A stretch of 64,000 nucleotides of DNA, from IMG/VR virus record IMGVR_UViG_3300037297_000249, positions 46,051-110,050 of that record; one strand, 5' to 3'. Source of the stretch: a virus. A program made the translations under genes and the position numbers. The notes under the pieces are model-generated. The model saw only the letters and a program-made list of their open reading frames with translations. It made no database searches and was not told the DNA's origin. Positions 1 to 64,000 of this stretch are shown piece by piece; positions within the stretch are counted from its first letter, which is position 1, and every line of letters starts with the position of its first letter.

Positions 1-303
1 ATGGCTTTTAAGGTCAAAGTAGTATCTTCTGGGGTAGACACGAGTACCGGTGTGCGTGTGCAAGAGCGTCATGTGCTTTTTTGGAATAGTTCAGTAAACT
101 CTTGGGATTGGGGGCCGGCGGCTACAGTCATCAATGATAGGTCTACTTGGGCGTCTTCTATTGGGGTTTATATGGGGGGTGTTGACGGAGAGTTTGGATT
201 ATCAATAGAAGTTACTGGAACAAGTGGGAATCCGAATATTTTCCACGTAGCTTATGTTACGGAAATGGTCATAGCTCAAACGGCGTACAATGCGAGTAGT
301 TAA
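1..303 (+). CDS. Small hypothetical protein, probably virion-associated
   Basis: A 100-residue reading frame opens at the first base of the window. The true start may lie upstream, so it could be the C-terminal part of a longer protein. The sequence is rich in beta-forming residues (V, T, S, G, W) and has no signal peptide, membrane segment or motif I recognise. It ends three bases before the next gene's ATG in a block of tail genes, so a small structural or tail role is the simplest inference. Function unknown. Confidence 0.55.
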   Translation: MAFKVKVVSSGVDTSTGVRVQERHVLFWNSSVNSWDWGPAATVINDRSTWASSIGVYMGGVDGEFGLSIEVTGTSGNPNIFHVAYVTEMVIAQTAYNASS

Positions 304-1056
304 ATGAAAATAAATCATGCTAAAGTTCGGTGTATAAATCTTGAGCGGTCGCCTAAGCGGTGGATAGATATTGTCACATTATTCGGTGATAAAGTGATAC
401 GGATTGACGCCGTAGACGGTATGCAGTTTGCTTCGGGTGAGTGGGACCGTATGGGCAAGCCTTGCTGGGCTGAACTCCCCATCGATGCATCTACGAAGTA
501 TTTTGAAATGTTTCCTACTACCTATGGTTGTAATCTTTCTCACATTAAAGCATGGGAGCACTTTTTAAACAGTGATGAAGAGTGGGGAGTCTTTGTAGAA
601 GACGACACTATGCCTATTAAGGATATTTTATCGGTGGATATTCCTGAAGCCTGTGACTTTTTCTATCTTATCGGGCCAGACCATCCGGGTTATCGTATAG
701 GGCTTTTTCCGGACGGACAAGTTAGGTTTGCTAGGACATTAGGGGCGTATTTAATGTCTCGTAAAGCCGCTGAGCTGGCCATTCGCGCCATGAATACCCA
801 TTACTTTCAAGCCGATACTCAAGTGCCGATTAGAATCTTTGAGTCAATGAAGCATCATAAAATTAAAACGCCTAATTGGGAAGCGCTGCCTAGGATAAAG
901 GCATATGGGCCTATGGAGTCTATAGTAGGCCATTCTAAGAACGCAGAGTTGTCAACGTTCACGATTGACGGCAAAAAGAATTGGATACCAGATGAGCTAA
1001 AGAGTATAAAGTATACCAGTCATCAAAGGAGGCATCATGACAGTAGTTACAAATAA
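304..1056 (+). CDS. Glycosyltransferase family 25 (LPS-type) protein
   Basis: The 250-residue product begins with the GT25 signature: INLERSPKRW near residue 10, the acidic IDAVDG strand, then YGCNLSHIKAW and WGVFVEDD near residue 95. These are the sugar-nucleotide-binding and metal-binding (EDD) segments of LPS glycosyltransferases of this family. The length is typical of the family. It overlaps the next gene by 20 bases and sits among tail genes, so it may glycosylate a virion protein or alter the host envelope. The substrate is not visible in the sequence. The family call is solid; the role is inferred. Confidence 0.8.
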   Translation: MKINHAKVRCINLERSPKRWIDIVTLFGDKVIRIDAVDGMQFASGEWDRMGKPCWAELPIDASTKYFEMFPTTYGCNLSHIKAWEHFLNSDEEWGVFVEDDTMPIKDILSVDIPEACDFFYLIGPDHPGYRIGLFPDGQVRFARTLGAYLMSRKAAELAIRAMNTHYFQADTQVPIRIFESMKHHKIKTPNWEALPRIKAYGPMESIVGHSKNAELSTFTIDGKKNWIPDELKSIKYTSHQRRHHDSSYK

Positions 1057-1564
1057 TCAATTGGCAGCAGTTAGCGCAGTGTTTGATAAGCTCGGAAACA
1101 CAACAGATGAGGTTTCGCGGTGGGAATTTGCAGTTAGGATTTGTAAATTTAAACCATTCGTTGATGCATTAAACGAAGCCAGAAAACCGTCTGATGGAGC
1201 AAAGAGATTTCAGGATAGAGCTCAGGGTCTGGTTATGAAACACGGGTCTGTCGTGGAAGAAGTTAATGGGTTTCGTAGGTATGAAGTCCCAGAGGAGGCG
1301 AAGGGAACATTTGCACGGGAGCAGGAAAGTCTCCGGGAGGAGTACGCATCTGAGTTTCAGGAGTTTGTTAAGCACCAAGAAAACTTGAAAACGCTCGGGA
1401 ATAAAGAAATAGAGTTGGACATAGAGCCGATAAAGTATGAATGGTGTGATAACCTGATTAATGCTAAGGAGGTCGCTTTCCTTATGGGATTGGGGCTGAT
1501 AACGGCCAGTGTTCAAGAAGACGCTAAAAATGTACCCAACGTTATGCGCAAAGTAGGAGGTTGA
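1037..1564 (+). CDS. Hypothetical phage protein, DUF1617-like
   Basis: A 175-residue, mostly helical, charged protein with an excellent AAAGGAGG ribosome binding site before its ATG inside the end of the GT25 gene. The pattern (early helical stretch, central Glu-rich coiled section, closing segment with a hydrophobic FLMGLGL turn) resembles small phage proteins grouped as DUF1617, found beside tail genes. That resemblance is weak and rests on general layout only. No catalytic motif is seen. Confidence 0.6.
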   Translation: MTVVTNNQLAAVSAVFDKLGNTTDEVSRWEFAVRICKFKPFVDALNEARKPSDGAKRFQDRAQGLVMKHGSVVEEVNGFRRYEVPEEAKGTFAREQESLREEYASEFQEFVKHQENLKTLGNKEIELDIEPIKYEWCDNLINAKEVAFLMGLGLITASVQEDAKNVPNVMRKVGG

Positions 1565-1565
1565 A

Positions 1566-2801
1566 TTGCTCGGATGGGGCGTTCAGTATTGGGGCCTAGA
1601 TTACTGGGGTGGGATAGGGCCTACTTTAGATGAAGGATTCGGAGAATTCCAGTTTAGGGTGGTTGCTATGTCCCAAGGGTACACCATAAAGGTTACTCTA
1701 ACCACTCCTGATGCGGCTGATAGCCCCCAGTGGTCGCGAAGGTTTACGATTCTTCGCAAGAGCAACGAATGGCCGCAGGCGGTCGATGATACGAATGTCT
1801 TTGTAATTTCCGATGTAGTGGATTTGGGGTCTACTGAGTATTCCTTCTTGGACCCAGACTTGGTCGCGGGCAAGGACTACTACTATCGGCTGTTTCTTTT
1901 GGGTACCGATGGGATTTGGTATTCAAGTCGAGCTGAAATGGATTCGGCTTACCCCTATGAGCGGTGGGGGAGTGCGAAGTCGATGTATATGAGCCTTCCT
2001 AGGGGATGGAGGTCTCATGATGAAACCCAAGATTTGTACAACTTTGTTGAGATGTTTGGCGCGGTTGCGGACAATCTCAAGACCGATTGTGAGTACTTAA
2101 AGACTCTGTTCTCTATCTATGATGTTCATGAAGATTTACTTCCGATAGCGGACAGCAAGATTGGGTGGCCTACCTGGATTCAAGCTGGAGGGGTTCATAA
2201 AAGGCGGGACTCGGCGAATGCTGTTGAGACGTATAAGCGGTTAGGCACTGAGTATGGGTATAGCCAGCTTTTTGCATCTGTTACAGATTGGGAGTTTACT
2301 CTCACTTCAGGGTGGAAGTACCTTTTTTGGTCGAACAGTGCCTATAGCACCACTCCGGATTTAACTGATCCTGATTTATTGGCCGATGTAGGCGGAGTCG
2401 GTGACCTCCTTCGGTATACGAACGACCCCTCTAGGTGGCAGTCTTATACCGGGTTGGGATTTTATTTGACGGAGATACCCGGGGTTACCGGTCCGTTCAC
2501 CCAAGAAATGTGGGATCGAATCCTATTTCTCATCGAGTGGGGGAAAGCCAGTTACGTAGTCTACGAGGTCCGGATTGTCCCGATATCGGAAGAAGAGTAT
2601 CTAGCGGACTGGGTACTTGACGAAGCTTTGGAACCCCTCATTGCGTTTATAGAGCGTAGCGTGAGCGCTGAGTTGGACGAAGAAGATGCCCCGTATTCCC
2701 CCGATTTATTTATGTTCATGTCTAATCACGATATGTGCTTAACAAACACCGATGAAAGTCGGGTATGGCACAGTTATCTAAGCTTTGATTATCCCCCCTA
2801 G
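1566..2801 (+). CDS. Baseplate/tail protein with FN3-like and gpI-like domains
   Basis: The 411-residue protein starts at TTG, placed by AGGAGG just upstream. Residues ~20-125 form a fibronectin-III-like beta domain ending in the typical YYYRLFLLGTDGIWY segment. Residues ~135-240 match the gpI-like 'phage tail protein' pattern: a lead-in to a helical stretch, DLLPIADSKIGWPTW and a following helix with YKRLGTEYGYSQLF. In P2-like phages gpI joins the baseplate wedge to fibres. The C-terminal part is acidic. The context of fibre-like genes directly downstream supports a distal-tail role. Confidence 0.7.
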   Translation: MLGWGVQYWGLDYWGGIGPTLDEGFGEFQFRVVAMSQGYTIKVTLTTPDAADSPQWSRRFTILRKSNEWPQAVDDTNVFVISDVVDLGSTEYSFLDPDLVAGKDYYYRLFLLGTDGIWYSSRAEMDSAYPYERWGSAKSMYMSLPRGWRSHDETQDLYNFVEMFGAVADNLKTDCEYLKTLFSIYDVHEDLLPIADSKIGWPTWIQAGGVHKRRDSANAVETYKRLGTEYGYSQLFASVTDWEFTLTSGWKYLFWSNSAYSTTPDLTDPDLLADVGGVGDLLRYTNDPSRWQSYTGLGFYLTEIPGVTGPFTQEMWDRILFLIEWGKASYVVYEVRIVPISEEEYLADWVLDEALEPLIAFIERSVSAELDEEDAPYSPDLFMFMSNHDMCLTNTDESRVWHSYLSFDYPP

Positions 2802-2821
2802 AGGGCTGAAAAGAGGTCGTA

Positions 2822-3346
2822 ATGAAAATTGTAGGTCGATGGCAGGATGTTTATCGGTATTCGAACGGGCAGGTCACCCCGGGGAGAGCCGGCGAGTTTG
2901 TCTGGGGGTTTAACCAGATACAGAATTCTTTTCGGACGTTGTTGGCTTGTTGGGCGCGAGAAGAGTCGGGATACGGACGTATAGGGTTTATGGGGATTGG
3001 TACAGGGTTGCCGGGCTGGGACACCACCCCGCCGGTTCAGAGCTACGCCCAAAGCACTCTAGAGGCAGAGTATTATCGGTTGACGATTCCCCAAGGGGAA
3101 ATCATTTTTATTGACCCGAGTACTGGGTCACCAGCAGGGAGTCCCACCAATAAGTTAGAGATCACCGTTATCATCGGGTATTCGGCGGCCAACGGCACCA
3201 TGCGAGAATTCGGTCTGTTCGGGGGAACGGCCACATCCACTTTGGATACCGGCGAAATGGTGAATTGGATTGTGCATGATAGGATTGACAAAACGTCAGG
3301 TTTTGAAATTCAACGAAAAGTCAGAATTGAGTTTGTTACCCAGTAG
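2822..3346 (+). CDS. Hypothetical tail-tip protein
   Basis: This 174-residue beta-rich protein contains GRAGEFVWGFNQIQNSF near its start and REFGLFGGTAT near residue 128. The second block resembles a turn seen in phage tail proteins that follow gpI-like genes. It lies 20 bases after the gpI-like gene and 12 bases before the large fibre-like gene. A baseplate or fibre-connector role is inferred from position; no domain is recognised with certainty. Confidence 0.65.
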   Translation: MKIVGRWQDVYRYSNGQVTPGRAGEFVWGFNQIQNSFRTLLACWAREESGYGRIGFMGIGTGLPGWDTTPPVQSYAQSTLEAEYYRLTIPQGEIIFIDPSTGSPAGSPTNKLEITVIIGYSAANGTMREFGLFGGTATSTLDTGEMVNWIVHDRIDKTSGFEIQRKVRIEFVTQ

Positions 3347-3357
3347 GAGGAGGCATA

Positions 3358-5232
3358 ATGCCAGGCAATGTTCCAAACATAAGTGACGATACTTTCAACT
3401 TTATCAAGGAGTATGCAAAAGTCGTACTTCAACAAGGCGTTCCTATTACCGATGCGGATTGGAATGAGCTTCAGGACATTATTCGTTTGCGAGAAATCCG
3501 GCAGAATATTGTAGCTCTTGGGAATTGCCGGCTTGCAGCAGGAGCTTCGAGTGATACTCCAGGCTTTGTTATCACGGGTACAGGGGCTTCGAACAATTTC
3601 ACCATTTCCGGAGGGCTTGCTTGTGTTGATGGGGTTATTGTGCCTTCTCAACATGGGGTCAGCGAGCCCGGAGACATTGATTACGATTCCTCTGATAACT
3701 ATATGATGGAGGGTACGGTTTCATCGATTGGAGGGGGCAACATCGTAGATGAGCACACATTCTATTCGTCTTTTATGAATGTGGTGAATTGTCGAATCCG
3801 AATGACTTCGGGTACTGAGAGCGGCAATGATTTCGTTATATCGGCTTTGGTGAATGCCACCACCCTAACGTTGAGTGGGGGTACCGGCACAATAGCACCC
3901 GGCGACACCTATCTTATGCTGCCTCCGGCGCTTACCACACCGGGCACTGTTCGGGTTGATCAGGTTTACATCCAGGCATGGTTTGACGACATAAACGCTG
4001 AAGAAGATACCGATTTATTGAATCCAGCTTTGGGGTTGGAGCCATCGCATCGCAGTAAATTGAGGTCGTGCGTTCGGGTTGCAGAAGGGGGCGTCTCCCC
4101 GAGCACTCCCGACCCGTATTCTACTGGGGTTCGTTATTTGAATATTGGTTATATTGAGCGCAGTGTTTCAGACGTCATTCTACCGTGGTTTTGCTTCCCG
4201 GCGGGAGCCTCTCAGGTTAAGTCTGGGTTGGGGGGCACCGACTTTTATACCTCTTTACCCATGTTGGTTTGGCGGAATATGGGGAGGAAAAGCGATGCGG
4301 AGGTGGATAGTGCCACGTTCAGCATCTACCAGTGGCAGGGCAGGTTCATTCTAGTGAAGGGCGGGTATCTAGAAGCTGATGGACATGTCTTTGTAGGTAC
4401 GAGCACAACGTATCCTGTTTGGTTTGACACCGAGGGGTTTGTGAAGTACGGGTCGGATAACACCCCGGGAGCAGATTTAGGTCTTGCATATCTAGATGAC
4501 GATACGTGGGATTCTGAAACTCAGTTTGCTTCCTCCGGACCGATTTTTAAGGGGGGTGAAATAGCGGTCCACAATACCCTAGCTCTTAAGGAGGGTTCTT
4601 TTCTCCAACTAGAGGATGACGCGCATCTTTTGGGTGACCCCACTGTGTTGGGGGCTAATCCCATGAAGATGTTCGGTGTGGATGCAGGGTATTATTCCCA
4701 GATACATTATAATGATAGCGAGATTTGGTGGACATTGAACACTTCATATGATCGGGCTACTGGGGAGTTCACTTCGGTCGCACCTATTTCGGCGAGTTTT
4801 CTTGTTCGGTTTATTGAAGGGGGTTTTCGCCTAATGTACCACGCTTTTTCCTATACTGCGTGGACAATAGGTGACTGGACAAATGAAGTAATTGTTGACC
4901 CTTTGATGGTACATGCGAAAGACTTCAATCTTACCAGGGAGTTGCAGACCTATATTGTTGATCAGGAAAGAGTTTTTACGCGTAGGATGGGTTTTTTAGC
5001 CGTTAGACTTCATCATGTCATGCAGGGTAAGCATGTGGCTTTGTTTCGGACTGAAGAAAATGATACCTTGTTTGAGATGATAAGCGGAAACAGTGGGTAT
5101 TTTTCGATCAATGAAAACGAAGCTGGGCACGTAAATGTATACCCTGAGGGTACAGATCAGGTAAGAATTCAGAATAAGCTGACACAGCAAGTGGATATAG
5201 GTTATGGTTACATAGACATGACGGGAGTCTAG
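3358..5232 (+). CDS. Large tail fibre/surface protein
   Basis: At 624 residues this is the largest structural gene in the window. The N-terminus carries VVLQQGVPITDADWNE, a motif shared with phage and contractile-injection proteins of the DUF6519/DUF4815 type that start with a QQGR-like, DADWNE-containing helix. The rest is a long low-helix, Gly/Thr/Asp-rich sequence suited to beta-structured fibres or receptor-binding regions. A strong AGGAGG lies upstream. Adhesion to the host surface is inferred from the fold type and location. Confidence 0.65.
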   Translation: MPGNVPNISDDTFNFIKEYAKVVLQQGVPITDADWNELQDIIRLREIRQNIVALGNCRLAAGASSDTPGFVITGTGASNNFTISGGLACVDGVIVPSQHGVSEPGDIDYDSSDNYMMEGTVSSIGGGNIVDEHTFYSSFMNVVNCRIRMTSGTESGNDFVISALVNATTLTLSGGTGTIAPGDTYLMLPPALTTPGTVRVDQVYIQAWFDDINAEEDTDLLNPALGLEPSHRSKLRSCVRVAEGGVSPSTPDPYSTGVRYLNIGYIERSVSDVILPWFCFPAGASQVKSGLGGTDFYTSLPMLVWRNMGRKSDAEVDSATFSIYQWQGRFILVKGGYLEADGHVFVGTSTTYPVWFDTEGFVKYGSDNTPGADLGLAYLDDDTWDSETQFASSGPIFKGGEIAVHNTLALKEGSFLQLEDDAHLLGDPTVLGANPMKMFGVDAGYYSQIHYNDSEIWWTLNTSYDRATGEFTSVAPISASFLVRFIEGGFRLMYHAFSYTAWTIGDWTNEVIVDPLMVHAKDFNLTRELQTYIVDQERVFTRRMGFLAVRLHHVMQGKHVALFRTEENDTLFEMISGNSGYFSINENEAGHVNVYPEGTDQVRIQNKLTQQVDIGYGYIDMTGV

Positions 5233-5278
5233 GCCAAAAGCTGTTGCCCCGGGCTAACGGGGCGTAAGGAGGAAATGC

Positions 5279-5809
5279 ATGGCCAGTACAATGAGTAAAA
5301 GGGACATTCTTGCAGTGTCTGCCAGTGGTGTAGCTACAAAGAAGCTTCATCAGTGGTTGCAGGATGCCCGAAACGACATGGTGAATTTAGCGGCGGGAGC
5401 CACTCTATATCACCAGGGCATCGATGACGGAGCATTGGAGGGCCGTGCAGACGCGGCCGTAACTCTCGCTTCGGCCATCGAGTTGGTGAATTCTTTGAGG
5501 CGAAAGATCGTGGCGCATTTTGTCTCCACCGGTCAAGCTGGGGCACATGCAACGGCTGATACGACTAATGCCATCGCGGCGCCGGCGGCGACAGACCTTG
5601 CGACGGGTCTCGCATTGGTGAATGAGTTGGCGACGGATTTTGATGCGCATTTGACCCAGGCAGGTGTGCATCTCAATAATGATACCACCAATGCGGTGGG
5701 TGGGTCCGCAGCAACAGATCTCGCGACGTTGATCACGAGAGTAAATTCTGTCAAAGCTAAATACAACCTCCATACGGCGGCGGCTTTGACCTCAGCGTAT
5801 GTTCTGTAG
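5279..5809 (+). CDS. Repeat-containing virion protein
   Basis: The 176-residue product has an internal duplication. A block running H-x3-AGAH-x3-DTTNAIAAPAATDLATGLALVNEL (about residues 87-123) is repeated as H-x3-AGVH-x3-DTTNAVGGSAATDLATLITRVN (about 124-165). His and Asp/Thr residues are kept in both copies. A helix-rich N-terminal half precedes them. Proteins with this H...GxH...DTTN repeat occur among phage structural genes. Position between the fibre gene and the terminator supports a virion role; the exact part is unknown. Confidence 0.6.
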   Translation: MASTMSKRDILAVSASGVATKKLHQWLQDARNDMVNLAAGATLYHQGIDDGALEGRADAAVTLASAIELVNSLRRKIVAHFVSTGQAGAHATADTTNAIAAPAATDLATGLALVNELATDFDAHLTQAGVHLNNDTTNAVGGSAATDLATLITRVNSVKAKYNLHTAAALTSAYVL

Positions 5810-5818
5810 GAGGAGCAA

Positions 5819-6208
5819 ATGAGTGTATTAAAAGTTGGTTACAATGTGTTTGCAGGGGCTTCGCAGGCAGGGACAAACTCCGGAACTCCCGGGGTGGTTC
5901 AGGCAGAGGTCAATCAAAGCAAAGCCTATTTCATGAAGATTCAAGAGCTGACAGCCAATGAGTACTGGAATAACACCACGAAAGCGTTCCAGGTCGGGGA
6001 TCCGGCACAGGCGGATGAAATTCAAATTCAGGGGTCCTGCCCCTATTCGGGGTCTCCGAACACCATCCGGCGACTTTCCGACCGTATTCCCTACGAAGCG
6101 CTTGCGGGGATTGCAGCCGCGGGCTGCACCATCACCGTCTATGCCGATGGGGATACCCCTGCGGTAGATGGTGTGTCGATTACGCTTGCATACAAGCCGG
6201 ATGCATAG
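5819..6208 (+). CDS. Small virion protein, last gene of the structural block
   Basis: This 129-residue beta-rich protein (many Ala, Gly, Thr, Val) sits 9 bases after the repeat protein and just before a strong terminator. The sequence ends with ADGDTPAVDGVSITLAY, which looks like an exposed beta-sandwich edge. No known family recognised. Its position as the final gene of the transcript fits a decoration or fibre-accessory protein, by inference. Confidence 0.6.
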   Translation: MSVLKVGYNVFAGASQAGTNSGTPGVVQAEVNQSKAYFMKIQELTANEYWNNTTKAFQVGDPAQADEIQIQGSCPYSGSPNTIRRLSDRIPYEALAGIAAAGCTITVYADGDTPAVDGVSITLAYKPDA

Positions 6209-6234
6209 TATAAAGAGTCACCTCTAAGCCATGG

Positions 6235-6282
6235 CCCTCTTGTGGTTCTCGCTAACACCCCACAAGAGGGCATCTTTTTTTC
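6235..6282 (+). terminator. Strong intrinsic terminator after the tail module
   Basis: An 11-base perfect inverted repeat (CCCTCTTGTGG at 6235-6245 with CCACAAGAGGG at 6260-6270) encloses a 14-base loop and is followed by CATC and a run of eight T. It separates structural genes from the lysis-like cassette. It also rules out the longest reading of the next gene, which would begin inside the hairpin. Confidence 0.9.
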
Positions 6283-6304
6283 AGCTAAAAATTCAGGAGG
6301 AGTC

Positions 6305-6691
6305 ATGGAAACGTTCAAGGAAGCTTGGGAGTTTGTGTCGGAGTCTATTTGGCCGCATTGGATAGGAATATTTTACACTCTCGTGGTATCGGTAACAGCG
6401 CAGACGGTGAAAACCAGGGTTCTAACCTCGGAATATGCTCGAAAATACCGAGTGGTTTTCTGGATACGGAGAGTTTTCCCGCTAACTCTCATAGGGCTAA
6501 GCGCTCTGATTGGATGCATAGTCCAAAGTGAGGTCGCTCCGGGAGTAATCTCTCTAGGGCACAGAGTATTATATTTTAGTGCATGCGCATGTTTTGCTAT
6601 AATCGGATATGACATTGTAAAGCAATGGGCAAAAAAGAGATACGATGTTGATTTGGATATAGGAGGTAAAGATGTTCTTAAGCTGGATTAA
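6305..6691 (+). CDS. Putative holin (multi-spanning membrane protein)
   Basis: Starting at the ATG preceded by AGGAGG, the 128-residue protein has two or three hydrophobic helices: GIFYTLVVSVTA near residue 21, FPLTLIGLSALIGCIV near 60, and VLYFSACACFAIIGY near 88. A short charged tail (KKRYDVDLD) follows. The size, topology and place as first gene after the virion terminator, before two spanin-like genes, fit a holin. No named holin family is recognised, so the call is by context. Confidence 0.55.
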   Translation: METFKEAWEFVSESIWPHWIGIFYTLVVSVTAQTVKTRVLTSEYARKYRVVFWIRRVFPLTLIGLSALIGCIVQSEVAPGVISLGHRVLYFSACACFAIIGYDIVKQWAKKRYDVDLDIGGKDVLKLD

Positions 6692-7022
6692 GTCAGCTTT
6701 TTCTTGGGTAAAAAAGAATGTGGTGTTAATAGCTGTTGCCGCTGGTGGGGTTATAGCCATGTTGTTTGCCGTATCCCATGAGAAAAGCAAAATTAGAGGC
6801 ATAGAGCTTACAAAGGAGATGGAAAAGCTTCAGAGTGATAAAAAGAACATAGAAGCCATTCGTAAACTATATATAGAAGACATTAAAAAAGACTCTATTG
6901 AAGTAAAAATCATTAAAGAAGAAGTCGAGAAAATCGACAGGAAGATTGAGAGGGTTAAAAATGAAGTCAAGCAGCTTGAGCCGTCAGAAGTTGTTAATCG
7001 CTTTAATAGCCTGTACGGTTAG
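6672..7022 (+). CDS. Inner-membrane coiled-coil protein, i-spanin-like
   Basis: The 116-residue product has one N-terminal membrane helix (NVVLIAVAAGGVIAMLFAV, residues ~16-34) followed by a long Lys/Glu coiled coil to the C-terminus. This is the architecture of Rz-type inner-membrane spanins, which bridge to an outer-membrane partner after wall degradation. It overlaps the preceding holin-like gene by 20 bases and the next gene by 62. The call rests on architecture and synteny only. Confidence 0.55.
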   Translation: MFLSWIKSAFSWVKKNVVLIAVAAGGVIAMLFAVSHEKSKIRGIELTKEMEKLQSDKKNIEAIRKLYIEDIKKDSIEVKIIKEEVEKIDRKIERVKNEVKQLEPSEVVNRFNSLYG

Positions 7023-7419
7023 TCTGTCGGCGAGCGCTCAATCCGTAAGGTTGGAGTTTAACGGGAAGTCCGGGGTATGGTTTCCTGATGAGATGAGCAA
7101 TAGGATTTTAAGCGATGTAGAAACCGTACCCCTTCTCAAGAAAAAGATTCAGCTACTTGAAGAGAGTCTAAAGTTAAGTGAAAACTCGCTTAATAAAGCT
7201 GTAAGTCTAGAGACGGTCGAGCATGGGCACATGGAGATGCTATATTTAAGCTTGGAGGGGTCTCTCAAAGCACTTGAGGGGGCATGGGAAGAGAATGACA
7301 AGCTAAAGAGGTCTAAGAGTCCATGGTGGAAGCACCCAGCAGTATGGTTTACGGTTGGGGTTGTGGTAACTTCTGGGATCATGGTCGGAGCTACACAAGT
7401 AATAAAAGTATCTAAGTAG
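6961..7419 (+). CDS. Secreted/membrane-anchored protein in the lysis cassette
   Basis: From the ATG at 6961 the 152-residue product begins with a signal peptide (KLLIALIACTVSLSASA). Cleavage could occur after ASA, or at the LIAC lipobox-like site if it is a lipoprotein. A coiled-coil region follows, then a second hydrophobic helix near the end (AVWFTVGVVVTSGIMVGA). The frame overlaps the spanin-like gene out of phase, as Rz/Rz1 pairs do. The C-terminal membrane helix is unlike a classical Rz1, so partner spanin is only a possibility. Confidence 0.5.
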   Translation: MKSSSLSRQKLLIALIACTVSLSASAQSVRLEFNGKSGVWFPDEMSNRILSDVETVPLLKKKIQLLEESLKLSENSLNKAVSLETVEHGHMEMLYLSLEGSLKALEGAWEENDKLKRSKSPWWKHPAVWFTVGVVVTSGIMVGATQVIKVSK

Positions 7420-7425
7420 CACTTC

Positions 7426-7453
7426 TTGACAAAACATCACCTTCAATTACAAT
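7426..7453 (+). promoter_or_regulatory. Sigma70-type promoter for the replication block
   Basis: A perfect TTGACA box at 7426-7431 is followed by a 16-base spacer and TACAAT at 7448-7453. It lies just after the lysis cassette and ~107 bases before the ATPase gene. The spacer and leader are AT-rich. It is probably an early or middle promoter read by host polymerase. Confidence 0.7.
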
Positions 7454-7559
7454 TACTGTACATGAAACTTTATTAGGGTTTGTGTAAAGTAAATAGAGTT
7501 TATTAGGTCTATTGCAGGGTATAGGCAGACGGAGAGCTGCATCCCCAGGAAGGTATCGA

Positions 7560-8930
7560 ATGGAAAAATTATTTTTTACTATGACTCCTGATTACGCGAT
7601 GAGTTGGGGCTTATGGGAGGGGCTAAGGGAGCTGTTACAAAACTCCCTAGACGAGCTCGACCAAGGGGCTGAAATGAAGGTGTTCTATGAGAACGACACT
7701 TTGTATATTCGTACTATGGGAGACGAAATTGGCGCGGATTCGTTTTTGTTAGGTGAGTCCGGAAAGAGGGAAATCAAGGGTTTGCGTGGAAAGCACGGGG
7801 AGGGATTGGCATTAGGGTTACTGGCTTTATGCAGAGCTGGTATAAAGGTTTGGGTGAAATCAGGAGATTATTCATGGGAGCCTTCTTTCGAGATGGTAAG
7901 GAGTCTTAATGGGTTTGTTATCAATAGAGATTTATTTTGTTTAACGCAAAAACCAGTCAATGAACGTTATACTCAAGAAGTCCTTGTAGGTATAAGTATT
8001 CTCCCGGATGTTTGGGAAGAATACAAAATTAAATTTTTACCACTTATAGAAGAGACAATCCCAGTTGACAAGTTCCATAAAGCTCCAATGGGTACATTGA
8101 TTTTAGACAAACGGTTCTCGGGAATGATATATTCTAAGGGAATATATGTTCAAACAAGAGATGATTTCGATTATGGTTACGATTTGAATAATCTTACTCT
8201 TGATCGTGATAGGAATATGTTACCGGATTTTGACGTGAAGTGGGAAGCCGGGCAGGTACTCTCCCATTATGAACGACAGTCTAAGTCCCGGGTAGTTTAT
8301 GATTTGATTCTTAAAGACAAGCCTGAATGTACTTTTCCAAATTTATCCGATGGTAGTCACGAAAGACTTGGTAAGTATTTTCAAGAAGACCACGGTGAGG
8401 ACGCAGTTCCAGTTAGTTCAGAAGAAGAGTCCTCGGTTGTTCGGAGGGCAGGCAAGGTGCCTGTCATTGTCGGCGGTAGGGCAAAAGAGGTATTAAAAAA
8501 GTCGAAAGTTCCAGCGGTTTCAGACTTAGAAAAAGATTATTCAGTACAAGTTGTGCGAAATATCCATGACAGTGAGCTAACAGAGGTTCAGAGTACAGTG
8601 CTGAGATACGTTGTAGGTTTATACTATAAGTTAATAGGGGATATGGCAAAGTGGAAGTCTGATGAGATTGATGAAGAATTTATTGATTTTCTAATATTGT
8701 CTACATTTACGGTTGAAGTTGTAGAGCTATCTCGTGAAGATGCTTATTATTGCATTGACTATGATAATGAAGTTATCGGTATTACTACTGAAGTTCTACG
8801 GAATCGAGAATTTGCCCAAAGAATACTATTCCGTGGCATGGCAGATTATGCAGTAGCAAAGGAAAAAGTCTCTACAATTTTAACCGGAGTGGAACATTTA
8901 TGGTCTATATGTTATGATTTTTCAGTCTAA
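7560..8930 (+). CDS. GHKL-type ATP-binding protein
   Basis: The ATG at 7560 has AGGAAGG before it and gives 456 residues; a longer in-frame start at 7512 lacks a site. Residues ~20-35 read LRELLQNSLDELDQ, the N-box (ExxxNxxDE) of GHKL ATPases. LLGESGKREIKG follows, then GKHGEGLALG near residue 77, which looks like the glycine-rich G2 lid. This N-terminal ATPase fold is shared by gyrase B, MutL and Hsp90. The C-terminal ~200 residues are not recognised. Phages encode standalone proteins of this type, usually of unknown job. First gene after its own promoter. Confidence 0.7.
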   Translation: MEKLFFTMTPDYAMSWGLWEGLRELLQNSLDELDQGAEMKVFYENDTLYIRTMGDEIGADSFLLGESGKREIKGLRGKHGEGLALGLLALCRAGIKVWVKSGDYSWEPSFEMVRSLNGFVINRDLFCLTQKPVNERYTQEVLVGISILPDVWEEYKIKFLPLIEETIPVDKFHKAPMGTLILDKRFSGMIYSKGIYVQTRDDFDYGYDLNNLTLDRDRNMLPDFDVKWEAGQVLSHYERQSKSRVVYDLILKDKPECTFPNLSDGSHERLGKYFQEDHGEDAVPVSSEEESSVVRRAGKVPVIVGGRAKEVLKKSKVPAVSDLEKDYSVQVVRNIHDSELTEVQSTVLRYVVGLYYKLIGDMAKWKSDEIDEEFIDFLILSTFTVEVVELSREDAYYCIDYDNEVIGITTEVLRNREFAQRILFRGMADYAVAKEKVSTILTGVEHLWSICYDFSV

Positions 8931-9138
8931 GTTCAATCGTACAGGTAAGAGTATGCAAAATTTTGAAAAGGGTTCTTTTTCTGTTGACTCATATAGTAGG
9001 TACTGTGTAGAGTAGTACGCGGAGTTAGCGGTTGAATAAATAAGAATTCTGTAAATTGAGGACTGCACGGTTACGTTAAGGTCTTCACTTTTAATAATGT
9101 GTGGACCACTGTGCTAACCATTTCTACTAGGAGTATCA

Positions 9139-10248
9139 ATGAGCATCGAGGTATCTAGGGTGTTGGCGTATCCAGGATTAAGTGACAGAGAGGTTCGTGT
9201 TATTCTGACTATCGAGGAGTTATCTAAAGTTAAGGATGTAATTAAAGAAGATCTCATCACTTATTTATCGATAAGTAAATCAACGGTTGAGAGGGTACTA
9301 CGGAGTTTAAAACAAAAGGGGATACTTCTAATGAAAAGAAGCGGTCCCTATCGGTGGATATATTCCTTTACTGCGGCTCTTCATTCGGATGACGATGCAG
9401 TGGGTCTTCATCCGGATGACGCCTCGGGAGACCTTCAGAATGGGGGCTCTGCAGTGGGTCTTCAGTCAGATGAAGACCCACAAGAAAGAGGGACTCTTTC
9501 TCTTTTCTTCTCTTCTTCCCTAGCTTTATTTAAAAATACTATTACTTATTTGGGTCCCCCAAATGTGGCTCTTCACCTGAGTGAAGACCCACGAGTCAAA
9601 ATGGCTCCATTGAGGTTTAAGCAGAGGAGCTCCTTGTCAGATGCGCTTGAAGAAGTCGTCTCTAGACCCCCGAAGGAGAAACCACCGAAGAAGCCTTTCA
9701 GTTGGCCGAGTAGGGAAGAACGTCTTAGAGACAAAATGGAAGACAAGTCTCTTGACGAATACAACTGCAACGATATGCGGTTTGTTTTTGAAGACGCTTG
9801 GAAAGCGAAGGGATGGAGGGGGAGCATCCCTAGATGGGTGGGGAAGGACCGGGGGCTTATGAAACGCCTTATTGTTAATTATGGTGCTGAGCAAGTTGTG
9901 CTGTACGTTAAGTACGTAATTAAAAATTGGGAAGACGTATGTCGTAGGTATAAGATCCACGGTTACCCGACGGTTGGGATACTGTCTGCGTATAGTAGGT
10001 CTCTTTATCCAGAGATGGTTAACGGATTGCCTGTTGTGCATGATAACGAGTATCGGGATAGATCCATGGTGGTGGATGCCAGTGTCGAGGAGTTTAGAGA
10101 GAAACGCGGTATGAGCAAGGAGGAACGGGATGCTGAGTCTCGTTTGGCGCGGAAGTATGGTCTAGGTGATTATGAGCTACAGCTCATATCGTCTCGGGGA
10201 TTGAGTGTTGAAGAATTTATTGCGGAGACATTCGGTGAGGACAGTTAG
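9139..10248 (+). CDS. Replication initiator / replisome organiser
   Basis: The 369-residue protein opens with a winged-helix region: LSDREVRVILTIEEL, then DLITYLSISKSTVERVLRSLKQKGIL, which is the recognition helix pattern. The middle is low-complexity, with repeats such as VGLHPDDA, VGLQSDED and VALHLSED that are encoded by DNA iterons. The C-terminal half (RFVFEDAWKAKGW ... YPTVGILSAYSRSLYPEM) resembles loader-binding parts of phage initiators. The arrangement matches lambda O, where the origin lies inside the initiator gene. A DnaC-like loader follows two genes later. Confidence 0.7.
   Translation: MSIEVSRVLAYPGLSDREVRVILTIEELSKVKDVIKEDLITYLSISKSTVERVLRSLKQKGILLMKRSGPYRWIYSFTAALHSDDDAVGLHPDDASGDLQNGGSAVGLQSDEDPQERGTLSLFFSSSLALFKNTITYLGPPNVALHLSEDPRVKMAPLRFKQRSSLSDALEEVVSRPPKEKPPKKPFSWPSREERLRDKMEDKSLDEYNCNDMRFVFEDAWKAKGWRGSIPRWVGKDRGLMKRLIVNYGAEQVVLYVKYVIKNWEDVCRRYKIHGYPTVGILSAYSRSLYPEMVNGLPVVHDNEYRDRSMVVDASVEEFREKRGMSKEERDAESRLARKYGLGDYELQLISSRGLSVEEFIAETFGEDS
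9373..9592 (+). other. Putative replication origin: iterons plus AT-rich segment
   Basis: Inside the initiator gene a word like GTGGGTCTTCA recurs at about 9373, 9400, 9454 and 9565. The last two form inverted repeats with TGAAGACCCAC (9454-9481, 11 of 11 matched; 9565-9592, 10 of 11). Between the two palindromes lies a C/T-rich, then very AT-rich stretch (about 9498-9550) suited to unwinding. The encoded protein region is low-complexity, as expected when DNA function constrains the sequence. Confidence 0.6.
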
Positions 10249-10329
10249 TCGAGTAAAGGCAATTAAGGCTGGATGTTTTATGCTATATTCTTTTTGATGT
10301 TGTTGATGAAAAGCATAAGTGGAGGAGCG

Positions 10330-10632
10330 ATGGCCAGCGAAAAAAGAACCGTAAGCCCGAGAAGTCTGATTCGGTGCAAGCATATTTTCATAACCCCGGA
10401 TGAGACGGGGAAGAAATTTTGGGTAAAGCTTATTGATTTTACTTCAGGGAAAACCATCGGGCATTCCGGGGGCCGGGTAGTGCATGTGTTAAAGGCATAT
10501 AGCGAGAACGATATTGCGAGGTTCTGCCGAGATTGGGCAGTACGGTTTAAAGTCCCTCCGGAGGCAATCATACGGGGGAAAACCCCGGAAAAATATCATG
10601 AAGAGTACAAAGAAACATGGGGGGTTGGATGA
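10330..10632 (+). CDS. Hypothetical protein of the replication block
   Basis: The ATG after GGAGGAG gives 100 residues; an upstream in-frame ATG at 10273 would add a hydrophobic, poorly supported leader. The sequence is mixed alpha/beta with VKLIDFTSGKTIGHSGG and a basic C-terminus. No family recognised. Its stop overlaps the loader gene start as ATGA, so the two are probably translationally coupled. Confidence 0.6.
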   Translation: MASEKRTVSPRSLIRCKHIFITPDETGKKFWVKLIDFTSGKTIGHSGGRVVHVLKAYSENDIARFCRDWAVRFKVPPEAIIRGKTPEKYHEEYKETWGVG

Positions 10633-11249
10633 CGAAGCTCCGAAGAGGACACATGCATCTTATGAACATTGGGGTGAAATATTGGAGGGCAACCAGAGCG
10701 GCTTTAAGTGAAGCTCAGAGAGCCGCTTGTGGGTATTACCTTTCTCATATGGATGAGTTTGTACCTTCTGGAGTTGGAGTCTTCTTGCATGGGGATAACG
10801 GCGTTGGGAAGTCTTATTTGGGTTCCGTTATGTGCAAAGTCGCTTGGGGGATGTATGGATACCCTAGTTTTTGTGTAACGGCTTCGGAGCTGAAGGAGGC
10901 CTGGATTACAGATAGGCCGGTGTATCCTGAAGCGCGGCAAACGGTTAGTGAACGAGCAAACGACGTTCGTTTTTTAGTCATTGACGATTTGGGTAAGGAG
11001 TACCGAGCAGGCTCCGGGTTTGCTGAGAATCGATTTGGGGCCTTGATTAGAAGTCGGGTACGTGACGGTAAGGTTACGGTTATAACTACAAACTTTTCCA
11101 TGAAGGAGTTTGAGGGGACCTACGGCAGGTCTACTTGCGAGTTGGCTCGCGAGAGTATGCACATAATAAATTTGGTCGATGTTAATCATAGGAGTGCTGA
11201 GGCGTATAAGTTGCTGAAGCAAGTATCAAAGTTTCAAGGAGTAAAGTGA
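10629..11249 (+). CDS. DnaC/IstB-like helicase loader (AAA+ ATPase)
   Basis: This 206-residue protein carries Walker A GDNGVGKS near residue 55, Walker B FLVIDDLGKEY near 113, sensor-1 VTVITTNF near 145 and an arginine-finger-type segment in the helix after it. These define the DnaC/DnaI/IstB AAA+ loaders that deliver DnaB to the origin. The ATG at 10629 overlaps the previous stop; an earlier ATG at 10617 is possible. Its position between initiator and DnaB supports the call. Confidence 0.85.
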   Translation: MTKLRRGHMHLMNIGVKYWRATRAALSEAQRAACGYYLSHMDEFVPSGVGVFLHGDNGVGKSYLGSVMCKVAWGMYGYPSFCVTASELKEAWITDRPVYPEARQTVSERANDVRFLVIDDLGKEYRAGSGFAENRFGALIRSRVRDGKVTVITTNFSMKEFEGTYGRSTCELARESMHIINLVDVNHRSAEAYKLLKQVSKFQGVK

Positions 11250-12217
11250 TGGCTAGAGTGCAAGTTGTTAATTTCGGGAAATATCGGGGGATGAAGATAC
11301 ACGGAAGTACAATTATGAGCCCGCCGATGGCCGAGAATCACCTAGATGAGGCATCATGGTTGACCGCTATGGTCGAGAGTAATGGTCGTTTCGGGTGTGT
11401 GATGAATTATGATGGAACGGGAATGACCGCGGGTATCCATCAGGCAATCGCAGTCTATCCTTCGGCTCTTGCGGACAATAATCGAGCCAATGACCAGGGG
11501 CCATTGTGGAAGTTGCTTGATGAATTTAGAACTCTTGGCTTAACGGCAGCTATAGATCGGCATCTTAAAGAATATGGTGTGTATCTATCCTTGGATGGCA
11601 AGTGTGTATCCGAGGATACAGGTAAGCCGGTTACCGGTCAGTTTATCCGGAACATGTTTACAGGCGATGCAGAGGGCATTATGCCTCTAGACGGCAAAGG
11701 AAGAAGGGAGTGTCGTAGATGGGTTGTTGAGTTTCATGAGGCGTTTTCAGAGCCCTACGGATTGGATGCCCAGTTGAATTACGGTAAACGTCATTTTGAG
11801 ACTATGAGCCGGCGTAGGCTCCGTTTCTGTCGTAACGATGCATATGCAAAAATGACTTTGTCTGAGGTGTTCTACGATGGGGTTTCGTTAACAGCCGTTT
11901 GTGGTTTGCCCGACCATTACAGTTTAGCTATGAGCCTGTTTTGGAGCCATTCGGTTAATGCTCCAGGATATGCTCTAAAAGTCCTTTGCAGAAAAGTCGT
12001 AGATAAGCTTGGAGTTGAAGCAATAAAGGAGCAGAGCCCTATGGTTTCGAAAGCTATCGTTGCTGCCTTTGGTAATTCTTCGTTTGGTCGTTGGAGTGAT
12101 GACTTGGAAAACGGTCGGTATCAGAGAACTCGGAACTATGCTAAGAAGTATTGGGATGCAGGGTTGTTTGATGTAGAGTGCATTATGCCGTATAAAGTAT
12201 CTAGGAGGACAGCATGA
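11249..12217 (+). CDS. Putative peptidoglycan hydrolase (lysozyme-like)
   Basis: The 322-residue protein carries a segment reading AMVESNGRFGCVMNYDGTG followed by MTAGIHQAIA (residues ~40-70). This matches the catalytic-Glu plus NxDGxGxTxGxxQ layout of phage lysozyme-type glycosidases, in which the Glu is the acid. No signal peptide or membrane helix is seen. The remaining 250 residues are not recognised. Start choice: AAGGAG lies seven bases before this ATG (GTG at 11246 is an alternative). It lies between the helicase loader and a HAD-like gene, an unusual place for an endolysin, so this stays a motif-based proposal. Confidence 0.5.
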   Translation: MARVQVVNFGKYRGMKIHGSTIMSPPMAENHLDEASWLTAMVESNGRFGCVMNYDGTGMTAGIHQAIAVYPSALADNNRANDQGPLWKLLDEFRTLGLTAAIDRHLKEYGVYLSLDGKCVSEDTGKPVTGQFIRNMFTGDAEGIMPLDGKGRRECRRWVVEFHEAFSEPYGLDAQLNYGKRHFETMSRRRLRFCRNDAYAKMTLSEVFYDGVSLTAVCGLPDHYSLAMSLFWSHSVNAPGYALKVLCRKVVDKLGVEAIKEQSPMVSKAIVAAFGNSSFGRWSDDLENGRYQRTRNYAKKYWDAGLFDVECIMPYKVSRRTA

Positions 12218-12639
12218 GCGATAAAGATTGGGTAGGAGTTGAGTTGGATGGGACATTAGCCACCGAGGTTTCATATCAGGATGCTTTGGGGATTGGGCAG
12301 CCTGTGGCTATGATGATTAAACGGGTGAAGTGGTGGTTGGCAGAAGGGAAAGATGTCAGAATAGTTACGGCCAGAGTTGAAGGCGTAACCAGTCCGGCGG
12401 TAACGGCAGGTATTCGTGATTGGTGTATTAGGAATATTGGGAAAGTCCTTCCTATCGTGAGTGGGATAGACACGGGTACTACGGAGCTTTGGTCGGCAAG
12501 AGCTGTTCAAGTAGTAAAAAATACCGGAAGGATCTCGAGTAGTGAGAATTTGTGGCGAGACCAACGGATGTTTGATGCTCGAGCACAAGACCGGAAGGAC
12601 CGGTTGGCGGAGATGGCAGCGAGAAAGGCCAATAAGTGA
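12214..12639 (+). CDS. HAD-like protein, probably catalytically degenerate
   Basis: The 141-residue product has the layout of small phage HAD phosphatase-like proteins: WVGVELDGTLA at the start, VRIVTARV near residue 45, LPIV and then TELWSARAVQVVKNTG. In active members motif I is DxD and the late motif is DDRA. Here the first Asp is Glu (VELDGT) and the late acidic pair is replaced by SA. The fold is credible; phosphatase activity is doubtful. It overlaps the preceding gene by ATGA. Confidence 0.7.
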   Translation: MSDKDWVGVELDGTLATEVSYQDALGIGQPVAMMIKRVKWWLAEGKDVRIVTARVEGVTSPAVTAGIRDWCIRNIGKVLPIVSGIDTGTTELWSARAVQVVKNTGRISSSENLWRDQRMFDARAQDRKDRLAEMAARKANK

Positions 12640-12640
12640 A

Positions 12641-13159
12641 GTGGAAAAGGATGCTACAGTTTTGGGTAGGATTTTACGTTTCACTTGTGTTAGCCCAGAT
12701 GTGGCTTCATGGATTGTAGTTCTATGCGTTCGTCTTCTTTATGGGGGTCGACTGTGGTTCATTGGCGGCCTGTGGTGTGAACTCCCCCGGGGGAAAGCCA
12801 AGGGCCGACATGTTCGCCCTCTAGGGCACGGGGGGTGGTATAGGCCGCCTAAGCATGTAAGTAGAGCAGAAGGGCAACAGTACGCTTTGAGAGAAGCTGT
12901 GGATTATGTAGTGGATTATGAAGCGTATAGTGTGTTCAGGTGGATATTTAGATTGCCTTATGCTGGTTTGTTTTGTTTTTTTGTGGGGTTTAAATATTTT
13001 TTATTGGTCTATGTTCTTTCAGGGGTTCAGTTTGGATTATTGGGCTTTGAGATGAGACAAAAAGTCGTAAGGTTTTTGAGGTCAAGGTACACTGAGGGTA
13101 CTCCGGGGGTCTATGGGGTTGCAGAAGAGTACATGAAGTATAAAGTCGGTATTCGATAG
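12641..13159 (+). CDS. Putative membrane protein
   Basis: A GTG start two bases after the HAD stop gives 172 residues; the open frame continues further upstream but would overlap the HAD gene deeply. Two hydrophobic regions are clear: SWIVVLCVRLLYGGRLWFIG near residue 22 and AGLFCFFVGFKYFLLVYVLS near residue 108. The part between is basic with many His and Arg. The coding DNA at 12772-12833 contains small GC-rich hairpins. Function unknown. Confidence 0.5.
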   Translation: MEKDATVLGRILRFTCVSPDVASWIVVLCVRLLYGGRLWFIGGLWCELPRGKAKGRHVRPLGHGGWYRPPKHVSRAEGQQYALREAVDYVVDYEAYSVFRWIFRLPYAGLFCFFVGFKYFLLVYVLSGVQFGLLGFEMRQKVVRFLRSRYTEGTPGVYGVAEEYMKYKVGIR

Positions 13160-13167
13160 GTTTAGAC

Positions 13168-13599
13168 ATGCTTAGAGGTGAGTTGTCTAACATGTTGTCA
13201 CCCATGTTTGGGGTGGATTTCCGGATTCTTTTGGAGGAGCCAGAGAGTTCAAAAGTCGGCAAGATTGTCGATAGGTTTCTTATGGCTTCAGGTATGCCAG
13301 GGTTTCTGATGTATCGGTATAAGTGGAGGGATGGGGCGATAGATTGGATTAGTAGGGAGTTTGAGTACAGAGCAGTAGGGTTTATTGTGGGGAAGGGTGT
13401 CTATTCAGAAGTTATAAAAGAAGTTCTTTTACAAGGGTTATCAGATGTGCTGTTGTTTGATGACCGATATAAGTTCAAGCAGTGGGTTTGTGTAGCGCCA
13501 GATTTGGTTAGGGTATTCACAAATGACCCGTATCTTTTGGGGTTAAATAAAGTCGTAGATAGGCATTCAGGATGGACAGAGAGGGTACATGGATTATGA
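13168..13599 (+). CDS. Hypothetical protein preceding DnaB
   Basis: A 143-residue mixed alpha/beta protein with no signal peptide and no motif recognised. It includes FLMYRYKWRDGAIDWISREFEYRA in the middle and ends overlapping the DnaB start by 11 bases. The tight overlap suggests co-translation with the helicase, and thus a replication-related role by inference only. Confidence 0.55.
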   Translation: MLRGELSNMLSPMFGVDFRILLEEPESSKVGKIVDRFLMASGMPGFLMYRYKWRDGAIDWISREFEYRAVGFIVGKGVYSEVIKEVLLQGLSDVLLFDDRYKFKQWVCVAPDLVRVFTNDPYLLGLNKVVDRHSGWTERVHGL

Positions 13600-14848
13600 A
13601 TCAATAGCAATATCGAAGGCTATTCTAGACAATGCGGTTGGGGAAATTATCGACAAGGGTATAAAGGATGATTATTTTGTTACTAATTTGTCGGTATGGC
13701 AGTTTGTTCTATGGTCTTATCGTGAGCATGGTGGACCCCCTTCTATAGAGATTGTTCAGCAACATTTTCCGAGTTTTGAGGTTAAGAAGTCGGATGCTCC
13801 AGTAGGGCTTATAGTAGATGAGCTGAAAAAGCGACATATCCACAATGCGATGCGTGAGTCTCTTCGAGGTATGGCTCGATTGATGGAGAAGGCGAAGCCA
13901 TTAGACGCGTTCGGGTTGATGAAGGAGACGGTATTAAGGATACAGGCTGATGAAGATTTTTCTAGGGATGTGAATCTAGTTGAAAACACTGAGGCGCGGT
14001 TAAGCGAGTATAATGATATTGCAAAGTGCGATGGGATGATAGGTATACCTACGCCTTGGAAGATGTTGAATGAGGCTACATTAGGTTTGCAGTCTGAAGA
14101 TTTAATAATGCTGGCGGGCAGAAGTGGGGTGGGTAAGACCTGGAGTGAGGTTGTTTTTGCTTGTACTGAGTGGATGATGGGCTATGTACCGTTAGTTATT
14201 TCAAATGAAATGTCAGTGAAGCAAATGGTCAGGCGTATTGATGCTACTTGTGCTAAATTGCCTTATAAGAGATTTAGGGCAGGTATGCTTAGTGGAGAAG
14301 AGTTGGAGAGGTGGGAGCGTTCGTTGCGTGACATGAAAGATGGGTTGCCATTCTGGGTTTCAGGGGATAGGAGGCAACTTACTGTCACGGGGATACGTGC
14401 CAAGGTTCGAAAGTATAAGCCGAATGTTTTATGGATTGATGGCGGGTATTTACTTTCGGATGAGTCGCATGGACGGCAGTCTTGGGAGCGATGGTCTAAT
14501 GTCTGTGGTCAACTTAAGAGGTTGGGACAAGACGAGGGCATACCGGTAGGCATTTCACATCAGTTTAATTTGGAAGGTAGAGGTTCAGAAGGTTCGGCCG
14601 ACACACTTAAGTATGGTGATGTGAAAATGTGGTTTGATCTTATTTTGGGTATGTACCAGACAGATGAGTTAAGGTTGAATAAAGAGATGTTGTTCAGGGT
14701 GTTGAAGATACGGGAGAGTGAAGAGTTCAACGTTGAGTGGGTTAGTGGATGGGATTTGGATGCGATGGAGTTCCCGGATAAAGGTCCGGGTACAGAAGAG
14801 GTCAAAAGGGCACAGGAAGTTATGGTAACTGAAGAAATAGATTATTGA
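13589..14848 (+). CDS. DnaB-like replicative helicase
   Basis: The 419-residue protein has an N-terminal helical domain, then the RecA-fold motor: Walker A AGRSGVGKT at ~176-184, VPLVISNEMS (motif H1a/H2 region), Walker B VLWIDGGYLL near 277, and VGISHQFNLEGRGSEGSADTLKYGD near 317, which is the H3 region of DnaB. Somewhat shorter than bacterial DnaB (~460). It drives fork unwinding as a hexamer with the loader and primase encoded nearby. Confidence 0.88.
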   Translation: MDYESIAISKAILDNAVGEIIDKGIKDDYFVTNLSVWQFVLWSYREHGGPPSIEIVQQHFPSFEVKKSDAPVGLIVDELKKRHIHNAMRESLRGMARLMEKAKPLDAFGLMKETVLRIQADEDFSRDVNLVENTEARLSEYNDIAKCDGMIGIPTPWKMLNEATLGLQSEDLIMLAGRSGVGKTWSEVVFACTEWMMGYVPLVISNEMSVKQMVRRIDATCAKLPYKRFRAGMLSGEELERWERSLRDMKDGLPFWVSGDRRQLTVTGIRAKVRKYKPNVLWIDGGYLLSDESHGRQSWERWSNVCGQLKRLGQDEGIPVGISHQFNLEGRGSEGSADTLKYGDVKMWFDLILGMYQTDELRLNKEMLFRVLKIRESEEFNVEWVSGWDLDAMEFPDKGPGTEEVKRAQEVMVTEEIDY

Positions 14849-14856
14849 GGAGAGTC

Positions 14857-15102
14857 ATGTTTATAGAAGTTGGGGAAAAGGACTTTAAAAAGTTAGTTGA
14901 GGTTATCAAGTATGTCATTTCACGTGAGGGCGAAGTGGTTGACACCGTTATGGTGGAGCATCTTCATGGCGTGCTATCGGAAGTTGTTGATCATGTAAAG
15001 AATGAACGTTTCGGTAGAGTTGGGGGTAGGGCCTCCGGGGTGGCGATGCAAATAGATGCAGTATTGCCGTTGTTCGGCGGAAATAGGGGCGAGGGCGAAT
15101 AG
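14857..15102 (+). CDS. Small hypothetical helical protein
   Basis: From the ATG with GAGGAGAG upstream, the 81-residue product is mostly helical (FKKLVEVIKYVISREGEVVD) with a Gly-rich end. An in-frame TTG at 14845 is less likely. It fits exactly between DnaB and primase with a one-base overlap to the latter. No family recognised. Confidence 0.5.
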   Translation: MFIEVGEKDFKKLVEVIKYVISREGEVVDTVMVEHLHGVLSEVVDHVKNERFGRVGGRASGVAMQIDAVLPLFGGNRGEGE

Positions 15103-16130
15103 TGAACAAGAAGCAATTATGGAAGATGCTTGAGGAGTTAGGAGTCAAAGAAGTCATAGAGTATGAAAAAAATGTTCAGATTCCCTGTCTGTTAGCTAAG
15201 TGGAGGTTTGGCCATACTAAAGGAAGCGACCATGCGGGGTCTATGGGCATCTCTTTTAATGATAAGGGAAAGCCATCGTTGGTGAATTGTTTTGCATGCC
15301 AGTTTAAAGGTAATTTGTCCTATTTGTTGTTTAAGTATGCTCAATTATCGGGGAAAAATATACAAAAGATTAGGGATTGGGTTGATGATATTGAGGAAGG
15401 TGATCCAATTCAGATGGTTTTGGATATACGCGGGTTTGACGAAAGGGACGGCGAGGAGAGCCACAGGGTCGATATTTTATGTGAAGGCTTGTTGAATATG
15501 CATTTTGAGAGTGGGTACAGACCTGAGGTGTTAGCCAAGAGAGGTCTGGAAGATGACACTCTAGGTGTATGGGAGTGCATGTATGATCGTAGGTTTAATC
15601 GGTTTGTATTTCCAGTAAGAGAGATGCAAAAATCAATTGGGTACAGTTGTTTTAATTATTTAAATTTAGTTGGGGCAGTAGGGCGCTCAGTTGTGGGGAA
15701 AAAGAGGTATCACAATTATTTTAATTTTCCTACGTCGAGGTATTTTCTAGGTGAGCATTTAGCTAAGAAGGATACTGTTGCTGTAGTTGTTGAGGGAGTG
15801 GTGGATACCATTTCTGTTTGGCAGGAGATACACCGAGCCGGGAGGTCTGAAGAGTATAGTGTATTGGGTCTTTTGGGTACGGAGGTGTCAGGTAAAAGGG
15901 AGAAGTTCCTATGCGACAATTTTAAATCTGTAGTTGCATTTTTTGATAATGACCCGGCCGGATGGACGGGACAAAGAAAGCTGATTGTAGCTATTCAGGA
16001 TAGGACTTTGTTGAGGGGAGTGAGGTATCCGAGAGTAGCAGGATATGTCAAAAGTGACCCGGCCAAGTTGGTAGAGGATGGGGTGGATGTAATATCGCTT
16101 ATCGATAATGCTGGGTTGATAGCTGTTTAG
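15102..16130 (+). CDS. DnaG-like primase
   Basis: The 342-residue protein (GTG start) carries a CHC2-type zinc finger, with Cys29, His38 or His44, Cys63 and Cys66 as ligands. A TOPRIM catalytic region follows with VVVEGVVDTIS (the invariant Glu) and VVAFFDNDPAG (the DxD pair). It makes RNA primers for lagging-strand synthesis. It is shorter than bacterial DnaG and has no evident C-terminal helicase-interaction domain. Confidence 0.85.
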   Translation: MNKKQLWKMLEELGVKEVIEYEKNVQIPCLLAKWRFGHTKGSDHAGSMGISFNDKGKPSLVNCFACQFKGNLSYLLFKYAQLSGKNIQKIRDWVDDIEEGDPIQMVLDIRGFDERDGEESHRVDILCEGLLNMHFESGYRPEVLAKRGLEDDTLGVWECMYDRRFNRFVFPVREMQKSIGYSCFNYLNLVGAVGRSVVGKKRYHNYFNFPTSRYFLGEHLAKKDTVAVVVEGVVDTISVWQEIHRAGRSEEYSVLGLLGTEVSGKREKFLCDNFKSVVAFFDNDPAGWTGQRKLIVAIQDRTLLRGVRYPRVAGYVKSDPAKLVEDGVDVISLIDNAGLIAV

Positions 16131-16138
16131 GAGGTACT

Positions 16139-16702
16139 ATGAAAAGTCTGTTGACGGTCATTTTAATTCTGATGATATCTTTTGCATGTTTTGGGAGTGG
16201 AGTATCCAGAGGTGGGAGGCCGATACCCCGCGAGCAATGGACCGATAGCACTAAAGTATGGCTTGCCAGATCGTGTGTGGGGGAAGCAGGATTTGACGCA
16301 TATGAGGAGTGCATTGGAATAGCTTGGGTATATGCTGTGCGATGGAAGTCTTCTGCTGGGAGGGACACTTTGGAGGGGGTTATTCGAAGTTATTCGGCGG
16401 CGGTAAAGAGTAGAAATTCTCATAAGCGTAAGTGGATTTTTGACTTGAGATTGGATGGAAAGCGGCCAAAGGGGTGGCCAAAGAGGTTAAGTTGGAAAGG
16501 GCATTTGAAGTTTTGGAACAAGATATTGTTTGAGCTTGAGCAGTGGTCTAAGGGGTTTAGACCGAATCCAGTTAAGGGAGCTATTCATTGGGGAGGTAGC
16601 ATGGATACCCCGCATGCCAGTTGGGTTAGAGTTTTACCCGAGGCAGGAGTTAAGTTCAAAAATATCTTTTATAGATCAAAGTATTCGGCAGGAAGAGATT
16701 GA
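16139..16702 (+). CDS. Secreted cell-wall hydrolase, SleB-like
   Basis: The 187-residue product has a signal peptide (LLTVILILMISFACFGSG). The mature part reads ARSCVGEAGFDAYEECIGIAW at ~44-64 and continues with a W-rich segment to GAIHWGG near residue 146. This is the SleB/CwlJ-type pattern, where the Glu in GEAG acts as the catalytic acid, often seen in phage wall hydrolases. It lies between primase and SSB rather than in a lysis cassette, so lysis is not the only possibility. Confidence 0.65.
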   Translation: MKSLLTVILILMISFACFGSGVSRGGRPIPREQWTDSTKVWLARSCVGEAGFDAYEECIGIAWVYAVRWKSSAGRDTLEGVIRSYSAAVKSRNSHKRKWIFDLRLDGKRPKGWPKRLSWKGHLKFWNKILFELEQWSKGFRPNPVKGAIHWGGSMDTPHASWVRVLPEAGVKFKNIFYRSKYSAGRD

Positions 16703-16774
16703 CAAAACTGGTTTTGATGATAAGCTACGCCCAGAAGCATAAAACACAAAAGGCTTTAGAGCCAAGGAGACAGC

Positions 16775-17524
16775 ATGACAGAACGACCAAGGTATTTCAG
16801 ATCGGGGGATGAAGCTGACACGGAGTTGACGGAGCGAATAAAGACCGCTGAGCGGGGTTTTATTCCCAGAGTCTATATGCCGGTTACTCCGGAGGACTCT
16901 GACGGTATGCCATTTACTTTTTTGGATGGCAACGTCAATCCAGGCGGGTACAATACTCCCTATGCATTTGAAGAACACAATTTTGAGATGAGGGGCAATT
17001 GGTTTAATCATACTACGTGTATTGAAGGTCTTCCGCATCCCATTACAGGAAGGCCAATGGCGTGCCCTATTTGTAGAAGTAAGGTTATCCCGGCAAATCA
17101 GAAACGGCCGTATACAGCACATGCATATACTGTGATTAATCATACGCCATATATGGTAAAAGAAGAGCTCCGAAATCCTAATGGGGATGAAATCACTTTA
17201 TTGATTGCGAAGACTAAGTTTGCGGGCAAGTTGAGAAGGAAGCGCCGGCAGGTATTTCAGGAAGGTGGGCTTAGAGGGTGGAAGGGGCTGTTCATCCGGT
17301 CGGAAAAGGGGGAGCCGAGTACTGGGGGTGAAGTTGAATGGGTAGGAAAGGTTGAGTTGCCCGACAACCTACAGCCGTTTGATTATTCTCAAATTTTGGC
17401 CCCAAAGACTCCAGAAGAAATAACTCGATATCTGATTCTTGGCAATATGGCCGACCCAGTGGATTCTGGGGGTACAAGGGTCAATGCCCGCATCGGTGAG
17501 GGAACCGACCAAATACCTTTCTAG
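16775..17524 (+). CDS. Single-stranded DNA-binding protein
   Basis: The 249-residue protein has a zinc-ligand cluster (Cys and His in TTCIEGLPHPITGRPMACPI, then CR) as in gp32-like SSBs. The middle is basic and aromatic, and the chain ends in GTDQIPF, which mimics the acidic DDIPF tip used by bacterial SSBs to recruit partners. It sits between the primase block and DNA polymerase. It is predicted to coat ssDNA at the fork and organise polymerase and recombinase. Confidence 0.7.
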   Translation: MTERPRYFRSGDEADTELTERIKTAERGFIPRVYMPVTPEDSDGMPFTFLDGNVNPGGYNTPYAFEEHNFEMRGNWFNHTTCIEGLPHPITGRPMACPICRSKVIPANQKRPYTAHAYTVINHTPYMVKEELRNPNGDEITLLIAKTKFAGKLRRKRRQVFQEGGLRGWKGLFIRSEKGEPSTGGEVEWVGKVELPDNLQPFDYSQILAPKTPEEITRYLILGNMADPVDSGGTRVNARIGEGTDQIPF

Positions 17525-17565
17525 TTAGGGTTTAGAGGTATACCCGAAGTAGTTGGAGGTTGTTA

Positions 17566-19515
17566 ATGGAGTGGAGTACTATTGTATCCTCTGAGGCTCA
17601 TGTATCGGCTTTTTTGGAGAAGGTGGAAGCATGTAACTGCACGTTTGGAACGGACGTGGAATCGACCGCAGCTGTAGCGTTAGAGGATGCTCCTTTGCGT
17701 CATGATTTACTTCAGATCGTTGGCATTGGGTTTGGGTTTCCTGATGGGTCGAAAACTTATTTTCCTTTTGCACATGCAGAAGGACCAAGGGCGCCTGGTG
17801 GAGCCTATGGGGCAGTAAAGAGAGTTCTTGAAGATCCTAAAGCTGTAATTTGGGCACATAACTCCAAGTACGAGCATATGGCTCTAAGGTCATTTGGTAT
17901 CGAGATAGTTGGTACACTTCTTTGCAGTCAGATAGCTCAGTATTCTTTAGGGCAGAGGCTTCCTGGCAAAGACGGATTGAAGTTGAAGCCGGCGGCGAGA
18001 AAATTTCTAAAGATGAGGATGCTCGATTGGGAAGACGTTGTTCCAGTAGGGACAAGAGCTCACGAGGTACCTTCGGATACCGTGGGGGATTATTGTGGAG
18101 ACGACTCTCTAGCGGCGCTGAGGTTGGGTGAGTTTTGGGTCCCTAAGCTCAAAGAGTATGGGGCATATAAAGCGTTTGTGGAGATGTCTTGTGAGTTCGC
18201 AAAAGTCTTGTCCCATATGAGGGAGGTCGGTTTTGCTATCGATAGGGACAGAATTCTTGAGATAGATCTAAAGTTTCGAGAAGAAGAGACGCGCATAGTC
18301 AAAGAGTTTGAGTCACTTGTTGGAGTGCATCCTAACAGGAATCAAGCAGTATCAGCGCGACTATTCAAGGAGATGCAGGTTTGGCCGATACTTCCTCATT
18401 TTGAGAAGGGTAGTAGTGGTGAGTATCCAGTAAACAAAGAAGTTCGTGGGGAGCTGAGGTATCATCTTAAAAGGGGTTCGAAAGGGCTCCATATTCTCGA
18501 GCTTAAGGATAGGCATTCGAAGGTGTCAAAGTTCATTTCCAACTATACTGTCTCTCTAGTGGAGAAGGCTGACCGGTCGGTTGATGGACGGCTCAGATGT
18601 GAGTTTAACCAGACGAGAACAGCGACAGGTAGGTTAGCTTCATCGAATCCCAATTTGCAGAATATTCCTAATTTGAAGAAGCTTGGGGGTGAGATTAGGG
18701 ACAGTTTTGTTGCGGATGAAGGTTGGGATATTTGTGATGCTGATTATTCCCAAGCGGATTTACGTATGATGGCTCATTTGAGTTGTGATCCTAATTTGAT
18801 GAGGGCGTACAATGAAGATTTAGACGTTCATCAGCAGACTGCCGATGCTTGTGGGTGTGACAGAGGTGCCGGTAAAGTTGTAAATTTGGGTATTATTTAT
18901 GAGATGATGGCAGGGACGTTGGCTCATGGGTTGGGTATACCCGTATCTGCGGCGAAGATTATTTGGAATAGATGGCACGGCAATTACCCCGGAGTTCGAA
19001 AGTATCAAAAGGATATGCATCTGTTCGTGGCTACACATGGTTATGTGAGGACCATAACCGGCAGGTTAAGGTTTATTCCAAAAGGATACATAAAGGTAGA
19101 CAAGAGGAACCTTCTAGATGGGGAGTCTGAGTTGGATCATAGGCTTAAGATTATAAATAATCCTAAGGCCTCAAGAAAATATTCTTCGGCTTTTCGGGAG
19201 GCATCGAATACCCCTGACCAGGGTAGCGTTGCGGATGTTCTTATGTTGGCGGCCAGGAATATGTATAGGGAGTGGAAGAGCCGAGGGCTTTTGTACGATT
19301 ATTGGACTGGGGAGGGGAAGGTAAAAATACTTTCGTTTGTACATGATGAAGCAATTTGTGAGTTCCGAAAAGATTTTGCTGAAGAAGGGGCAGCGGATCT
19401 TCGTAGGCATTTGGAGAATGCAGTCAAGTTAAGAGTTCCAATGAAGGCTAATCCGGGTATTGGCTATAGTTGGAAGCAGGCGTGTTTAGACGCCAAAAAG
19501 AGAGAAGAGGGTTAG
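17566..19515 (+). CDS. polA: Family A DNA polymerase with proofreading domain
   Basis: The ATG at 17566 has GGAGG before it. Residues ~25-190 form a 3'-5' exonuclease: DVES with its DxE near residue 29, AHNSKYEHMAL, and DYCGDDSLAAL with Tyr/Asp. The polymerase domain shows RTATGRLASSNPNLQNIP, motif A DADYSQADLR near 391, motif B DRGAGKVVNLGIIYE and motif C FVHDEAICEF near 592. All catalytic acids are present. At 650 residues it lacks a 5' nuclease. It is the replicative polymerase of this phage. A 26-base segment at 17977-18002 recurs exactly in the radical SAM gene. Confidence 0.93.
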   Translation: MEWSTIVSSEAHVSAFLEKVEACNCTFGTDVESTAAVALEDAPLRHDLLQIVGIGFGFPDGSKTYFPFAHAEGPRAPGGAYGAVKRVLEDPKAVIWAHNSKYEHMALRSFGIEIVGTLLCSQIAQYSLGQRLPGKDGLKLKPAARKFLKMRMLDWEDVVPVGTRAHEVPSDTVGDYCGDDSLAALRLGEFWVPKLKEYGAYKAFVEMSCEFAKVLSHMREVGFAIDRDRILEIDLKFREEETRIVKEFESLVGVHPNRNQAVSARLFKEMQVWPILPHFEKGSSGEYPVNKEVRGELRYHLKRGSKGLHILELKDRHSKVSKFISNYTVSLVEKADRSVDGRLRCEFNQTRTATGRLASSNPNLQNIPNLKKLGGEIRDSFVADEGWDICDADYSQADLRMMAHLSCDPNLMRAYNEDLDVHQQTADACGCDRGAGKVVNLGIIYEMMAGTLAHGLGIPVSAAKIIWNRWHGNYPGVRKYQKDMHLFVATHGYVRTITGRLRFIPKGYIKVDKRNLLDGESELDHRLKIINNPKASRKYSSAFREASNTPDQGSVADVLMLAARNMYREWKSRGLLYDYWTGEGKVKILSFVHDEAICEFRKDFAEEGAADLRRHLENAVKLRVPMKANPGIGYSWKQACLDAKKREEG

Positions 19516-19519
19516 AGGT

Positions 19520-20257
19520 ATGTATGAGAATATAAAGGTGTTTGGGGAGAGGCATACTGGCACAAAGTATCTGTTGAAGTTGATAGAGTTGAATATGCCA
19601 GAGTTTAATATAGTTCAGGGTACTGGGTCATGGGTTCTTGAAAAGCTGTATTATAGGCCGTGGGTGGAGCTGGCTTATGATATGTATTTTAGGAAGACAT
19701 TTCCTACAGTGTTGGGATGGAAGCATTCAGCTGTACATTGTGCAGCTTTGTATGAGCAGAAGATTTTTGAAAAGACGTTTTTTGTTTGTTTAGTCAGAAA
19801 TCCATATTCTTGGCTGTTGTCGATGCATAGGATGCCTTACCATGCTTATGATATGCCACGGGGCTTTGAGGACTTCTTGACGAGTGAATGGCCGATTTTG
19901 GATAGGGATATGTGTAGAGCCAAGAATGTCATGGATTTATGGAATGTTAAGAATTATTCTTATTTGCATTCTGGTTTTTATTTAATGAAGTTTGAAGATT
20001 TAGTTTGTAATCCACGTAAGACTATTTATAAGCTGGCGAAAAGGTTGGAGTCGGATTTTAGGTACTCTCAGTTTGAGGGATATAATAGATCTACGGTCCA
20101 TGGAGAGTCTCGCGATTCTGATTGGTACAAGAATTATTATGGCACAGAAAAGTGGCGTCATAGGTTATCACCAAGGGCATTGGAGTTAATAGCCAAGGGT
20201 ATTGATTGGGGTATAGCGCATGAGTTCGGTTATATGGAGAGGCCATGTTTTTATTAG
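19520..20257 (+). CDS. Sulfotransferase-family protein
   Basis: The 245-residue protein begins with KVFGERHTGTKYLLKLIE, a P-loop-like PAPS 5'-phosphosulfate site, followed by FFVCLVRNPYSWLLSM (3'-phosphate-binding RNPxxxxxS) and YLMKFEDLVCNP, all hallmarks of sulfotransferase domains. Sulfotransferases move sulfate from PAPS to sugars, proteins or small molecules. It lies just after the polymerase and overlaps the helicase gene by 13 bases. The target is unknown; a glycan or envelope target would fit the phage's many glycosyltransferases. Confidence 0.75.
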   Translation: MYENIKVFGERHTGTKYLLKLIELNMPEFNIVQGTGSWVLEKLYYRPWVELAYDMYFRKTFPTVLGWKHSAVHCAALYEQKIFEKTFFVCLVRNPYSWLLSMHRMPYHAYDMPRGFEDFLTSEWPILDRDMCRAKNVMDLWNVKNYSYLHSGFYLMKFEDLVCNPRKTIYKLAKRLESDFRYSQFEGYNRSTVHGESRDSDWYKNYYGTEKWRHRLSPRALELIAKGIDWGIAHEFGYMERPCFY

Positions 20258-21603
20258 GGGCGATGTTAACATTTCATAGGGCGGAGATAGACCCTGAGTT
20301 TCTTGAGGAGTTGAAGAAGGTTTATCTGATTAAGTCGCCTTTTGAAGATAAGGTTGTTGAGCTGTTTCAATATGATGACGTCACAGGATTTTATGCATTT
20401 CCGTGGAGTGCTTTTAAGTATTTTATCAGAAAGTGCGAAGTGCGGGTGTCCGATGGGGGCCGGACGTTTAGAGCCGATGCCCCGGAGTTTATTCCCAGAG
20501 AAGGGCAAGAAGAGGCCATACGGTCAGTAGTGAATTTTCTCAAGGCAGGGAAGGAAGAGCGGGGGTTTGCCGGGGGGGTTCTTTGTGCTGGTTGCGGCAA
20601 AGGTAAGACCGTTATGGCTTCAAAGATAATTTTGGAAATGGGAGTTCCTACGTGTGTCCTAGTACACAAGGAGTTTTTAGAGGAGCAGTGGTTTAAGGAG
20701 TTGAAGGAGACTTTGAGGTCTAATGTTTCTGTTGGGGTTTACAGGGGTAAGAAGAAGAATACAGGTAAGACGCATGACATAGTCATAGCAAGTGTTCAGT
20801 CTCTAACGTCACCAAAGAGTAAGATTCCGGAAGGTTTTGCTGAGTCGTTTGGTTTGTTGGTTGCAGATGAGGTTCATAGGTATGGGGCAGAGGTATGGCA
20901 GACGGCTATTTGGAAGTTTCCTACTATGTTTAGACTGGGGCTTACAGCTACTCCGAATAGGTTTGATGGTATGTGGCCAGTAATTTCGGGTAATATTGGA
21001 CCAACAGTTTATGAGTTAGATTCAGAGGACTTGCCTAATTCTGTGTATCTGGTCAAGTTGGAGACACCCTTGAACAGGTCAGAGTGGGATCATAGTTGGG
21101 GGAAGGAGGAGCATAAGCGTGCAGCGCTATTGTCTTTGTTGGCGGTACATTCGGGAAGGAATTTGGCTATAGCAAAGCAGATAGTTGCGGCCTTTAAGAA
21201 GGGGCGGAGAGTTATGGTCTTGTCTTCTCGGAAAATACAGTTGAGGACCTTATCTGAGTTAGTGGTTAAAGATGGGGTTAGCGAGTCGGATATAGGAATG
21301 TTGATTGGGGGCCTAAAGAAAGTCGAGAGAGAAGAGGCACAGAGTAAGCAGCTCATTTTTTCTACATACTCAATGTCTAATGAAGGGTTGGATATTCCTA
21401 CGCTGGATACTATGTTTCTAGCGTTGCCGCAGTCCGATATACGTCAGGCAGTTGGAAGGTTGTTTAGGGATTGCGCTGGGAAGTCCAAGCTTATAACAGT
21501 TGATTTTATTGACTCTACAGTTAGAGAATTAGTTGGACAAGCTTATAAAAGATTGGCATTATATCGGGATATGGGCTGTGAGGTTCACGGTACAATTGAA
21601 TAA
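20245..21603 (+). CDS. SF2 DNA helicase, UvsW/RAD25-like
   Basis: The 452-residue protein has motif I CAGCGKGKT near residue 118, motif II DEVH near 210, motif III LTATP and the C-terminal motifs QAVGRLFRD. An N-terminal ~85-residue part precedes the motor. This matches UvsW-type helicases that process recombination and replication-fork intermediates. An alternative start at 20263 would remove the 13-base overlap with the sulfotransferase gene. Confidence 0.85.
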   Translation: MFLLGAMLTFHRAEIDPEFLEELKKVYLIKSPFEDKVVELFQYDDVTGFYAFPWSAFKYFIRKCEVRVSDGGRTFRADAPEFIPREGQEEAIRSVVNFLKAGKEERGFAGGVLCAGCGKGKTVMASKIILEMGVPTCVLVHKEFLEEQWFKELKETLRSNVSVGVYRGKKKNTGKTHDIVIASVQSLTSPKSKIPEGFAESFGLLVADEVHRYGAEVWQTAIWKFPTMFRLGLTATPNRFDGMWPVISGNIGPTVYELDSEDLPNSVYLVKLETPLNRSEWDHSWGKEEHKRAALLSLLAVHSGRNLAIAKQIVAAFKKGRRVMVLSSRKIQLRTLSELVVKDGVSESDIGMLIGGLKKVEREEAQSKQLIFSTYSMSNEGLDIPTLDTMFLALPQSDIRQAVGRLFRDCAGKSKLITVDFIDSTVRELVGQAYKRLALYRDMGCEVHGTIE

Positions 21604-21612
21604 GGAGTAGAT

Positions 21613-22134
21613 ATGTCATTGGATAGGTCTATCGTTAAGTCCGCGGCTGGGCTGTTTGACCTGAACTCTATGTTCAGGAAAAGTATTTCAAGGCTTACAG
21701 TAGATGAGTGCACCATTTATTGGTCGGTTATTGATCTGTTGGAGAAGAGGGTATTAAAGGGTAGGAAGGCAGAATTACGAAAACGTTTATTAGACCTTGC
21801 AAAGACAATGGGGGTTGTTGATAAAACGGGAAATAAAGTTTTGAAGCTTGGAGATATTCAAGCAGAAATCAAAAGGGGTATGAGAGCAGGGAAAATCTCA
21901 TATTCTATCGAGGCTGCTAAGGAGTATGTAAATTCACATTCTGAGAAAGACCCAGAGGTAGCGAGGCTTATACATAATGTTCCAACGGTGGATGAAAATG
22001 TATTGGTAGCGTTATATGAAATGGGGAAAATGAGTCAGAAGGAGTTTGACAGTATTGCTGTTGCAGGTAAAGATGTTGAGGTTTTAACGGTAAAGCATCC
22101 AAAAGACATTTCAGGCTTATTAGAGGACCTATGA
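21613..22134 (+). CDS. Hypothetical helical protein
   Basis: A 173-residue, charged, mostly helical protein (ECTIYWSVIDLLEKRVLKGRKAELRKRL near the start) with no recognised domain, followed directly by a DNA-binding-type gene with an ATGA overlap. No signal peptide or membrane helix. Perhaps a recombination accessory factor, judging only by its neighbours. Confidence 0.55.
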   Translation: MSLDRSIVKSAAGLFDLNSMFRKSISRLTVDECTIYWSVIDLLEKRVLKGRKAELRKRLLDLAKTMGVVDKTGNKVLKLGDIQAEIKRGMRAGKISYSIEAAKEYVNSHSEKDPEVARLIHNVPTVDENVLVALYEMGKMSQKEFDSIAVAGKDVEVLTVKHPKDISGLLEDL

Positions 22135-22694
22135 ATAAAGAGGAAAGAGAAAGGCGCAAGGAGGTAGCAAGGCTAAAGAGGAATGAGTATTCGAAGAAAT
22201 ACTATAGAGAGCATAGGCATGAGTTGTTAGACAACAAGAGGGAGAGGTACAAGACAGACCAAGAATATCACGATAAGGTTTTAGATAGGGCTAAGTCCTA
22301 TCAGAGGTCCGAAAGGGCGAAGTGCAAAAGGCGAAAGAGGAATCTGAAAGACCCGAAGGAGGTTGAGGTATGCATTGATGGTAAGGTTAGAGTTATAGAG
22401 GTATACAGTTTAAGGCAGTTATCTGTGGCATTAGGGAAGAATATTGCCACTGTTAGAGGTTGGGAAGAGAGGGGTATTCTACCGAAGGCTATGTATAGGG
22501 AGTCTAATGGGGTTAGTGGTGGACGGCTATACCCAAAGTTTCAGTTTTTTAAGATTTTGGAGGCCTATGCGGAAGTCATTGAGGAAGATACCCAGGAGTT
22601 GCTGGATAAACGAATTTCTTATACGTCCTTTCAGGATAAGTTAATGGAAATATGGGCGAGGTATCCAAGAGGTTTGGACCCAGCAGAGCTTTAG
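22131..22694 (+). CDS. MerR-like HTH DNA-binding protein
   Basis: The first ~75 residues are extremely basic and aromatic (RNEYSKKYYREHRHEL and RSERAKCKRRKRNLK). The rest holds a MerR-type helix-turn-helix, with YSLRQLSVALGKNIATVRGW near residue 84 and EERGILPKAMYRES next, the first wing of that fold. It likely binds DNA, as regulator or as genome-associated protein. The 187-residue frame overlaps its upstream neighbour by ATGA. Confidence 0.65.
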   Translation: MNKEERERRKEVARLKRNEYSKKYYREHRHELLDNKRERYKTDQEYHDKVLDRAKSYQRSERAKCKRRKRNLKDPKEVEVCIDGKVRVIEVYSLRQLSVALGKNIATVRGWEERGILPKAMYRESNGVSGGRLYPKFQFFKILEAYAEVIEEDTQELLDKRISYTSFQDKLMEIWARYPRGLDPAEL

Positions 22695-22703
22695 GAGGTT
22701 ACA

Positions 22704-23117
22704 ATGTCAGATAATAATGGAAAAATAGTGGTTGCAAATTCTTGTTCGTGTGGGCCTGAGAACAGCGTGGTTGCTTCAGAGTGCCACGTCGGAAAAGGTC
22801 GAGTGATCGTGTCGAAGACTTATCCGAAGAATCCGGGTAAGGATAGTGAGGAGTATGAGGAGTTTGAGGTTGGAGTTTTTCAAACAGCTACGGCCTCAGT
22901 CACTGTTCCAATCAGTATTACTCATAATTTAGGGAATTATGAGAGTGTTAAAACCGGGGTTATTGTGACGTTGCCCTGTTATGTTGAGGAGCTTGATGAG
23001 TGTTTCGAAAAAGCTCGGGATTTTGCCGAGGAGAAGTCTGGAGAAATGTCCGATTTTTCTACTTCTTATAAAGCCTTCTTGAAGAAATGGAGACGCGGCG
23101 ACTATGCCTCCAAGTAA
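22704..23117 (+). CDS. Conserved phage protein beside recA
   Basis: The 137-residue product includes VTVPISITHNLGNYESVKTG and VTLPCYVEELDECFEKARDF. This NLGNYESVKxxVxxxLPC layout occurs in small proteins next to phage recombinase genes, function unknown. Two N-terminal Cys (SCSCG) could be metal ligands. It overlaps the RecA gene by 14 bases. Confidence 0.6.
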   Translation: MSDNNGKIVVANSCSCGPENSVVASECHVGKGRVIVSKTYPKNPGKDSEEYEEFEVGVFQTATASVTVPISITHNLGNYESVKTGVIVTLPCYVEELDECFEKARDFAEEKSGEMSDFSTSYKAFLKKWRRGDYASK

Positions 23118-24333
23118 GAAGACGAAGGGCGCCGGTAGAAAAGCGGCTAAGAACGAAGGGGAAGGCACAGCTTTAGATAGGCTGATACAGCAGGTGAATG
23201 CTACGTATGGAGAGGGAACGCTACTACCGGCGGTAAGGGCAGAAAGTCTAATAGTAGACTGGATTCCAACGGGCATTTTCGACTTTGATGTGCGAACAGG
23301 AGGCGGATTCCCTAGGGGGAGAATCACGCTTATTAAGGGGAAGTTTTCTTCCTGGAAAACAGCGTTGTGCTATAAGGGATTGAGTTCTGTACAGCGCATG
23401 TGTAGGTTTTGTGGGAAGCCGCTGGAGATTGTTGATTTATTCGGGGAGGTCCATGAGGTTGACTGCAAATGCGGAAAGAGAGTTCGTGGGGTTGGTTTGT
23501 GGGTAGATGGGGAGCACGTTTTTGACCCTGAGTGGGCTTCCCAGTGGGGGGTGAATTGTGACGATGTTTTGTTGTTGGAGCCAGAGTCCGCAGAGCAGGC
23601 AATAGATGTTATCGATAAGGCCATTAGAACTCGGCAGTGTGATCTTGTGGTAGTGGATTCTATTGCGTCATTGACTCCTATTATTGAGTCGGCTTCTGCG
23701 GCCGGTGACCAGCAGATGGGGGTTGCAGCCAAGTTGTTTAATAAAGCCTGTAGAAAGTGGACGGCAGGTTTTAATTCGTTTGGGCTTTTAGCGGATACGA
23801 AGTGCACTATGCTGCTAATAAATCAGTTAAGGGAGAAGTTGGGTCCATATGGGGGGTTAACGTCTCCTGGGGGCATGGGGTTTGGTTTCTCGGAGTCATT
23901 AGAGATAATGACCAAGGCTGAGGAGTATATTGTTGATGAGGTTACGAACCGAAATGTTGGGTCCTTAATTTCTTATCATATACTTAAGAGTAAAGTGTAT
24001 CCTCCTTCATTGCCTTATGGCGAATTTGCTTTGTATTTCTCAAAGGTTAAGGGAAGACACTATGTGGGGTCCACAAATACCGAAGAACAGGTTATAAAGT
24101 ATGGCGAGTATTGGAAGCTTATAGCCAAAGCAGGTTCTTGGTATACGTTTAAAGATATAAAGGTTCAGGGAAAGCCAGCACTTGTAAGGGAGTTACAGAA
24201 GCGGCCGGAATATGTGCTAGAGTTGATGGATGAGATACGGCGTAAAGAGAAGGTTTGGAAGGATGAGGGTAAGTTTGGAGAGAATGATGGGTTAGCATGG
24301 GCTGGGAGTAATGAAGAAAAAGAAGAAGGTTAA
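23104..24333 (+). CDS. RecA/UvsX-like recombinase with altered Walker A and zinc insert
   Basis: The 409-residue protein has the RecA core: PTGIFDFDVRTGGGFPRGRI, Walker A, VDGEHVFDPEWASQWGV (the VDTEHALDP segment), Walker B VVVDSIASLTP and LLINQLREKLGPYGG. The Walker A reads GKFSSWKT, with Trp where Gly is usual; T4 UvsX also lacks that Gly. Between Walker A and the VDGEH segment sits an extra ribbon with Cys100, Cys103, Cys121 and Cys123. It mediates strand exchange for recombination-dependent replication and repair. Confidence 0.88.
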   Translation: MPPSKKTKGAGRKAAKNEGEGTALDRLIQQVNATYGEGTLLPAVRAESLIVDWIPTGIFDFDVRTGGGFPRGRITLIKGKFSSWKTALCYKGLSSVQRMCRFCGKPLEIVDLFGEVHEVDCKCGKRVRGVGLWVDGEHVFDPEWASQWGVNCDDVLLLEPESAEQAIDVIDKAIRTRQCDLVVVDSIASLTPIIESASAAGDQQMGVAAKLFNKACRKWTAGFNSFGLLADTKCTMLLINQLREKLGPYGGLTSPGGMGFGFSESLEIMTKAEEYIVDEVTNRNVGSLISYHILKSKVYPPSLPYGEFALYFSKVKGRHYVGSTNTEEQVIKYGEYWKLIAKAGSWYTFKDIKVQGKPALVRELQKRPEYVLELMDEIRRKEKVWKDEGKFGENDGLAWAGSNEEKEEG

Positions 24334-24709
24334 AGTTCGGAGTCCATTTTCAAAGTCACCTGTTCAGAAGTTTTTGTCTGAAGATGAAGAAGAGCCTACA
24401 GTGAGGGAGGTATCAAGCTTTAATGAGAAGCGGTTATCCGAGCGTTTAGGGTTTGATCTTACTCCGGGTTCTGGGTGTGTGCCGTGTTTACGAAAGAAGG
24501 GCGATGGTAGGACCGATGACTTTGTCATTGAGTGCAAGGAAACAAAGGCATCGTCTATCCGTATTACCGGGGAGATGTTGGGTAAGGTTTATGCTGAAGC
24601 AAAATACTCGGGTAAGGAGCCTGTTATGATTATTTCTATTTACGGAGTTCAGGAGCCAGTACCGCACGATTGGGTAATGGTTCCTGCATATCTCTTTGAT
24701 TCTACTTGA
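24311..24709 (+). CDS. Holliday-junction resolvase-like PD-(D/E)XK nuclease
   Basis: The 132-residue protein has a Lys-rich leader, then FNEKRLSERLGFDLTPGSGC, GDGRTDDFVIECKETKASS and GKVYAEAKYSGKEPVMII. The Glu...Asp...ECK order is the PD-(D/E)XK active site as arranged in Hjc/RecU-type resolvases. It overlaps recA by 23 bases, so the two are likely made together. A separate RuvC-like resolvase is encoded at 29.9 kb. Confidence 0.7.
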   Translation: MKKKKKVKVRSPFSKSPVQKFLSEDEEEPTVREVSSFNEKRLSERLGFDLTPGSGCVPCLRKKGDGRTDDFVIECKETKASSIRITGEMLGKVYAEAKYSGKEPVMIISIYGVQEPVPHDWVMVPAYLFDST

Positions 24710-24733
24710 CAAAATGCTAAGAATCTTTAATAC
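24706..24733 (+). promoter_or_regulatory. Candidate sigma70 promoter before DNA ligase
   Basis: TTGACA at 24706-24711 overlaps the end of the nuclease gene. With a 16-base spacer the -10 would be TAATAC (24728-24733), in an AT-rich leader. The -35 is perfect, the -10 only fair. It is the only promoter-like site near the 5' end of the ligase gene. Confidence 0.5.
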
Positions 24734-24776
24734 TTAATTAATGTACTAACATTATGCCATCGACACAGGAGACAAC

Positions 24777-25850
24777 ATGATTAAGCAGCTACACCCCGGA
24801 AAATGCCGATATGTTACGGATAAAGTACTCAAGTTTTGCCACAGTGTGGATTGGGTCTTAGAAGAGAAGCTCGACGGGCATAGGGGATTACTTCATTGTG
24901 GGGGCGAGCTTGATAGGGGGTACATGACGAGCAAACGAAAGTCGTCAGGTACCGGTATGTTTTGTGAGAAGGGGGAAAACATTCCCCATATCACAGAACA
25001 AGCTCAGCGAATAGCCAGGGGAAATTCTCTAGGGTATACGGTACTAGATGGGGAAATAGTAGTACCAGGTCATCCTTTTGAGTCTGTTCAGTCCGTTATG
25101 GGGGCTAAGCCTGCGAGGGCAATTTTGTGGCAGGAGGATAATAGTCGTGCAGTGTATTTTGTCTATGATATTTTATTCTATGATGGGAAGGATGTTAGAG
25201 ATGAGCCATACTATGTAAGGCAAGATAGGATAGATGACTTTTTTAGGGTGGTGACCCTTCTAGAGCCTTCTGCGGTTCCTCGTTGGGTTAGGAGACATCC
25301 TTCAATCTATGCGGGTGGAGGGTTTCGAGAGTTTTTTGATGGGGTTATAAAGAGGGGTGGTGAAGGTATTGTACTCAAGCATATCTGGGGGAGATACGGA
25401 AAGAATGTCTGGAAGTTGAAGGCGGGGTATTTAGATAATAGTTTAGATTTTGATGTAGTGATTAGCGGGTTTCGTGAGGGAAAAGGTAAATTTAAGGAGT
25501 TGATAGGGGCTATTGATTTCTCCTGTTACGAGACACGTAAAGGAGCAAACGCTTTGGTTCCGGTTGGTAGGTGCTCTGGGATGCCCGATGGGGCAGTTCG
25601 GTGGGCCTATGCTGGAAGTAGAAGTAAGGGTTCAGGAAATCATTTAGTCATGAGCCCGGAGTGTGTTGGGGAGCCGGGCACTCGGTCTTGGTTTACGTTT
25701 TATAGTAAACAGCTTATTGGGAAAGTCATAGAGGTACGGTCAAGCGGTCTTACTGCCAAGGGTAAGTTGAGACACCCAAGGTTTGTTCGTATGAGGCCTG
25801 ATAAAAATGCTAGTCAATGTCCCATGCCTAGGGACCAGTTAAAGGAGTAG
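24777..25850 (+). CDS. ATP-dependent DNA ligase
   Basis: The 357-residue protein shows the nucleotidyltransferase motif I EEKLDGHRG with Lys31 as adenylated nucleophile. Motif III YFVYDILFYDG, motif IV GGEGIVLKH and motif V WKLKAG follow in order. A short C-terminal OB-fold region (RHPRFVRMRPDK) follows. It seals nicks in replication and recombination. Confidence 0.9.
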   Translation: MIKQLHPGKCRYVTDKVLKFCHSVDWVLEEKLDGHRGLLHCGGELDRGYMTSKRKSSGTGMFCEKGENIPHITEQAQRIARGNSLGYTVLDGEIVVPGHPFESVQSVMGAKPARAILWQEDNSRAVYFVYDILFYDGKDVRDEPYYVRQDRIDDFFRVVTLLEPSAVPRWVRRHPSIYAGGGFREFFDGVIKRGGEGIVLKHIWGRYGKNVWKLKAGYLDNSLDFDVVISGFREGKGKFKELIGAIDFSCYETRKGANALVPVGRCSGMPDGAVRWAYAGSRSKGSGNHLVMSPECVGEPGTRSWFTFYSKQLIGKVIEVRSSGLTAKGKLRHPRFVRMRPDKNASQCPMPRDQLKE

Positions 25851-25852
25851 TT

Positions 25853-26902
25853 ATGCAAGGAGAGCTTCGGGAAGTTCCGATAGAGTTGTGCGTGGTTGAT
25901 GATTTGTTTAATACCCGTACTAAGGGTATTGGTGATGTTTCTGAGTTGGTTGAGTCCATCAAAGATAGTGGGGTTTTGGTCGCCCTTATGGGTAAAGACC
26001 GAGAGAATCCCAAGGGGGAGGTAGAGATCTATGCTGGGTACAGACGGCTTGCGGCAGCTGCGATTGCTGGGTTGAAAGTCGTACCGGTTATGGTTCGGAA
26101 GCGAAGAGCCATGACTCGCAAGGACATGCTTCTTGATAACATTTGCGAGAATGTTCAGCGAAGGGATTTGAACCCGGTGGACGAGGCCAGGGCATTTTAT
26201 CGACTCCAGGAGGAGTATGGAATGTCGGTAGCTGAAGTCAGCACTTCTTTGGGTCTCAAGAAGAAGTTTGTTACTGACAGGCTTGACCTGTTGCGCCTTC
26301 AAGGTGTGGTGTTGAACGCGTTGCAGGCAGAAGAAATTTCTGTTCAGGCAGCTCTTGAAATAGATCGGTTGCCGCAGAATAAGCAGGAAAAGTTTGTAGG
26401 CATTGCTCGTGAGTTCAGGGGAGCAAAGCTCAAGGCTATGGTTCAAAAAGAGCTGGATAAGATTCAGCAGAAGCTTGATGGGATGGAGAAAGAAAAGCCG
26501 AAGTCACCAGATGCCGCTGTGATTACGGAGCATGTCCGTATGATCAAAAAGGCTTCTTCGGTGGTTTGTGCTGGATTGGGATATTCGGACGAAGAGGCGG
26601 AGGCCGTAAAGTCTGTGAACTATCGTTCTTTGGGGCCGGATGATTTGGGTGTCGTGGCTAAGTTGTTGGATGATTGCGCGGACCAGGTGGAGGATGACAT
26701 ACCTATTAATGATACGGCCAAGGCTGAGTTGATTGAAGCCGTAAATTCTTCTAGGGGGATAAAGGGTACAGATGAGATTAAGTCTCTATGGGTTCAGTTT
26801 CTTGTCGGTCAAGCCATGCAGAAGGCCAGGGAGATAAATCCGGAGAAGCCGAAAGTCACCCTAACGCTGATGAGGGATATTATTGGACAGGTGTTTGAGT
26901 AG
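25853..26902 (+). CDS. ParB/Spo0J-like nuclease-domain protein
   Basis: The 349-residue protein begins with a ParB N-terminal domain: FNTRTKGIGDVSELVESIKD, EIYAGYRRLAAAAIAG (the GxRRxxA CTP/nuclease box) and NICENVQRRDLNPVDEARAF. A helix-turn-helix follows (MSVAEVSTSLGLKKKFVTDR), then a long helical C-terminus. No ParA is nearby, so plasmid-type partition is unlikely. Phage ParB-like proteins may act as nucleases or DNA-binding regulators. Confidence 0.75.
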   Translation: MQGELREVPIELCVVDDLFNTRTKGIGDVSELVESIKDSGVLVALMGKDRENPKGEVEIYAGYRRLAAAAIAGLKVVPVMVRKRRAMTRKDMLLDNICENVQRRDLNPVDEARAFYRLQEEYGMSVAEVSTSLGLKKKFVTDRLDLLRLQGVVLNALQAEEISVQAALEIDRLPQNKQEKFVGIAREFRGAKLKAMVQKELDKIQQKLDGMEKEKPKSPDAAVITEHVRMIKKASSVVCAGLGYSDEEAEAVKSVNYRSLGPDDLGVVAKLLDDCADQVEDDIPINDTAKAELIEAVNSSRGIKGTDEIKSLWVQFLVGQAMQKAREINPEKPKVTLTLMRDIIGQVFE

Positions 26903-26950
26903 TCTTTGTTATAGGTAGGAATTCATTATAGTTTCAACACAGGAGTCAAG

Positions 26951-28075
26951 ATGTTAGTTCACCATTCTAAGCAGACGTATAAAGAAGCCGCTTCGGACGC
27001 CGCAAGGCATGCGAGGCAGAAGCTGATGGAAGATATTGAAAGAGGTAAGGTTTTTGCCTCAAATATTATTGAAAGGGTTCAGACTGAAGTCCCAGAAGAT
27101 GCGGTAGTTAGAAGTAGGGGGTTAAGGTTTGATGGGGATGAGGATAGCCGGAGCTCTGGGGAGCCAGTTGGGCTTCTTGTTGGGTATGAAGGTTCTTTAT
27201 TTGAAGCGACAAAGCATTCAAGGGGTCAATTATGTCAGAGGTCCGGGATGCCTCGAAAGTATTTGTCTTGGTTAGAGGAAACTGAGCGGAGGAGTTGGGG
27301 GATTCGTCTGGCGGCAAATAATTTTAGAGAGATTTTTCAAAACCAGTCTGAAAGGTTTCTTCTTAGAAGTTACGGCGGTAAGCTCAGGGGGTTTCTGTCT
27401 GATAGGTATAAACGAAGGGACTCACGGCCATTGTTGGATGGTTTTATTGAGGCGTGTAACCAGGTAGGAGCGTTACCTTATGATGGGATAGGGTCTGATA
27501 CCCGAGTTTCTATGAAAGCGGTATTGCCCAGGGTGTTCGAGCCGATAGATAATGAAGTTCTGTCTATTGGTTGCATGTGGGAGAATAGCGATTATGGTGC
27601 GGCCAGAAATAGATTGTGGGTTTTTGTGTCTCGTTTGTGGTGTACTAATAAGGCAATAATGACTACGGGGTTTTCTCAGGTTCATTTAGGAAGTAGGCTA
27701 CCGGATAACCCGATGATAAGCCAGAAGACGGTTGATATGGATACTAAGGTTACTATCTCGGCTATGAAGGACGTTATCGGAACTACCATGTCACCAGATA
27801 CCGTTGAGGTACTTTGTGAAGTTATACGGGAGGCTGGGGAGAAGCAGATAGACCCCACCATTGAGTTAGAGCGTTTTAAGAAACGTTTTTCAGCCAAGGA
27901 GTTTGGAGAGGTCAAGGATAGGTTTAATACCCCAGATGTAGTTCAGCTACCGCCGGGTAATACTGCGTGGAGAATGAGCAACGCTGTTTCGTGGTTAGCG
28001 AATGACACTTCTGACTCGGATAGAAAGCTGGAGCTGATGAAGATTTCCGGGGAGATGTTGACCACGAAGAAATGA
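26951..28075 (+). CDS. DUF932-like phage/plasmid protein
   Basis: The 374-residue protein contains LLRSYGGKLRGFLSDRYKRRD near residue 135, the signature segment of DUF932-type proteins of phages and plasmids, followed by a beta-rich central part (NRLWVFVSRLWCTNKAIMTTG). Function in the family is not established; members often lie near recombination genes, as here. AGGAG precedes the ATG. Confidence 0.65.
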   Translation: MLVHHSKQTYKEAASDAARHARQKLMEDIERGKVFASNIIERVQTEVPEDAVVRSRGLRFDGDEDSRSSGEPVGLLVGYEGSLFEATKHSRGQLCQRSGMPRKYLSWLEETERRSWGIRLAANNFREIFQNQSERFLLRSYGGKLRGFLSDRYKRRDSRPLLDGFIEACNQVGALPYDGIGSDTRVSMKAVLPRVFEPIDNEVLSIGCMWENSDYGAARNRLWVFVSRLWCTNKAIMTTGFSQVHLGSRLPDNPMISQKTVDMDTKVTISAMKDVIGTTMSPDTVEVLCEVIREAGEKQIDPTIELERFKKRFSAKEFGEVKDRFNTPDVVQLPPGNTAWRMSNAVSWLANDTSDSDRKLELMKISGEMLTTKK

Positions 28076-28092
28076 GTGGAGGTTTAACTGCT

Positions 28093-28479
28093 ATGATGAT
28101 TAGGCATACATGGACCGATTCTGATGACGAGCTTTTGCTGAAGATGATTTCAGAGTGTGAGCCGCTGTTTAACTATTATAAAGAGTCCAATAAGGGGTAT
28201 ACCGAGAGTAACGCTTGGGATGCGGTGGCCGGGAGGTTATTGCCTTTAGTTTGTGTTACAGGTGCCGCATGTAAGAGGAGGTTTGCGCGAATAAAAAAGC
28301 AGAAGAGTCCGGATAGGTCTCGGGAGAAGCTTATAGCCAAAGTAGAAGAGTTTGGAGAGGGGAGTTTCCAAGCTGCATGCGATCAGGTTCCGAGTCTGAG
28401 GAGACAGATTGAAGATTTAGACGCTAAGGTTGAGGGTTTGAGGGAGAGGTTGGATTTTTTGATAAGTCTATGGAAGTGA
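28093..28479 (+). CDS. Myb/SANT-like small DNA-binding protein
   Basis: From the ATG at 28093 (GGAGG upstream; an ATGA-overlap start at 28072 is also possible) the protein has 128 residues. HTWTDSDDELLLKMISECEP, SNAWDAVAGRL and TGAACKRRFARIKKQK match the tryptophan-anchored three-helix Myb/SANT fold. The C-terminus is a coiled coil. Likely a DNA-binding protein of unknown target. Confidence 0.6.
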   Translation: MMIRHTWTDSDDELLLKMISECEPLFNYYKESNKGYTESNAWDAVAGRLLPLVCVTGAACKRRFARIKKQKSPDRSREKLIAKVEEFGEGSFQAACDQVPSLRRQIEDLDAKVEGLRERLDFLISLWK

Positions 28480-28485
28480 GGGTAG

Positions 28486-29403
28486 ATGTCTCTTAAAGAC
28501 AGAATAAGGGCTATTAAGCGAGGTGAAGACAATTCGGACTTGTCTAGGATTGTCAGGTCGTATTTAGTGTCAAGGCCGCAAGACTTTCGGGAGGATGGCT
28601 GGCATATATCAGATATTTGTATGATGTGTGCAAGAGCTAGAGCTCTTAAAATGTTTGGGGTCCCTGCGATGTTTAGTAACGATCCGGTTACTGAAAAGTT
28701 GTACGATTTAGGTAAGGGCATACACCTCATTTATCAGAACTGGTATTTTGGCGGAGCCAATGTATTATGGGGTAAGTGGGAATGTCTTAGATGCAGTAAG
28801 GTCATATGGGGTTTTAAGCCTGCGTCTTTTATCGATGGTGTAGGGTGTTATCATGATGGTAAGGGGCATCGTTGGTCTTATCAGGAGATCCCTATAAGGG
28901 TTAAGGCTGAGGAACGATTAAAATTTTATGAGTGGGCACAGCCAGGATTAGCAGAAGGAATTTTTAAGGATGTGGTGGGGAGTTCTGATGCGTTAGTGTG
29001 GGAGGACTCAAAGAAACACTGGGTGTGCGCGGACATAAAAACATGTAGGGATGAAATTTTCAAGTTTCAATATAAGAAGGCGGCTTTCGAACCCCATAGG
29101 AGGCAGGCTAATCTCTATGCATATTTGATTAAAAGGGGTTATGTTGATGGGTGCTCTCGTGAGGATATTCCGAGCCCAGAGGAAGTTTCGGTATTCTATG
29201 TTAATAGGAACACTTCTGATGAAATTGAGCATTCTTTTAATATAGATGAGGGATTAGTACAGGCGAGTTTTGATGAATTAACTAAGTTTGATAGGTACAC
29301 GGTTACTGGGGAGCTGCCCGAAAGGTGTGCTTTATGTGACACCAAGGAGGCAAAAAGAGCAAAGAAATGCGGACAGAGAGTAGCCTGCTTTTCTAGGGAG
29401 TAA
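28486..29403 (+). CDS. Cas4/RecB-like PD-(D/E)XK exonuclease
   Basis: The 305-residue protein shows LGKGIHLIYQNWYF (the His of the RecB motif), VGSSDALVW (Asp), VCADIKTC (Asp-x-Lys) and RRQANLYAYLIKRGY (QxxxY), which together define RecB/Cas4-family nucleases. Cysteines near the start (Cys45, Cys48) and a C-terminal Cys-rich tail (CALCDTKEAKRAKKCGQRVAC spans ~280-300) could hold an Fe-S cluster as in Cas4. Two further Cys (CLRCSKVIW) lie at ~105. No CRISPR is present; a recombination role is likely. Confidence 0.72.
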   Translation: MSLKDRIRAIKRGEDNSDLSRIVRSYLVSRPQDFREDGWHISDICMMCARARALKMFGVPAMFSNDPVTEKLYDLGKGIHLIYQNWYFGGANVLWGKWECLRCSKVIWGFKPASFIDGVGCYHDGKGHRWSYQEIPIRVKAEERLKFYEWAQPGLAEGIFKDVVGSSDALVWEDSKKHWVCADIKTCRDEIFKFQYKKAAFEPHRRQANLYAYLIKRGYVDGCSREDIPSPEEVSVFYVNRNTSDEIEHSFNIDEGLVQASFDELTKFDRYTVTGELPERCALCDTKEAKRAKKCGQRVACFSRE

Positions 29404-29407
29404 TACG

Positions 29408-29872
29408 ATGGAAGATCACCCAGCTGTTTCTGAGGCGAAAATGAAGATAATAACGGAGGGCTTTCCTAGGCCGAGTAAGCCGTCAGATGACAGTTTAGGT
29501 TGGCCAAAGAGTGTGGGGGATTTGACGAATGAGCAATTAGCACTACATCTCACGGTATGGTCTGGGTGGGCAGGATATACCAGGGTGCTATTAGCTGTAG
29601 CGTCTGCGAATCAGGTTGCTTATGAGTCTCAAAAAGGCATATTTAGAAGTCAGGAGATGGTTAAGCATGCAGCAGATTATAAGACAGTTACTGCGCTAAG
29701 GGCGGCTGTGGACAGCTCGGAGACTATCCAGCAGTATGATGAAAATTTTATGCAGGCAAGAGTTGAGAAGAAAATTCTATCATCATTGTTGGAGACCTAT
29801 GTTGAGCGAGAGTCTGTAATCAGTCGTGAAATAACGCGGCGCAGAGGTGACATAGAAGATGCAAGAAGATAG
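29408..29872 (+). CDS. Hypothetical helical protein
   Basis: A 154-residue helical protein (VTALRAAVDSSETIQQYDEN, then KKILSSLLETYVERESVIS) with no motif recognised. It lies between the Cas4-like nuclease and the RuvC-like resolvase and overlaps the latter by 14 bases. A recombination-accessory role is only an inference from position. Confidence 0.5.
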   Translation: MEDHPAVSEAKMKIITEGFPRPSKPSDDSLGWPKSVGDLTNEQLALHLTVWSGWAGYTRVLLAVASANQVAYESQKGIFRSQEMVKHAADYKTVTALRAAVDSSETIQQYDENFMQARVEKKILSSLLETYVERESVISREITRRRGDIEDARR

Positions 29873-30422
29873 CAGGATCTGTCTAGGAATAGACCCGGGA
29901 CAAAAGTCCAGTGGAGTTGTGGTCCTTGACTGGGTTAACCGCCAGGTACTTATGGCAGATAATCAGTATCCGAATGAGCATATTATGAAGACTTTCGAGA
30001 AGAATGATGTTTTTCGGGGTCCTGGGAGCGAAGACATTGTCTTGTTTTCTTGTATTGATAAGGTCTCTATAGAGAAGGTAGTGACCTATGGTAGGTCGGT
30101 TGGGCAGGAAACTATGGATACGGCTTGGTGGTCTGGAAAGTTTCATACGGCAGCTGAGTGGACAGTGGGAAGAGTTGAGGCTATATCACGGCCGACAGTG
30201 AAGATGATGCTCTATGGGTCATTAGTTTATAAAGATGCTACATCCAGAAAAGGGGTAGATACTAAGTTGTTAAAGTCTTGTGCAAAGAGCTATTTTGATC
30301 CTACTGGTGGGGGCAATGACCCCTATAGGGGGACAGTTAAGTGTAAGGGGCCTCTTTTTTGTGTGAGGGGAGTTCACGCTTGGGATGCGTTGTTTGTTGC
30401 ACTATCGGCAATGCTGGCCTAG
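29859..30422 (+). CDS. RuvC-like Holliday junction resolvase
   Basis: The 187-residue protein has an RNase H fold active site pattern: CLGIDPGQKSSGVVVLD (first Asp), KVSIEKVVTYG (Glu), and GVHAWDALFVALSAML (last Asp). This is the RuvC layout; size is typical. It resolves branched DNA before packaging. With the PD-(D/E)XK protein at 24.3 kb the phage encodes two potential resolvases. Confidence 0.8.
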   Translation: MQEDSRICLGIDPGQKSSGVVVLDWVNRQVLMADNQYPNEHIMKTFEKNDVFRGPGSEDIVLFSCIDKVSIEKVVTYGRSVGQETMDTAWWSGKFHTAAEWTVGRVEAISRPTVKMMLYGSLVYKDATSRKGVDTKLLKSCAKSYFDPTGGGNDPYRGTVKCKGPLFCVRGVHAWDALFVALSAMLA

Positions 30423-30451
30423 AATAGCTTAGGATATTCCGGGAGATAAGC

Positions 30452-30760
30452 ATGAAAACACAGAAGACGGAGTTGGTGACGGAGGTTGGAGAGAGGTCAG
30501 AAGTTCTATTCAGAGTAGCCGGTGGGTCTCAAGTTAAGCTGGTAGCTGGAGCAATAAGCAGGTCTATTCGGGAAGGAAATACTCCGGTCATTGTGGCCAT
30601 AGGGGCAGGAGCGGTAAATCAGGCATTAAAGGCGATATGTGTATCTCAGGGCATGATAGCTCCAGAGGGTTATTCTATTGTCATTAAGCCAGGATTTCGG
30701 GATGAGTTCATAGGGGGGAGGAAATGTACTGCGATGTCTATGAAGGTGGTTTCTATTTAG
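30452..30760 (+). CDS. SpoVS-like (Alba-fold) protein
   Basis: The 102-residue product reads VKLVAGAISRSIREGNTPVIVAIGAGAVNQALKAICVS in a row of helices and strands with the SpoVS hallmark AIGAGAVNQALKA, ending in an IKPGFRDEFIGGRKCTAMSM strand. SpoVS of sporulating Firmicutes and its relatives in Deinococcus and delta-like proteobacteria have an Alba-type nucleic-acid-binding fold. It lies one gene before QueD. Its phage role is unknown. Confidence 0.82.
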   Translation: MKTQKTELVTEVGERSEVLFRVAGGSQVKLVAGAISRSIREGNTPVIVAIGAGAVNQALKAICVSQGMIAPEGYSIVIKPGFRDEFIGGRKCTAMSMKVVSI

Positions 30761-30771
30761 CTGGAGGAGTG

Positions 30772-31215
30772 ATGAATAAAGTTGTTAAGGAAGTGGCGTT
30801 TGACGCCGCACACAGGTTATTTGGGTACCCCGGAAAGTGTGCTAACATTCATGGGCATAGATATAGGGTCCTGGTAGCGCTCAATTACAGAGAAGTGAGA
30901 GATGACGGTTTATCTATAGACTTCAGCAGGATAAGCGATAGCGTAGGGAAGTGGATTTCCGAGAATTGGGATCATAAGTTGCTTCTGAATTCGGAAGACC
31001 CACTAGGTAAGTATTTAGTGGATACAAGTTTGTGTACTGTGAGTTCTATTTTCAGTTTTGAGAAGAATCCCACAGCGGAAGTCTTGGCGGAGTACTTAGT
31101 GAAAGTTGTGATACCGTATCAGTGGCCATACCTCGGGCATATTCTGCATTCAATTTCGGTCTATGAAACTCCCACTTGTTGCGCAGTAGTTAAGGTTCCA
31201 CATGTATCAGATTAA
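30772..31215 (+). CDS. queD: 6-carboxy-tetrahydropterin synthase (QueD)
   Basis: From the ATG preceded by GGAGG, the 147-residue protein has VAFDAAHRL and NIHGHRYRVLV, giving the three zinc His of the 6-pyruvoyl-tetrahydropterin synthase fold. SIDFSRISDSV, WDHKLLLN and PTAEVLAEYL (catalytic Glu and His partners) follow, as does the closing VYETPTCCAVV. It makes CPH4 from dihydroneopterin triphosphate, the second step to preQ0. It overlaps queE by 14 bases. Confidence 0.88.
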   Translation: MNKVVKEVAFDAAHRLFGYPGKCANIHGHRYRVLVALNYREVRDDGLSIDFSRISDSVGKWISENWDHKLLLNSEDPLGKYLVDTSLCTVSSIFSFEKNPTAEVLAEYLVKVVIPYQWPYLGHILHSISVYETPTCCAVVKVPHVSD

Positions 31216-31879
31216 TGAGATTTTTTATAGTATTCAGGGTGAGGGGGTCAGTATTGGGTATCCAGCAATATTTGTTAGGTTCTCCGGGTGTAATTTAGCT
31301 TGTCCTTTCTGCGATACTGAGCATGATACGTTTACTGAGTATTCATTAGATGGTTTAGTGTCGGCTATAGTTGCCATGAGGGCTAAGTTGGGGATGCACC
31401 AAGGGTATGGTTTTTTATCTAAAGATAGGCCAAGATGCGTTTTTACGGGTGGGGAGCCAATGCTTCAGTTAGATGTGAATCTTATTGGGGCACTTAGGGA
31501 AGCTGGGTTTTTACTGTGCATTGAGACTAATGGTACGATAGGTGAGCAGTGGATGATATCCTTGGATGAAGTTACAGTTTCGCCAAAGAGACCTATCGAC
31601 GAATTGCCTGCGTTGAGATATGCGACTACGGTTAAAGTTTTGGTTCCAGTTTTTGAGGGTATAGAAGTATCCAGTTTAGTGGGAAAGGTGAATTATAGTG
31701 ATGTAAGAAGATGGAAGGTTAACTTGGTATTACAGCCAATAAGGGTAGAGGATGGAGTTTTGGGGCAGTTTAGAAAAAATTGTCGGGAAGCTGTCAGTTT
31801 GCAAAAAAAGCTATGGGTTCGACATAGACAGTTATGGAGAGTAATTCCCCAGGTACATCGTTTCATGGGGATAATTTAG
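31202..31879 (+). CDS. queE: 7-carboxy-7-deazaguanine synthase (QueE)
   Basis: The 225-residue radical SAM protein has FYSIQGEGVSIGYPAIFVRF, then GCNLACPFCDTEHD with Cys30, Cys34 and Cys37 binding the 4Fe-4S cluster, and VFTGGEPMLQ (SAM-binding GGE). SPKRPI is the substrate-binding SPK segment. It converts CPH4 to 7-carboxy-7-deazaguanine. Length and order are normal for the family. Confidence 0.9.
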   Translation: MYQINEIFYSIQGEGVSIGYPAIFVRFSGCNLACPFCDTEHDTFTEYSLDGLVSAIVAMRAKLGMHQGYGFLSKDRPRCVFTGGEPMLQLDVNLIGALREAGFLLCIETNGTIGEQWMISLDEVTVSPKRPIDELPALRYATTVKVLVPVFEGIEVSSLVGKVNYSDVRRWKVNLVLQPIRVEDGVLGQFRKNCREAVSLQKKLWVRHRQLWRVIPQVHRFMGII

Positions 31880-31891
31880 GAGGTCTTGAGT

Positions 31892-32260
31892 ATGAAAGAG
31901 TACAGAGAAGGCAATAATGAAGCTGAAGCGGAAGATGGGGTCGAAGATTCTTTTGAGGATGCTGTAACCGGAGAGCAAGTCTCGGCTATATCAGCAATCC
32001 TGTTGGTATTAACTCCCCGTGGAGTTGAGTTGTTGACGGACATTAAGGGGATAAAAGTCGATAGGCAGGCAACATATCACGATGTAGTTATGATGACTTC
32101 GGTAGCAAAAGCAGAAGCTGAGGCTACCATCTCCAGCAGGTATACGGCTGATGCTATGTTGAAGAGTATGAGGTCTGTTCAAAAAGCGGCCGCTGGAAGG
32201 AGAGCTCCAAGAAATGTTGGAGGAGTCCCTATTATTGGAGGGGGAAGGCGTGACCACTGA
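31892..32260 (+). CDS. Hypothetical protein within the deazaguanine cluster
   Basis: From the ATG after AGGAGG this is a 122-residue protein. It has an acidic N-terminus (NNEAEAEDGVEDSFEDAV), a helical middle and a basic C-terminal tail (MRSVQKAAAGRRAPRNVG). No family recognised. It sits between queE and folE and overlaps folE by 11 bases, so co-expression with preQ0 synthesis is likely. Confidence 0.5.
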   Translation: MKEYREGNNEAEAEDGVEDSFEDAVTGEQVSAISAILLVLTPRGVELLTDIKGIKVDRQATYHDVVMMTSVAKAEAEATISSRYTADAMLKSMRSVQKAAAGRRAPRNVGGVPIIGGGRRDH

Positions 32261-32816
32261 AATACAGCGGGAGATGGAGGAGGCTGTAAAAGTTCTTCTT
32301 CGAGGTATGGGTGAAGATATTCGCCGAGAGGGGTTGTTGGATACCCCTAGACGCGTAGTCAATATGTTCTTGGAGATGACGGAAGGTTTAAGGGTGTCGC
32401 CCCCTCATATGACAACGTTTAGTAAGGGGTCTACCGATCAAATGGTAATAGTTTCTGACATTGCGTACACGAGTTTGTGTGAGCATCATTTAGCACCGTT
32501 TACAGGTAGAGTTCATATTGGATACCTTCCGAGCGGTCGGCTGGCCGGGTTATCGAAGTTGGGTAGAATTGTTGAGTGGTATGCAAAAAGGCCTCAAATT
32601 CAGGAGAGGTTTACTTCACAGATAGCGGATAAGTGTGTTGATGAGCTGGACCCGGTTGGGATTATTGTGGTTGCAGAAGGGCATCACCAGTGCATGTCCA
32701 TGAGGGGCATTAAAAAAGAAAATCATAAAACTGTTACTACGGCAATCAGGGGGAAGATAGCCAAGAATGAGTTTTTCCAGGCTTTGGGGGTTACCCGTGG
32801 CCACCATAGTTTGTGA
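32250..32816 (+). CDS. folE: GTP cyclohydrolase I (FolE)
   Basis: The GTG at 32250, with GGAGGGGGAAGG before it, gives 188 residues; a TTG at 32214 would lengthen it inside the previous gene. The protein shows LLDTPRRVVNMF, SLCEHHLAPFTGRVHIGYLP (Cys and His zinc/active-site residues), GLSKLGRIVE, and HHQCMSMRGI with the third zinc Cys. It makes 7,8-dihydroneopterin triphosphate from GTP, the first step to preQ0. Confidence 0.9.
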   Translation: MTTEIQREMEEAVKVLLRGMGEDIRREGLLDTPRRVVNMFLEMTEGLRVSPPHMTTFSKGSTDQMVIVSDIAYTSLCEHHLAPFTGRVHIGYLPSGRLAGLSKLGRIVEWYAKRPQIQERFTSQIADKCVDELDPVGIIVVAEGHHQCMSMRGIKKENHKTVTTAIRGKIAKNEFFQALGVTRGHHSL

Positions 32817-33129
32817 TCTGGATGGGGTCATCGCGAAGCCGGTTGCGAGCCATACTGAGTATTCCAACTGCGAGCCGAATCAAGAAGTCATAGGAGTTTT
32901 GCATAGGCTTGTACGTTTGGGTCATGAGATTGTGATTCATACCGCAAGGTGGGAAGTAGATAGAGGTGTTACGGAGTCTTGGCTTAGGAGGAATTCAGTA
33001 CCATATTCTAAAGTTGTGTTCGATAAGCCGTTAGGTCAGGTGTATATTGATGATAGGGCTTTATTGTATAGTTCTAATGACGAGACCAGGGTTAGTTTGT
33101 TAGAAGAGATTCTAGGGAGGCTAAGATGA
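32797..33129 (+). CDS. HAD-family phosphatase-like protein
   Basis: From the GTG at 32797 the 110-residue protein has motif I IVCDLDGVIA (both Asp present), motif II HTARWE and motif III/IV VVFDKPLGQVYIDDRAL. All HAD catalytic acids are intact, in contrast to the paralogue-like protein at 12.2 kb. A longer ATG start at 32767 lacks a ribosome site. Being inside the deazaguanine cluster, it might act on a nucleotide or sugar-phosphate, by inference. Confidence 0.7.
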   Translation: MATIVCDLDGVIAKPVASHTEYSNCEPNQEVIGVLHRLVRLGHEIVIHTARWEVDRGVTESWLRRNSVPYSKVVFDKPLGQVYIDDRALLYSSNDETRVSLLEEILGRLR

Positions 33130-33854
33130 GTCCTGAAGTTCTGGGTGATTTACACATTATTTTGTACAGCGGTGGTATGGATTCGTATATTACTTATAAG
33201 TATGTTGGGCGAATTTCGGGTGATAATGATATAGTTTATCCTGTTTATTTTAGTCTCGGACACAGGTATGAGCACCAGGAGCTGGCGGCAGTTGCGAATA
33301 CTTTGGGCAGTAAAGTTATGCGGGATTTTACCCTTAAAGGACTGGGTAAAGTTGAAGACTATTTTGCGCATATTCCGGGGAGGAATGCACATTTAGTTTT
33401 GGCTTCTTTGAAATATGCGGTTGTTAAGTCCAGTAAAGTTTTTGTTTGGCTTACGGTTCAAAAAGATGAGATGAGTATTCCGGATAGGAGTGAAGAGTTT
33501 TTTGAGAAGATGTCAGAGGTTTGTAGTGTGTTGGTTGGCTCGGAGGTTCATGTGGCGACCCCATTCAGGGATATGGATAAGGCAGATATGGTGGCATGGT
33601 ATTTGTCTAAGGGATATTCAGTTGATGAGTTGTTGAGTACTTGGGCATGTTATAATTCTACTTCGTATATTCCGTGCGGCGAGTGCAGTGCATGTATCCG
33701 GAGATACATTGCTCTGAGTATTAATGGTTTAAGTGAGGAGTACAGAGTTGACCCTTTGAGTTCTAGCTTGGCGGATAGTTATAGAAAAGCGGCAAAGTTG
33801 GGGGAGTACAGTGAGCAACGTTGTGGAAGAATACTGGAGGTGTTAGGTGAGTGA
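33126..33854 (+). CDS. queC: 7-cyano-7-deazaguanine synthase (QueC-like)
   Basis: The 242-residue protein has the PP-loop ATP site IILYSGGMDSYITYKY, SIPDRSEEFFEKMS, and the zinc cluster in ACYNSTSYIPCGECSACIRRY. This is the QueC layout: ATP-dependent conversion of 7-carboxy-7-deazaguanine to preQ0. It overlaps the HAD gene by ATGA and the radical SAM gene by 8 bases. Confidence 0.88.
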   Translation: MSPEVLGDLHIILYSGGMDSYITYKYVGRISGDNDIVYPVYFSLGHRYEHQELAAVANTLGSKVMRDFTLKGLGKVEDYFAHIPGRNAHLVLASLKYAVVKSSKVFVWLTVQKDEMSIPDRSEEFFEKMSEVCSVLVGSEVHVATPFRDMDKADMVAWYLSKGYSVDELLSTWACYNSTSYIPCGECSACIRRYIALSINGLSEEYRVDPLSSSLADSYRKAAKLGEYSEQRCGRILEVLGE

Positions 33855-34926
33855 GCTAAAAGACTGCATGGTGCTGAAGGCTGAGTGGCTTGTAACTAGA
33901 GAGTGCAATCTGCGATGTGAGTATTGCCAAATTAGAAATAAGCCAGAAGGTATGTCCGAAATCTCTACAGAGAGGGCTATAGAGATTGTAGAGATGTTCT
34001 CTAAGTTGTGGCCGGGGGCGCCGATGGTGATTTATGGTGGAGAGCCGACTACTCGGGAAGATTTGCCAGACATCTTGGCCGCAGGAGTGAGGTTTGGGGT
34101 TAAGTTGCCCGTGATTTCTAATTCTATTAGGGTGTTACACGATAGTGAATACACCAAAAGATTGGTAGATGCAGGGTTAGCTAATTGGAGTGTGTCGCTG
34201 GACCGACTAAGTGGCGTCCCATATTACGACAGGTCTTCGTTGATAAAGTCGAAAAATGGTTTAGAGGCGTTGAGAATGTTTAGGGATACTTATGGTATAC
34301 GTGATTTAGTCGCGTGTATCACAATAACCAGGTACAATATCGAGCATTTGCCAAGGATGGTCGAGGAGCTAACCGCCGAGGGGATTTGGGCGATAATGAC
34401 GCCCTTGCAGGTCGGCGATGAAACCCGTGAGTATGGGAGGTCCTCTAGATTGCACCAGGCTAATCAGGAGCAGGCAGATCGTGTTGGAGAAACAATAGAG
34501 GCTATGGCTAAAAGCGGTGGGTATCTATTGCACAATGATTCTGAGTGGTTTGCTCAGTGGGGTGAGATCTTTGTGAGCAATGGGTGGAAATGCACTGGAA
34601 AGGCTGCCTTAACCATCGATGCCGATGGTAAGATTCGATATTGTGTGGATCATCCGTTACCCGAGGACATCTATGCTTGGGAGATGACTGACCCCAAGCG
34701 AAGGAGTAGGTATCAGGAGCTTATTGATGCGGGGGTTCCGTGCACCGGTTGCAGCTGGGATCAAAACGTTGAGTGTCTACGGCGGTCAAGGGACTCGAAC
34801 GTAGGCGTGTCGGAGGGTAGGAGGAGGTCCAGGCATGAGGTTCCCGACGACAAGCTGTTGAAGTTGAAGCCGGCGGCGAGAAAGTGGTTCGTGAACAACC
34901 CACGGTTGGAAAGGGTAAAGGTGTGA
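33847..34926 (+). CDS. Radical SAM/SPASM-like enzyme of unknown substrate
   Basis: This 359-residue protein (GTG start) has TRECNLRCEYC with Cys20, Cys24 and Cys27 for the SAM cluster and VIYGGEPTTRED for SAM binding. The C-terminal third carries further Cys (WKCTGKAAL, IRYCVDHPL, PCTGCSWDQNVEC) as in SPASM/twitch extensions that hold extra Fe-S clusters. The last ~20 residues contain a 26-base DNA segment identical to part of polA. It lies between queC and two glycosyltransferases, suggesting a role in base or sugar modification. Confidence 0.8.
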   Translation: MSELKDCMVLKAEWLVTRECNLRCEYCQIRNKPEGMSEISTERAIEIVEMFSKLWPGAPMVIYGGEPTTREDLPDILAAGVRFGVKLPVISNSIRVLHDSEYTKRLVDAGLANWSVSLDRLSGVPYYDRSSLIKSKNGLEALRMFRDTYGIRDLVACITITRYNIEHLPRMVEELTAEGIWAIMTPLQVGDETREYGRSSRLHQANQEQADRVGETIEAMAKSGGYLLHNDSEWFAQWGEIFVSNGWKCTGKAALTIDADGKIRYCVDHPLPEDIYAWEMTDPKRRSRYQELIDAGVPCTGCSWDQNVECLRRSRDSNVGVSEGRRRSRHEVPDDKLLKLKPAARKWFVNNPRLERVKV

Positions 34927-34927
34927 C

Positions 34928-35794
34928 ATGGGAGAAGTGACGATTGCTATTCCTACCAGAGGTAGACAGGATTTTCTTGCAGTCCTTCTAGCATCTATTG
35001 CGAATGATGTTCGAAACGTTGCTGAAGTTTTGATTATTGAGAACGGGCCAATTACTGAGCAGTACACGTCAGGAGTAGTCCTTCGTGTGAGGGAGTTGTT
35101 AGTCTCTTTGGGGGTAAAGGTTACAGCTACGCATATTGGGGATGTTGGGCGTCAGGCATCCCAGGCGAGAAATTTTGCGCAGATTCATTGTACGTCTGAG
35201 TTTTTGATTTGTGTTGATGACGATATGTGGTTTGAGCCTGGAGTTATAAACCGGATGTATCGTATGTTCAGCATAGCTGAACGACGAGCTGACGGGCCTG
35301 TAGTTTTGTCTGCATTGACCCCCTATGTAAATTCGGAGTGGGATGGACCTAAGGCAAATGACAAGTTGGATATGCCAGGGAAGGATGAAAAAATTATAGA
35401 GGTTATACCTACCCCAGGTCAATATATGCCGTTTCAGTTGATACTGAAGCAGAATTGTTCGTTTCAGGATTGTGAGGTGTCGGTGGATGCTTTACGTTGG
35501 TCGGACGCTTTAACTCCAGGGGTTTATTTTATGCGTCCGGACATCTCGGTCCCAAATTGGGATATTTCGGATCAGAGTTTATACACTGACATTGCCTGGA
35601 GTTTGCAGTTAGAGATTCTTCGGGGGTACAAGTTTTGTTTTGATTTAGGCAGCAGAGTTTATCATTTGCATGCTCAGAGTGGGGGTACCCGGTTGGGCGA
35701 GGGGAATTACTCTAAGCCTAGAAAGTTTTATGAAGCAAATTTGAAAGCGATAGAAAAGCTTTTGGAGATGAAGGTGGGTAGCGATGGCGTATAG
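34928..35794 (+). CDS. Glycosyltransferase family 2-like protein
   Basis: The 288-residue protein starts VTIAIPTRGRQDFLAVLLAS and has QARNFAQIHCTSEFLICVDD (then DM), the DxD-like metal site of GT-A enzymes, near residue 95. Later blocks such as DISVPNWDISDQSLYTDIAW and YHLHAQSGG fit acceptor-binding and the C-terminal His of GT2. One base separates it from the radical SAM stop. Sugar donor and acceptor unknown; DNA base glycosylation is a hypothesis. Confidence 0.72.
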   Translation: MGEVTIAIPTRGRQDFLAVLLASIANDVRNVAEVLIIENGPITEQYTSGVVLRVRELLVSLGVKVTATHIGDVGRQASQARNFAQIHCTSEFLICVDDDMWFEPGVINRMYRMFSIAERRADGPVVLSALTPYVNSEWDGPKANDKLDMPGKDEKIIEVIPTPGQYMPFQLILKQNCSFQDCEVSVDALRWSDALTPGVYFMRPDISVPNWDISDQSLYTDIAWSLQLEILRGYKFCFDLGSRVYHLHAQSGGTRLGEGNYSKPRKFYEANLKAIEKLLEMKVGSDGV

Positions 35795-36566
35795 TGTGTG
35801 TATTCCTACTGTGGGGAGAATAGAGACATTGCCTACGGTGTTGTTTTCTATTCTGGGGCAGAAGGGGGTTTCTGAAGTCATTATTTTGGATGAGGCATCG
35901 GTTCCTGTTTGTGAGTCATTTGTGGTTAACCAGGCATTGGACCTTTTAAGTTTGTCTAAGGGGATTGAAGTACGAGTCATACGGCGCCGGAGAAGGGGCG
36001 GGATAGGGAAAGCCAGAGTCGATCTTATTAATGAAGCAAAGAACGATTATATTGTGATGGTTGACGACGACGTCGTTTTAGGGGAACGGTGTGCAGAGGT
36101 CTTGGTTTCACATTCGATGGAGCATGCTTCGTGGGCAGTACCCACCTGTGTGTTGATTTCCGCCGGGCTCGAGTTGGATGGGTATACTGACCAGGTGGTG
36201 GATGCTGAGGACCCTAAAGTGAAGCAGTGGACGGAGAGATACCCATGGTTTATGCCTTATTTTAGGTACAGTAAGGTCGTTATTGAGACACATTTGGGTT
36301 GTGCAGGCACTCAGTGTATAGTTTTCAGCAGGGATAGAGTTAAGGACTCGTTTGATTTCTTAGACAAGAACGGAGCTCTCCCTAGGGAGGATACATTGTT
36401 CACTAGGGTTACCGGGCCAGGGGTGTTTTATTCAGGGGTGGAGTGTTATCATTTTGAGCATAAGTCCCAGGTAACCAGGGGGCAGTGGGATAGGCGAATG
36501 TTCTACCGAGTTCATGAGGCAATTTTGAAAGACCCAAAGGCCTACATAGAGTTAATGGGGTACTGA
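35784..36566 (+). CDS. Glycosyltransferase family 2 protein
   Basis: The 260-residue GT-A protein begins YSVCIPTVGRIETLPTVLFS, with SEVIILDEAS and GGIGKARVDLINEAKNDYIV leading to VDDDVVL, the metal-binding DxD. WHL-like C-terminal pieces (GVECYHFEHK) follow. It overlaps the previous GT gene by 11 bases. It is similar in design to that neighbour but diverged in sequence, so not a recent duplicate. Confidence 0.78.
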   Translation: MAYSVCIPTVGRIETLPTVLFSILGQKGVSEVIILDEASVPVCESFVVNQALDLLSLSKGIEVRVIRRRRRGGIGKARVDLINEAKNDYIVMVDDDVVLGERCAEVLVSHSMEHASWAVPTCVLISAGLELDGYTDQVVDAEDPKVKQWTERYPWFMPYFRYSKVVIETHLGCAGTQCIVFSRDRVKDSFDFLDKNGALPREDTLFTRVTGPGVFYSGVECYHFEHKSQVTRGQWDRRMFYRVHEAILKDPKAYIELMGY

Positions 36567-37486
36567 TGAAAATTTTGTATATTAAAAACGGGTATGAGAA
36601 TGATACGTGGTTTGATGAATTAGGCAATATGTTTTTGTCTAACGGAGCTACGGTTTGTTATACCTCCTTTGATATGGTGGAGCCTGCGGAGTGTTTTAGA
36701 TTAGTAGATGAAGTTTTGCGGCTGGGGCCTCATGTGGTTCATGCTCCCGCGTTGGGTAGTCCTGCTTGTATTTTGCAGATTGTTAGTAGTATACCAACGG
36801 TAATTCAAGCTTCCGATAATTATGAGGCGGATATTCGGAGGTTCTTTGAAAGCGAGCCGAGAAGAGGTCAGACGGACGATCGGTTGAGGGCGTTTACTAT
36901 GTCGCAGGCTACGTTTTTGGTTACGGCCAAAAGAGAAGCACAAGCTGGGCTTAAAGTTTATACTCCAAGTGCAGTGTATGTGCCCCGTCCTATAAATTTT
37001 ATGTATCAAGGTTTAGCCAGGCAGGACGGAATTATCGGAGTAGTTAGTTTAACTGGAGTGGAGGAGCTTAGACCGGCATTTGATGGCGAGTTGGTGTCTT
37101 TGCGAATACCATATAAGTTTGATGATAAATTATGCAAAAGTTACTCTTGCATAATTATTGCTCCGGGAGTAGAGTTATCGGCAGATGGCATTGAGCATTT
37201 ATGCTCTATGGGAGTTCCGATTGCTAGACCATCGAGTGTTAAGTTTGATATTGAAGATGAGTTTAATTTTTTGGAGTATTCATTGGACGATTGGCCGAGG
37301 TCAGCAAACAAGCTAGGGTTAAGTTTGAGTTCCATGGATGACGATAGCTATTATGGTAATGAGGTCGAGAAGATTAAGGCCATTTATGACAGGAGGTCTG
37401 TTGAGTCTGTTTATATGGCTTATAAGCGTATTTATGAGAATGCCGTTCGTAAGGCATTAATACGAACACCAGTTCGTGGATGGTAG
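36566..37486 (+). CDS. Glycosyltransferase-like protein (GT-B type)
   Basis: This 306-residue protein starts MKILYIKNGYENDTWFDELG and has a pattern of two alpha/beta halves with VHAPALG and VIQASDNYEADIRRFFE in the first and VYVPRPINFMYQG, IIIAPGVELSADG and MGVPIARPS in the second. The second set resembles the donor-binding half of GT4-type GT-B enzymes. It overlaps its upstream GT by one base. Assignment is moderate because catalytic EX7E is not clear. Confidence 0.55.
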   Translation: MKILYIKNGYENDTWFDELGNMFLSNGATVCYTSFDMVEPAECFRLVDEVLRLGPHVVHAPALGSPACILQIVSSIPTVIQASDNYEADIRRFFESEPRRGQTDDRLRAFTMSQATFLVTAKREAQAGLKVYTPSAVYVPRPINFMYQGLARQDGIIGVVSLTGVEELRPAFDGELVSLRIPYKFDDKLCKSYSCIIIAPGVELSADGIEHLCSMGVPIARPSSVKFDIEDEFNFLEYSLDDWPRSANKLGLSLSSMDDDSYYGNEVEKIKAIYDRRSVESVYMAYKRIYENAVRKALIRTPVRGW

Positions 37487-37492
37487 TAAATC

Positions 37493-39046
37493 ATGGCTGT
37501 TGAAGGTAAGAGTAGGGATAGTGTATTTGCGGGTGATAGTCCTATAGGTAGGCACTTAGCCAGATGGGATAGAGATATTCCCCAGGAGAAGCGTACTTAT
37601 GGGGTTAAGGTGTGTTTAGCCGGAGGTGAAGGGAAATCTTTTAGGGACGGTCTATATAGAGTTGGAGTGCGGCACTTATTGGCCTCTTATCTCTACATGA
37701 GAAACTGGCTGAAGAAGCATTCCGTTGAAGAGATTGAAAAAGATTTGGGGAGGTTTGATTATTTAATCTTGGATTCCGGGGGTTTTACTCTCTTAAAGGA
37801 GCGAAAGAAGAACCCTGACTTTGGGGTTAAGATGGATGTTCGTGAGTATGCTGAGGAGTACTACACTGAGTTAAAGAGAATAGGGCATTTGTTTTCTATG
37901 TGTGCTGAGGTTGATCTGCCGTCTGAAGTTGGGGTTGATTATGGGGAGGCAATGAAAAGGGAGTTGATTTCTGGGGGTGTGCCTATAGTCCCTGTAATGC
38001 AAGGTCAACCAATAGAGTATTTCAAAAAGCTTAAGTGGTTTGATAACTTTCCTTACATCGCTATTGGGTCGGCAGTTATAGGGAAGGGTGATTATAAGGG
38101 ATGGTTGCGGGATGTTTTTAAGATAGGCAAGGAAAACGGGAACATTTTTCATGGGTTTGGGGCTACGGCCGAAGATGTTTTGTTTAAGGGTCAATTTTAT
38201 TCGGTAGACTCAACCACTTGGATTGATGGTGGGAAATACGGTACGACTATGATATATGAAAATGGTCGTATTCGGTATTACGATATGGAGAGCAAAAGCA
38301 TTCGGAAAAAGTATAAGCGGATGTTCGAAGAAAATGGAATTGTTTTTGCGGACATCATGAAGGATAAGGCTTTTGAAGTTAACATGATGAATGCGGTTGC
38401 ATGGAGACAGCTGGGTGAAGGGCTTAAGTATGATGTTCGAAATTCTTATTGGCTTACGGATGAAGAGAGAGAAGCTGCGGCCACTATAAAGGAGTCTGTA
38501 TATAATAAGGATGGATTGATCGACCGTAGCCAGTCTATTGCCAGAGCTCAGCTAAGAAGGAGCAACATTAAGCGAGACCCACGGCGAGACGACAGAATTC
38601 ATGAGCCGATTAATTGTAGTACATGTTTCTTTGAGGGGAAATGTCCGAGGTATAAGCCGGGAGCTCCATGTGGCTTTGATATGAACTTGCAGATCGAGAG
38701 TGAGATAGATTTGCATAGGGTCATGAAGAGCTTGGTAGAGACGGCTTATGGTAGAGTTATGAACGGTGTGCTATTCGAAAAATTACATGGCGGATCTCTT
38801 GATAAGAATGTGTCTGCTGAGTTAAAGAATTTGGTGGGCATAGTTAAAGATCTTCGCGATGTCTACATGCCTAAGAAAGGAGGTAGCCAAGAAGAGGATG
38901 GGGAGTCCTTTACTTTATCCGGTAAGGCTACCTCCAAGGGTGTCTTGAGTCAGATGCTATCTTCAGTCTTTGGGGCCGATGGTGATTCCAAGGATGGGGA
39001 AGTTGAAACTATTAACGTAACTCCCGAAGAAAGTCGGGAGGAATAG
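37493..39046 (+). CDS. dpdA: DpdA-like DNA guanine transglycosylase
   Basis: The 517-residue protein has a TGT fold: RFDYLILDSGGFTLL near residue 90 (the DSGGF nucleophile region of tRNA-guanine transglycosylase), MCAEVDLPSE, PVMQGQPIEYFKKL, YIAIGSAVIGKGD and NIFHGFGATAED. A late Cys cluster (INCSTCFFEGKCPRYKPGA then PC) may bind metal. DpdA swaps guanine in DNA for preQ0, the product of the Que genes just upstream. Its length exceeds tRNA TGT because of a C-terminal extension. Confidence 0.85.
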   Translation: MAVEGKSRDSVFAGDSPIGRHLARWDRDIPQEKRTYGVKVCLAGGEGKSFRDGLYRVGVRHLLASYLYMRNWLKKHSVEEIEKDLGRFDYLILDSGGFTLLKERKKNPDFGVKMDVREYAEEYYTELKRIGHLFSMCAEVDLPSEVGVDYGEAMKRELISGGVPIVPVMQGQPIEYFKKLKWFDNFPYIAIGSAVIGKGDYKGWLRDVFKIGKENGNIFHGFGATAEDVLFKGQFYSVDSTTWIDGGKYGTTMIYENGRIRYYDMESKSIRKKYKRMFEENGIVFADIMKDKAFEVNMMNAVAWRQLGEGLKYDVRNSYWLTDEEREAAATIKESVYNKDGLIDRSQSIARAQLRRSNIKRDPRRDDRIHEPINCSTCFFEGKCPRYKPGAPCGFDMNLQIESEIDLHRVMKSLVETAYGRVMNGVLFEKLHGGSLDKNVSAELKNLVGIVKDLRDVYMPKKGGSQEEDGESFTLSGKATSKGVLSQMLSSVFGADGDSKDGEVETINVTPEESREE

Positions 39047-39054
39047 GAGTGATC

Positions 39055-39471
39055 ATGGAAGACCAGAAATTTGATTGTGGTAATGAGAGTGTTGATTCGG
39101 AGGACATTTCTTCGTTTGATTTCGAAGCATGGAAGCAGCAAGGAACCCGGGTTTACGTGACTTTGGGGGAGAAAATTGCCGCGATGCAGGAGGAGCTCGA
39201 TAGTCTTAAGGCTCAGAGGGTCGGTATCGGGGAATCCCTAGGGATGATTCGGCAGGCCCCTGTGGTTTCCAGAATCAAGGTCCGACCGAGAGTTTTGAAG
39301 TTGCTTTCGGAGGTTGGCAGGCCGATGTCTCGTGAGGAGATTTTCAACGAATTGAAGGAAGAAGTTCCGAAGTTGGAGCAAAAGTCCTTTGATGAAGCTG
39401 TAAAGCGGATGGTGCTCACCGAAAGTGTGCCTGTTCAAGAAGCTGATGGGCTTTTAAGCTTGATTGGTTAA
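39055..39471 (+). CDS. Hypothetical protein with C-terminal winged-helix look
   Basis: From the ATG after AGGAG, the 138-residue protein has an acidic start, a helical middle (GEKIAAMQEELDSLKAQR), and RPRVLKLLSEVGRPMSREEI followed by QKSFDEAVKRMVLTESVPVQ, resembling a winged-helix domain. It is the last gene of the transcript that includes dpdA. Possible regulator; no family match known to me. Confidence 0.5.
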   Translation: MEDQKFDCGNESVDSEDISSFDFEAWKQQGTRVYVTLGEKIAAMQEELDSLKAQRVGIGESLGMIRQAPVVSRIKVRPRVLKLLSEVGRPMSREEIFNELKEEVPKLEQKSFDEAVKRMVLTESVPVQEADGLLSLIG

Positions 39472-39553
39472 GCTTAATAAAGATAACCTATCTTTAAAGT
39501 CGATTTCACTAATAATCCATAATTACACTAATCCCGATAAACATTGTTGATCC

Positions 39554-39582
39554 TTGACACATTGCATCTATTGATATATTAT
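39554..39582 (+). promoter_or_regulatory. Sigma70-type promoter
   Basis: TTGACA at 39554-39559 is followed by 17 bases and TATTAT at 39577-39582, in a 277-base gene-free AT-rich gap. It should start the accessory transcript beginning at 39.75 kb. A short inverted repeat (AAAGATA/TATCTTT at 39479-39495) lies just upstream and could bind a regulator. Confidence 0.75.
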
Positions 39583-39748
39583 TGATTATTCTTTTGTGAC
39601 AGGATAGTTCCCTGTTATGATGTTGGATATTCTTATGCTAGAGGTTTTCGGATGTGATTGTGTGTATATGAAGACGTCTACGTGTATGGATACGGGGTTT
39701 AGAGGTTCATCCAAAATAGATTGTGTTTAACTAAAAGAAGGAAAAACC

Positions 39749-40363
39749 ATGAGTGCACATCGTAAGGTAGGAAGGGCTGTAAATTGGAACAGAAATCCGC
39801 AGCCGAGAGAGAAGAGGCCATATCTTATGGGAGAAGGTCTTGGAAATTGTTTGGGTCTTGAAGGGCCTAAGTATACAAGGGATGCAAGAGTCCTAGAGCA
39901 GATAGCATACGACAATTGGGTTTATGCATCTGAGTTACGAAAGCAGAGGAACGAGAAAAAGGCACGAGAGAAGCAGCAGCACACAAGTTTCTTAGAGGTT
40001 CTAGCGTCGAAGGAGGCTTCGGGGGAAATTCTTGTTGACCAACGAATTTTTTATTCCGAGTTCGTAAAGCGGGGTTGGGAGGCCAGGGCAGAACAGGTTG
40101 GTGGATTACCTGATGGGATTGACATTGCTCTTACAGACTACGGTTTATTATTTATGGTTCCTGTGATTGAGGAGGATACCGCGAAGAAGTTGGGGATTGA
40201 TAAAGTGGTCCCCGGAGTTAAGCCAAGAAGAGATGGCTATGGGAGGCCGTTTTGGGTGCAGGCAGAGTTGAAGGATACTATGAATTTTATCTTTGGATTG
40301 ATTAGATGGAACCGTCCACTGAGTATTAGGGAAGCGCAGCAGTTTGGGGTTCGTGTTAAGTAG
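39749..40363 (+). CDS. Hypothetical protein, first gene of an accessory transcript
   Basis: A 204-residue, basic protein with a Lys/Arg/Gln-rich helix near residue 70 (RKQRNEKKAREKQQ) and a second half with DGIDIALTDYGLLFMVPVIEED and TMNFIFGLIRWNRPLSIRE. No family recognised. It is expressed from the promoter at 39.55 kb after a 167-base leader, so it may be an early gene. Confidence 0.55.
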   Translation: MSAHRKVGRAVNWNRNPQPREKRPYLMGEGLGNCLGLEGPKYTRDARVLEQIAYDNWVYASELRKQRNEKKAREKQQHTSFLEVLASKEASGEILVDQRIFYSEFVKRGWEARAEQVGGLPDGIDIALTDYGLLFMVPVIEEDTAKKLGIDKVVPGVKPRRDGYGRPFWVQAELKDTMNFIFGLIRWNRPLSIREAQQFGVRVK

Positions 40364-40387
40364 CTAGATATTTAATTGGAGGGTTCG

Positions 40388-40528
40388 ATGAGAGATTTTA
40401 GGTTCGGAGAGCTTTTGTTGGTTTTGTTTATAGTCATTGGAGTTTCTTTTTTGGCGTTCAGGGGGTGCGAGGCTGAGTTGGAGTTGGGAAGTGAGGTTAA
40501 TAACGACCCACTTCCGTGGGACCAATAG
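40388..40528 (+). CDS. Small membrane protein
   Basis: A 46-residue frame starts at ATG 40388 with GGAGGG upstream. It has one hydrophobic helix (LLLVLFIVIGVSFLAF) followed by RGC and an acidic tail. Its length is below the usual gene-calling cut-off, but the ribosome site and even spacing to neighbours make it credible. Role unknown. Confidence 0.5.
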   Translation: MRDFRFGELLLVLFIVIGVSFLAFRGCEAELELGSEVNNDPLPWDQ

Positions 40529-40558
40529 TAGAGAAGACATGGTTTGAGGAGGTGATGT

Positions 40559-41017
40559 ATGAATTGTGATTATTCATTCAGTTTTGAGTTTGGAGTGTAC
40601 GATCCTACTAAGAAGGGATACAAAGTCCTAAATATGCCCACAGTGAGCGTTGATGACGGATGGGAGACGATAGGGTTCAGGGCGTTTAATCGTCTAGTGG
40701 AGGTCATCGGCTTTGCAAGAGAAGGGGATGTTTTTAGCCTAGCTGCGAGGGGTAGTCAACCCGATTATGGGCGTAGTGGTTTAGGTTGTTCATTGCAGTA
40801 TATTATTGCAGTTCCGAAGTCGTGTAGTTGGGTACATGATATGCAAAGGGAGCTTTTTAGAAGTCGATCTAATAGCCCAGTCATATTTTCAGTGTCAAAA
40901 TTGAGGCGCATTCTTTTGAGAGAAAAGCAAGAAGTCCGAGACCTTTATGGGTTGAGAGAGCAAGCCTATTGGCCGGAGGGAAGCCATCCTTCTAGGTATA
41001 TAGGCTATAGGCGTTAG
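40559..41017 (+). CDS. Hypothetical accessory protein
   Basis: A 152-residue mixed alpha/beta protein (DYSFSFEFGVYDPTKKGY at the start, SVSKLRRILLREKQEV late) without signal peptide or known motif. GGAGG lies upstream. It lies between a small membrane protein and an HslV-like protein. Confidence 0.5.
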   Translation: MNCDYSFSFEFGVYDPTKKGYKVLNMPTVSVDDGWETIGFRAFNRLVEVIGFAREGDVFSLAARGSQPDYGRSGLGCSLQYIIAVPKSCSWVHDMQRELFRSRSNSPVIFSVSKLRRILLREKQEVRDLYGLREQAYWPEGSHPSRYIGYRR

Positions 41018-41064
41018 GGTAGACAGATACACAGTTTGGGGTTCAACACTTAAAGGAGTTCTAA

Positions 41065-41697
41065 ATGTCAGTAGTCGCAGCTATGATTACGTCGATGGAT
41101 GGGGAGTCGTTCGAGATAGGTGTTTCTTCTGATGGGCAGGCTAACTACGACGGGGGTTTTTGTGTTCGGAGTGAGGAAAAGATTCTCGTCTTGGGGTCTG
41201 AGGGGAGTCAGTTTTTAGTGGGGGTTGTGGGGTCGTTTAGGTTTAGGGACTTAGTGTGGGAGGATGGATTTAGGGATTTTGCTTTTCAGAGTCAGGGTGA
41301 TGTTCGAGTGTTTCGGAATTTGCTTATTGGGTTGATGGACGATGAGGTGGTAAGTCATTCGGTAGATGCGAATGACTTAGACTTTCAGATGGTGTTAGCT
41401 TGCGGAGTAGGGTTGTTTACTCTACAGTCTGATTTGCAAATTTCATGTCATTCGAGTTATTGTGCTGTTGGTGAAGGTTCCGAGGTGGCTTCAGGGGCGT
41501 TATACTCGGGGGCTAAACGGGGTACAGGTTCTGCATTGAGTGTCGCCATGGATGCGGTAGAGGCTGCGTGTTTGCACAGAGTTGATTGCGGGTACCCAAT
41601 AACAGCTAAAGTTCTAAGACGTAATAAGGCTGGAATAGTCGTTCAGTCTAGTGTATTACAGGAGGAGGAGTTGCTCGGGAGGGTTAGTAGGATTTAA
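41065..41697 (+). CDS. Proteasome/HslV-like Ntn hydrolase homologue
   Basis: The 210-residue protein follows the beta-subunit pattern: SVVAAMITSMDGESFEIGVS then SDGQANYDGG (HslV has a matching DGQA turn), EEKILVLGSEG, LVGVVGSFRFRD, and YCAVGEGSEVASGALYSGA, the conserved helix entry before HslV's end. After Met removal the first residue would be Ser, not Thr. Size is close to HslV (175-190) plus a C-terminal extension. Peptidase activity is possible but unproven; phage versions are known to be divergent. Confidence 0.6.
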   Translation: MSVVAAMITSMDGESFEIGVSSDGQANYDGGFCVRSEEKILVLGSEGSQFLVGVVGSFRFRDLVWEDGFRDFAFQSQGDVRVFRNLLIGLMDDEVVSHSVDANDLDFQMVLACGVGLFTLQSDLQISCHSSYCAVGEGSEVASGALYSGAKRGTGSALSVAMDAVEAACLHRVDCGYPITAKVLRRNKAGIVVQSSVLQEEELLGRVSRI

Positions 41698-41717
41698 TTA
41701 AGATTGCGGAGGGTGCT

Positions 41718-41960
41718 ATGAATATCGAAAAAGCACATGAAGGTATCGGTAATGTTGGTCGGCTATGCCAGATTTTTTCAGAGGTTGAAAGTCGGGTTCA
41801 GATTTGTACTATGCAAGCCGGGCTGAGTTGCGGGTATCACCGCGAGTATTGGTTAGGGGAAGTGTCACGAGCTGAAAGGAAACTTTGGGCATTGTCCAAG
41901 AATGTTAGTGACCTATTGAATAATGTTGAACGCGTACACGGTGCCGAGTTAAAATGCTAA
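41718..41960 (+). CDS. Small hypothetical protein
   Basis: An 80-residue helical protein with four Cys scattered in the sequence (IFSEVESRVQICTMQAGLSC early) and no motif recognised. GGAGG precedes its ATG. Last gene before the next promoter. Confidence 0.5.
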   Translation: MNIEKAHEGIGNVGRLCQIFSEVESRVQICTMQAGLSCGYHREYWLGEVSRAERKLWALSKNVSDLLNNVERVHGAELKC

Positions 41961-41983
41961 GTACTCCGTTTACGGTATATTTA

Positions 41984-42012
41984 TTGACAATTCTTTTTTG
42001 CTTTGATAGAAT
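41984..42012 (+). promoter_or_regulatory. Sigma70-type promoter
   Basis: TTGACA at 41984-41989, a 17-base spacer and TAGAAT at 42007-42012 lie in the gap before the small-gene run starting at 42055. The layout is nearly identical to the promoters at 7.43 and 39.55 kb. Confidence 0.75.
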
Positions 42013-42054
42013 CCTAATCATTGATTAAGGGTTAATGGGTTTTAGGGGCATGCA

Positions 42055-42360
42055 GTGGCAGAGGTTTCTATAACATTAAGGTCTTTGACCACGCATTCTG
42101 AAGTCAATGTATTTGGTGTACGAGTTGGTCTATTTGGGCCAAAAGTGTTTAGTGTAGTCTTGGATTCTTTTGACTTCGACTATGCACTCTCTTCTTTGGG
42201 AGTTTCGATGGGGTGGAGGTTAAGGAGAGGTCATGCATTGAGGGATATGATTACAGTTAGGTACATTGACGGTCAGTTGCCCCCCGAGGAGTTCAGCTCT
42301 TTAACGATATTGCCTAAAAAGAGTGGATTATATCAGGCAGCGGTAGTCTTAAGCATGTAG
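42055..42360 (+). CDS. Small hypothetical protein
   Basis: A 101-residue frame from a GTG 43 bases after the -10 box. Beta-rich (VNVFGVRVGLFGPKVFSVVL) then basic. No recognised family; the start is uncertain because the ribosome site is weak (AGGGGC). Confidence 0.45.
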   Translation: MAEVSITLRSLTTHSEVNVFGVRVGLFGPKVFSVVLDSFDFDYALSSLGVSMGWRLRRGHALRDMITVRYIDGQLPPEEFSSLTILPKKSGLYQAAVVLSM

Positions 42361-42383
42361 TTTGGCACGGGGTTGGAGGTATA

Positions 42384-42680
42384 ATGAGAGAAGCTAAGAA
42401 TGCGAAGTTGGATTATACGTATATAGTAGTTTCAGGTATAGTGGTAGAGGGCGCCATATCTATGATCAAGAGAAAATTTAGACTGGTATCTTTTGATACC
42501 CCTAGAGAGAGTCATGAGGTCATTTCTTATTTGGATAAGACTGGATGGTTTAGGGATGACAAGGATAAAGTTAAGTGGGTAGAGGTATATCGAGCCAGTC
42601 TTATGGGCGGGAGCAAAGAGGAAAGAGCGGTGAGCTTGGACACTCTGTTTAAGACAGAGGGAGAGAGGTTGGAGGCTTAG
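42384..42680 (+). CDS. Small hypothetical protein
   Basis: A 98-residue protein with a hydrophobic first strand (YTYIVVSGIVVEGAISMI) and a charged second half. GGAGG lies before its ATG. It is part of a run of small accessory genes. Confidence 0.5.
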   Translation: MREAKNAKLDYTYIVVSGIVVEGAISMIKRKFRLVSFDTPRESHEVISYLDKTGWFRDDKDKVKWVEVYRASLMGGSKEERAVSLDTLFKTEGERLEA

Positions 42681-42710
42681 ATTTAGTTGGAGGGGTAGGA
42701 AGGGGTCAAT

Positions 42711-42914
42711 TTGGGCACGGTACATAATTTAGACGACTATAGAGAGCATGTAGTTTTGGTGGATCGAGGTGGGGCGGCACATGTGGTCCAGATGTCTCAT
42801 TTAGAAGAAGTTGTTAAGGGCACGCTGTCTATTTATGATTTGGATGGATGGGAGACGCTTGTTCCGGCTATTGTGGATGAATGGATTGATTTCATTCGAG
42901 GGGTGGCAGGGTGA
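42711..42914 (+). CDS. Small hypothetical protein (TTG start)
   Basis: A 67-residue acidic protein (DLDGWETLVPAIVDEWIDFI) that starts at TTG after GGAGGGG. No motif recognised. Confidence 0.45.
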   Translation: MGTVHNLDDYREHVVLVDRGGAAHVVQMSHLEEVVKGTLSIYDLDGWETLVPAIVDEWIDFIRGVAG

Positions 42915-42958
42915 TAGAATGAGCTTGGGCCGGCTACTGTTGAAAGGATGGGCTGAGG

Positions 42959-43162
42959 ATGTCTGAAGAACAAGTTTTGACTGTTGAGGATATGCTTGAG
43001 GAGTTGGAAGAGCTCTTGGAAGAAGACTCCGATGGCAGTGGGCTTTTCGAGAAGGACATAGAGTTCCTCCGGGACACCTTGGAGTTTGTGGAGGACGGCG
43101 AAGAGATGACCTTGGATCAAAAGCGTAAAGTCGAAGAGCTCTGGCGTTCATGCTACATTTAA
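42959..43162 (+). CDS. Small acidic protein
   Basis: A 67-residue, highly acidic helical protein (MLEELEELLEEDSDGSG then ELWRSC at the end). DNA-mimic-type acidity is typical of some anti-defence proteins, but nothing specific is recognised. Confidence 0.5.
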   Translation: MSEEQVLTVEDMLEELEELLEEDSDGSGLFEKDIEFLRDTLEFVEDGEEMTLDQKRKVEELWRSCYI

Positions 43163-43173
43163 GGGAGATTAAC

Positions 43174-43323
43174 GTGATAAAGCGGATAGGTAAGAGCTCT
43201 TGGGGGATATACTCCCGAGATGGAAAGCTTCTAGAGAAGAGGGAGACTCGAAGGGGAGCTGAAAAGAGGCTTGCGCAGATCGAGTTTTTCGCGAATACTG
43301 ATAAGGGTAAGAAGTCCAAGTGA
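43174..43323 (+). CDS. Small basic protein
   Basis: A 49-residue frame starts at GTG after GGGAGA and ends overlapping the next possible start. The sequence SSWGIYSRDGKLLEKRETRR then AEKRLAQIEFF resembles short phage proteins ending in KRLxQIEYF, function unknown. Too short for common gene callers. Confidence 0.5.
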   Translation: MIKRIGKSSWGIYSRDGKLLEKRETRRGAEKRLAQIEFFANTDKGKKSK

Positions 43324-43334
43324 AAGGAGCATTC

Positions 43335-43664
43335 ATGTGCAAGGTTCTTCTTGGATTGTATCTGAGTCTGGTTCTTTGGGGAGTTCCGGTAGCTGCGGAA
43401 GAGATTTGTGACACAGATCTTGTGGTTGAGTCCGGGGTCCCTTTGGACCAAGAGGTTGTAGCATGTAGTTTAGTGGAAGTGCTTGAATACGCTCCGAAGG
43501 ACGTAGAGGCACAGAAGGAGGCAATTAATCATCAATCAAGGTATAGGGTAGGGTTAGGTCAGTGGATATACAGCCATTTTGGGTATGAAAGGGCATTAAT
43601 ACGTATTGAGGTAGAGCGGAGTTGGAACGGTTCCGGCGAAGTGCATCAGTACATCAAACTTTGA
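43335..43664 (+). CDS. Small secreted protein
   Basis: From the ATG preceded by AAAGGAG the 109-residue protein has a clear signal peptide (CKVLLGLYLSLVLWGVPVAA), then a mature part with three more Cys. Export to the periplasm or envelope is predicted. A GTG start at 43320 would overlap the previous stop; the ATG is better supported. Function unknown. Confidence 0.55.
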   Translation: MCKVLLGLYLSLVLWGVPVAAEEICDTDLVVESGVPLDQEVVACSLVEVLEYAPKDVEAQKEAINHQSRYRVGLGQWIYSHFGYERALIRIEVERSWNGSGEVHQYIKL

Positions 43665-43708
43665 TGTTTCCGTGAGACAGGGTCTGTTTTAGCTAGCCAG
43701 CTAATTTT

Positions 43709-43762
43709 GTGGGGCGGGTGGAATAAACTCGGCGGGCACTGAGTCCTCCCCGCCCCACTTTT
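43709..43762 (+). terminator. GC-rich hairpin terminator before a tRNA-like element
   Basis: GTGGGGCGGG (43709-43718) pairs with CCCGCCCCAC (43749-43758) and is followed by TTTT. It abuts the tRNA-like element that starts at 43763, so it may stop transcription or act as a processing site. Confidence 0.7.
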
Positions 43763-43833
43763 CAAGACGACGCTTAACGGTAGAGCACAAGGAGTATCTC
43801 CTAGAGTTGCGGGTTCGAGTCCCGCCGTCTTGT
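43763..43833 (+). tRNA. tRNA-like element with an atypical anticodon loop
   Basis: The acceptor stem CAAGACG/CGTCTTG pairs fully. A D arm (GCTT AACGGTA GAGC) and a T arm (GCGGG TTCGAGT CCCGC) are standard. The anticodon arm would be CAAGG/CCTAG with one mismatch and the loop AGTATCT, giving anticodon TAT with G instead of U at position 33 and C at 37. CCA is not encoded. It looks like a tRNA gene, but the loop departs from rules, so decoding function is uncertain. Confidence 0.6.
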
Positions 43834-43859
43834 CCGATATTCATGGGATTGGGGGTGTT

Positions 43860-44063
43860 ATGCGGGTATGGCATTTAAGCGTCCGCGAGGGGCATGAAGC
43901 GAAGGGGTTTGAAAGAGCTCTGGTTATTGCAGAGACACCCAAAGAAGCGCTAGAGGTTGTGGGCGGGGATTTCGGTAAGGCATCCATTTCGGTTAAGGAT
44001 GTTGGGGATTATTTCGGTAGGGGTAAGCGAGGGGATATCGTGTATCTTCAGCGTTCGGCTTAG
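43860..44063 (+). CDS. Small hypothetical protein between tRNA-like elements
   Basis: From the ATG after GGGGGTGTT the product has 67 residues (VWHLSVREGHEAKGFERALV, then ISVKDVGDYFGRGKRGDIVY). A longer frame would begin inside the tRNA-like element. No family recognised. Confidence 0.5.
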   Translation: MRVWHLSVREGHEAKGFERALVIAETPKEALEVVGGDFGKASISVKDVGDYFGRGKRGDIVYLQRSA

Positions 44064-44090
44064 AGGGTTTCAAGCTGGATATAAGTTTAA

Positions 44091-44219
44091 GGGCCAATGG
44101 CGGAATTGGTATACGCAAGAAGAAGTTGAGTAGCAGTTGCTCGATATGGGTACGGTTAATGCCGAAACACTGTATACCATATAGGTACTGCATTACAGGT
44201 TCGAGTCCTGTTTGGCCCA
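44091..44219 (+). tRNA. tRNA-Leu-like element with expanded middle region
   Basis: Acceptor GGGCCAA/TTGGCCC, the Leu-type D arm TGGCGGAATTGGTATACGC and T arm ACAGG TTCGAGT CCTGT are all intact. At 129 bases it is about 44 longer than a tRNA-Leu. The middle cannot form a normal anticodon stem. It contains instead nested pairings (GCAGT with ACTGC; ATATGG with CCATAT). It may be a disrupted tRNA, a tRNA with an unusual insertion, or a tRNA-shaped RNA with another role. Confidence 0.5.
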
Positions 44220-44294
44220 CTGTGGTTTGCCCAAGTAGGGCAGATTGAGTCCAAATTAACGTAGGCCGAGTAGATTTGGCCGGAAGGAGTCAGA

Positions 44295-44558
44295 ATGTAC
44301 GATGACAATGTTTCAAATGGTTCGTTATTAGCGACTAAAATCGAAAACTGGTTTACGTATCATCCCCCCAAAGGCGATCAGGCTGAGAGGTATGGGAAGA
44401 TACGAGATGCCGCGAAGGAGTTCGCCCTAGTGATTGCACGATGCACGCCGATTTCGGCGGACCAGACAGTTGCTTTGCGTCTTATTAGAGAGGCCGTGAT
44501 GACGGCGAATGCAAGCATTGCTTGTGAGGAGGCATGTGAGGAGGCATGTAAAGGGTAA
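44295..44558 (+). CDS. Acb2/Tad1-like hairpin-domain protein (cyclic-nucleotide sponge candidate)
   Basis: The 87-residue product reads NWFTYHPPKGDQAERYGKIR, AAKEFALVIARCTPISADQ and REAVMTANASIA. This FTYHPPKxxQxERYxxIRxxAKxLAxxI...AVMxANAAIA pattern is that of small phage proteins grouped with Acb2/Tad1 hairpin domains. Those proteins bind and sequester cyclic nucleotides used by CBASS and Thoeris immunity. Helix length and spacing fit. The family link is recalled, not searched; activity is an inference. Confidence 0.65.
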   Translation: MYDDNVSNGSLLATKIENWFTYHPPKGDQAERYGKIRDAAKEFALVIARCTPISADQTVALRLIREAVMTANASIACEEACEEACKG

Positions 44559-45367
44559 TGAGTTTTTGTTGGCGTAATAGGGTCTTGCATGGGGTGTGGT
44601 TGGGGTACGACCCGATAATTATATTAGAACGCGACCGGAAGTGTTGCGAGAGGAGGTTTCATCGGTGGAAATTTGATTGGGATAGAAGGCCGAATTACCT
44701 GGTGTGTTGCGATTGTGGAGCTAGAGCCATTCCCCATGTTTGCGATTGGGATAGGGTTCTAAGTTTGAGATCAAGGGTTCTTGGGGAGGTTGAAAATATG
44801 GCAACAGTTTTGGTTGTTGGCTGTGTTAGGAGTGGGTTAAGTCTAACTATGCAGATGTTAGATGCGGGTGGATTTCCTTGTGTGGGGAAGTACCCAGCAT
44901 ATGAGAAGTACGATTTAAAAAAAATCAATTGGAAGGAGTGCAGGGGTAAGGCAGTAAAAGTGGTGGATACCTATAAGCAGTTTCCACCCGTAGGGTATTC
45001 CTATAAGATTATTTATTTGCAAAGGGATGCCCTTCAGCAGGCGTTAAGTTTTAATAAGTTTTTGCGTGAGATAGTTGGTCAGCCTGAGTTGCCATTGCAA
45101 TTAGTGCAGGATTCCTTTGCGCAGTCCTATAGTCAGATTAATCAGTGGTTCAATAGGGCTAAGGGAGTAAAGGGTGTAGTAGGGTTTGAGGACATACTAT
45201 CGAACCCTGGCGTGGTAGCTCGTCGGCTGGCCAGAATTGTAGGTCAAAAGTTGGATATTTCAGCTATGGCTAAAGCTGTAGTTGACCGGAATGCTAAGTG
45301 CTATCCGGGGTTTTTGGAGATGTCTTTGATAGACAAAGTAGAGGGTTTACATGGAAAGGTTGTTTAG
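44558..45367 (+). CDS. Sulfotransferase-like protein with Cys-rich N-terminus
   Basis: The 269-residue frame has two parts. Residues 1-80 are basic with a possible zinc site (YLVCCDCGARAIPHVC). Residues 81-269 form a sulfotransferase-like domain: VLVVGCVRSGLSLTMQML (P-loop-like), GYSYKIIYLQRDALQQALSF and GVVGFEDILSNP, matching the layout of the sulfotransferase at 19.5 kb. A second start at 44798 with GGGGAGG upstream could make the domain alone. Substrate unknown. Confidence 0.6.
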   Translation: MSFCWRNRVLHGVWLGYDPIIILERDRKCCERRFHRWKFDWDRRPNYLVCCDCGARAIPHVCDWDRVLSLRSRVLGEVENMATVLVVGCVRSGLSLTMQMLDAGGFPCVGKYPAYEKYDLKKINWKECRGKAVKVVDTYKQFPPVGYSYKIIYLQRDALQQALSFNKFLREIVGQPELPLQLVQDSFAQSYSQINQWFNRAKGVKGVVGFEDILSNPGVVARRLARIVGQKLDISAMAKAVVDRNAKCYPGFLEMSLIDKVEGLHGKVV

Positions 45368-45863
45368 TTTTATTTGGATTATGATTTTGGGGTGCAGTTC
45401 TGGGAGCGGAACGGGTAAGAATACCCCTGCCGATACCGATGCCGAGGGGGATATCCCTGTCGATACTGCCACGGATACCGATACCGATGGGGATACCGAT
45501 GGGGATACCGATGGGGATACGGACACGGACACGGACACGGACACCGATGGGGATACCGATGGGGATACCCCTGCCGATACCGACACCGACACTGATGGGG
45601 ATACGGATACCGATACCGATGGGGATACCGATGGGGACACGGACACGGACACCGATACCGACACCGACACTGATGGGGATACGGATACCGATACCGATGG
45701 GGATACCGATGGTGACTTAGGCAGGGAAGGGGCATGTATTACAGACCAAAAAAATTATTTGGAGGACTTTGGCTATAGTCCCGAGAGTATGACTGTTGAA
45801 GATTTGGAGGAGGTATTGAGTTTATCTTCGGATTTCTGGGGGTCCTTTCCAGTATGTGAATGA
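45351..45863 (+). CDS. Thr-Asp repeat lipoprotein
   Basis: The 170-residue protein has a signal peptide ending in the lipobox ILGC, then about 90 residues of Thr-Asp/Gly-Asp repeats (DTDTDGDTDGDT type), and a folded C-terminal end with two Cys. The repeat is encoded by repeated GATACC/GACACG units. Such TD-rich lipoproteins are frequent in Myxococcota and related bacteria. It should be anchored in a host membrane with an acidic, possibly calcium-binding stalk. Confidence 0.65.
   Translation: MERLFSFIWIMILGCSSGSGTGKNTPADTDAEGDIPVDTATDTDTDGDTDGDTDGDTDTDTDTDTDGDTDGDTPADTDTDTDGDTDTDTDGDTDGDTDTDTDTDTDTDGDTDTDTDGDTDGDLGREGACITDQKNYLEDFGYSPESMTVEDLEEVLSLSSDFWGSFPVCE
45481..45717 (+). repeat. Tandem GAY-ACN codon repeat in the lipoprotein gene
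   Basis: The DNA is a mix of short units such as GATACCGATGGG and GACACGGACACC repeated without interruption for about 240 bases. The unit order differs between parts, as expected from slippage and reshuffling. It encodes the Thr-Asp stalk. Confidence 0.85.
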
Positions 45864-45869
45864 GGTAAA

Positions 45870-46343
45870 ATGAGAACGGTAGATGAGGTATTAGCAAGAA
45901 TTGAAGAGATTGAGAACACTCTAGTTGGGAGCATGACTGTAGATGATTTATATGAAGTTTTGACCTATGATGAGGTGAAGAGTAAGCTACGTCCAGAGGT
46001 TACGAGAGAAGAATGGGGTGAGATTCATTCCAGGAGTTCTGAGAGTGCACGGAGGAAGTTGGTGAGGTATCTGCCTTTTGCTATAGAGAAGGCTGTGAAT
46101 CATCGGGGCATTTCGGCAAGTAGAAGTGTGTCTCATTTCAAGAACTGGGCTTGGTTAATGGAAGATTCGGAGGCTCAGGAGTTTATAGCTGACGGGGGGA
46201 ATTACGCTATGTACGGGGTTCCAATTATAAAATATCTACTTAGCCGTTATAATGTTAAGTATGAGTTTTCCTCCCCAGAAGAACGTAGGATATTTGAGTG
46301 TATGGCCAAGGGGGAATGTTGTGGAAGCGGGATGTGCAAATGA
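45870..46343 (+). CDS. Hypothetical protein with C-terminal Cys cluster
   Basis: A 157-residue helical protein with a Cys-rich end (CMAKGECCGSGMC) that could bind metal. SASRSVSHFKNWAWLMED is in the middle. No family recognised. It overlaps the next gene by 23 bases if that gene starts at GTG 46321. Confidence 0.5.
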   Translation: MRTVDEVLARIEEIENTLVGSMTVDDLYEVLTYDEVKSKLRPEVTREEWGEIHSRSSESARRKLVRYLPFAIEKAVNHRGISASRSVSHFKNWAWLMEDSEAQEFIADGGNYAMYGVPIIKYLLSRYNVKYEFSSPEERRIFECMAKGECCGSGMCK

Positions 46344-46776
46344 GGTTAGTAGTTTAGTTTCGTTGAGAGTAGTGGTCTGCTCTTATTGTGGGGGGCGAGC
46401 GAAGTTTGTGTCTGGTGATAGGGTCTATGGTAGGACTGGGCCATGGTCTAATATGAGATTTTGGTACTGCGCTCCGTGCAAGGCGTGGGTAGGTTGCCAT
46501 AAGAGAAATTCCAAGTACGGGTTTATTGGTGATGAGCCTATGGGGAGGCTTGCAGATTATGAGCTTAGAAGGGCTAAAAGAATTCTTCATAGTGTATTTG
46601 ACCCCTTATGGAAGCATAAGTGGATGTCTCGTGGAGTTGCATATAAAGCGCTCGCTAAAGCGATGGGACTGCCTGCGAAAGATTGCCATATAGGGTATTT
46701 TGATCTAAACCAGTGTAGAGAAGCTTATGTTGCGGTCCATAACATCCGTATGGGATTAAGTCGCTTCGATAGGTAG
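46321..46776 (+). CDS. DUF3268-like zinc-finger protein
   Basis: Starting at GTG with AAGGGGG six bases upstream gives 151 residues. Two CxxC pairs, VVCSYCGGRAKFV and YCAPCKAWVGCH, form a zinc ribbon, followed by ADYELRRAKRILHSVFDPLW and GRVAYKALAKAM-like helices and HIGYFDLNQCREAY. This is the pattern of DUF3268 zinc-finger-containing phage proteins. Function unknown; DNA or RNA binding is plausible. Confidence 0.65.
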   Translation: MEAGCANEVSSLVSLRVVVCSYCGGRAKFVSGDRVYGRTGPWSNMRFWYCAPCKAWVGCHKRNSKYGFIGDEPMGRLADYELRRAKRILHSVFDPLWKHKWMSRGVAYKALAKAMGLPAKDCHIGYFDLNQCREAYVAVHNIRMGLSRFDR

Positions 46777-46806
46777 CAGACGAGTTCGATTCTTGTCCGA
46801 AGTTCT

Positions 46807-46883
46807 AGCTTCACACCCTAGCCGGCATGGCGGCATCAGGGGTTTTTCCCTTCTTTCCTCTGATGGGTGTGAAGCTTATTTTT
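46807..46883 (+). terminator. Branched hairpin, probable terminator or structured RNA
   Basis: A 12-base perfect stem (AGCTTCACACCC at 46807-46818 with GGGTGTGAAGCT at 46865-46876) encloses a second 9-pair stem (CATCAGGGG with CCTCTGATG) and a small hairpin. A T-rich tail (TATTTTTAT) follows. It separates the zinc-finger gene from the next set. Confidence 0.65.
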
Positions 46884-46924
46884 ATGATCTGTTGGGTTAA
46901 AGTCAGCTCGGGGTAGGAGGATGG

Positions 46925-47185
46925 ATGCATACTTTACATGAGTATATTGAGTACATAGCTTTAGTGAGTAAGCGGAGAGTTATTAATGGGTGTCACGATG
47001 AGTTTGGTTTTAGTCGTCAAGATATGGATGTGGCATGGGAGCTTCTAGCACAACAGTATTCTTTAGCAGCCGTCCCAAAGCTTCTGGTAGAGTCATGCAA
47101 AATTTTTAAAAAGCTTGGATTGGATTTTTCGGTAGATAGGATTCATTCAGTGATATCCCGAATGAATGACGTAGGTGAAGCGTGA
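46925..47185 (+). CDS. Small hypothetical protein
   Basis: An 86-residue helical protein (FSRQDMDVAWELLAQQYSL) starting after GGTAGGAGG. It ends one base into the next start. No motif recognised. Confidence 0.5.
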   Translation: MHTLHEYIEYIALVSKRRVINGCHDEFGFSRQDMDVAWELLAQQYSLAAVPKLLVESCKIFKKLGLDFSVDRIHSVISRMNDVGEA

Positions 47186-47538
47186 TGTCAAAAAAGTCGA
47201 GGGCGCAGGGAGGAGTGATAACCCCTAGGAAGAAGGGGTCGGGTAGAGCTCGTCTCAAGGAATGGACTACAAGGGATGGAAGGAAAGTTCGGGTGTGCCA
47301 CATGGCAGACACGCATTTGGTTAATACCATATTGTATATACGGAAAGCATGTTCTGCGCGGTTCTGGAGGTTCATTTCTTGCATAGAAGGGTTAGGGGTT
47401 AAAGGAGAGATAGCCAGGGAGATGGTGGAGGATGGAGTCGATGAGATGCTACGTTGTGGTATAGAGTATCCGGATATTTATTTTGATATGTTAGCGGAAG
47501 CTGACGATAGAGGTTTAAGTTCTTTAGTTGAGGAGTGA
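47185..47538 (+). CDS. Small basic hypothetical protein
   Basis: A 117-residue protein with a basic N-terminus (KKSRAQGGVITPRKKGSGRA) and a helical rest (GEIAREMVEDGVDEML). A GTG at 47182 is an alternative start. No family recognised. Confidence 0.5.
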   Translation: MSKKSRAQGGVITPRKKGSGRARLKEWTTRDGRKVRVCHMADTHLVNTILYIRKACSARFWRFISCIEGLGVKGEIAREMVEDGVDEMLRCGIEYPDIYFDMLAEADDRGLSSLVEE

Positions 47539-47540
47539 AG

Positions 47541-48035
47541 ATGAATAAGTTAATAATTCTTCGGGGCTTGCCCGGTTCAGGCAAGAGCACATATGTGAGT
47601 GACCGTGTCGCTATTCATAAAGGTTTTCGAACGGCGGCTCCACTCGTCATAAATGCAGATAGTTTTCTTCTGGAGGACGGCGAATACTTTTATACTGCCG
47701 AGAGAAGTAGGGATGCGCATTTACAGTGTATGCGGGAGTTTGTTTCTGGAGTGATAGCTAGGCATGAGTTGATATTTGTTGACAATACTAATACGAGTGC
47801 TTTGGAGATGGTGCCTTATATTAAGGTGGCGGAAGCCCATGGGTACGAGGTTAGTATCATCAAAATGAAGTGCAGTATTGCGGATGCACTGAGAAGAAAT
47901 ATCCATGGAGTTCCAGAAGAGACTATTTGTCGGATGGCAATGAGGTTAAGTACTCCTCTTCCATCGTTTTGGAATGATTTGTATAATATTTTTGAAGACT
48001 TTGACACTTCGGTGTTATGCCAAAAAGGGAGTTAA
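47541..48035 (+). CDS. Polynucleotide kinase-like P-loop protein
   Basis: The 164-residue product has LIILRGLPGSGKSTYVSDR (Walker A), VINADSFLL (the D-x-x acceptor-side segment), IFVDNTNTSALEMVPYIKVA, and a lid helix with Arg (IADALRRNIHGVPEE). This is the kinase half of T4 polynucleotide kinase-type (AAA_33) proteins; no phosphatase domain is attached. It may phosphorylate 5' ends of DNA or tRNA during repair, notably next to tRNA-like elements. Confidence 0.75.
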   Translation: MNKLIILRGLPGSGKSTYVSDRVAIHKGFRTAAPLVINADSFLLEDGEYFYTAERSRDAHLQCMREFVSGVIARHELIFVDNTNTSALEMVPYIKVAEAHGYEVSIIKMKCSIADALRRNIHGVPEETICRMAMRLSTPLPSFWNDLYNIFEDFDTSVLCQKGS

Positions 48036-48037
48036 GT

Positions 48038-48697
48038 ATGAAAAAGTTAGTAGTAGTAGCAACGTTTACAGATCCGATCTTGGGCACCTATTCGAACAAT
48101 CCAGACATTCATTTGGAGTACATAGCTTCAAAGTCGGCGGATAAAGAGAAGGTGCAGCAGGAGATGGAGAACCTTCCGGCAGATGTTCTCCAGGACAGGG
48201 CAAAGACGGTCTTTCCGAGGAAGGATGGGGTACCTATATTCTATGACTATCAGGTCAAGGGGTTTCTAAAAGCGGCACTGTCTACGGTTGTGGAGTTTGA
48301 GCCGTACCAGATTTCAAAGACTAAAAAGGTATCCAAGTACACGCATAAGCGTGTTGCGAGTAGTCAGTTCTTTGTATATCCGAGGGAGATTCCTATTGTT
48401 TTCCCCGAGGGGGGAGAGATAACAGAGTGTACCAGGCCATTGAGGGCAGAAACCCCTCTAGGGGAGCGCACAGCGTTGATGACATCTGAAGAATGCCCCG
48501 AGGGGTCGAAGATAGAGTTCTCCATTACGGTGATGACAGATGAGTTGGTGCCCCTTGTTACAAGGCTTATTAAGTACGGGGAGTATAAGGGGTTAGGGCA
48601 ATGGAGAAATGCGGGGAAAGGGCGTTTCAAAGCAGAAATCGTTGAGATTGTAGATCTGGGGGGTTCTTCTAAAGAAGATTCCAAGGGAGATAAGTAA
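48038..48697 (+). CDS. Conserved phage protein with RAMP-like glycine loop
   Basis: Starting at the ATG after GGGAG, the 219-residue protein includes NPDIHLEYIASKSADKE, FPRKDGVPIFYDYQVKGFLK, QFFVYPREIPI, CTRPLRAETPLGERTAL and GEYKGLGQWRNAGKGRFKA. The last block looks like the Gly-rich loop of RAMP/Cas7-type folds, but no other CRISPR protein or array is present. Phage homologues with this order are known to me as hypothetical proteins. Role unknown. Confidence 0.6.
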   Translation: MKKLVVVATFTDPILGTYSNNPDIHLEYIASKSADKEKVQQEMENLPADVLQDRAKTVFPRKDGVPIFYDYQVKGFLKAALSTVVEFEPYQISKTKKVSKYTHKRVASSQFFVYPREIPIVFPEGGEITECTRPLRAETPLGERTALMTSEECPEGSKIEFSITVMTDELVPLVTRLIKYGEYKGLGQWRNAGKGRFKAEIVEIVDLGGSSKEDSKGDK

Positions 48698-50342
48698 GCC
48701 TTAGCTAAGGTTCGGTATGGTATTGATGAGTAACGTAGACATTTGTATAGGTGGAGCAATGGGGTCTTCCGTGGTGCTATGCGGACATTGATTTTACGGG
48801 TGATGCATTGTAGTTGTAAGGTACATCTTCGCTAAGTATAGTGTGGGCACATTGTATGGGGTTGTTGGGTATCGAAGTGGTTGGGTATAGTTCAGTAGAG
48901 TATCTGGAAAGTGTCATATTGTTTAGTGCATTAATAGCATAGTGTAGGTGAAGCATAGTTGTTTTGTGTGGGGTACTGGTAGGCGAAGGTGGAGTTGAGT
49001 ATGGATGTCTTGAGTAGAGAGTGTAAAGCAAAGGTTAAGTAGGGTTTAGTAGCATACTGTTCGGGTAGGTATTGTTTCGCATTCGTACGGGTGATGGTGA
49101 AGTCGGGGTCAGTTTTGAATGGCTATAGCAAGGTGAAGTTAAGCTGTGTAATGTTAGAGTGGAGTAGGGTTTGGTATGGATGGCTTAGTGATGCAGGTGT
49201 GAGGTTAAGCGGCGTTATGTTTGCTATGTACGGTAACGTTAGGCGTAGTTGTATGGTTTGGTAGGGCCTTGTTTAGTGAAGCTGTGTGATGTATATTGTA
49301 TTGTAGGGTATAATAAGTTATAGCAAGGCAACGTGGTGTAGGGAATGGTAATGTATAGGTGTAGTAGAGAAGTTGGGCAGCGCGATGTTTGCATTAGTAT
49401 TGAGGAGTTTTGTATTGAATGTAGTGTCATGTTTAGCCTGGTAGGGGTAAGGCAGTGTGGCGGAGGGCAGAGTATGGAAGCAATAGTGTAGTTTAGTAGA
49501 GATGGGTATAGTGAGGGTAAGCGGAAGAAATGCAGAGAGAGGTGATGTTGAGTGAGAGTTAAGTTTTGGGCAGTTTTGTGCGATGTTGCGAAGGTATAGT
49601 TCGGATGAGTATAGCTCGGATGAGATTTGTAACGCACTGTTGGGTAGAGTGCTCGTTGAGCAATGTGTAGATTGGTAGGGTAGGGTAGAGTTGGTGTAAA
49701 GTAAAGTGATGCGCGATGTAGAGATGCTATGCGGAGTGGATGTGATGTGTATCAATGTGCGGTATTGGCATGCAGAGCGGAAGTAAGGGACGGCTAGGTT
49801 TTGGATTGTATGGTGTAGAGTGAGGGAATGTACGTCGAAGTGGTGAGTAAAGCGAGGGAACATATTGTGGTGTGATGCTGGGACGTGTATGTCGAAGTAA
49901 CGGGTAAAGTGAGGAAGCGGGTTGTGGCGTAGCGTGTAGGGTCTAGCCTGCTGAGGTTGTGGCGTGAAGGGTGATGTGTTGTATAGGTATTGAGATGCGA
50001 TGTTGTGATTAGTGGGGCATAGCGCCTATCATGTATGGGTAGAGCTAAAGTTTTGTGAGGCTGTGTAGAATCAAGTTAAGGTTATGCTGTCCAGGGTAAC
50101 GTTGTGCATTTAGGAGCAATAGTATTGCGTATGCTAGGTAGGATAAGTAAATTGCAGTAGAGTGTTGGAAGAGTAAGGATGAGTAAATTGCAGTAGAGTG
50201 TTGGTAGGGTAATGCAGAGTATCGTGAGACTAAGCTTTAGGTGATGGTAAGGCTGAGTAAATTGTGGTCGAGTTCGGGTGGAGTTATGTGTGGAGATGTC
50301 AGGTAATGGCGAAGAATGCAAAGATATTAAGTTGGAGGGTTG
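48698..50342 (+). other. 1.6-kb gene-free G/T-rich stretch with degenerate repeats
   Basis: No + strand frame with a ribosome site exists; TAG stops recur every few codons in all frames. The base mix is G, T and A with very little C. Degenerate direct repeats occur: near 49830 and 49887 (~57-base period) and near 50143, 50179 and 50253 (AGTAAATTGCAGTAGAGTG unit). Minus-strand open frames here are low-complexity. It may be an untranslated RNA, a DNA-site region or decayed sequence. Confidence 0.7.
50143..50277 (+). repeat. Three degenerate direct repeats
   Basis: A unit reading ATRAGTAAATTGCAGTAGAG plus TGTTGG occurs at 50143-50168 and 50179-50204 with one mismatch. A weaker copy (CTGAGTAAATTGTGGTCGAG) begins at 50253. 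The spacing of the first two is 36 bases. Function unknown. Confidence 0.8.
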
Positions 50343-50795
50343 ATGGATAATTTTTTCACTGGTGGGAGGGTATTGGTGAACTATGACAGTACAAAAATAC
50401 TTTCCGAGGTAGAGAAGGTCAATATGGCAAAGATCCGTGGGGTTATAGCTGGTGAGAAGCTGCCACCTGGATGGACTCGTCGGGAAGCCGGAGGGTATGA
50501 CGGGGCATGGGATAATATGAGTATGGGTATGCGAGTCATATATTCGTTAGCTAGGTATTCGAACGATAACTTTAGACTTTGGGTACATTTATCGATTTCA
50601 CGTCAAGACAGTGTGCCGGATTATGATGACTTAGTTTATCTCAAGAGAAACTGGCTTGGGGATGAGGTAAACGCCATTATGGTCTTACCCAAGAAGTCGG
50701 AGCATGTGAACATCCATCCTAGGTGTCTTCATCTGTTCCATTGCGTGAGTGGGGATGGGTTACCTGATTTTACTCTGGGTACGGGGTCGCTATAA
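50343..50795 (+). CDS. DUF7694-like hypothetical protein
   Basis: The 150-residue protein has AWDNMSMGMRVIYSLARYSN, LWVHLSISRQDSVPDYDDLV and VLPKKSEHVNIHPRCLHLFH. This order (RY...WxHxSxSRxDxxPxYxDL...EHVNIHP) recurs in phage proteins of the DUF7694 type, function unknown. Start: GGAGGG precedes the ATG at 50343; a TTG three bases earlier is possible. Confidence 0.65.
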   Translation: MDNFFTGGRVLVNYDSTKILSEVEKVNMAKIRGVIAGEKLPPGWTRREAGGYDGAWDNMSMGMRVIYSLARYSNDNFRLWVHLSISRQDSVPDYDDLVYLKRNWLGDEVNAIMVLPKKSEHVNIHPRCLHLFHCVSGDGLPDFTLGTGSL

Positions 50796-50803
50796 GGAGA
50801 AGT

Positions 50804-51097
50804 ATGAAAGAGAGCGATATAGATAAGAATGAAAAATGGTTGGCCTTCCGCTGTATGCGTTGCAGAAACCAAGTTGCGGAAGAGGTATATATAAGGGCTG
50901 AAGACGGGGTATTGTGCTGTGGTTGTGGAAGCGACAGCATTAAGCAGTTGACTCATGATGAGATATTCGGGGAGTCGTGGGGAGCGCGAGTCCCAAGTCC
51001 ATACTACAAGGGTTCTGAAGATAAAGAGGGAGATGAATGCCAATTAGAGTCATTAGGTCATCGATTCCTGAAGGGATTAAGGGGGATTATAAAGTAG
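50804..51097 (+). CDS. Small zinc-ribbon protein
   Basis: The 97-residue product has two Cys pairs (FRCMRCRNQVAEEVY and VLCCGCGSDSI) of a zinc ribbon, then an acidic and finally basic tail. It overlaps the methyltransferase-like gene by 61 bases. Function unknown. Confidence 0.55.
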   Translation: MKESDIDKNEKWLAFRCMRCRNQVAEEVYIRAEDGVLCCGCGSDSIKQLTHDEIFGESWGARVPSPYYKGSEDKEGDECQLESLGHRFLKGLRGIIK

Positions 51098-51642
51098 AGA
51101 AGTTCCAGGTTGACCATAAAACGAGTCGGGCTTCAGCTTGGAGGGCGAAAGTTTCGTGGGGTGGGAGGGGATTCGTTTATCCGGGTACGTATACTCGGTT
51201 GGTTCAGGATGGGCGTACTTGGATGAGTGATACTCCAGATGAGTGTTCTGATTTAGTCAAGGACTTGGAGTCGGCTCAGGGTACGGTCAGACTAAACGGG
51301 TTGGGGTTGGGGTTGAGTGTTGAGTATCTTATGGCTAAAGAAGAGGTCGATAAAGTCATAGCTGTAGAGATTTCAAAGGAGGTTATAGAGCTTGTAGTTC
51401 CAACTTTAAATAGGCTTTACGGCGACCGGCTTGAAGTTAGAAATGAGAATGTTTTGAAGGTAAAGCCAGGTAAGGATGAGAGATATGATTTTGTCTACCA
51501 TGACATTTGGCAGGGAATTGGTATGGACAATTTAAGAGAGATGGAATTCCTTACTAGGCGGTATGCGTCAAAAGCAGCTTTTCAGGTTTGTTGGTGTAGG
51601 CGTGAGTGTGAGGAGCAAAGGAAGCTTTTAGTCGGGAGGTAG
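51037..51642 (+). CDS. SAM-dependent methyltransferase-fold protein
   Basis: The 201-residue protein has GTVRLNGLGLGLSVEYLM (glycine-rich motif I), KVIAVEISKEVIELV (motif II acidic Glu), RLEVRNENVLK and YDFVYHDIWQG (motif IV). The layout matches class I methyltransferases or spermidine-synthase-like proteins. No DPPY-type base-methylation motif is present, so the substrate is open. Confidence 0.65.
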   Translation: MPIRVIRSSIPEGIKGDYKVEKFQVDHKTSRASAWRAKVSWGGRGFVYPGTYTRLVQDGRTWMSDTPDECSDLVKDLESAQGTVRLNGLGLGLSVEYLMAKEEVDKVIAVEISKEVIELVVPTLNRLYGDRLEVRNENVLKVKPGKDERYDFVYHDIWQGIGMDNLREMEFLTRRYASKAAFQVCWCRRECEEQRKLLVGR

Positions 51643-51644
51643 AA

Positions 51645-51980
51645 GTGGAAGAGGTTTTAATGTTTCGGGCATCTTCGGGAAAAGTCTTTAATAATCGATT
51701 TGAGGCTATAGCTGAAGATTTAGCGCGTTATTTGGACGATGTTGGTCATGAGTATTCTAATGATTCTTTTCTGTATTCATCGGCTATCGTACGGCATTTG
51801 GGTGATGTTTTGATTAAGCTGAAAGACGTACCGGCGGCATTGGCTAAGGACGGGGAACCCGAGTACAAGTTAGAAAGCTTAGCAAAGAGTATAGTTGAGT
51901 TTGTGGAGAATGTCCGTAAAGAGAAGTGTTTTGAAGGTATAATACCTGAGGCCACAGATTCCGATGAGTCACTATTTTGA
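51645..51980 (+). CDS. Hypothetical helical protein
   Basis: A 111-residue protein from GTG (an ATG at 51660 is possible). It is mostly helical (FEAIAEDLARYLDDVGHEYS and ESLAKSIVEFVENV), acidic overall. No family recognised. Confidence 0.45.
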   Translation: MEEVLMFRASSGKVFNNRFEAIAEDLARYLDDVGHEYSNDSFLYSSAIVRHLGDVLIKLKDVPAALAKDGEPEYKLESLAKSIVEFVENVRKEKCFEGIIPEATDSDESLF

Positions 51981-51994
51981 CAGGAGGTAGTCAT

Positions 51995-52540
51995 ATGGTT
52001 AGCCGGAAAGCGATGATTGAGGTTTTGGAGTTGGTACAGGAGTTTGTTTGTGCCTACTTAGGTAGTGCTTTGTGTGATTGCAAGTATGGTCTTTCGAGAG
52101 AAAACGCTCCTAGGGAAGAGGCAGGGATTCTTAATCTAAGGCTAGGAGAGCAAAACGGATGCCCGGAGCTGAGAGACCTTATTTCAACGTTCCAAGGTAT
52201 GACCGATGAGGAGTGGAAGGTTATGTTGAGCGGAGGTAAGGGGAATGGAATAAAGGGATGTATGGATTCTCATGTTCTTAGAATACCTTTAGACGACGAC
52301 CACTGGGTCTTCGAAGATTGCGGGGAGCCACCGGCGCCTTTTCGAATGGGGGTAAAAACCAGTGCTCGAAATTTTATGAGGATGTTTATCGTAAGGGCTG
52401 CGAAGTATGCGGTCAAGGCTTCAACCATGAGTTGGAAGGCTAATTCCTTTGACCCCGATGCTTTGGTTCAAAATATGGTCATTGGTTTCCTTGGGTATAA
52501 AACGGAAGATGGGAGGCCATCAGAGGGCCTAGATCTGTAG
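51995..52540 (+). CDS. Hypothetical protein
   Basis: From the ATG seven bases after AGGAGG this is a 181-residue protein. It has an N-terminal helix, then several Cys (CDCKYG, CPELRD, CMDSH, EDCGEPP), and FMRMFIVRAAKYAVKASTMS. No motif recognised. It sits before an exonuclease-like gene. Confidence 0.5.
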   Translation: MVSRKAMIEVLELVQEFVCAYLGSALCDCKYGLSRENAPREEAGILNLRLGEQNGCPELRDLISTFQGMTDEEWKVMLSGGKGNGIKGCMDSHVLRIPLDDDHWVFEDCGEPPAPFRMGVKTSARNFMRMFIVRAAKYAVKASTMSWKANSFDPDALVQNMVIGFLGYKTEDGRPSEGLDL

Positions 52541-52547
52541 GGGGAAT

Positions 52548-53087
52548 ATGGAGAGGGTTTATAGTATTGAAAGGTGTCCCCGAAGAAGATTTTTTTACGA
52601 TACTAAGTTTATGGATTTCGGGCATGGTATGGTTGATCTTATAAGTTTGGGAATGGTTGACGAAAGCGGTCATCATGAGTTGTATGTCTGCAATAGTGAT
52701 GCCTTCTTGGAGAAGGCAAACACTTGGGTTCAGGAGAATGTTATCCCAAAGCTTCCGCCGAGGAGCTCTACTCGTTGGATGAGTGCGAGGGACATTAAAG
52801 ATAAGGTTACGGAGTTTTTGGGGGTGGGTAAAAAGCCGAAGTTGGAGCTATGGGGTTACTATGCAGACTATGACCACGTAGTGCTTTGTGGGTTATACGG
52901 TAGGGTGGTTGATGTCCCAAAGGGGTTTCCTTGGATAACAATGGATTTGCGGCAGAGGATGGAGGAGTTAGATTTCGCCGTAAAGGAAAATAGCCGAGAT
53001 GATATGCATACTGCGATTGGCGATGCCAGGTGGATACGTAGAGCATATCTAGAGTTGGAATGGTCAAAAATGTCTGGCCAGTTTTGA
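52548..53087 (+). CDS. Rv2179c-type 3'-5' exonuclease-like protein, altered motif
   Basis: The 179-residue protein follows the DnaQ/RNase T fold of phage 3'-5' exoribonucleases: FFYDTKFMDFG then DLISLGMVDESG, LELWGYYADYDHVVLCGLYG, and MHTAIGDARWIRRAYLE. Active members have DTEF in the first motif, while here Glu is replaced by Lys. The other acids and His are present. It may be inactive or differently tuned. Expected substrate would be RNA or short DNA. Confidence 0.65.
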   Translation: MERVYSIERCPRRRFFYDTKFMDFGHGMVDLISLGMVDESGHHELYVCNSDAFLEKANTWVQENVIPKLPPRSSTRWMSARDIKDKVTEFLGVGKKPKLELWGYYADYDHVVLCGLYGRVVDVPKGFPWITMDLRQRMEELDFAVKENSRDDMHTAIGDARWIRRAYLELEWSKMSGQF

Positions 53088-53110
53088 GGGGAGGGGGAAG
53101 GGATTGAGTT

Positions 53111-54151
53111 ATGAGGTTTGTTTTTTTAGTTTGTAGCTTGTTTATGGTGTTGGCCGGCACCGCTTCGGCGGAGCCAAAGGAGGCAAAGGCCTATGAGTTT
53201 TGGCCTGAGGTGTCGGAGTGGGAGTCTGATGGTAACACCTTCTATGGGGTCCCTACCGTGGATGTTATCCTATATCAGGTGGTTGACGGTAAGCGGGTTG
53301 GGGTGGAGTTGTCAGATGATACGGCAGAATATCTCCAGGGGGTGTTTGAAGAAGCCGAGGAAGGAGATATTTGGGTATCCCTAGAAGATGGGACGATTCA
53401 TGTTCTAGTAGGGGCCACGGTTGGAAGTGAGGCAATGGAAGAGTATGTAGACTACTACATTGAAAAGACATTCAGTTGTTTAAGGGCGTTAAAGAATATT
53501 GAGGATGCAGAGGCTGTGGGTGAGATGTATTTAGATTTTGATTTAGATACGTTGCTCGAGGATCTGTTGACGGAGGTGATTGAGGAGAATCAGCCGAGGA
53601 TAGCTGAGATGGTTGAAGCGTTCAATGATGATAGATGTTTGGAGGAGCGTAATCATTATGAGCCTGATCAATTTGTAGAGCGGCAGGTTGAAAAAGCGGT
53701 TCGGGGAATGCTGTTGGGTATAGAGGATGCAGTACACTTTTCTGAGGCTGATTTAGTAATAGCTACGAGGGTGTTGGACGAGCTCTATTTAGGGGTTAAG
53801 GGGTTTTTCCCGGTGAGGAGCGCAATACGAGTCAAGGAAGCTCTGGCAGTGAGTATGGAGTTGTTGAGTCCGGAGGTCACGGAGTATGACGAAAGATCAT
53901 ACTTTAATTATTTTGATTTTGTGTATTATGCTAGCGATTTCAGTGTCCATGATTTGTTGCAAATCGCTTGCAGCTGTGTTCCTTGCGGAGCTCGAGCTGA
54001 TGAAAGCTGTGAGGTTTGTGATAGGCATTTTTCGTTCAGGGTGAGTTTGGAGGAGTGCTACCAAGAGGGGAAGATTGTCTTTGATACCGTGAAACTTAGC
54101 GATGAAGTAAGGGGTTTTATTAGAGGGGGAGGGGAAGGGACTGAGTTATGA
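53111..54151 (+). CDS. Secreted acidic protein, tandem paralogue 1
   Basis: The 346-residue product has a signal peptide (FVFLVCSLFMVLAGTASA). The mature part is acidic and helical, and the C-terminal ~80 residues hold Cys pairs (CSCVPCGARADESCEVC). It shares the full architecture with the gene directly downstream. It should act in the periplasm or be secreted. No known family. An internal 109-base stretch is almost identical in both copies. Confidence 0.65.
   Translation: MRFVFLVCSLFMVLAGTASAEPKEAKAYEFWPEVSEWESDGNTFYGVPTVDVILYQVVDGKRVGVELSDDTAEYLQGVFEEAEEGDIWVSLEDGTIHVLVGATVGSEAMEEYVDYYIEKTFSCLRALKNIEDAEAVGEMYLDFDLDTLLEDLLTEVIEENQPRIAEMVEAFNDDRCLEERNHYEPDQFVERQVEKAVRGMLLGIEDAVHFSEADLVIATRVLDELYLGVKGFFPVRSAIRVKEALAVSMELLSPEVTEYDERSYFNYFDFVYYASDFSVHDLLQIACSCVPCGARADESCEVCDRHFSFRVSLEECYQEGKIVFDTVKLSDEVRGFIRGGGEGTEL
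53864..53972 (+). repeat. 109-base near-identical repeat, copy 1
   Basis: It matches 54901-55009 at 108 of 109 positions, inside otherwise diverged duplicate genes. It encodes LSPEVTEYDERSYFNYFDFV and YYASDFSVHDLLQIAC. Confidence 0.9.
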
Positions 54152-55164
54152 AGTTTGTTTTGTTTGTTTTTAGTTTGTTTGTTATGTTGGCCGGCACTGC
54201 TTCGGCGACGCCAAAAGAGTCAAAGGCTTATAGTTTTTGGATTAAGGCGCATGAGTGGGAGCCTGATGGAAATACTTCCTATGGGGTTCCTACAGTTGAA
54301 GTGGCACTAAGCCAAGTGGTCGAAGAGACGCGGGTCGATGTTGAGCTGCCAGAAAGTACAGCTGAATACCTTCTTGGAGTGTTTAAAGGCGCGGAGGAAG
54401 GGGACATTAAGGTATTCCTAGATGAGGGGACGATACAGGTAGCTGTAGGGGAGTCAATTGGAAGCGCAAGCATGGAGGAGTATGTAGAGTATTATGTCGA
54501 TATGACGAAGCAGTGTTTTCGGGCGTTGGATAGGATAGAGGATGCTGAGGCACTTGGAGATCTCTTTTTAGACTTCGATCAGGATACTGAGCATGTAGAC
54601 GAGCTGATGGATATTGTTGATGAGTATCGTCCAATAGCTGACGAGATGGCATATGCGTATGGTACAGATAGGTGTAGAGAAGAGCTCAATGATTATGAGC
54701 CGGATAGTTTTGTTGTGAGTCAGATAGAAGCAGCGGTTCGGGGAATTTTGCTTGGAGTAGATGATATAGTCCACTTCTCTGAGATGGATAGAATAGTGGC
54801 TACGAGGGTTCTGGAGGACCTTTATTTGAGCGACTGGGGGTTCTTTGTGGGGAGAAGTGTTGTTAGGGTTAAGGAAGCCCTTATGCCTATGATGGCTAAA
54901 TTGAGTCCGGAGGTCACGGAGTATGACGAAAGATCATACTTTAATTATTTTGATTTTGTATATTATGCTAGCGATTTCAGTGTCCATGATTTGTTGCAAA
55001 TCGCTTGCAATTGTGTTTCTTGCGGAGCCAGAGCAGGGGACAGTTGTAAGGTTTGTGATAAGCATTTTTCGTTTAGAGTGAGCTTGGAGGAGTGCCGTCA
55101 AGGCGGGAAGCTTGTGTTTGATACAGTGAAACTCAGCGATGAAGTAAGGAGTTTTGTGAGATGA
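54148..55164 (+). CDS. Secreted acidic protein, tandem paralogue 2
   Basis: The 338-residue product is a duplicate of the gene upstream: the same signal peptide form (VLFVFSLFVMLAGTASA), matching blocks SYGVPTVEVALSQVVE, YLLGVFKGAEEGD and the Cys-rich end CNCVSCGARAGDSCKVC. Its ATG overlaps the upstream stop by ATGA. Most of the gene is clearly diverged, except for 54901-55009. Function unknown. Confidence 0.65.
   Translation: MKFVLFVFSLFVMLAGTASATPKESKAYSFWIKAHEWEPDGNTSYGVPTVEVALSQVVEETRVDVELPESTAEYLLGVFKGAEEGDIKVFLDEGTIQVAVGESIGSASMEEYVEYYVDMTKQCFRALDRIEDAEALGDLFLDFDQDTEHVDELMDIVDEYRPIADEMAYAYGTDRCREELNDYEPDSFVVSQIEAAVRGILLGVDDIVHFSEMDRIVATRVLEDLYLSDWGFFVGRSVVRVKEALMPMMAKLSPEVTEYDERSYFNYFDFVYYASDFSVHDLLQIACNCVSCGARAGDSCKVCDKHFSFRVSLEECRQGGKLVFDTVKLSDEVRSFVR
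54901..55009 (+). repeat. 109-base near-identical repeat, copy 2
   Basis: Partner of 53864-53972, differing at one base (G to A, silent). The high identity, including third codon positions, suggests recent gene conversion. Confidence 0.9.
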
Positions 55165-55448
55165 TAGAGGGATTGGTTATGCCTGAAAAACTAACTGTCG
55201 GTTATCTCCGGGCGAACTTTGAAGACTGGTCGTGGAGGTCAAAGCGTACGGGGAAGATGTGGGAGTACTTCGGCAGGAAGGGGAGCCGATTAGTTTTAAT
55301 TCGGGCATACTCAGTCATTCCTGGGAATGTTGCAGATGAGTACACCACTCAGTGGAGGGTTTATGAACGTGGGGTTTCAACTACCTTTGCTGAGTGGGGC
55401 TCTAAAGAGCGGATGAGGGTGGGGGTTAAGAAACAGGCTAAGGAGTGA
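55161..55448 (+). CDS. Small hypothetical protein
   Basis: A 95-residue basic, aromatic protein (YLRANFEDWSWRSKRTGKMW). The ATG at 55161 overlaps the previous stop; an ATG at 55179 is also possible. No family recognised. Confidence 0.5.
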   Translation: MIEGLVMPEKLTVGYLRANFEDWSWRSKRTGKMWEYFGRKGSRLVLIRAYSVIPGNVADEYTTQWRVYERGVSTTFAEWGSKERMRVGVKKQAKE

Positions 55449-55452
55449 CGTC

Positions 55453-55761
55453 ATGGAGGAGGTTTCTACATTAGAGGAGGCTCGAGCGTTATTGGGTAGA
55501 TACTTATACATCACAAGGTATTCAATGGATGTAGGATTCTACCCCGTGGTGTTCCAGGTGTCTGTAGTGACACTTCAAGTCACGGAGAATGCCGAGGGGG
55601 ATATTGTGTTTATTACCCGGGTAAAAGCAAGAGATTGGGTCAACAGCGTTTCCCTAGATAAGGTATACCCAGATGCCAAAGAGGCGAATGCAGTAGCTAA
55701 GGCTCAGTCTGAAAAGTTTGAGTCTTCGTTGAAGAAGAGGCAGCAAAGGGCCAGGATGTAG
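55453..55761 (+). CDS. Small hypothetical protein, last gene of the dense block
   Basis: A 102-residue protein with a beta-rich first half (YITRYSMDVGFYPVVFQVSV) and a Lys/Arg/Gln tail. It ends the dense gene block; the following kilobase has no gene. Confidence 0.5.
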   Translation: MEEVSTLEEARALLGRYLYITRYSMDVGFYPVVFQVSVVTLQVTENAEGDIVFITRVKARDWVNSVSLDKVYPDAKEANAVAKAQSEKFESSLKKRQQRARM

Positions 55762-55900
55762 TACTATGAAGAGCACAATAAGCTATATTAGGATGGGTAT
55801 AAGAGCGTAAGAAAAAGTCTCCTATGAGTAAAAGTCCGGGGAAGTCGAAAGTCTAGAGGTTCGAGTAAAAGTCTGAAATTTGGTAGGAGTTACTGGGTGT

Positions 55901-56101
55901 AGAAAGCGCGCTTTCTAGGTGGGTGCGGCAATGTTCTAAGTAAGGCATACAGTAAGCTTTCAGGTATAGGAGGTTAGGTCTATCAGTAGGACATGGGTTC
56001 TGCTGGGGCATCACTCGAAGTCTGCCTGCGGGGTTTGCCTGGAAGTCGGCGCGGCCGGCGAGGGGAGCTCCGGACCAGCAGAAAATGCGGCCCTCTAGGG
56101 C
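55901..56101 (+). ncRNA. Candidate structured RNA or multi-hairpin element
   Basis: AGAAAGCGCGCTTTCT at 55901-55916 is a perfect palindrome. TTCTGCTGG (55998-56006) pairs with CCAGCAGAA (56075-56083), enclosing a GC-rich domain with GGAGCTCC. A further GCCCT-CT-AGGGC hairpin lies at 56090-56101. The GC content is far above the flanks. Fold and transcription are unproven. Confidence 0.4.
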
Positions 56102-56489
56102 GGAGGAGGAAGTAAGCTATGAGCTTAGAGGAAGAGCTGTACAGGTCTATATATTATTGAGGCGTATGAGGTTTGGAATATGGTTAGGTGTAGGTAGGGT
56201 GTAAGGTGTTGAAGAATGGTGGAGGGGGGAGTTGCGATAGGCTGTATTGATAGGGAGTTTGAGAAGGTTGTGGAGTTGTATTGTTTTGTGATGAGGTTTG
56301 CGGTGACCGCAGCCGTGCAGGGTAGAGAAAATTTTTTTAGGTTGCTTTTGGGTTTTGAGGGATATGGCTATATTTGGCCATAATTTTTGAAATATGAGAT
56401 TAGGCTTCGGAATGGTTTGCGGTTTTGACTTGACAAGACTATTTTTTGCGGTTGATTTTCATTGGTTTTGACCTATATTTTACTAACTG

Positions 56490-56605
56490 AATTATCGTCT
56501 ATGATTTAGATCCACGATAATTACTTACCGATTGATGTTTAATCGATTTTGTGATCTATAATTATCGTATTTAGATTGTCCGATTGTGATTACGATCGAA
56601 CAATC
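56490..56605 (+). promoter_or_regulatory. Cluster of inverted repeats (operator-like)
   Basis: ACGATAATTA (56514-56523) and TAATTATCGT (56559-56568) are exact inverted partners; ATTATCGT also occurs at 56491-56498. CGATT/AATCG (56529-56545) and GATTGT/ACAATC (56574-56605) add nested pairs. It precedes the small-gene array and may bind a regulator. Confidence 0.5.
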
Positions 56606-56755
56606 CTGTGACCTCACCCCTTGCGAGATCATTACTGACCTATCATGTCTGTCTGTAATGAATTATGTATCACCTCCCTGTGTGTGTATTTACACTCCTA
56701 ATTCTAATATAACTATATTCTGATGAATTGCACTATAAGTTTTTTGATTATTAGG

Positions 56756-56785
56756 TTGGACACTCCCATTAATAACCCTTATATT
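56756..56785 (+). promoter_or_regulatory. Array promoter 1
   Basis: TTGGAC, an 18-base spacer and TATATT, followed by the palindromic ATGA...TCAT element near 56797-56814. It drives the gene at 56830. Confidence 0.55.
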
Positions 56786-56829
56786 TGTATTAGAAGATGA
56801 CGAAACGTTATCATTGATTAGGAGGGACC

Positions 56830-57069
56830 ATGAAAACTATGACAAACCAAGAGATCATTGAACATGTCGAAAATGCTATCTCGCATTACGGGGATCAACT
56901 GGATTGTGTGTATACCTATTTTTGTGACAACAATCTACAGGTTCCGCCCCGATCGGAATTCCGGAAATTCATTGAACGCGCGGGAATCCCCGTACACGAT
57001 CTGTATTCTGACTCGGACATGACCGATGAATATACCTATGATCTGTGTTTGTTCGTATCTCATTTTTGA
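56830..57069 (+). CDS. Small protein heading the array, not of the main family
   Basis: A 79-residue acidic protein (MTNQEIIEHVENAISHYGDQ) ending in TYDLCLFVSHF. It shares the leader and AGGAGGGACC ribosome site with the next gene but not its protein sequence. An ATG at 56839 is an alternative start. Function unknown. Confidence 0.55.
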   Translation: MKTMTNQEIIEHVENAISHYGDQLDCVYTYFCDNNLQVPPRSEFRKFIERAGIPVHDLYSDSDMTDEYTYDLCLFVSHF

Positions 57070-57079
57070 TTTATGTTTT

Positions 57080-57148
57080 TCAGGTTTTTGGTTTGCAATT
57101 CCCTTATTAATGAATATATTATTATTAGATGACGATAACAATGTCATT
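57080..57148 (+). promoter_or_regulatory. Array promoter 2 (exact 69-base copy)
   Basis: TTTGCA (57092), 17-base spacer, TATATT (57115), then ATGAC/GTCAT inverted repeat (57129-57146) just before the ribosome site. The whole 69-base block recurs exactly at 57770-57838. Confidence 0.75.
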
Positions 57149-57162
57149 AAATAGGAGGGACC

Positions 57163-57360
57163 ATGACTTTTGACGATATGATGTTTTTTGACGTATATCA
57201 TCAACATCCTACAGGATATGGATTTTGGCGGTTTAGTGCTCAGAATGAAAATGGAATATGGGAAGAATTCGTTTGCCCGGGGAGAATTTCGTTTTCTGCC
57301 GCTAAAGACCTCGCAAGGGAACGTTTCCCGCGTGTCGATGTTATTTATGTGATGTCTTAA
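57163..57360 (+). CDS. Array paralogue 1
   Basis: A 65-residue member of the repeated small-protein family. It has GYGFWRFSAQNENGIWEEFV, then CPGRISFSAAKDLARERFPR and ends VIYVMS. The shared plan is an aromatic W-x-F strand, a short turn, a Cys/aromatic strand, then an Ala-rich helix and an IYVM(P/S) strand. It forms an operon with the next gene. Confidence 0.65.
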   Translation: MTFDDMMFFDVYHQHPTGYGFWRFSAQNENGIWEEFVCPGRISFSAAKDLARERFPRVDVIYVMS

Positions 57361-57405
57361 TAACATCATTGATACAAATATCATCGTAACAAAGGAGGAA
57401 TGATT

Positions 57406-57630
57406 ATGTCTCATAAGTTCAACACTTCTGAATACCGTAATTGTTATGGGAAATCCCCTTGTGGGACCGGATGTTGGATTCTTGCGATCAAAAATAAACG
57501 AGGGGGACTTAAACTGTGCTATGCTCCCTACGGGACGTTTGCATTCGCAAAAGAATATGCCCGGGAATATTTCCGTGACTATCCCGATGCTGTTATCTAT
57601 GTGATCGGAACTGTATATTCCCAAAAATAG
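57406..57630 (+). CDS. Array paralogue 2
   Basis: From the ATG eight bases after AGGAGG, a 74-residue member: YRNCYGKSPCGTGCWILAIK, LCYAPYGTFAFAKEYAREYF and RDYPDAVIYVIG, with a short extra tail. It is about 80 percent alike to the member at 57877 and has no promoter copy of its own, so it is co-transcribed with the gene at 57163. Confidence 0.68.
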   Translation: MSHKFNTSEYRNCYGKSPCGTGCWILAIKNKRGGLKLCYAPYGTFAFAKEYAREYFRDYPDAVIYVIGTVYSQK

Positions 57631-57633
57631 GTT

Positions 57634-57680
57634 GAAATATATGCTATGGATACCTCTATTGGAGGGACCTGTGTGTTATG
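57634..57680 (+). repeat. 47-base dispersed repeat, copy 1
   Basis: It reads GAAATATATGCTATGGATAC then CTCTATTGGAGGGACCTGTG and is repeated with a few changes at 60489-60535. It looks like a leader with ribosome site (GGAGGGACC) that has lost its gene. Confidence 0.75.
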
Positions 57681-57695
57681 TTCCTGAAGGGATAT

Positions 57696-57765
57696 TTATG
57701 TCCTCAAAAATATGCCCGGGAATATTTTTGTGACCATTCCGATGCTGTTATCTATGTGATGTCTA
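57696..57765 (+). pseudogene. Remnant of an array paralogue
   Basis: A fragment encodes KYAREYFCDHSDAVIYVMSN, matching the C-terminal third of the family (KYAREYFRDYPDAVIYV). The N-terminal two thirds are missing and no intact start or ribosome site is in frame. It shows active gain and loss within the array. Confidence 0.7.
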
Positions 57766-57769
57766 ATTA

Positions 57770-57838
57770 TCAGGTTTTTGGTTTGCAATTCCCTTATTAA
57801 TGAATATATTATTATTAGATGACGATAACAATGTCATT
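57770..57838 (+). promoter_or_regulatory. Array promoter 3 (exact 69-base copy)
   Basis: Identical to 57080-57148: TTTGCA, 17 bases, TATATT and the ATGAC/GTCAT palindrome. A second ATGATAC...ATCAT pair follows before the ribosome site. Confidence 0.75.
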
Positions 57839-57876
57839 GATGATACAAATATCATCGTAACAAAGGAGGAATGATT

Positions 57877-58083
57877 ATGTCTCATACATTCAATACTTTT
57901 GGATATCGTAATTGTCACGGAAAATCCCCTCGCGGGGAGGGATGTTGGATTCTTGCGATCAAAAGTAGACGTGGGAAACTCAAGTTGTGCTATGCCCCCT
58001 ATGGGACATTGACGTCTGCAAAAAAATATGCCCGGGAATATTTCCGCGACTATCCTAATGCCGAGATTTATGTAATGCCTTAA
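57877..58083 (+). CDS. Array paralogue 3
   Basis: A 68-residue member: YRNCHGKSPRGEGCWILAIK, LCYAPYGTLTSAKKYAREYF and RDYPNAEIYVMP. Nearly the twin of the member at 57406 in both protein and ribosome site. No signal peptide or membrane helix. Confidence 0.68.
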   Translation: MSHTFNTFGYRNCHGKSPRGEGCWILAIKSRRGKLKLCYAPYGTLTSAKKYAREYFRDYPNAEIYVMP

Positions 58084-58092
58084 TTTTTAGGC

Positions 58093-58151
58093 TTGCAATT
58101 CTCTTAATAATCCTTACATTACTATTAGATACAATGATGATAATAATCATC
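58093..58151 (+). promoter_or_regulatory. Array promoter 4 with perfect palindrome
   Basis: TTGCAA (58093), 16-base spacer, TACATT (58115) and the inverted repeat GATGATAATAATCATC (58136-58151), six-base arms, directly upstream of the ribosome site. Confidence 0.7.
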
Positions 58152-58169
58152 GCAACAAAGGGGGATATG

Positions 58170-58403
58170 ATGCAATCTTTTGATATTTCAATGTACATGG
58201 AGTTCCACGGGAAACCCCCTTGTGGGGAGGGATCTTGGACGTTTTCGATTCTGACTACAGATGGGGAACGTGTGATGTGTTTCGCGCCATATTCGACATA
58301 TCGCCTTGCGCGATATCATGCTCGTATCTTTTTCAAAGATTATCCGGATGCCACTATTTACGTAATGCCAGATACTTCAGAGTTTGGTTTGCAATTGTCT
58401 TAA
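58170..58403 (+). CDS. Array paralogue 4
   Basis: A 77-residue member: FDISMYMEFHGKPPCGEGSW, MCFAPYSTYRLARYHARIFF and KDYPDATIYVMP, plus ten extra residues that are encoded by the next promoter's DNA. Start chosen by alignment to its neighbour (ATG at 58167 also possible). Confidence 0.68.
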   Translation: MQSFDISMYMEFHGKPPCGEGSWTFSILTTDGERVMCFAPYSTYRLARYHARIFFKDYPDATIYVMPDTSEFGLQLS

Positions 58404-58447
58404 TAATACTTATATTACTATTAGAAGACGATGATAATAATAATCAT
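58388..58447 (+). promoter_or_regulatory. Array promoter 5
   Basis: TTTGCA (58388), 17 bases, TATATT (58411), then ATGAT/ATCAT arms (58431-58447). The -35 lies inside the 3' end of the previous gene. Confidence 0.7.
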
Positions 58448-58466
58448 TGCAACAAAGGGGGATATA

Positions 58467-58670
58467 ATGCAGACTTTTGATATTTCAATGTACATGGAGT
58501 TTCACGGGAAACTTCCTCGAGGGGAGAAGTGCTGGACGTTCGCGATCAGGAATGATGAGGGAAAACGCGAACTGTATTTCGCGCCCTATTCGACATTCTG
58601 TTTTGCGCGAGACTATGCCCGGAATTTCTTCCGCGACTACCCGAATGTCACCATTTATGTAATGCCCTAA
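58467..58670 (+). CDS. Array paralogue 5
   Basis: A 67-residue member: FDISMYMEFHGKLPRGEKCW, LYFAPYSTFCFARDYARNFF and RDYPNVTIYVMP. Close relative of the member at 58170. The AAAGGGGGATATA leader is shared. Confidence 0.68.
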   Translation: MQTFDISMYMEFHGKLPRGEKCWTFAIRNDEGKRELYFAPYSTFCFARDYARNFFRDYPNVTIYVMP

Positions 58671-58686
58671 TATTTCAGGTTTTTGG

Positions 58687-58750
58687 TTTGCACTCCTTTC
58701 AATAATCCCTATATTATTATTATGATATGACGATGATTCGGATAATCATC
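58687..58750 (+). promoter_or_regulatory. Array promoter 6 with seven-base palindrome
   Basis: TTTGCA (58687), 17 bases, TATATT (58710), then GATGATT/AATCATC arms (58732-58750) before the ribosome site. Confidence 0.7.
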
Positions 58751-58770
58751 AGAATCGAAAGGAGATTATT

Positions 58771-58974
58771 ATGATTCAAAAAATCGATGTCGGTGCTTAT
58801 GAAAAAGTTCACGGGAAACTCAGACCACGAAGGGAAATCTGGGGATTCCGTGCCAAAAATCAGGATGGATTCTCGGAAACCTATTTTTGTCCGTTTTCGA
58901 TGGATTATGCTGATGCCGTTGCCCGCGCAAAAAAATATTTTTGCACCGCCTCCGTTATCTATTTAATTCCCTGA
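58771..58974 (+). CDS. Array paralogue 6
   Basis: A 67-residue, more diverged member: IDVGAYEKVHGKLRPRREIW, GFRAKNQDGFSETYFCPFSM, then DAVARAKKYF and VIYLIP. The helix and final strand keep the family plan, but the Cys after HGK is lost. Confidence 0.66.
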   Translation: MIQKIDVGAYEKVHGKLRPRREIWGFRAKNQDGFSETYFCPFSMDYADAVARAKKYFCTASVIYLIP

Positions 58975-58989
58975 TAATTCAAGTTTAGG

Positions 58990-59045
58990 TTTGCAATTCT
59001 CTTAATAATGACCATATTATTATTAGGAGATGATGATAATCGTCA
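58990..59045 (+). promoter_or_regulatory. Array promoter 7
   Basis: TTTGCA (58990), 17-base spacer, CATATT/TATTAT (59013-59020), then an imperfect TGATGATAATCGTCA palindrome (59031-59045). Confidence 0.65.
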
Positions 59046-59062
59046 TGACAAAGGAGAAACCT

Positions 59063-59281
59063 ATGAGACAGAAAATCGATGTTGGTTTACATGAATACGT
59101 CTATGGGAAAGGAAGGAAACTTAGATGTAAGGGATGGTGGGCGTTCCGTGCGGAAACTCGGGAAGGGATTACGGAAACTTATTTGTGCCCCACGTGGACT
59201 TACTTTCGGGACGCCGCCAAACTTGCTAAGGAACATTTTCCTGATTCAGAAATTATCCGTTTGATGCCATTTTATGGTTAG
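59063..59281 (+). CDS. Array paralogue 7
   Basis: A 72-residue member: IDVGLHEYVYGKGRKLRCKG, WWAFRAETREGITETYLCPT, DAAKLAKEHFPDSEIIRLMP. AAAGGAG precedes the ATG. It pairs with the member at 58771 in sequence. Confidence 0.66.
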   Translation: MRQKIDVGLHEYVYGKGRKLRCKGWWAFRAETREGITETYLCPTWTYFRDAAKLAKEHFPDSEIIRLMPFYG

Positions 59282-59395
59282 GTTTGCCGATTGTCCTCAT
59301 GCCCTCTTTTCCAAAAATTTAAAAATCTCCCAAAACGTGTCCACGATAATAATCGTTAATTTTTCTATCTTTATTTCGACAATTCAGGTTTTTGG
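59282..59395 (+). other. Spacer with ACGAT/ATCGT repeat
   Basis: The spacer holds ACGATAATAATCGT and a T/C-rich tract, repeated in related form at about 59780-59830. It is part of the repeated unit between genes rather than coding. Confidence 0.5.
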
Positions 59396-59450
59396 TTTGC
59401 AATCGCCTCAATAATGACCATATTATTATTAGAAGATGATGATAATCATC
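59396..59450 (+). promoter_or_regulatory. Array promoter 8
   Basis: TTTGCA (59396), 17 bases, CATATT (59419), then GATGA-TAA-TCATC (59438-59450). Confidence 0.68.
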
Positions 59451-59468
59451 GCGACAAAGGAGAATACT

Positions 59469-59699
59469 ATGTCAAACGACCCCAAAATCAGTGATTACGA
59501 AAAGATTCACGGGAAATATATGAAACATAGAGGAGGTTGGTGCTTTTTGTCTCGTCATCCGGACGGAACCCGCGATGTCTATTTTTGTTCGAAATACCTG
59601 ACCTATGGGGATGCCCTGAAACGTGCTCGTGCTTATTTTTCCGACCCGGATTATCTTCAGATAATCTCTGACGTTTCGATGTTGCGAGACCCGGAATAA
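59469..59699 (+). CDS. Array paralogue 8 with borrowed C-terminus
   Basis: A 76-residue member: ISDYEKIHGKYMKHRGGWCF, GTRDVYFCSKYLTYGDALKR, ARAYFSD. Its end (VSMLRDPE) differs from the family but matches the end of the next, unrelated gene (VSMLRDPK). The shared DNA continues past the stop. The gene therefore looks like a recombination product. Confidence 0.66.
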   Translation: MSNDPKISDYEKIHGKYMKHRGGWCFLSRHPDGTRDVYFCSKYLTYGDALKRARAYFSDPDYLQIISDVSMLRDPE

Positions 59700-59832
59700 C
59701 CCAATTATCCCCTTTTTGCCCCCTTTCCCCTGATTTCAAAAAAACCCTTCAAAACGTGCCGATGATTTAATTTGCATTCACGACAATAATCGTTAATTTT
59801 CTCTCTTTTTATTTCAACATTTCAGGCTTTGG

Positions 59833-59893
59833 CTTGCAATTGCCTTAATAATGACCATATTATTATTAGACGATGATGATGATGATAATCATC
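59833..59893 (+). promoter_or_regulatory. Array promoter 9
   Basis: CTTGCA (59833), 17 bases, CATATT (59856), a GAT-triplet run, and GATGATAATCATC (59881-59893). Confidence 0.68.
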
Positions 59894-59913
59894 GCAACCG
59901 AAAAGGAGACACT

Positions 59914-60396
59914 ATGACAAACCATGACTTTTTTAGAAATCCGCTCGGAAATGAAATGCCCGCCAAAATCGAAATCGTGATTGAACTCGAAAGGTTGATC
60001 TCGGAACATGCCACCGAATCGAAATTGCGCGGGGATTATCCCCATTTCGTTGACATGATCGAGAATGTTTTTTCTTTCAATTCCGAAGATATCATTGAAA
60101 TCCTGCTCAATACTTCGTACCCCAAAATTGTATACCGAGAGATTCGCAAGATGTTGAAATCATGTCTCATGCGATCGGAATGTGCAGAAGAATGGGATAT
60201 GGATTACACTGTGATCGATCCCGATATGTGTGCCGATATTCTAACGAAGGTTTCGCGGGAAATCATCAATTTCTACCTCGAACCTGTTAGGGGGATATTC
60301 CGATTTTCTGAACGCGAGGAATTGATCGACGAGGTGGACGGAACCATTTGCGATGCCGTGACTACTCTCGTTTCGATGCTGCGAGACCCTAAATAA
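59914..60396 (+). CDS. 160-residue protein A, paired with the gene at 61956
   Basis: Mostly helical, acidic protein (IEIVIELERLISEHATESKL) with DPDMCADILTKVSREIINFY then LEPVRGIFRFSEREELIDEV. The second half aligns with the protein at 61956, which has exactly the same length. It is controlled by the same promoter type as the small genes. Function unknown. Confidence 0.65.
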   Translation: MTNHDFFRNPLGNEMPAKIEIVIELERLISEHATESKLRGDYPHFVDMIENVFSFNSEDIIEILLNTSYPKIVYREIRKMLKSCLMRSECAEEWDMDYTVIDPDMCADILTKVSREIINFYLEPVRGIFRFSEREELIDEVDGTICDAVTTLVSMLRDPK

Positions 60397-60488
60397 CCTC
60401 ACTATCCCCCTTTTTCGCCCCCCTTTCCCTCAATTTCAAAAAAACCCTTCAAAACGCGCCGGGATTGGATGCCCCCCAAAAATTGATC

Positions 60489-60535
60489 GAAATATCTGCT
60501 ATGGATACCACTATTAGGGGGACCCGTGCGTTATG
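60489..60535 (+). repeat. 47-base dispersed repeat, copy 2
   Basis: Matches 57634-57680 with a few substitutions. It too holds a ribosome-site-like GGGGGACCCG and an ATG (60533), but the frame closes soon after. Confidence 0.75.
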
Positions 60536-61670
60536 CCTATAAGACTCGCACATAAAATAAATCAAATTTTGGATTCAATTTTGTAAAATTTCACAAAAAC
60601 TATATTTTCGACTATGGACACCCAAAAACGGGGAGGTGAGGGAAATTAGGGATAATGAATATCTAGGAGGGATAAGAGGGGAGGGAGATAGACCTCGTAT
60701 CGATGTCATAGGGGATGTTCCGGATACCTCGATATTGCCCTCGGATTGTCGTCGGATTGCCCTCGGATTGCCCTTCTATCGCTCCAGTTTGCCACCTGGA
60801 CCACGGGGAGGGGAAACGCAAAAAGCGCGCAAAAACGCGGGCTTGGGAGATACACGGGAATTAACATATGAACTATATATACTAAAGAGAGGATAACAAA
60901 CCTCTATACCCTCCTATATCCCTTTTCTCCCCCGTCTCTACCACCACCTTCCCCCCGTCCCCTCCGGATTCCCTCCCACTCGAGATGCCCTCTAGACGTC
61001 CATTGAGACGCTACCTCGTTCAGTTACCTCATATCCCCTCTCTTACTTCCCTCGTTTTATCACCCATATTCCCGATATACTGTCCAAATCTTGCCAGACT
61101 GTCTCTAGATGCCCCTCTCGATTTTTTGATTCAATTTCGTGTGTACCCAAAACATGCCAAATCAACACCTCCTGTCAGGCGTCACTTCGGTGTCTGAGGG
61201 CGGGTAAGGCCCTGTAATCATTGAGGAATCGGGAGGTCCAGATATTATCTCGATTTCGCTCTTGACATTTGTTCCAGATTTTACCTAATCGGGGATGTCG
61301 ATACATACATTGTCTTACATGTACCGATTCCACTTGGGCTGTAACTCACTGGAAAACTGTCAAGGGCTGATTTATCTGGAAATCTAAGGGAAATGGTGGA
61401 AACCTTAAGGACCTGTTTTGTTGATTCCTTGTATAAGGGGACGGGGGAACCGAGAGGAAACGCTCAAAATGACCCCTTAACTATTCCAGATATTTGGGCT
61501 AAACATGGGGATTGACGTCATTGGGGGGATGTGGGCAATGACGGGGAAGAAATATGCTGATTTTGTGCTCTATGTTGCCTATTTTGACAATACTTGTAGG
61601 CTATTGATATTATTGCCGAATTCCCGAAATACCTTGGTATTGTAATTTATAACAAAGATAGGTGTTGTGA

Positions 61671-61788
61671 AATGAGACACTTTTTCGGAATCTAATGATT
61701 TCGGGGGTTTACGCGATTTGGGTGCCAATTTGCCCTATAGGGGAAACACCCAAAACTTCCCTTCGAAATCGCCTAAAAGTGTCTCATT
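61671..61788 (+). repeat. 118-base hairpin element with 14-base terminal inverted repeats
   Basis: AATGAGACACTTTT (61671-61684) and AAAAGTGTCTCATT (61775-61788) are perfect inverted repeats. Inside, GCGATTT pairs with AAATCGC, GGGTG with CACCC, and CCCTA with TAGGG, making a nearly full-length fold. It may be a structured RNA, a strong terminator, or a MITE-like insertion. Confidence 0.65.
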
Positions 61789-61890
61789 ATTTTCTTGACA
61801 AAATCTGCCTCATTAAATGTCAAGTTGGCATACTTATTGATAAACCCCTATTCCAATGTCATCAAATCCAATGATAATAGGCACTTAGGC

Positions 61891-61919
61891 TTGATTTCCC
61901 TTGTTTGAAACCTTATATT
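61891..61919 (+). promoter_or_regulatory. Promoter of the second 160-residue gene
   Basis: TTGATT, 17 bases, TATATT, then an ATGA...TCAT pair (61925-61940). It resembles the array promoters in spacing and -10 box but has diverged. Confidence 0.6.
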
Positions 61920-61955
61920 CTCACTATGACTAATGAATCATCAAAGGAGATCATT

Positions 61956-62438
61956 ATGAAGACCATCAATATCACGACCGATTCAGATTTGATCGATCTG
62001 GATTCTGTGTTGCTTTCTCGAGACCGGATTGCCGATGAAATCAAAAATGCGATTGTGCATCGTAGAGATCCACTTTTGTCCGAGGGGATTAGGAAGAATT
62101 TCCCTAATTTAATCCGAGGGATGTTTCGTCAAGAACTGATCAATATCACTCGAATCGTCATTTCCCATGGATCCCAGGGATTGCAAATTTCAGAGACCAA
62201 AAAATTGATACTGCGTGCGTTCAGCTCGGATTATGAGACATTCAAACTCCCGATACCCCTAGACGATCCGGAACTTTGCGCTCTTTCACTGTCTATGATC
62301 GTGTGCGATACCCTCAATGCCTATCTCGCCCCAATTAAATCATTTTTTACTTTCGACCAGGTTGACGAATTGCTTGAAATTGTAATCACGGATATTCAAG
62401 ACGCCCTGGACTGTATCGATCTTGATTCGTTGTTCTAA
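61956..62438 (+). CDS. 160-residue protein B, paralogue of the gene at 59914
   Basis: Helical acidic protein; DDPELCALSLSMIVCDTLNA then YLAPIKSFFTFDQVDELLEI aligns with protein A (DPDMCADIL..., YLEPVRGIFRFSEREELIDE). AAAGGAG lies before the ATG at 61956; an ATG at 61926 has no site. The 160-residue length is equal in both. Function unknown. Confidence 0.65.
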   Translation: MKTINITTDSDLIDLDSVLLSRDRIADEIKNAIVHRRDPLLSEGIRKNFPNLIRGMFRQELINITRIVISHGSQGLQISETKKLILRAFSSDYETFKLPIPLDDPELCALSLSMIVCDTLNAYLAPIKSFFTFDQVDELLEIVITDIQDALDCIDLDSLF

Positions 62439-62462
62439 ACCAAAATTCAAAAGAGGATACCC

Positions 62463-62807
62463 ATGACCCGAAATGAGATTTTCCGAAAAATGATTTCTTG
62501 GGCGAAAACGGAAATATCGTCCAAATCATTCCTGACTGTAATTCAAATCACGCAATTTCTGCCTGATGGGTGCATCGCTGATATTATCGAACTGTCTCCC
62601 GATATATTGACGCCAAAAGGACGCTTGCGCGCCCCTGTCCGTCGTGCGATCGATAACATTATCAAAAATCAAAATGATTTTAAGATTCAAGAGATTCTGG
62701 CGAGTGATTTTTCTCCCGATGCAGACCACCCTCTGTACAGATATGATGCCCGCTCCCCTGGACAATTCGGACGCCTTTTTTTCGATTCCCGCGATTTTGC
62801 CGATTGA
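62463..62807 (+). CDS. Hypothetical protein following paralogue B
   Basis: A 114-residue protein (FRKMISWAKTEISSKSFLTV early, ADHPLYRYDARSPGQFGRLF late) 24 bases after protein B, with AAGAGGA upstream. No family recognised; not obviously of the array family. Confidence 0.55.
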   Translation: MTRNEIFRKMISWAKTEISSKSFLTVIQITQFLPDGCIADIIELSPDILTPKGRLRAPVRRAIDNIIKNQNDFKIQEILASDFSPDADHPLYRYDARSPGQFGRLFFDSRDFAD

Positions 62808-63596
62808 CCCCCTAAGCCCCTACCCCCCAATACCTACCCTGACATACCCCTGCCTACAGGGTGAGGCTTTGCCTACCTTGTCCTACATATAGGATGCCCC
62901 TCCGACTCGAGGGGAAAAACGCGCTGAAGAGGGGGATCCCCTAGAGAGACATATAGGGATAGACTATATAGGGGATATATAGAGAGACACTCATTCGACT
63001 ACTCTCTAGACGATTTATTAGTTTATACTTGACATAGGTATTTACTTGACTCGCGTATTTCGACCTATTCCCTACCCCCTCTATTCCACTATTTAATATT
63101 CGGACTATGTGGTTTGTTCTTGACATTCATTACATTACCCCACCCCTGTATTGCCCTGTTCCAAATAAATAGGAGATTCATTTGGTTTATTCTTGACAAT
63201 GGAAATATGTCTTGTCTGATGGGTTTGCCACATTATATCGCACCTATCCTATCTGGGGGGTATGCACTATCAATATTCAATTATGTATTACATTCTTTGG
63301 GGGGATGATACCTGCTAAGGTGCTTTTCGCCCTTTATTTATAGGGGGTATATGACGTGCCTATCCTGCTAAAGGGCCTGCCCCTATTGCTCTAAATGACG
63401 CTACCGGCTAATGCTTGTACCCTCATATCGTCCTTTATTCATAGGGGGTATATGAGATACGTATACCCATCATACTACTATGGATATTGACTCAAAGTCA
63501 GATTGATTGTTTCTATTCAAACATCTTATCGTCCTTTATTCATAGGGGGTATGTGATGATCGTGAATCACTATCGCCCTTTATCCATAGGGGGTAT
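62808..63596 (+). other. Gene-poor region with repeats
   Basis: The first 300 bases are C/T- and AT-rich with TATAGGG words and two AGAGAGACA copies. TTGACA-like boxes occur at 63029 and 63190 without good -10 partners. The frame at 63114-63308 lacks a convincing ribosome site. From 63236 the micropeptide repeats begin. Confidence 0.5.
63411..63455 (+). CDS. Putative micropeptide 1
   Basis: ATG-initiated 14-residue frame MLVPSYRPLFIGGI, ending within the repeat. It matches the micropeptide at 63556 in length and plan. No strong ribosome site is visible upstream, so translation is unproven. Confidence 0.3.
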   Translation: MLVPSYRPLFIGGI

Positions 63597-63600
63597 ATGA
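63556..63600 (+). CDS. Putative micropeptide 2
   Basis: 14-residue frame MIVNHYRPLSIGGI, preceded by AGGGGGTATGTG from the previous repeat; its TGA overlaps the ATG of the next frame (ATGA). Same layout as the 63411 frame. Confidence 0.35.
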   Translation: MIVNHYRPLSIGGI

Positions 63601-63815
63601 AGATTTTTTATGTGCCCCCTACCTCACGTGGGATTATGCCTTGTCAAGACTTTCTGCATGGGCACACAAACATGGAATCTAGAAATCATAGGTCTAGGCC
63701 AATGTTCATAGGGGGCCTAGCTTGGCCTACTGGTCGCTACGGTCATGTCAGGCTCGTATACCCCAATAGAATTAGGGGCTGTGGCGCATTGGCTTTGGTT
63801 AAGTTTAACCTTTAG
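63597..63815 (+). CDS. Small protein downstream of the repeats
   Basis: A 72-residue frame starting at the last repeat's ATG with AGGGGG upstream. It contains RSRPMFIGGLAWPTG, echoing the repeat-encoded RPLFIGG. Basic, with several Gly/Pro. Coding status is uncertain. Confidence 0.35.
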   Translation: MKIFYVPPTSRGIMPCQDFLHGHTNMESRNHRSRPMFIGGLAWPTGRYGHVRLVYPNRIRGCGALALVKFNL

Positions 63816-64000
63816 GTACGGTATTTGGCTGCGGTGGGCCACCCTACAGTTTCGCCGGGAGGGGGTGATGGGAGGCGTGCAGTCTGAGGGAGGGTATGCA
63901 GTCTAAATTGGTTAATTGGTGGTAGAGGTATTGTGGTAGTAGTATGTGGAAGGTTGGAGGTAATTATCTGTAGTTGGGGGGAGAGGTTGTTATTGGGGGG
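63816..64000 (+). other. G-rich end of the window
   Basis: Strongly G/T-rich non-coding sequence with GGTAG and GGGGG words and two GCAGTCT copies (63879, 63898). Similar in texture to 48.7-50.3 kb. No feature supported. Confidence 0.5.

Follow-up and report, generated by a model that had tools for sequence, protein, structure and literature searches.

The 64,000-nt viral sequence analysed here (the window), part of the 110,050-base IMG/VR record IMGVR_UViG_3300037297_000249, encodes a 129-nt element, E2, in which the shell of a leucine tRNA encloses a structured domain and no anticodon arm. The shell, the missing arm, the recurrence of such elements and the covariation within them are direct observations, and E2 is very probably a maintained RNA that lacks an anticodon arm. 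We judge the chances to be about even that it can be charged with leucine, a prediction made from its nucleotides, and we give similar weight to the combined reading, in which E2 is a maintained, non-decoding leucine-acceptor RNA of a recurrent phage class. That it acts as a sponge is a more tentative proposal. The class to which E2 belongs looks recurrent, widespread and mostly unannotated in phages, the last perhaps because tRNA finders require an anticodon arm.

Structure and surroundings of E1 and E2

A first-pass annotation of the window had described two tRNA-shaped elements with non-canonical centres, here called E1 and E2 (Table 1), and had suggested a covariance search for a valid anticodon. 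Using cmscan with weak filters, we found that the Rfam tRNA model RF00005 (cut-off 29 bits) matched both elements and that neither contains a usable anticodon, in agreement with that description. Both were missed by the default gathering run of Rfam cmscan and by ARAGORN. No further tRNA was found in the other 46 kb of the 110-kb record, and a blast search of the E1/E2 region against named phages returned short tRNA pieces only.

Table 1. Positions of E1, E2, their parts and adjacent features in the window.
Feature	Position	Strand	Description	Basis
Hairpin 5' of E1	43709..43758	+	GC-rich hairpin, then TTTT, ending 4 nt 5' of E1	-31.2 kcal/mol, z -3.68
E1	43763..43833	+	tRNA-shaped, usable anticodon loop absent	RF00005, 41.1 bits, E 2.8e-5 (window)
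E1 anticodon-position arm	43788..43804	+	CAAGG AGTATCT CCTAG	Sequence, fold
E2	44091..44219	+	129-nt tRNA-Leu-like RNA without anticodon arm	RF00005, 37.2 bits, E 3.3e-4 (window)
E2 acceptor, 5' strand	44091..44097	+	GGGCCAA, 7/7 with TTGGCCC at 44212-44218	Sequence
E2 U8, G9 and D arm	44098..44116	+	GCG-GAATTGGTATA-CGC with A14, A15, G18G19, A20a	Sequence, Rfam alignment
E2 middle domain	44117..44194	+	78 nt replacing anticodon arm and variable arm; U48 is the last nt	Rfam alignment
E2 helix A	44125-44132 with 44138-44145	+	GUUGAGUA/UGCUCGAU; loop GCAGU is the helix B 5' strand	Pseudoknot model
E2 helix B	44133-44137 with 44187-44191	+	GCAGU/ACUGC, 3 nt 5' of T stem	MFE fold
E2 long hairpin	44144-44156 / 44169-44182		Enclosed by helix B	MFE fold
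E2 T arm	44195..44211	+	ACAGG-TTCGAGT-CCTGT	Sequence, Rfam alignment
E2 A73	44219			
ORF with Acb2/Tad1 hairpin domain	44295..44558	+	Directly 3' of E2	Pfam PF24729, 51.5 bits

Of the features of a decoding tRNA, the 7-bp acceptor, D arm and T arm are present in both elements, and the 5-bp anticodon stem with a 7-nt loop containing U33 is absent from both. The perfect acceptors and standard D and T arms previously ascribed to the pair were confirmed, the acceptors being paired at 7/7 positions in each; the description needs a single amendment, in that E1 carries A8 in place of U8. E2 retains the elbow features of a tRNA (U8, A15-U48, G18G19 and A20a) and has every member of the leucine-type set, namely the Leu D arm, T arm, 7-bp acceptor, U8, A15-U48 and A73. 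Its third acceptor pair is G3-C70, unlike the G3.U70 of tmRNA and tRNA-Ala.

Neither the RNA fold nor the Rfam alignment places an anticodon arm in E2, as expected from the earlier claim that this 129-base element cannot form an anticodon stem. The nested pairings that had been proposed for its centre were also recovered, the fold placing a long hairpin inside helix B. The pseudoknot model, in which helix A encloses the 5' strand of helix B, outscored 100/100 dinucleotide shuffles; helix B alone gave a less extreme value against shuffles (pB 0.06). The middle domain has no covariation of its own, because the sole close relative is identical. Helix B does occupy the same position as a covarying helix in a cluster of related elements described below.

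That relative is contig L004 (~98% identical), which carries E1 and E2 letter for letter. As 336/976 intervals of 200 bases are equally free of differences between the two sequences, this identity is no evidence of selection, and we rejected that argument. Relative to window positions 43835-44090, L004 has ~190 extra bases and a small ORF between E1 and E2. Contig L003, whose match is to the 5' end of E2, seems to be unrelated and its match fortuitous.

E1 has a fully paired acceptor (CAAGACG/CGTCTTG), a 4-bp D stem (GCTT/GAGC), a T stem GCGGG/CCCGC, and U73. Its anticodon stem CAAGG/CCTAG contains a single A.A mismatch (A28.A42), and its loop AGUAUCU reads A32 G33 U34 A35 U36 C37 U38, with a predicted G33-C37 pair that closes the loop to a UAU triloop; sequence and fold thus agree with the G33, TAT loop and mismatched stem noted in the first-pass annotation. 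A scan for one pattern, a tRNA shell with G33 and C37, matched five stretches in IMG/VR, the near relative among them, so E1 is rare. It is probably also non-decoding, and we regard it as an oddity in which decay and function cannot be separated here. The hairpin upstream of E1 is a possible terminator or processing hairpin by its predicted fold; it was unreported by a terminator scan whose loops are limited to 3-8.

The ORF directly 3' of E2 belongs to the Acb2/Tad1-type family, anti-CBASS-type sponges of cyclic-nucleotide immune signals. It is a neighbour of E2 and fits a sponge role. We rejected a general link between this gene and E2-type elements, as it was present in 1/40 carrier records searched, that of the near relative. 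Elsewhere in the window, positions 30724-39046 hold a gene cluster resembling 7-deazaguanine DNA modification, with ORFs that we take to be radical SAM (QueE-like), QueD-, FolE- and QueC-like, and with a match to the queuine tRNA-ribosyltransferase family (phrog_887) at 37493-39046. A small P-loop ATPase at 47535-48035 matches AAA_33 and a phage polynucleotide kinase family (phrog_505), and an ORF at 45351-45863 has a lipoprotein-like start followed by a long DTDGDTD repeat.

Related shells in IMG/VR and in cultured phages

In ordinary tRNA-Leu, ~40 nt separate the D-arm and T-arm motifs. An IMG/VR scan in which the Leu D arm GGCGGAATTGGTANACGC had to precede GGTTCGANTCC by 70-100 nt found at least 119 such stretches; the family counts are lower bounds. 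Among the matches listed, 105 of the 122 extracted (three of which are E2 itself) keep at least 6 acceptor and at least 4 T-stem pairs, and 85 of these 105 are unique. Since the search patterns fixed both, conservation of the D arm and of most of the T arm is no evidence. The acceptor was free to vary: when no acceptor filter was applied, 83/98 unique shells among the matches listed had 7/7 acceptors, compared with 2.8% when partners were exchanged between stems, and the 59 distinct acceptors among these matches vary with compensation. Positions that the search pattern left free were also constrained, with U8 in 105/105, U48 in 104/105 and A73 in 87/105 of the matches listed. After seven odd loci had been set aside, U8, U48 and A73 occurred jointly in 66 of the 80 unique shells among the matches listed, A73 was missing from 13/80, and nucleotide 74 was C in 69/80.

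Scanning with a second Leu D arm (GTG/CAC) found 36 stretches, 28 of them with good shells, and 18 of these 28 have U8, U48 and A73 together. A Ser-type pattern matched 0 stretches in a single control scan that carries no denominator. Bacterial and archaeal genomes totalling 257 Gb contained 9 stretches matching a similar, somewhat stricter Leu pattern. Four blast matches (L240, L242, L243 and L244) proved to be ordinary tRNA-Leu and were discarded. The Brevundimonas phages Kabachok and Papperlapapp carry a Leu-like 5' piece at which ARAGORN finds no tRNA.

The middles have no common fold. The pseudoknot model beat shuffles (p<=0.05) in 13/79 clusters, which leaves a single pseudoknot for all middles unsupported, and a helix 1-3 nt 5' of the T stem did so in 17/79. 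In one cluster (L039, L053, L054, L055, L065, L072 and L073; four distinct rows) the middle is structured and mostly constant, and in the helix adjoining the T arm both partners have changed at 3/6 pairs, with pairing kept at 100%; the acceptor of L055 is incompletely paired. In two members of this cluster, L039:841-973 and L072:6038-6170, the 7-nt loop of a hairpin differs (CTGGCCA versus CTGATCA), and as both loops contain a 6-nt palindrome, a self-kissing (dimer) contact would be kept. Across the family, no neighbour gene recurred outside individual phage clusters of 6 or fewer loci. Promoters and terminators occurred at chance level. A literature search whose coverage left most subscription journals outside listed no account of a phage RNA class of this kind.

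Similar shells occur in cultured Lactobacillus, Leuconostoc and Weissella phages. From an unannotated shell of the same build in Leuconostoc phage phiLM33_01, we assembled a set of 18 lactic-acid-bacteria records that contain the T arm motif GTGCAAATC, 17 of them phages and one a plasmid. A fully paired (7/7) acceptor adjoins a D-arm-like stretch in 17/18 records with the GGTGCAAATCC T arm, the exception being phage P1 (L260). The 14 tabulated elements have four acceptor types, all paired; a second place in phage LP65 (L255) was excluded from the counts. In the records fetched, no tRNA annotation lies on these elements, and one of them, in LP65, overlaps the hypothetical gene orf80. An Rfam search of seven of the loci gave no match at the elements.

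The middles of the 12 distinct lactic-acid-bacteria elements that we parsed are 32-164 nt long. The shortest, at 32 nt, are in phage Sha1 and an L. plantarum plasmid; these two elements have ordinary tRNA length and yet no anticodon arm, so they contain no insertion. Three of the 12 middles (L241, L253 and L263) hold a possible arm under loose rules applied without a shuffle control. The elements at L241, L248-L254 and L256-L265 have the T loop GTGCAAATC with G55, a 6-bp T stem, and the D loop AATAGG rather than AATTGG. G55 and the 6-bp T stem set these shells apart from E2, and the resemblance claimed is one of build; both features also deviate from the leucine set described for E. coli and could impede EF-Tu. 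The carriers include cultured phages of Lactobacillus plantarum and Leuconostoc mesenteroides, which opens the class to experiment now.

Intron-like loci and rival explanations

An intron-containing tRNA gene, in which removal of a small insert would give a normal tRNA, is an improbable account of E2. Our intron test asked if removal of one segment yields a canonical anticodon arm. For E2 there was no perfect solution, and with one mismatch allowed the arm had 3 Watson-Crick pairs only, so that the splicing envisaged in the first-pass annotation finds no single deletion to restore the arm. Solutions with at least 4 Watson-Crick pairs were found in only 4/81 Leu-type clusters, with 1.58 expected by shuffling, and the arm is likewise missing from the two relatives whose length is that of an ordinary tRNA. 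The intron reading does look true for a different set. Class-I shells with 65-92-nt middles gave 63 stretches, of which 44 matches passed, in 35 clusters; removal of one segment produced perfect tRNAs in 12/35 of these, compared with 0.08 expected. The test can therefore find introns, and E2 differs. Under relaxed loop rules, used here without a shuffle control, 18/35 class-I clusters were solvable, and 13/18 split after nucleotide 28 or 29. We rejected both the loop-intron and the general split model for E2, the latter having exposed the separate intron-like set.

The class-I loci (L147, L152, L158, L159, L162, L178, L179, L194, L200, L202 and others) are phage tRNA genes with inserts of ~42-55 nt that interrupt the 5' side of the anticodon stem following nucleotide 28 or 29 and whose removal leaves perfect Cys, Lys, Asn, Ser and other tRNAs. 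Many of the inserts have in common a hairpin followed by CAGCAA, and, judged by sequence, they may be small tRNA introns of a new kind. Three of the four solvable Leu-type clusters (L043, L045 and L052) resemble anticodon-loop mini-inserts, which favours the intron reading for those loci. They are tRNA-Leu(UAA)-like, as is L224 by eye, and their anticodon loops are interrupted between CTT and AAAA by 33-62 nt. The position is close to the classical group I site, but the inserts fall far short of the length of a group I intron.

Three other explanations were weighed against a maintained leucine acceptor. Were E2 a natural tRNA scaffold, the shell would supply clean ends and nuclease resistance, the middle would be the working part (an aptamer, an antisense or a ribosome-binding RNA) and charging would be irrelevant. 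Middles that are unrelated between clusters inside a constant shell, and the highly conserved, structured middle of the L039 cluster, speak for this idea; a generic scaffold, however, would have no need of the leucine-set nucleotides U8, U48 and A73, which most shells among the matches listed retain, and the two members with 32-nt middles have almost no payload. We therefore consider it rather unlikely. There is a slim chance that E1 and E2 are decaying or chimeric tRNA genes without function. The mismatched stem, A8, G33, C37 and U73 of E1 are what decay might leave, its G33/C37 pattern, as searched in IMG/VR, was matched elsewhere only by the near relative and 4 other contigs, and the unchanged copies in that relative are uninformative, so that decay, as the first-pass annotation had it, is a possible reading of E1. 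For E2 it is disfavoured, because the shell persists in dozens of different phages that are all without this arm; decay should have damaged the acceptor, D and T stems as well, yet acceptors co-vary across phages, and so does the counterpart of helix B in the L039 cluster.

Phages also counter tRNA-cutting defences with tRNAs of their own. The portion of a report on such defences that we drew on describes RNA repair as a phage countermeasure (PMC7824862), a setting in which a decoy for anticodon nucleases would make sense. This earlier suggestion is nevertheless very improbable, because the site that those enzymes recognise is absent: E2 has no anticodon arm, and the loop of E1 is non-standard. 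Such a decoy may instead be aimed at factors that bind the body or the 3' end of a tRNA. The remaining proposal from the first-pass annotation, a tRNA-like regulatory RNA, gains for E2 from the recurrence in phages, the co-varying shell and the absent anticodon arm; its regulatory role is conjectural.

Proposed role and comparison with known systems

For a maintained, non-decoding leucine acceptor, we propose the following path. RNase P and 3'-end enzymes would excise E2 in the manner of a tRNA, and it would receive or complete CCA. The host leucyl-tRNA synthetase could then recognise it through A73 and the elbow (A15-U48, G18G19 and A20a), with no need of an anticodon. As E2 cannot read codons, it is not consumed in translation and would be a stable stand-in for a tRNA. 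Its likeliest use would be as a sponge or bait that occupies host factors binding to or attacking the body or 3' end of tRNA, with defence enzymes, toxins and charging sensors as candidate targets; charged or uncharged, a non-decoding stand-in could bind up LeuRS, EF-Tu, or the defence enzymes and toxins acting at those sites. The middle domain may add stability or a second binding face. More broadly, it is possible, on what we regard as a tentative extrapolation, that phages of different bacterial hosts encode natural leucine-chargeable, non-decoding RNAs as sponges or baits in conflicts over host tRNA. If E2 is maintained and charged, it would represent a widespread phage RNA class that tRNA finders miss, and it would become testable which property of tRNA apart from decoding phages need to imitate.

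tmRNA has a helix just 5' of its T arm. Like E2, it has a tRNA-like shell without an anticodon; unlike tmRNA, E2 has a full D arm and G3-C70, and neither Rfam nor ARAGORN gave a tmRNA match for it. G3.U70, the alanine determinant, was found in 0 of the 59 distinct family acceptors among the matches listed. On these grounds we rejected a relation to tmRNA. Group I introns in tRNA-Leu(UAA) are likewise inserts in a tRNA-Leu gene, but the middle of E2 is far too short, has no Rfam intron match and does not restore an anticodon arm upon removal.

A precedent in kind, likened by eye only, is the species 1 RNA of phage T4 (rnaC), which is also phage-encoded and stable. It is ~140 nt long, lies beside tRNA genes, and has by eye a T arm (CCGGG-TTCGAAT-CCCGG) and no apparent anticodon arm. 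It differs from E2, again by eye, in lacking a tRNA-Leu D arm and in having an imperfect acceptor, and cmscan of rnaC gave no RF00005 match. Its function is described as still unknown in the parts of two reports that bear on it (PMC9697503, PMC3014915); a class of anticodon-less RNAs puts it in a possible context.

The closest likeness is to bacterial tRNA-Leu (class II, RF00005), with which E2 shares the acceptor, D arm, T arm, U8, A14, A15-U48, G18G19, A20a and A73. In contrast to that tRNA, E2 has no anticodon arm, carries a structured domain in place of the variable arm and is non-decoding. A review of tRNA identity reports for E. coli that A73, A15-U48, G18G19 and A20a matter to leucine identity and the anticodon does not, and that tRNA-Leu variants without the anticodon arm are still leucylated (PMC9976931). 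In the same review, an engineered tRNA-Leu without anticodon and variable arms is missing the same part as E2; it is a laboratory construct chargeable by LeuRS, whereas E2 is natural, phage-borne and equipped with an extra domain (PMC9976931). If maintained and charged, E2 would be the natural counterpart of this engineered anticodon-less tRNA-Leu.

Follow-up and report, generated by a model that had tools for sequence, protein, structure and literature searches.

Why would a phage carry a row of small related genes, nearly all of them preceded by a copy of one promoter and palindrome? The question is posed by an uncultivated contractile-tailed phage represented by a 110-kb contig, of which we analyzed a stretch of 64,000 nucleotides (the window); the array lies at 56.75-60.4 kb of the window, and all features described below are on the plus strand. 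We consider it rather probable that the array is a hyperplastic gene-shuffling island, in which portable modules of promoter, hairpin, and ribosome site would express early accessory paralogues.

Layout of the array

Eight intact paralogues (65-77 aa) and one remnant are present, as the initial annotation had described, and the coordinates of genes A to H were confirmed. Each cassette consists of a sigma70-like promoter, a dyad, and a ribosome site; there are nine clear copies and a decayed tenth, and two genes outside the family, g1 and K, also stand under one. The divergent copy 1 (56752-56829; TGGACA-17-TATATT, hairpin GATGACG-AAA-CGTTATC with one G-U, then AGGAGG) serves g1 (56830-57069), which encodes an acidic protein of 79 aa. 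Copy 2 (57080-57162; hairpin GATGAC-N9-GTCATT) precedes gene A (57163-57360, 65 aa), and gene B (57406-57630, 74 aa), whose leader hairpin is partly decayed and which has no promoter of its own, sits behind the promoter of A. The remnant (about 57678-57770), of which the 3' part is left, is joined to a block (57620-57673) that occurs again 3' of K (60475-60535).

Copy 3 (57770-57876) carries tandem hairpins, GATGAC-N9-GTCATT and then GATGATA-CAAA-TATCATC, ahead of gene C (57877-58083, 68 aa). It is followed by copy 4 (58087-58169; GATGAT-AATA-ATCATC) with gene D (58170-58403, 77 aa) and by copy 5 (58383-58466; CGATGAT-AATAATA-ATCATTG, one G-U), the start of which overlaps the 3' end of D, with gene E (58467-58670, 67 aa). 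Copy 6 (58682-58770; GATGATT-CGGAT-AATCATC) precedes gene F (58771-58974, 67 aa), copy 7 (58985-59062; GATGAT-GATA-ATCGTC, one U-G) gene G (59063-59281, 72 aa), and copy 8 (59391-59468) gene H (59469-59699, 76 aa); copy 9 (59828-59913), which has the same hairpin as copy 8 (GATGAT-GATA-ATCATC), precedes K (59914-60396), encoding a protein of 160 aa predicted to be all-helical. At its 3' end and in its 3' flank, H is similar to K (...SMLRDPE/K), a likeness that points to a 3' exchange. Beyond the array, the decayed tenth cassette (61888-61955) retains TTGATT-17-TATATT (61891-61919), a weak dyad, and AAAGGAG ahead of K2 (61956-62438), a distant paralogue of K with 24% identity.

The repeated cassette

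The motif TTTGCA-17-TATATT/CATATT stands upstream of A, C, D, E, F, G, and H (in D as the variant CTTGCA / TACATT), so that the block earlier reported ahead of seven genes and shared by one (B) holds, as does the identity of two blocks over 69 nt (57080-57148 and 57770-57838). When up to 3 mismatches were allowed, a 37-nt pattern of the cassette gave 6 matches against 0.00 expected from 100 dinucleotide shuffles, and GATGAT-N(2-9)-ATCATC gave 6 against 0.03 expected from shuffles; with counts so far above expectation, the repeats are not due to chance. The reversed-pattern control returned 0 matches, and no cassette was found outside the array in the rest of the 110-kb contig or in the 109.5-kb contig of a sister phage.

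The promoters combine TTTGCA or TTGCAA with TATATT or TATTAT and in most copies match only about 9 of 12 positions of the E. coli consensus, from which that of the host may differ; this counts against the explanation we favor. The stems GATGAT/ATCATC are followed by GCAACAAAGG, with no U-run; terminator-like sites are few overall, and none lies within any cassette. Because the tandem paralogues stand under individual promoters of shared sequence, the array genes are very probably co-expressed, in keeping with the co-regulation that the initial annotation had proposed.

Comparison with a sister phage

One sister phage, on a separate contig, has the locus; its flanks are 95% identical, its array is rearranged, and the differences are located at cassettes. 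Sister positions 7932-8159 match 56919-57148 of the window and sister positions 8091-8783 match 57767-58463, which places a crossover within the duplicated 69-bp block; A, B, and the remnant have thus been lost or gained across the exact duplicate. The match then ends at 59037, within the leader hairpin, and here an unrelated gene, X, stands in the sister instead of G and H, driven by a promoter block nearly identical to cassette copy 7. The sister also lacks D, and the leader and 5' end of g1 are deleted from it. Three unrelated genes (g1, K, and X) therefore occur behind the same cassette. Given that the differences fall at cassettes and that X has taken the place of G and H, we infer that the cassette is a mobile expression module and, judging from the two sequences, that cassettes recombine with one another and so shuffle genes among close relatives. 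The array is known in two phages only, so that each difference may be a loss or a gain and the statistics represent few independent events.

Searches of IMG/VR and of bacterial genomes for relatives of the array recovered the sister only, and in tblastn searches of 50,697 phage records five family members found nothing better than short matches with E > 1. Among isolates, tblastn placed the nearest capsids, 38-39% identical, in Streptomyces phages of about 113-116 kb. Neither the A3 nor the K family is present in 17 records with a related capsid, many of which are fragments. Nothing comparable to the repeated cassette was seen in three near-full-length relatives, of which G007 carries four separate TTGACA promoters and G009 shows repetition only of an AACCGATGAGTGA ribosome-site/start sequence.

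The dyad as leader hairpin or operator

The leader hairpins are more stable than their shuffles (Stouffer z -6.3 for 15 leaders, which are related and so not independent). Their loops range from 3 to 9 nt and differ in sequence (AAA, CAAA, AATA, GATA, CGGAT, TTGGAT), while 14 hairpins share one and the same 5' arm, GATGA. Changes in the core stem are all in the 3' arm, and each of four independent one-sided stem changes leaves a G-U pair on the transcript. The hairpin lies 8.5 +/- 1.5 nt from the ribosome site and 12.4 +/- 3.5 nt from the -10 box.

One RNA-binding protein might read the GAUGAU stem and coordinately repress or activate translation of all the array genes, a possibility that we regard as rather doubtful. 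That the stem sequence is conserved and lies 8-10 nt ahead of each ribosome site would suit such an arrangement, which has a precedent in T4 gene 43, a gene that controls its own expression by way of an RNA hairpin operator located before its start (PMC3014915). The loops of the array vary in sequence and length, however, unlike those of the T4/RB69 gp43 operators, in which the loop bases are retained, and the arrangement lacks a candidate binder.

The initial annotation had instead taken the palindromes for individual operators, so that a dimeric phage or host repressor on GATGAT..ATCATC, past each start site, would switch the whole array together. We judge this unlikely, even though every promoter has the dyad within reach of its predicted +1 to +25 region, which it overlaps, and the invariance of the 5' arm exceeds what a bare stem requires. 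The spacing of the half-sites varies by several nucleotides, which a rigid dimer seldom tolerates, the arms are unequally conserved, and the contig yielded neither an integrase nor an HTH_3 repressor, the types that were searched for; the phage is apparently virulent. A hairpin in the mRNA leader better fits the variable half-site spacing, a distance to the ribosome site that varies less than the distance to the -10 box, and the G-U pairs kept on the transcript, and the dyad is therefore likely to be such a hairpin rather than a DNA operator. We grade this no higher than likely because the formal covariation test gave no signal above chance: in the alignment of leader hairpins the covariation count did not exceed that of shuffles, since the five core pairs hardly vary. 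The sixth stem pair alone shows a double change (T-A to C-G), which lies outside the aligned columns and was not placed by the aligner.

In some copies the 5' end is predicted as much as ~10 nt ahead of the stem (the unpaired stretch is 0 to ~10 nt), more than expected for a strictly 5'-terminal protective stem, and this counts against the explanation we favor. A search of Rfam gave no match. Upstream in-frame ATGs occur within the hairpins of D, E, G, H, and the sister's E; we rejected them as N-terminal extensions because the upstream ATG is out of frame in F, the sister's F, X, and K.

The paralogue family

Across 11 members, four columns are invariant (G32, A47, A51, and F55, in the numbering of E) and W23 is nearly so. 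The coding signal on which the initial annotation had staked its proposal is present: dN/dS is 0.12-0.32 in nine family pairs, which marks these as real genes under purifying selection, and for K it is 0.11. The structure prediction that it had called for, run with AlphaFold2 on gene E, yielded a confident beta-alpha-beta-beta-alpha-beta domain (pLDDT 95.8, pTM 0.81). Neither profile nor fold searches of Pfam, PHROGs, NCBIfam, and PDB gave a significant match for the paralogues; the best PDB profile match, ribosomal L20 (E 0.18), was dismissed as chance. The sole strong fold match is V9QKW2, an uncharacterised phage protein of 67 aa (Foldseek E 6.9e-5, TM 0.83, 26% identity), which shares the fold and offers no functional clue; that it came from Oenococcus phages was a guess that found no match. 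K has no fold match. With its confidently predicted fold, the set constitutes a new family of small phage proteins.

Might the paralogues be diversifying anti-defence inhibitors, each directed against another host defence? Tandem small single-domain proteins whose copy number differs between sister phages could play such a role, and a net charge that ranges from -3 to +8 would fit it. Selection is purifying in every comparison, however, and the paralogues match no described family, and so we find this reading improbable. What stands of the "diversifying arsenal" is turnover and swapping, which are real; the sequences themselves are under purifying selection.

We find it scarcely credible that faulty assembly produced the repeats or that they are decayed sequence without function: the contig is metagenomic and decayed copies exist (the remnant at 57678, the tenth cassette at 61888), but the reading is already contradicted by the separate sister contig, which has the same type of array in diverged sequence, and by the purifying selection on the array genes.

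A model for the island

In the gene-shuffling island that we favor, each cassette would supply a sigma70-like promoter that the host RNA polymerase could use, then a short leader with a hairpin in its first 20-30 nt, and a ribosome site left exposed, so that a gene landing behind it would be expressed at once, from its own early transcript. The hairpin would act as RNA, shielding the 5' end of the mRNA and keeping the ribosome site open. Near-identical cassettes would also provide homology for recombination, by which genes could be duplicated, deleted, or swapped as units, and the eight paralogues may have arisen through such cassette-mediated duplication before diverging under purifying selection. 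They are probably early accessory factors that act on host proteins. The sister pair catches gene turnover in progress at the borders of cassettes, and the small proteins encoded at the locus form a new family whose host targets can be sought by experiment.

Comparison with known systems

The closest likeness is to the promoter-early stem-loops (PeSLs), reportedly described by Arbiol et al. in 2010 and Comeau et al. in 2014, which are said to consist of a sigma70-like early promoter and a stem-loop placed among non-essential small genes. Both are small repeated cassettes of sigma70-like promoter and stem-loop, with gene shuffling between close relatives. The PeSL stem-loop is reportedly a transcription terminator, whereas the array has an AT-rich leader hairpin beside the ribosome site, and the G+C-rich stem with U-run of an intrinsic terminator is absent from its cassettes. 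PeSLs are carried by T4-type phages, to which this phage does not belong, and, unlike theirs, the cargo here is mostly one paralogue family. Gene shuffling by recombination between these promoter and stem-loop cassettes is cited for T4-type phages in PMC4503421.

Shuffling has also been suggested for the archaeal virus HGTV-1, which has a repeated motif (Sencilo et al. 2013; PMC3950731); that virus is unrelated, its promoters are of archaeal type, and the excerpted account describes no paralogue array. The 5'-terminal stabilising stem-loops of the ompA and papA mRNAs (works cited in PMC3997798) resemble the array leaders in that a short stem close to the start of the mRNA is followed by an unstructured ribosome site, but they are not mobile repeated cassettes.

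The initial annotation's "undescribed system" thus holds for the protein family, which has no described relatives, and not for cassettes of promoter and inverted repeat that shuffle genes, which had been described before. It seems quite unlikely that the array is a PeSL-independent module of a non-T4 lineage that unites an RNA-level early regulon under one stem-binding regulator, gene capture, and new host-takeover inhibitors. The comparison suggests that a phage lineage unrelated to the T4 type has evolved anew the strategy of shuffling genes with a promoter and stem-loop, with the hairpin placed in the mRNA leader.

A cassette-borne array of small phage genes

The eight intact paralogues of 65–77 residues (A–H) and one remnant described in the initial annotation are borne out at window 56.75–60.4 kb, as are the promoters assigned to them, seven immediately 5′ of family genes and one common to A and B, and the exact 69-nt duplication. 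Two genes outside the family, g1 (79 residues) and K (160 residues), likewise have upstream the same cassette of sigma70-like promoter, dyad and ribosome site, and a distant K paralogue sits behind a decayed copy. Cassette-type repeats exceed chance expectation; none was found elsewhere in this genome or in that of the sister phage. Two more tandem paralogue arrays lie at the contig's other end (L007:197-1941 and L007:3734-9274, L007 being contig 1-16000), in which many copies end in a DGWxxGExxDxxxKxxPxxxPYxxLP-like motif and a repeat scan detected no common promoter cassette.

Judged by their sequences, the array genes are real genes. In ten paralogue or orthologue pairs, most with an excess of third-position differences, dN/dS is 0.11–0.32, a crude estimate (Nei-Gojobori counting with Jukes-Cantor correction, own script) that is uniform in direction although dS is close to saturation in the more distant pairs. 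The AlphaFold2 model of gene E, built from an 11-sequence alignment (mean pLDDT 95.8, pTM 0.81), is predicted to run strand, helix, strand, strand, helix, strand. In a fold search the only good match was V9QKW2, a phage protein that has no name (E 6.9e-5, TM 0.83), with none in the PDB, so the modeled fold looks sound but provides no functional clue. Position, size, promoter type and turnover suggest that the encoded proteins probably act early, as accessory or host-takeover factors.

Genomic setting

The virus record, of which the window is bases 46051-110050, comprises 110,050 bases and is classed as linear, without a completeness estimate. The phage encodes a tail sheath, a DnaB-like helicase, a preQ0 pathway with a TGT-like enzyme, and DNA polymerase I. 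The nearest isolates by capsid are Streptomyces phages of about 113–116 kb (38–39% identity), and several uncultivated contigs are nearer (49–78%). PHROG matches at window 30724-33854 and 37493-39046 comprise QueD, QueE, GTP cyclohydrolase, QueC and a queuine tRNA-ribosyltransferase-like gene, a set that probably serves 7-deazaguanine modification of phage DNA. A reading frame with intein-like end motifs directly 5′ of a portal-like gene (L008:35-928, in that stretch's own coordinates) has no PHROG match and is perhaps an intein inside the terminase. Lipoprotein-like genes carry long DTDTDGD repeats (L007:12917-14107 and window 45351-45863), a style that we take to be associated with Myxococcota and hence a possible hint of the host.

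The array sits in an island (about 56.5–63.5 kb) where GC skew, strongly positive in the remaining genome, drops to nearly zero (window 56500-63500, from about +0.4 to about 0, with +0.3 again after 63.5 kb); island genes remain on the + strand despite this drop. A 33-nt repeat (..CGTCCTTTATTCATAGGGGGTATATGA) occurs in four copies at window 63322-63600, spaced 101, 101 and 44 nt. Both phages have long G-rich tracts without + strand genes (window 48700-50340 and 55800-56740, and L010:1-1260) and an adjacent pair of paralogous secreted-protein-like genes (window 53111-55164, about 75% DNA identity).

Rearrangement in a sister phage

One other contig, IMGVR_UViG_3300034989_000047, carries the locus; its polymerase is 96% identical, its flanks match at about 95% identity as far as 55769 and at 90% from there to 56788, and the shared family genes are 76–90% identical in DNA. 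It lacks the g1 leader and start, D, and A, B and the remnant; where A, B and the remnant are absent, the joint falls within the block exactly duplicated in the window phage. Where the window phage has G and H, the sister has an unrelated gene, X, of 138 residues; the promoter block in front of it is almost the same, and the two sequences part at 59037, within the hairpin. The sister's K leader differs and resembles that of F in the window phage, and an H/K 3′-end fragment lies downstream of K. Recombination between cassettes is the simplest account of these differences, each of which, with two genomes, may be a loss or a gain.

The dyad as RNA hairpin or DNA operator

Every clear promoter has a hairpin of six or more pairs behind it, and 15 related leaders fold more stably than shuffled versions of themselves (mean z -1.6, combined z -6.3). 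Loops are 3 to 9 nt long, each of the four independent changes that affect one side of the core stem leaves a G-U pair in the transcript, and the spacing between hairpin and ribosome site (8.5 ± 1.5 nt) is tighter than that between hairpin and -10 box (12.4 ± 3.5 nt). These three observations speak against a DNA operator, which we consider unlikely, and favor a dyad that probably acts as RNA, whether in a structural role or as an RNA operator. Two points weigh against the RNA reading: the 5′ arm, GATGA, does not vary, so that a binder specific to this sequence may exist, and a formal covariation count in the stem shows no excess over shuffles because the five core pairs are almost invariant. 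The paired-cell count, with arms chosen by eye, is true by construction and is excluded from the evidence.

We propose that host RNA polymerase would read the promoters early in infection, each transcript starting at the hairpin or shortly 5′ of it and leaving the ribosome site open. Terminator-like sites are few in the region and absent from every cassette, so transcripts may extend into the genes downstream. The cassettes would have a second role as homology for recombination, which could explain paralogue duplication, swapping of unrelated cargo, and remnants.

Comparison with known systems

A terminator stem-loop and a T4-type phage as carrier are two of the features that define PeSLs. By analogy they are the closest system to the present cassette, combining a promoter with a stem-loop and shuffling between relatives (PMC4503421, citing the primary papers). 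Similar, too, is the promoter-plus-inverted-repeat that precedes most ORFs on one side of the HGTV-1 genome (PMC3950731). The present cassette shares the promoter and the shuffling with PeSLs, but its stem-loop is not a terminator and its carrier is not a T4-type phage. Since these two defining features differ, it is not itself a PeSL but belongs, as a variant, with the known shuffling cassettes of promoter and stem-loop.
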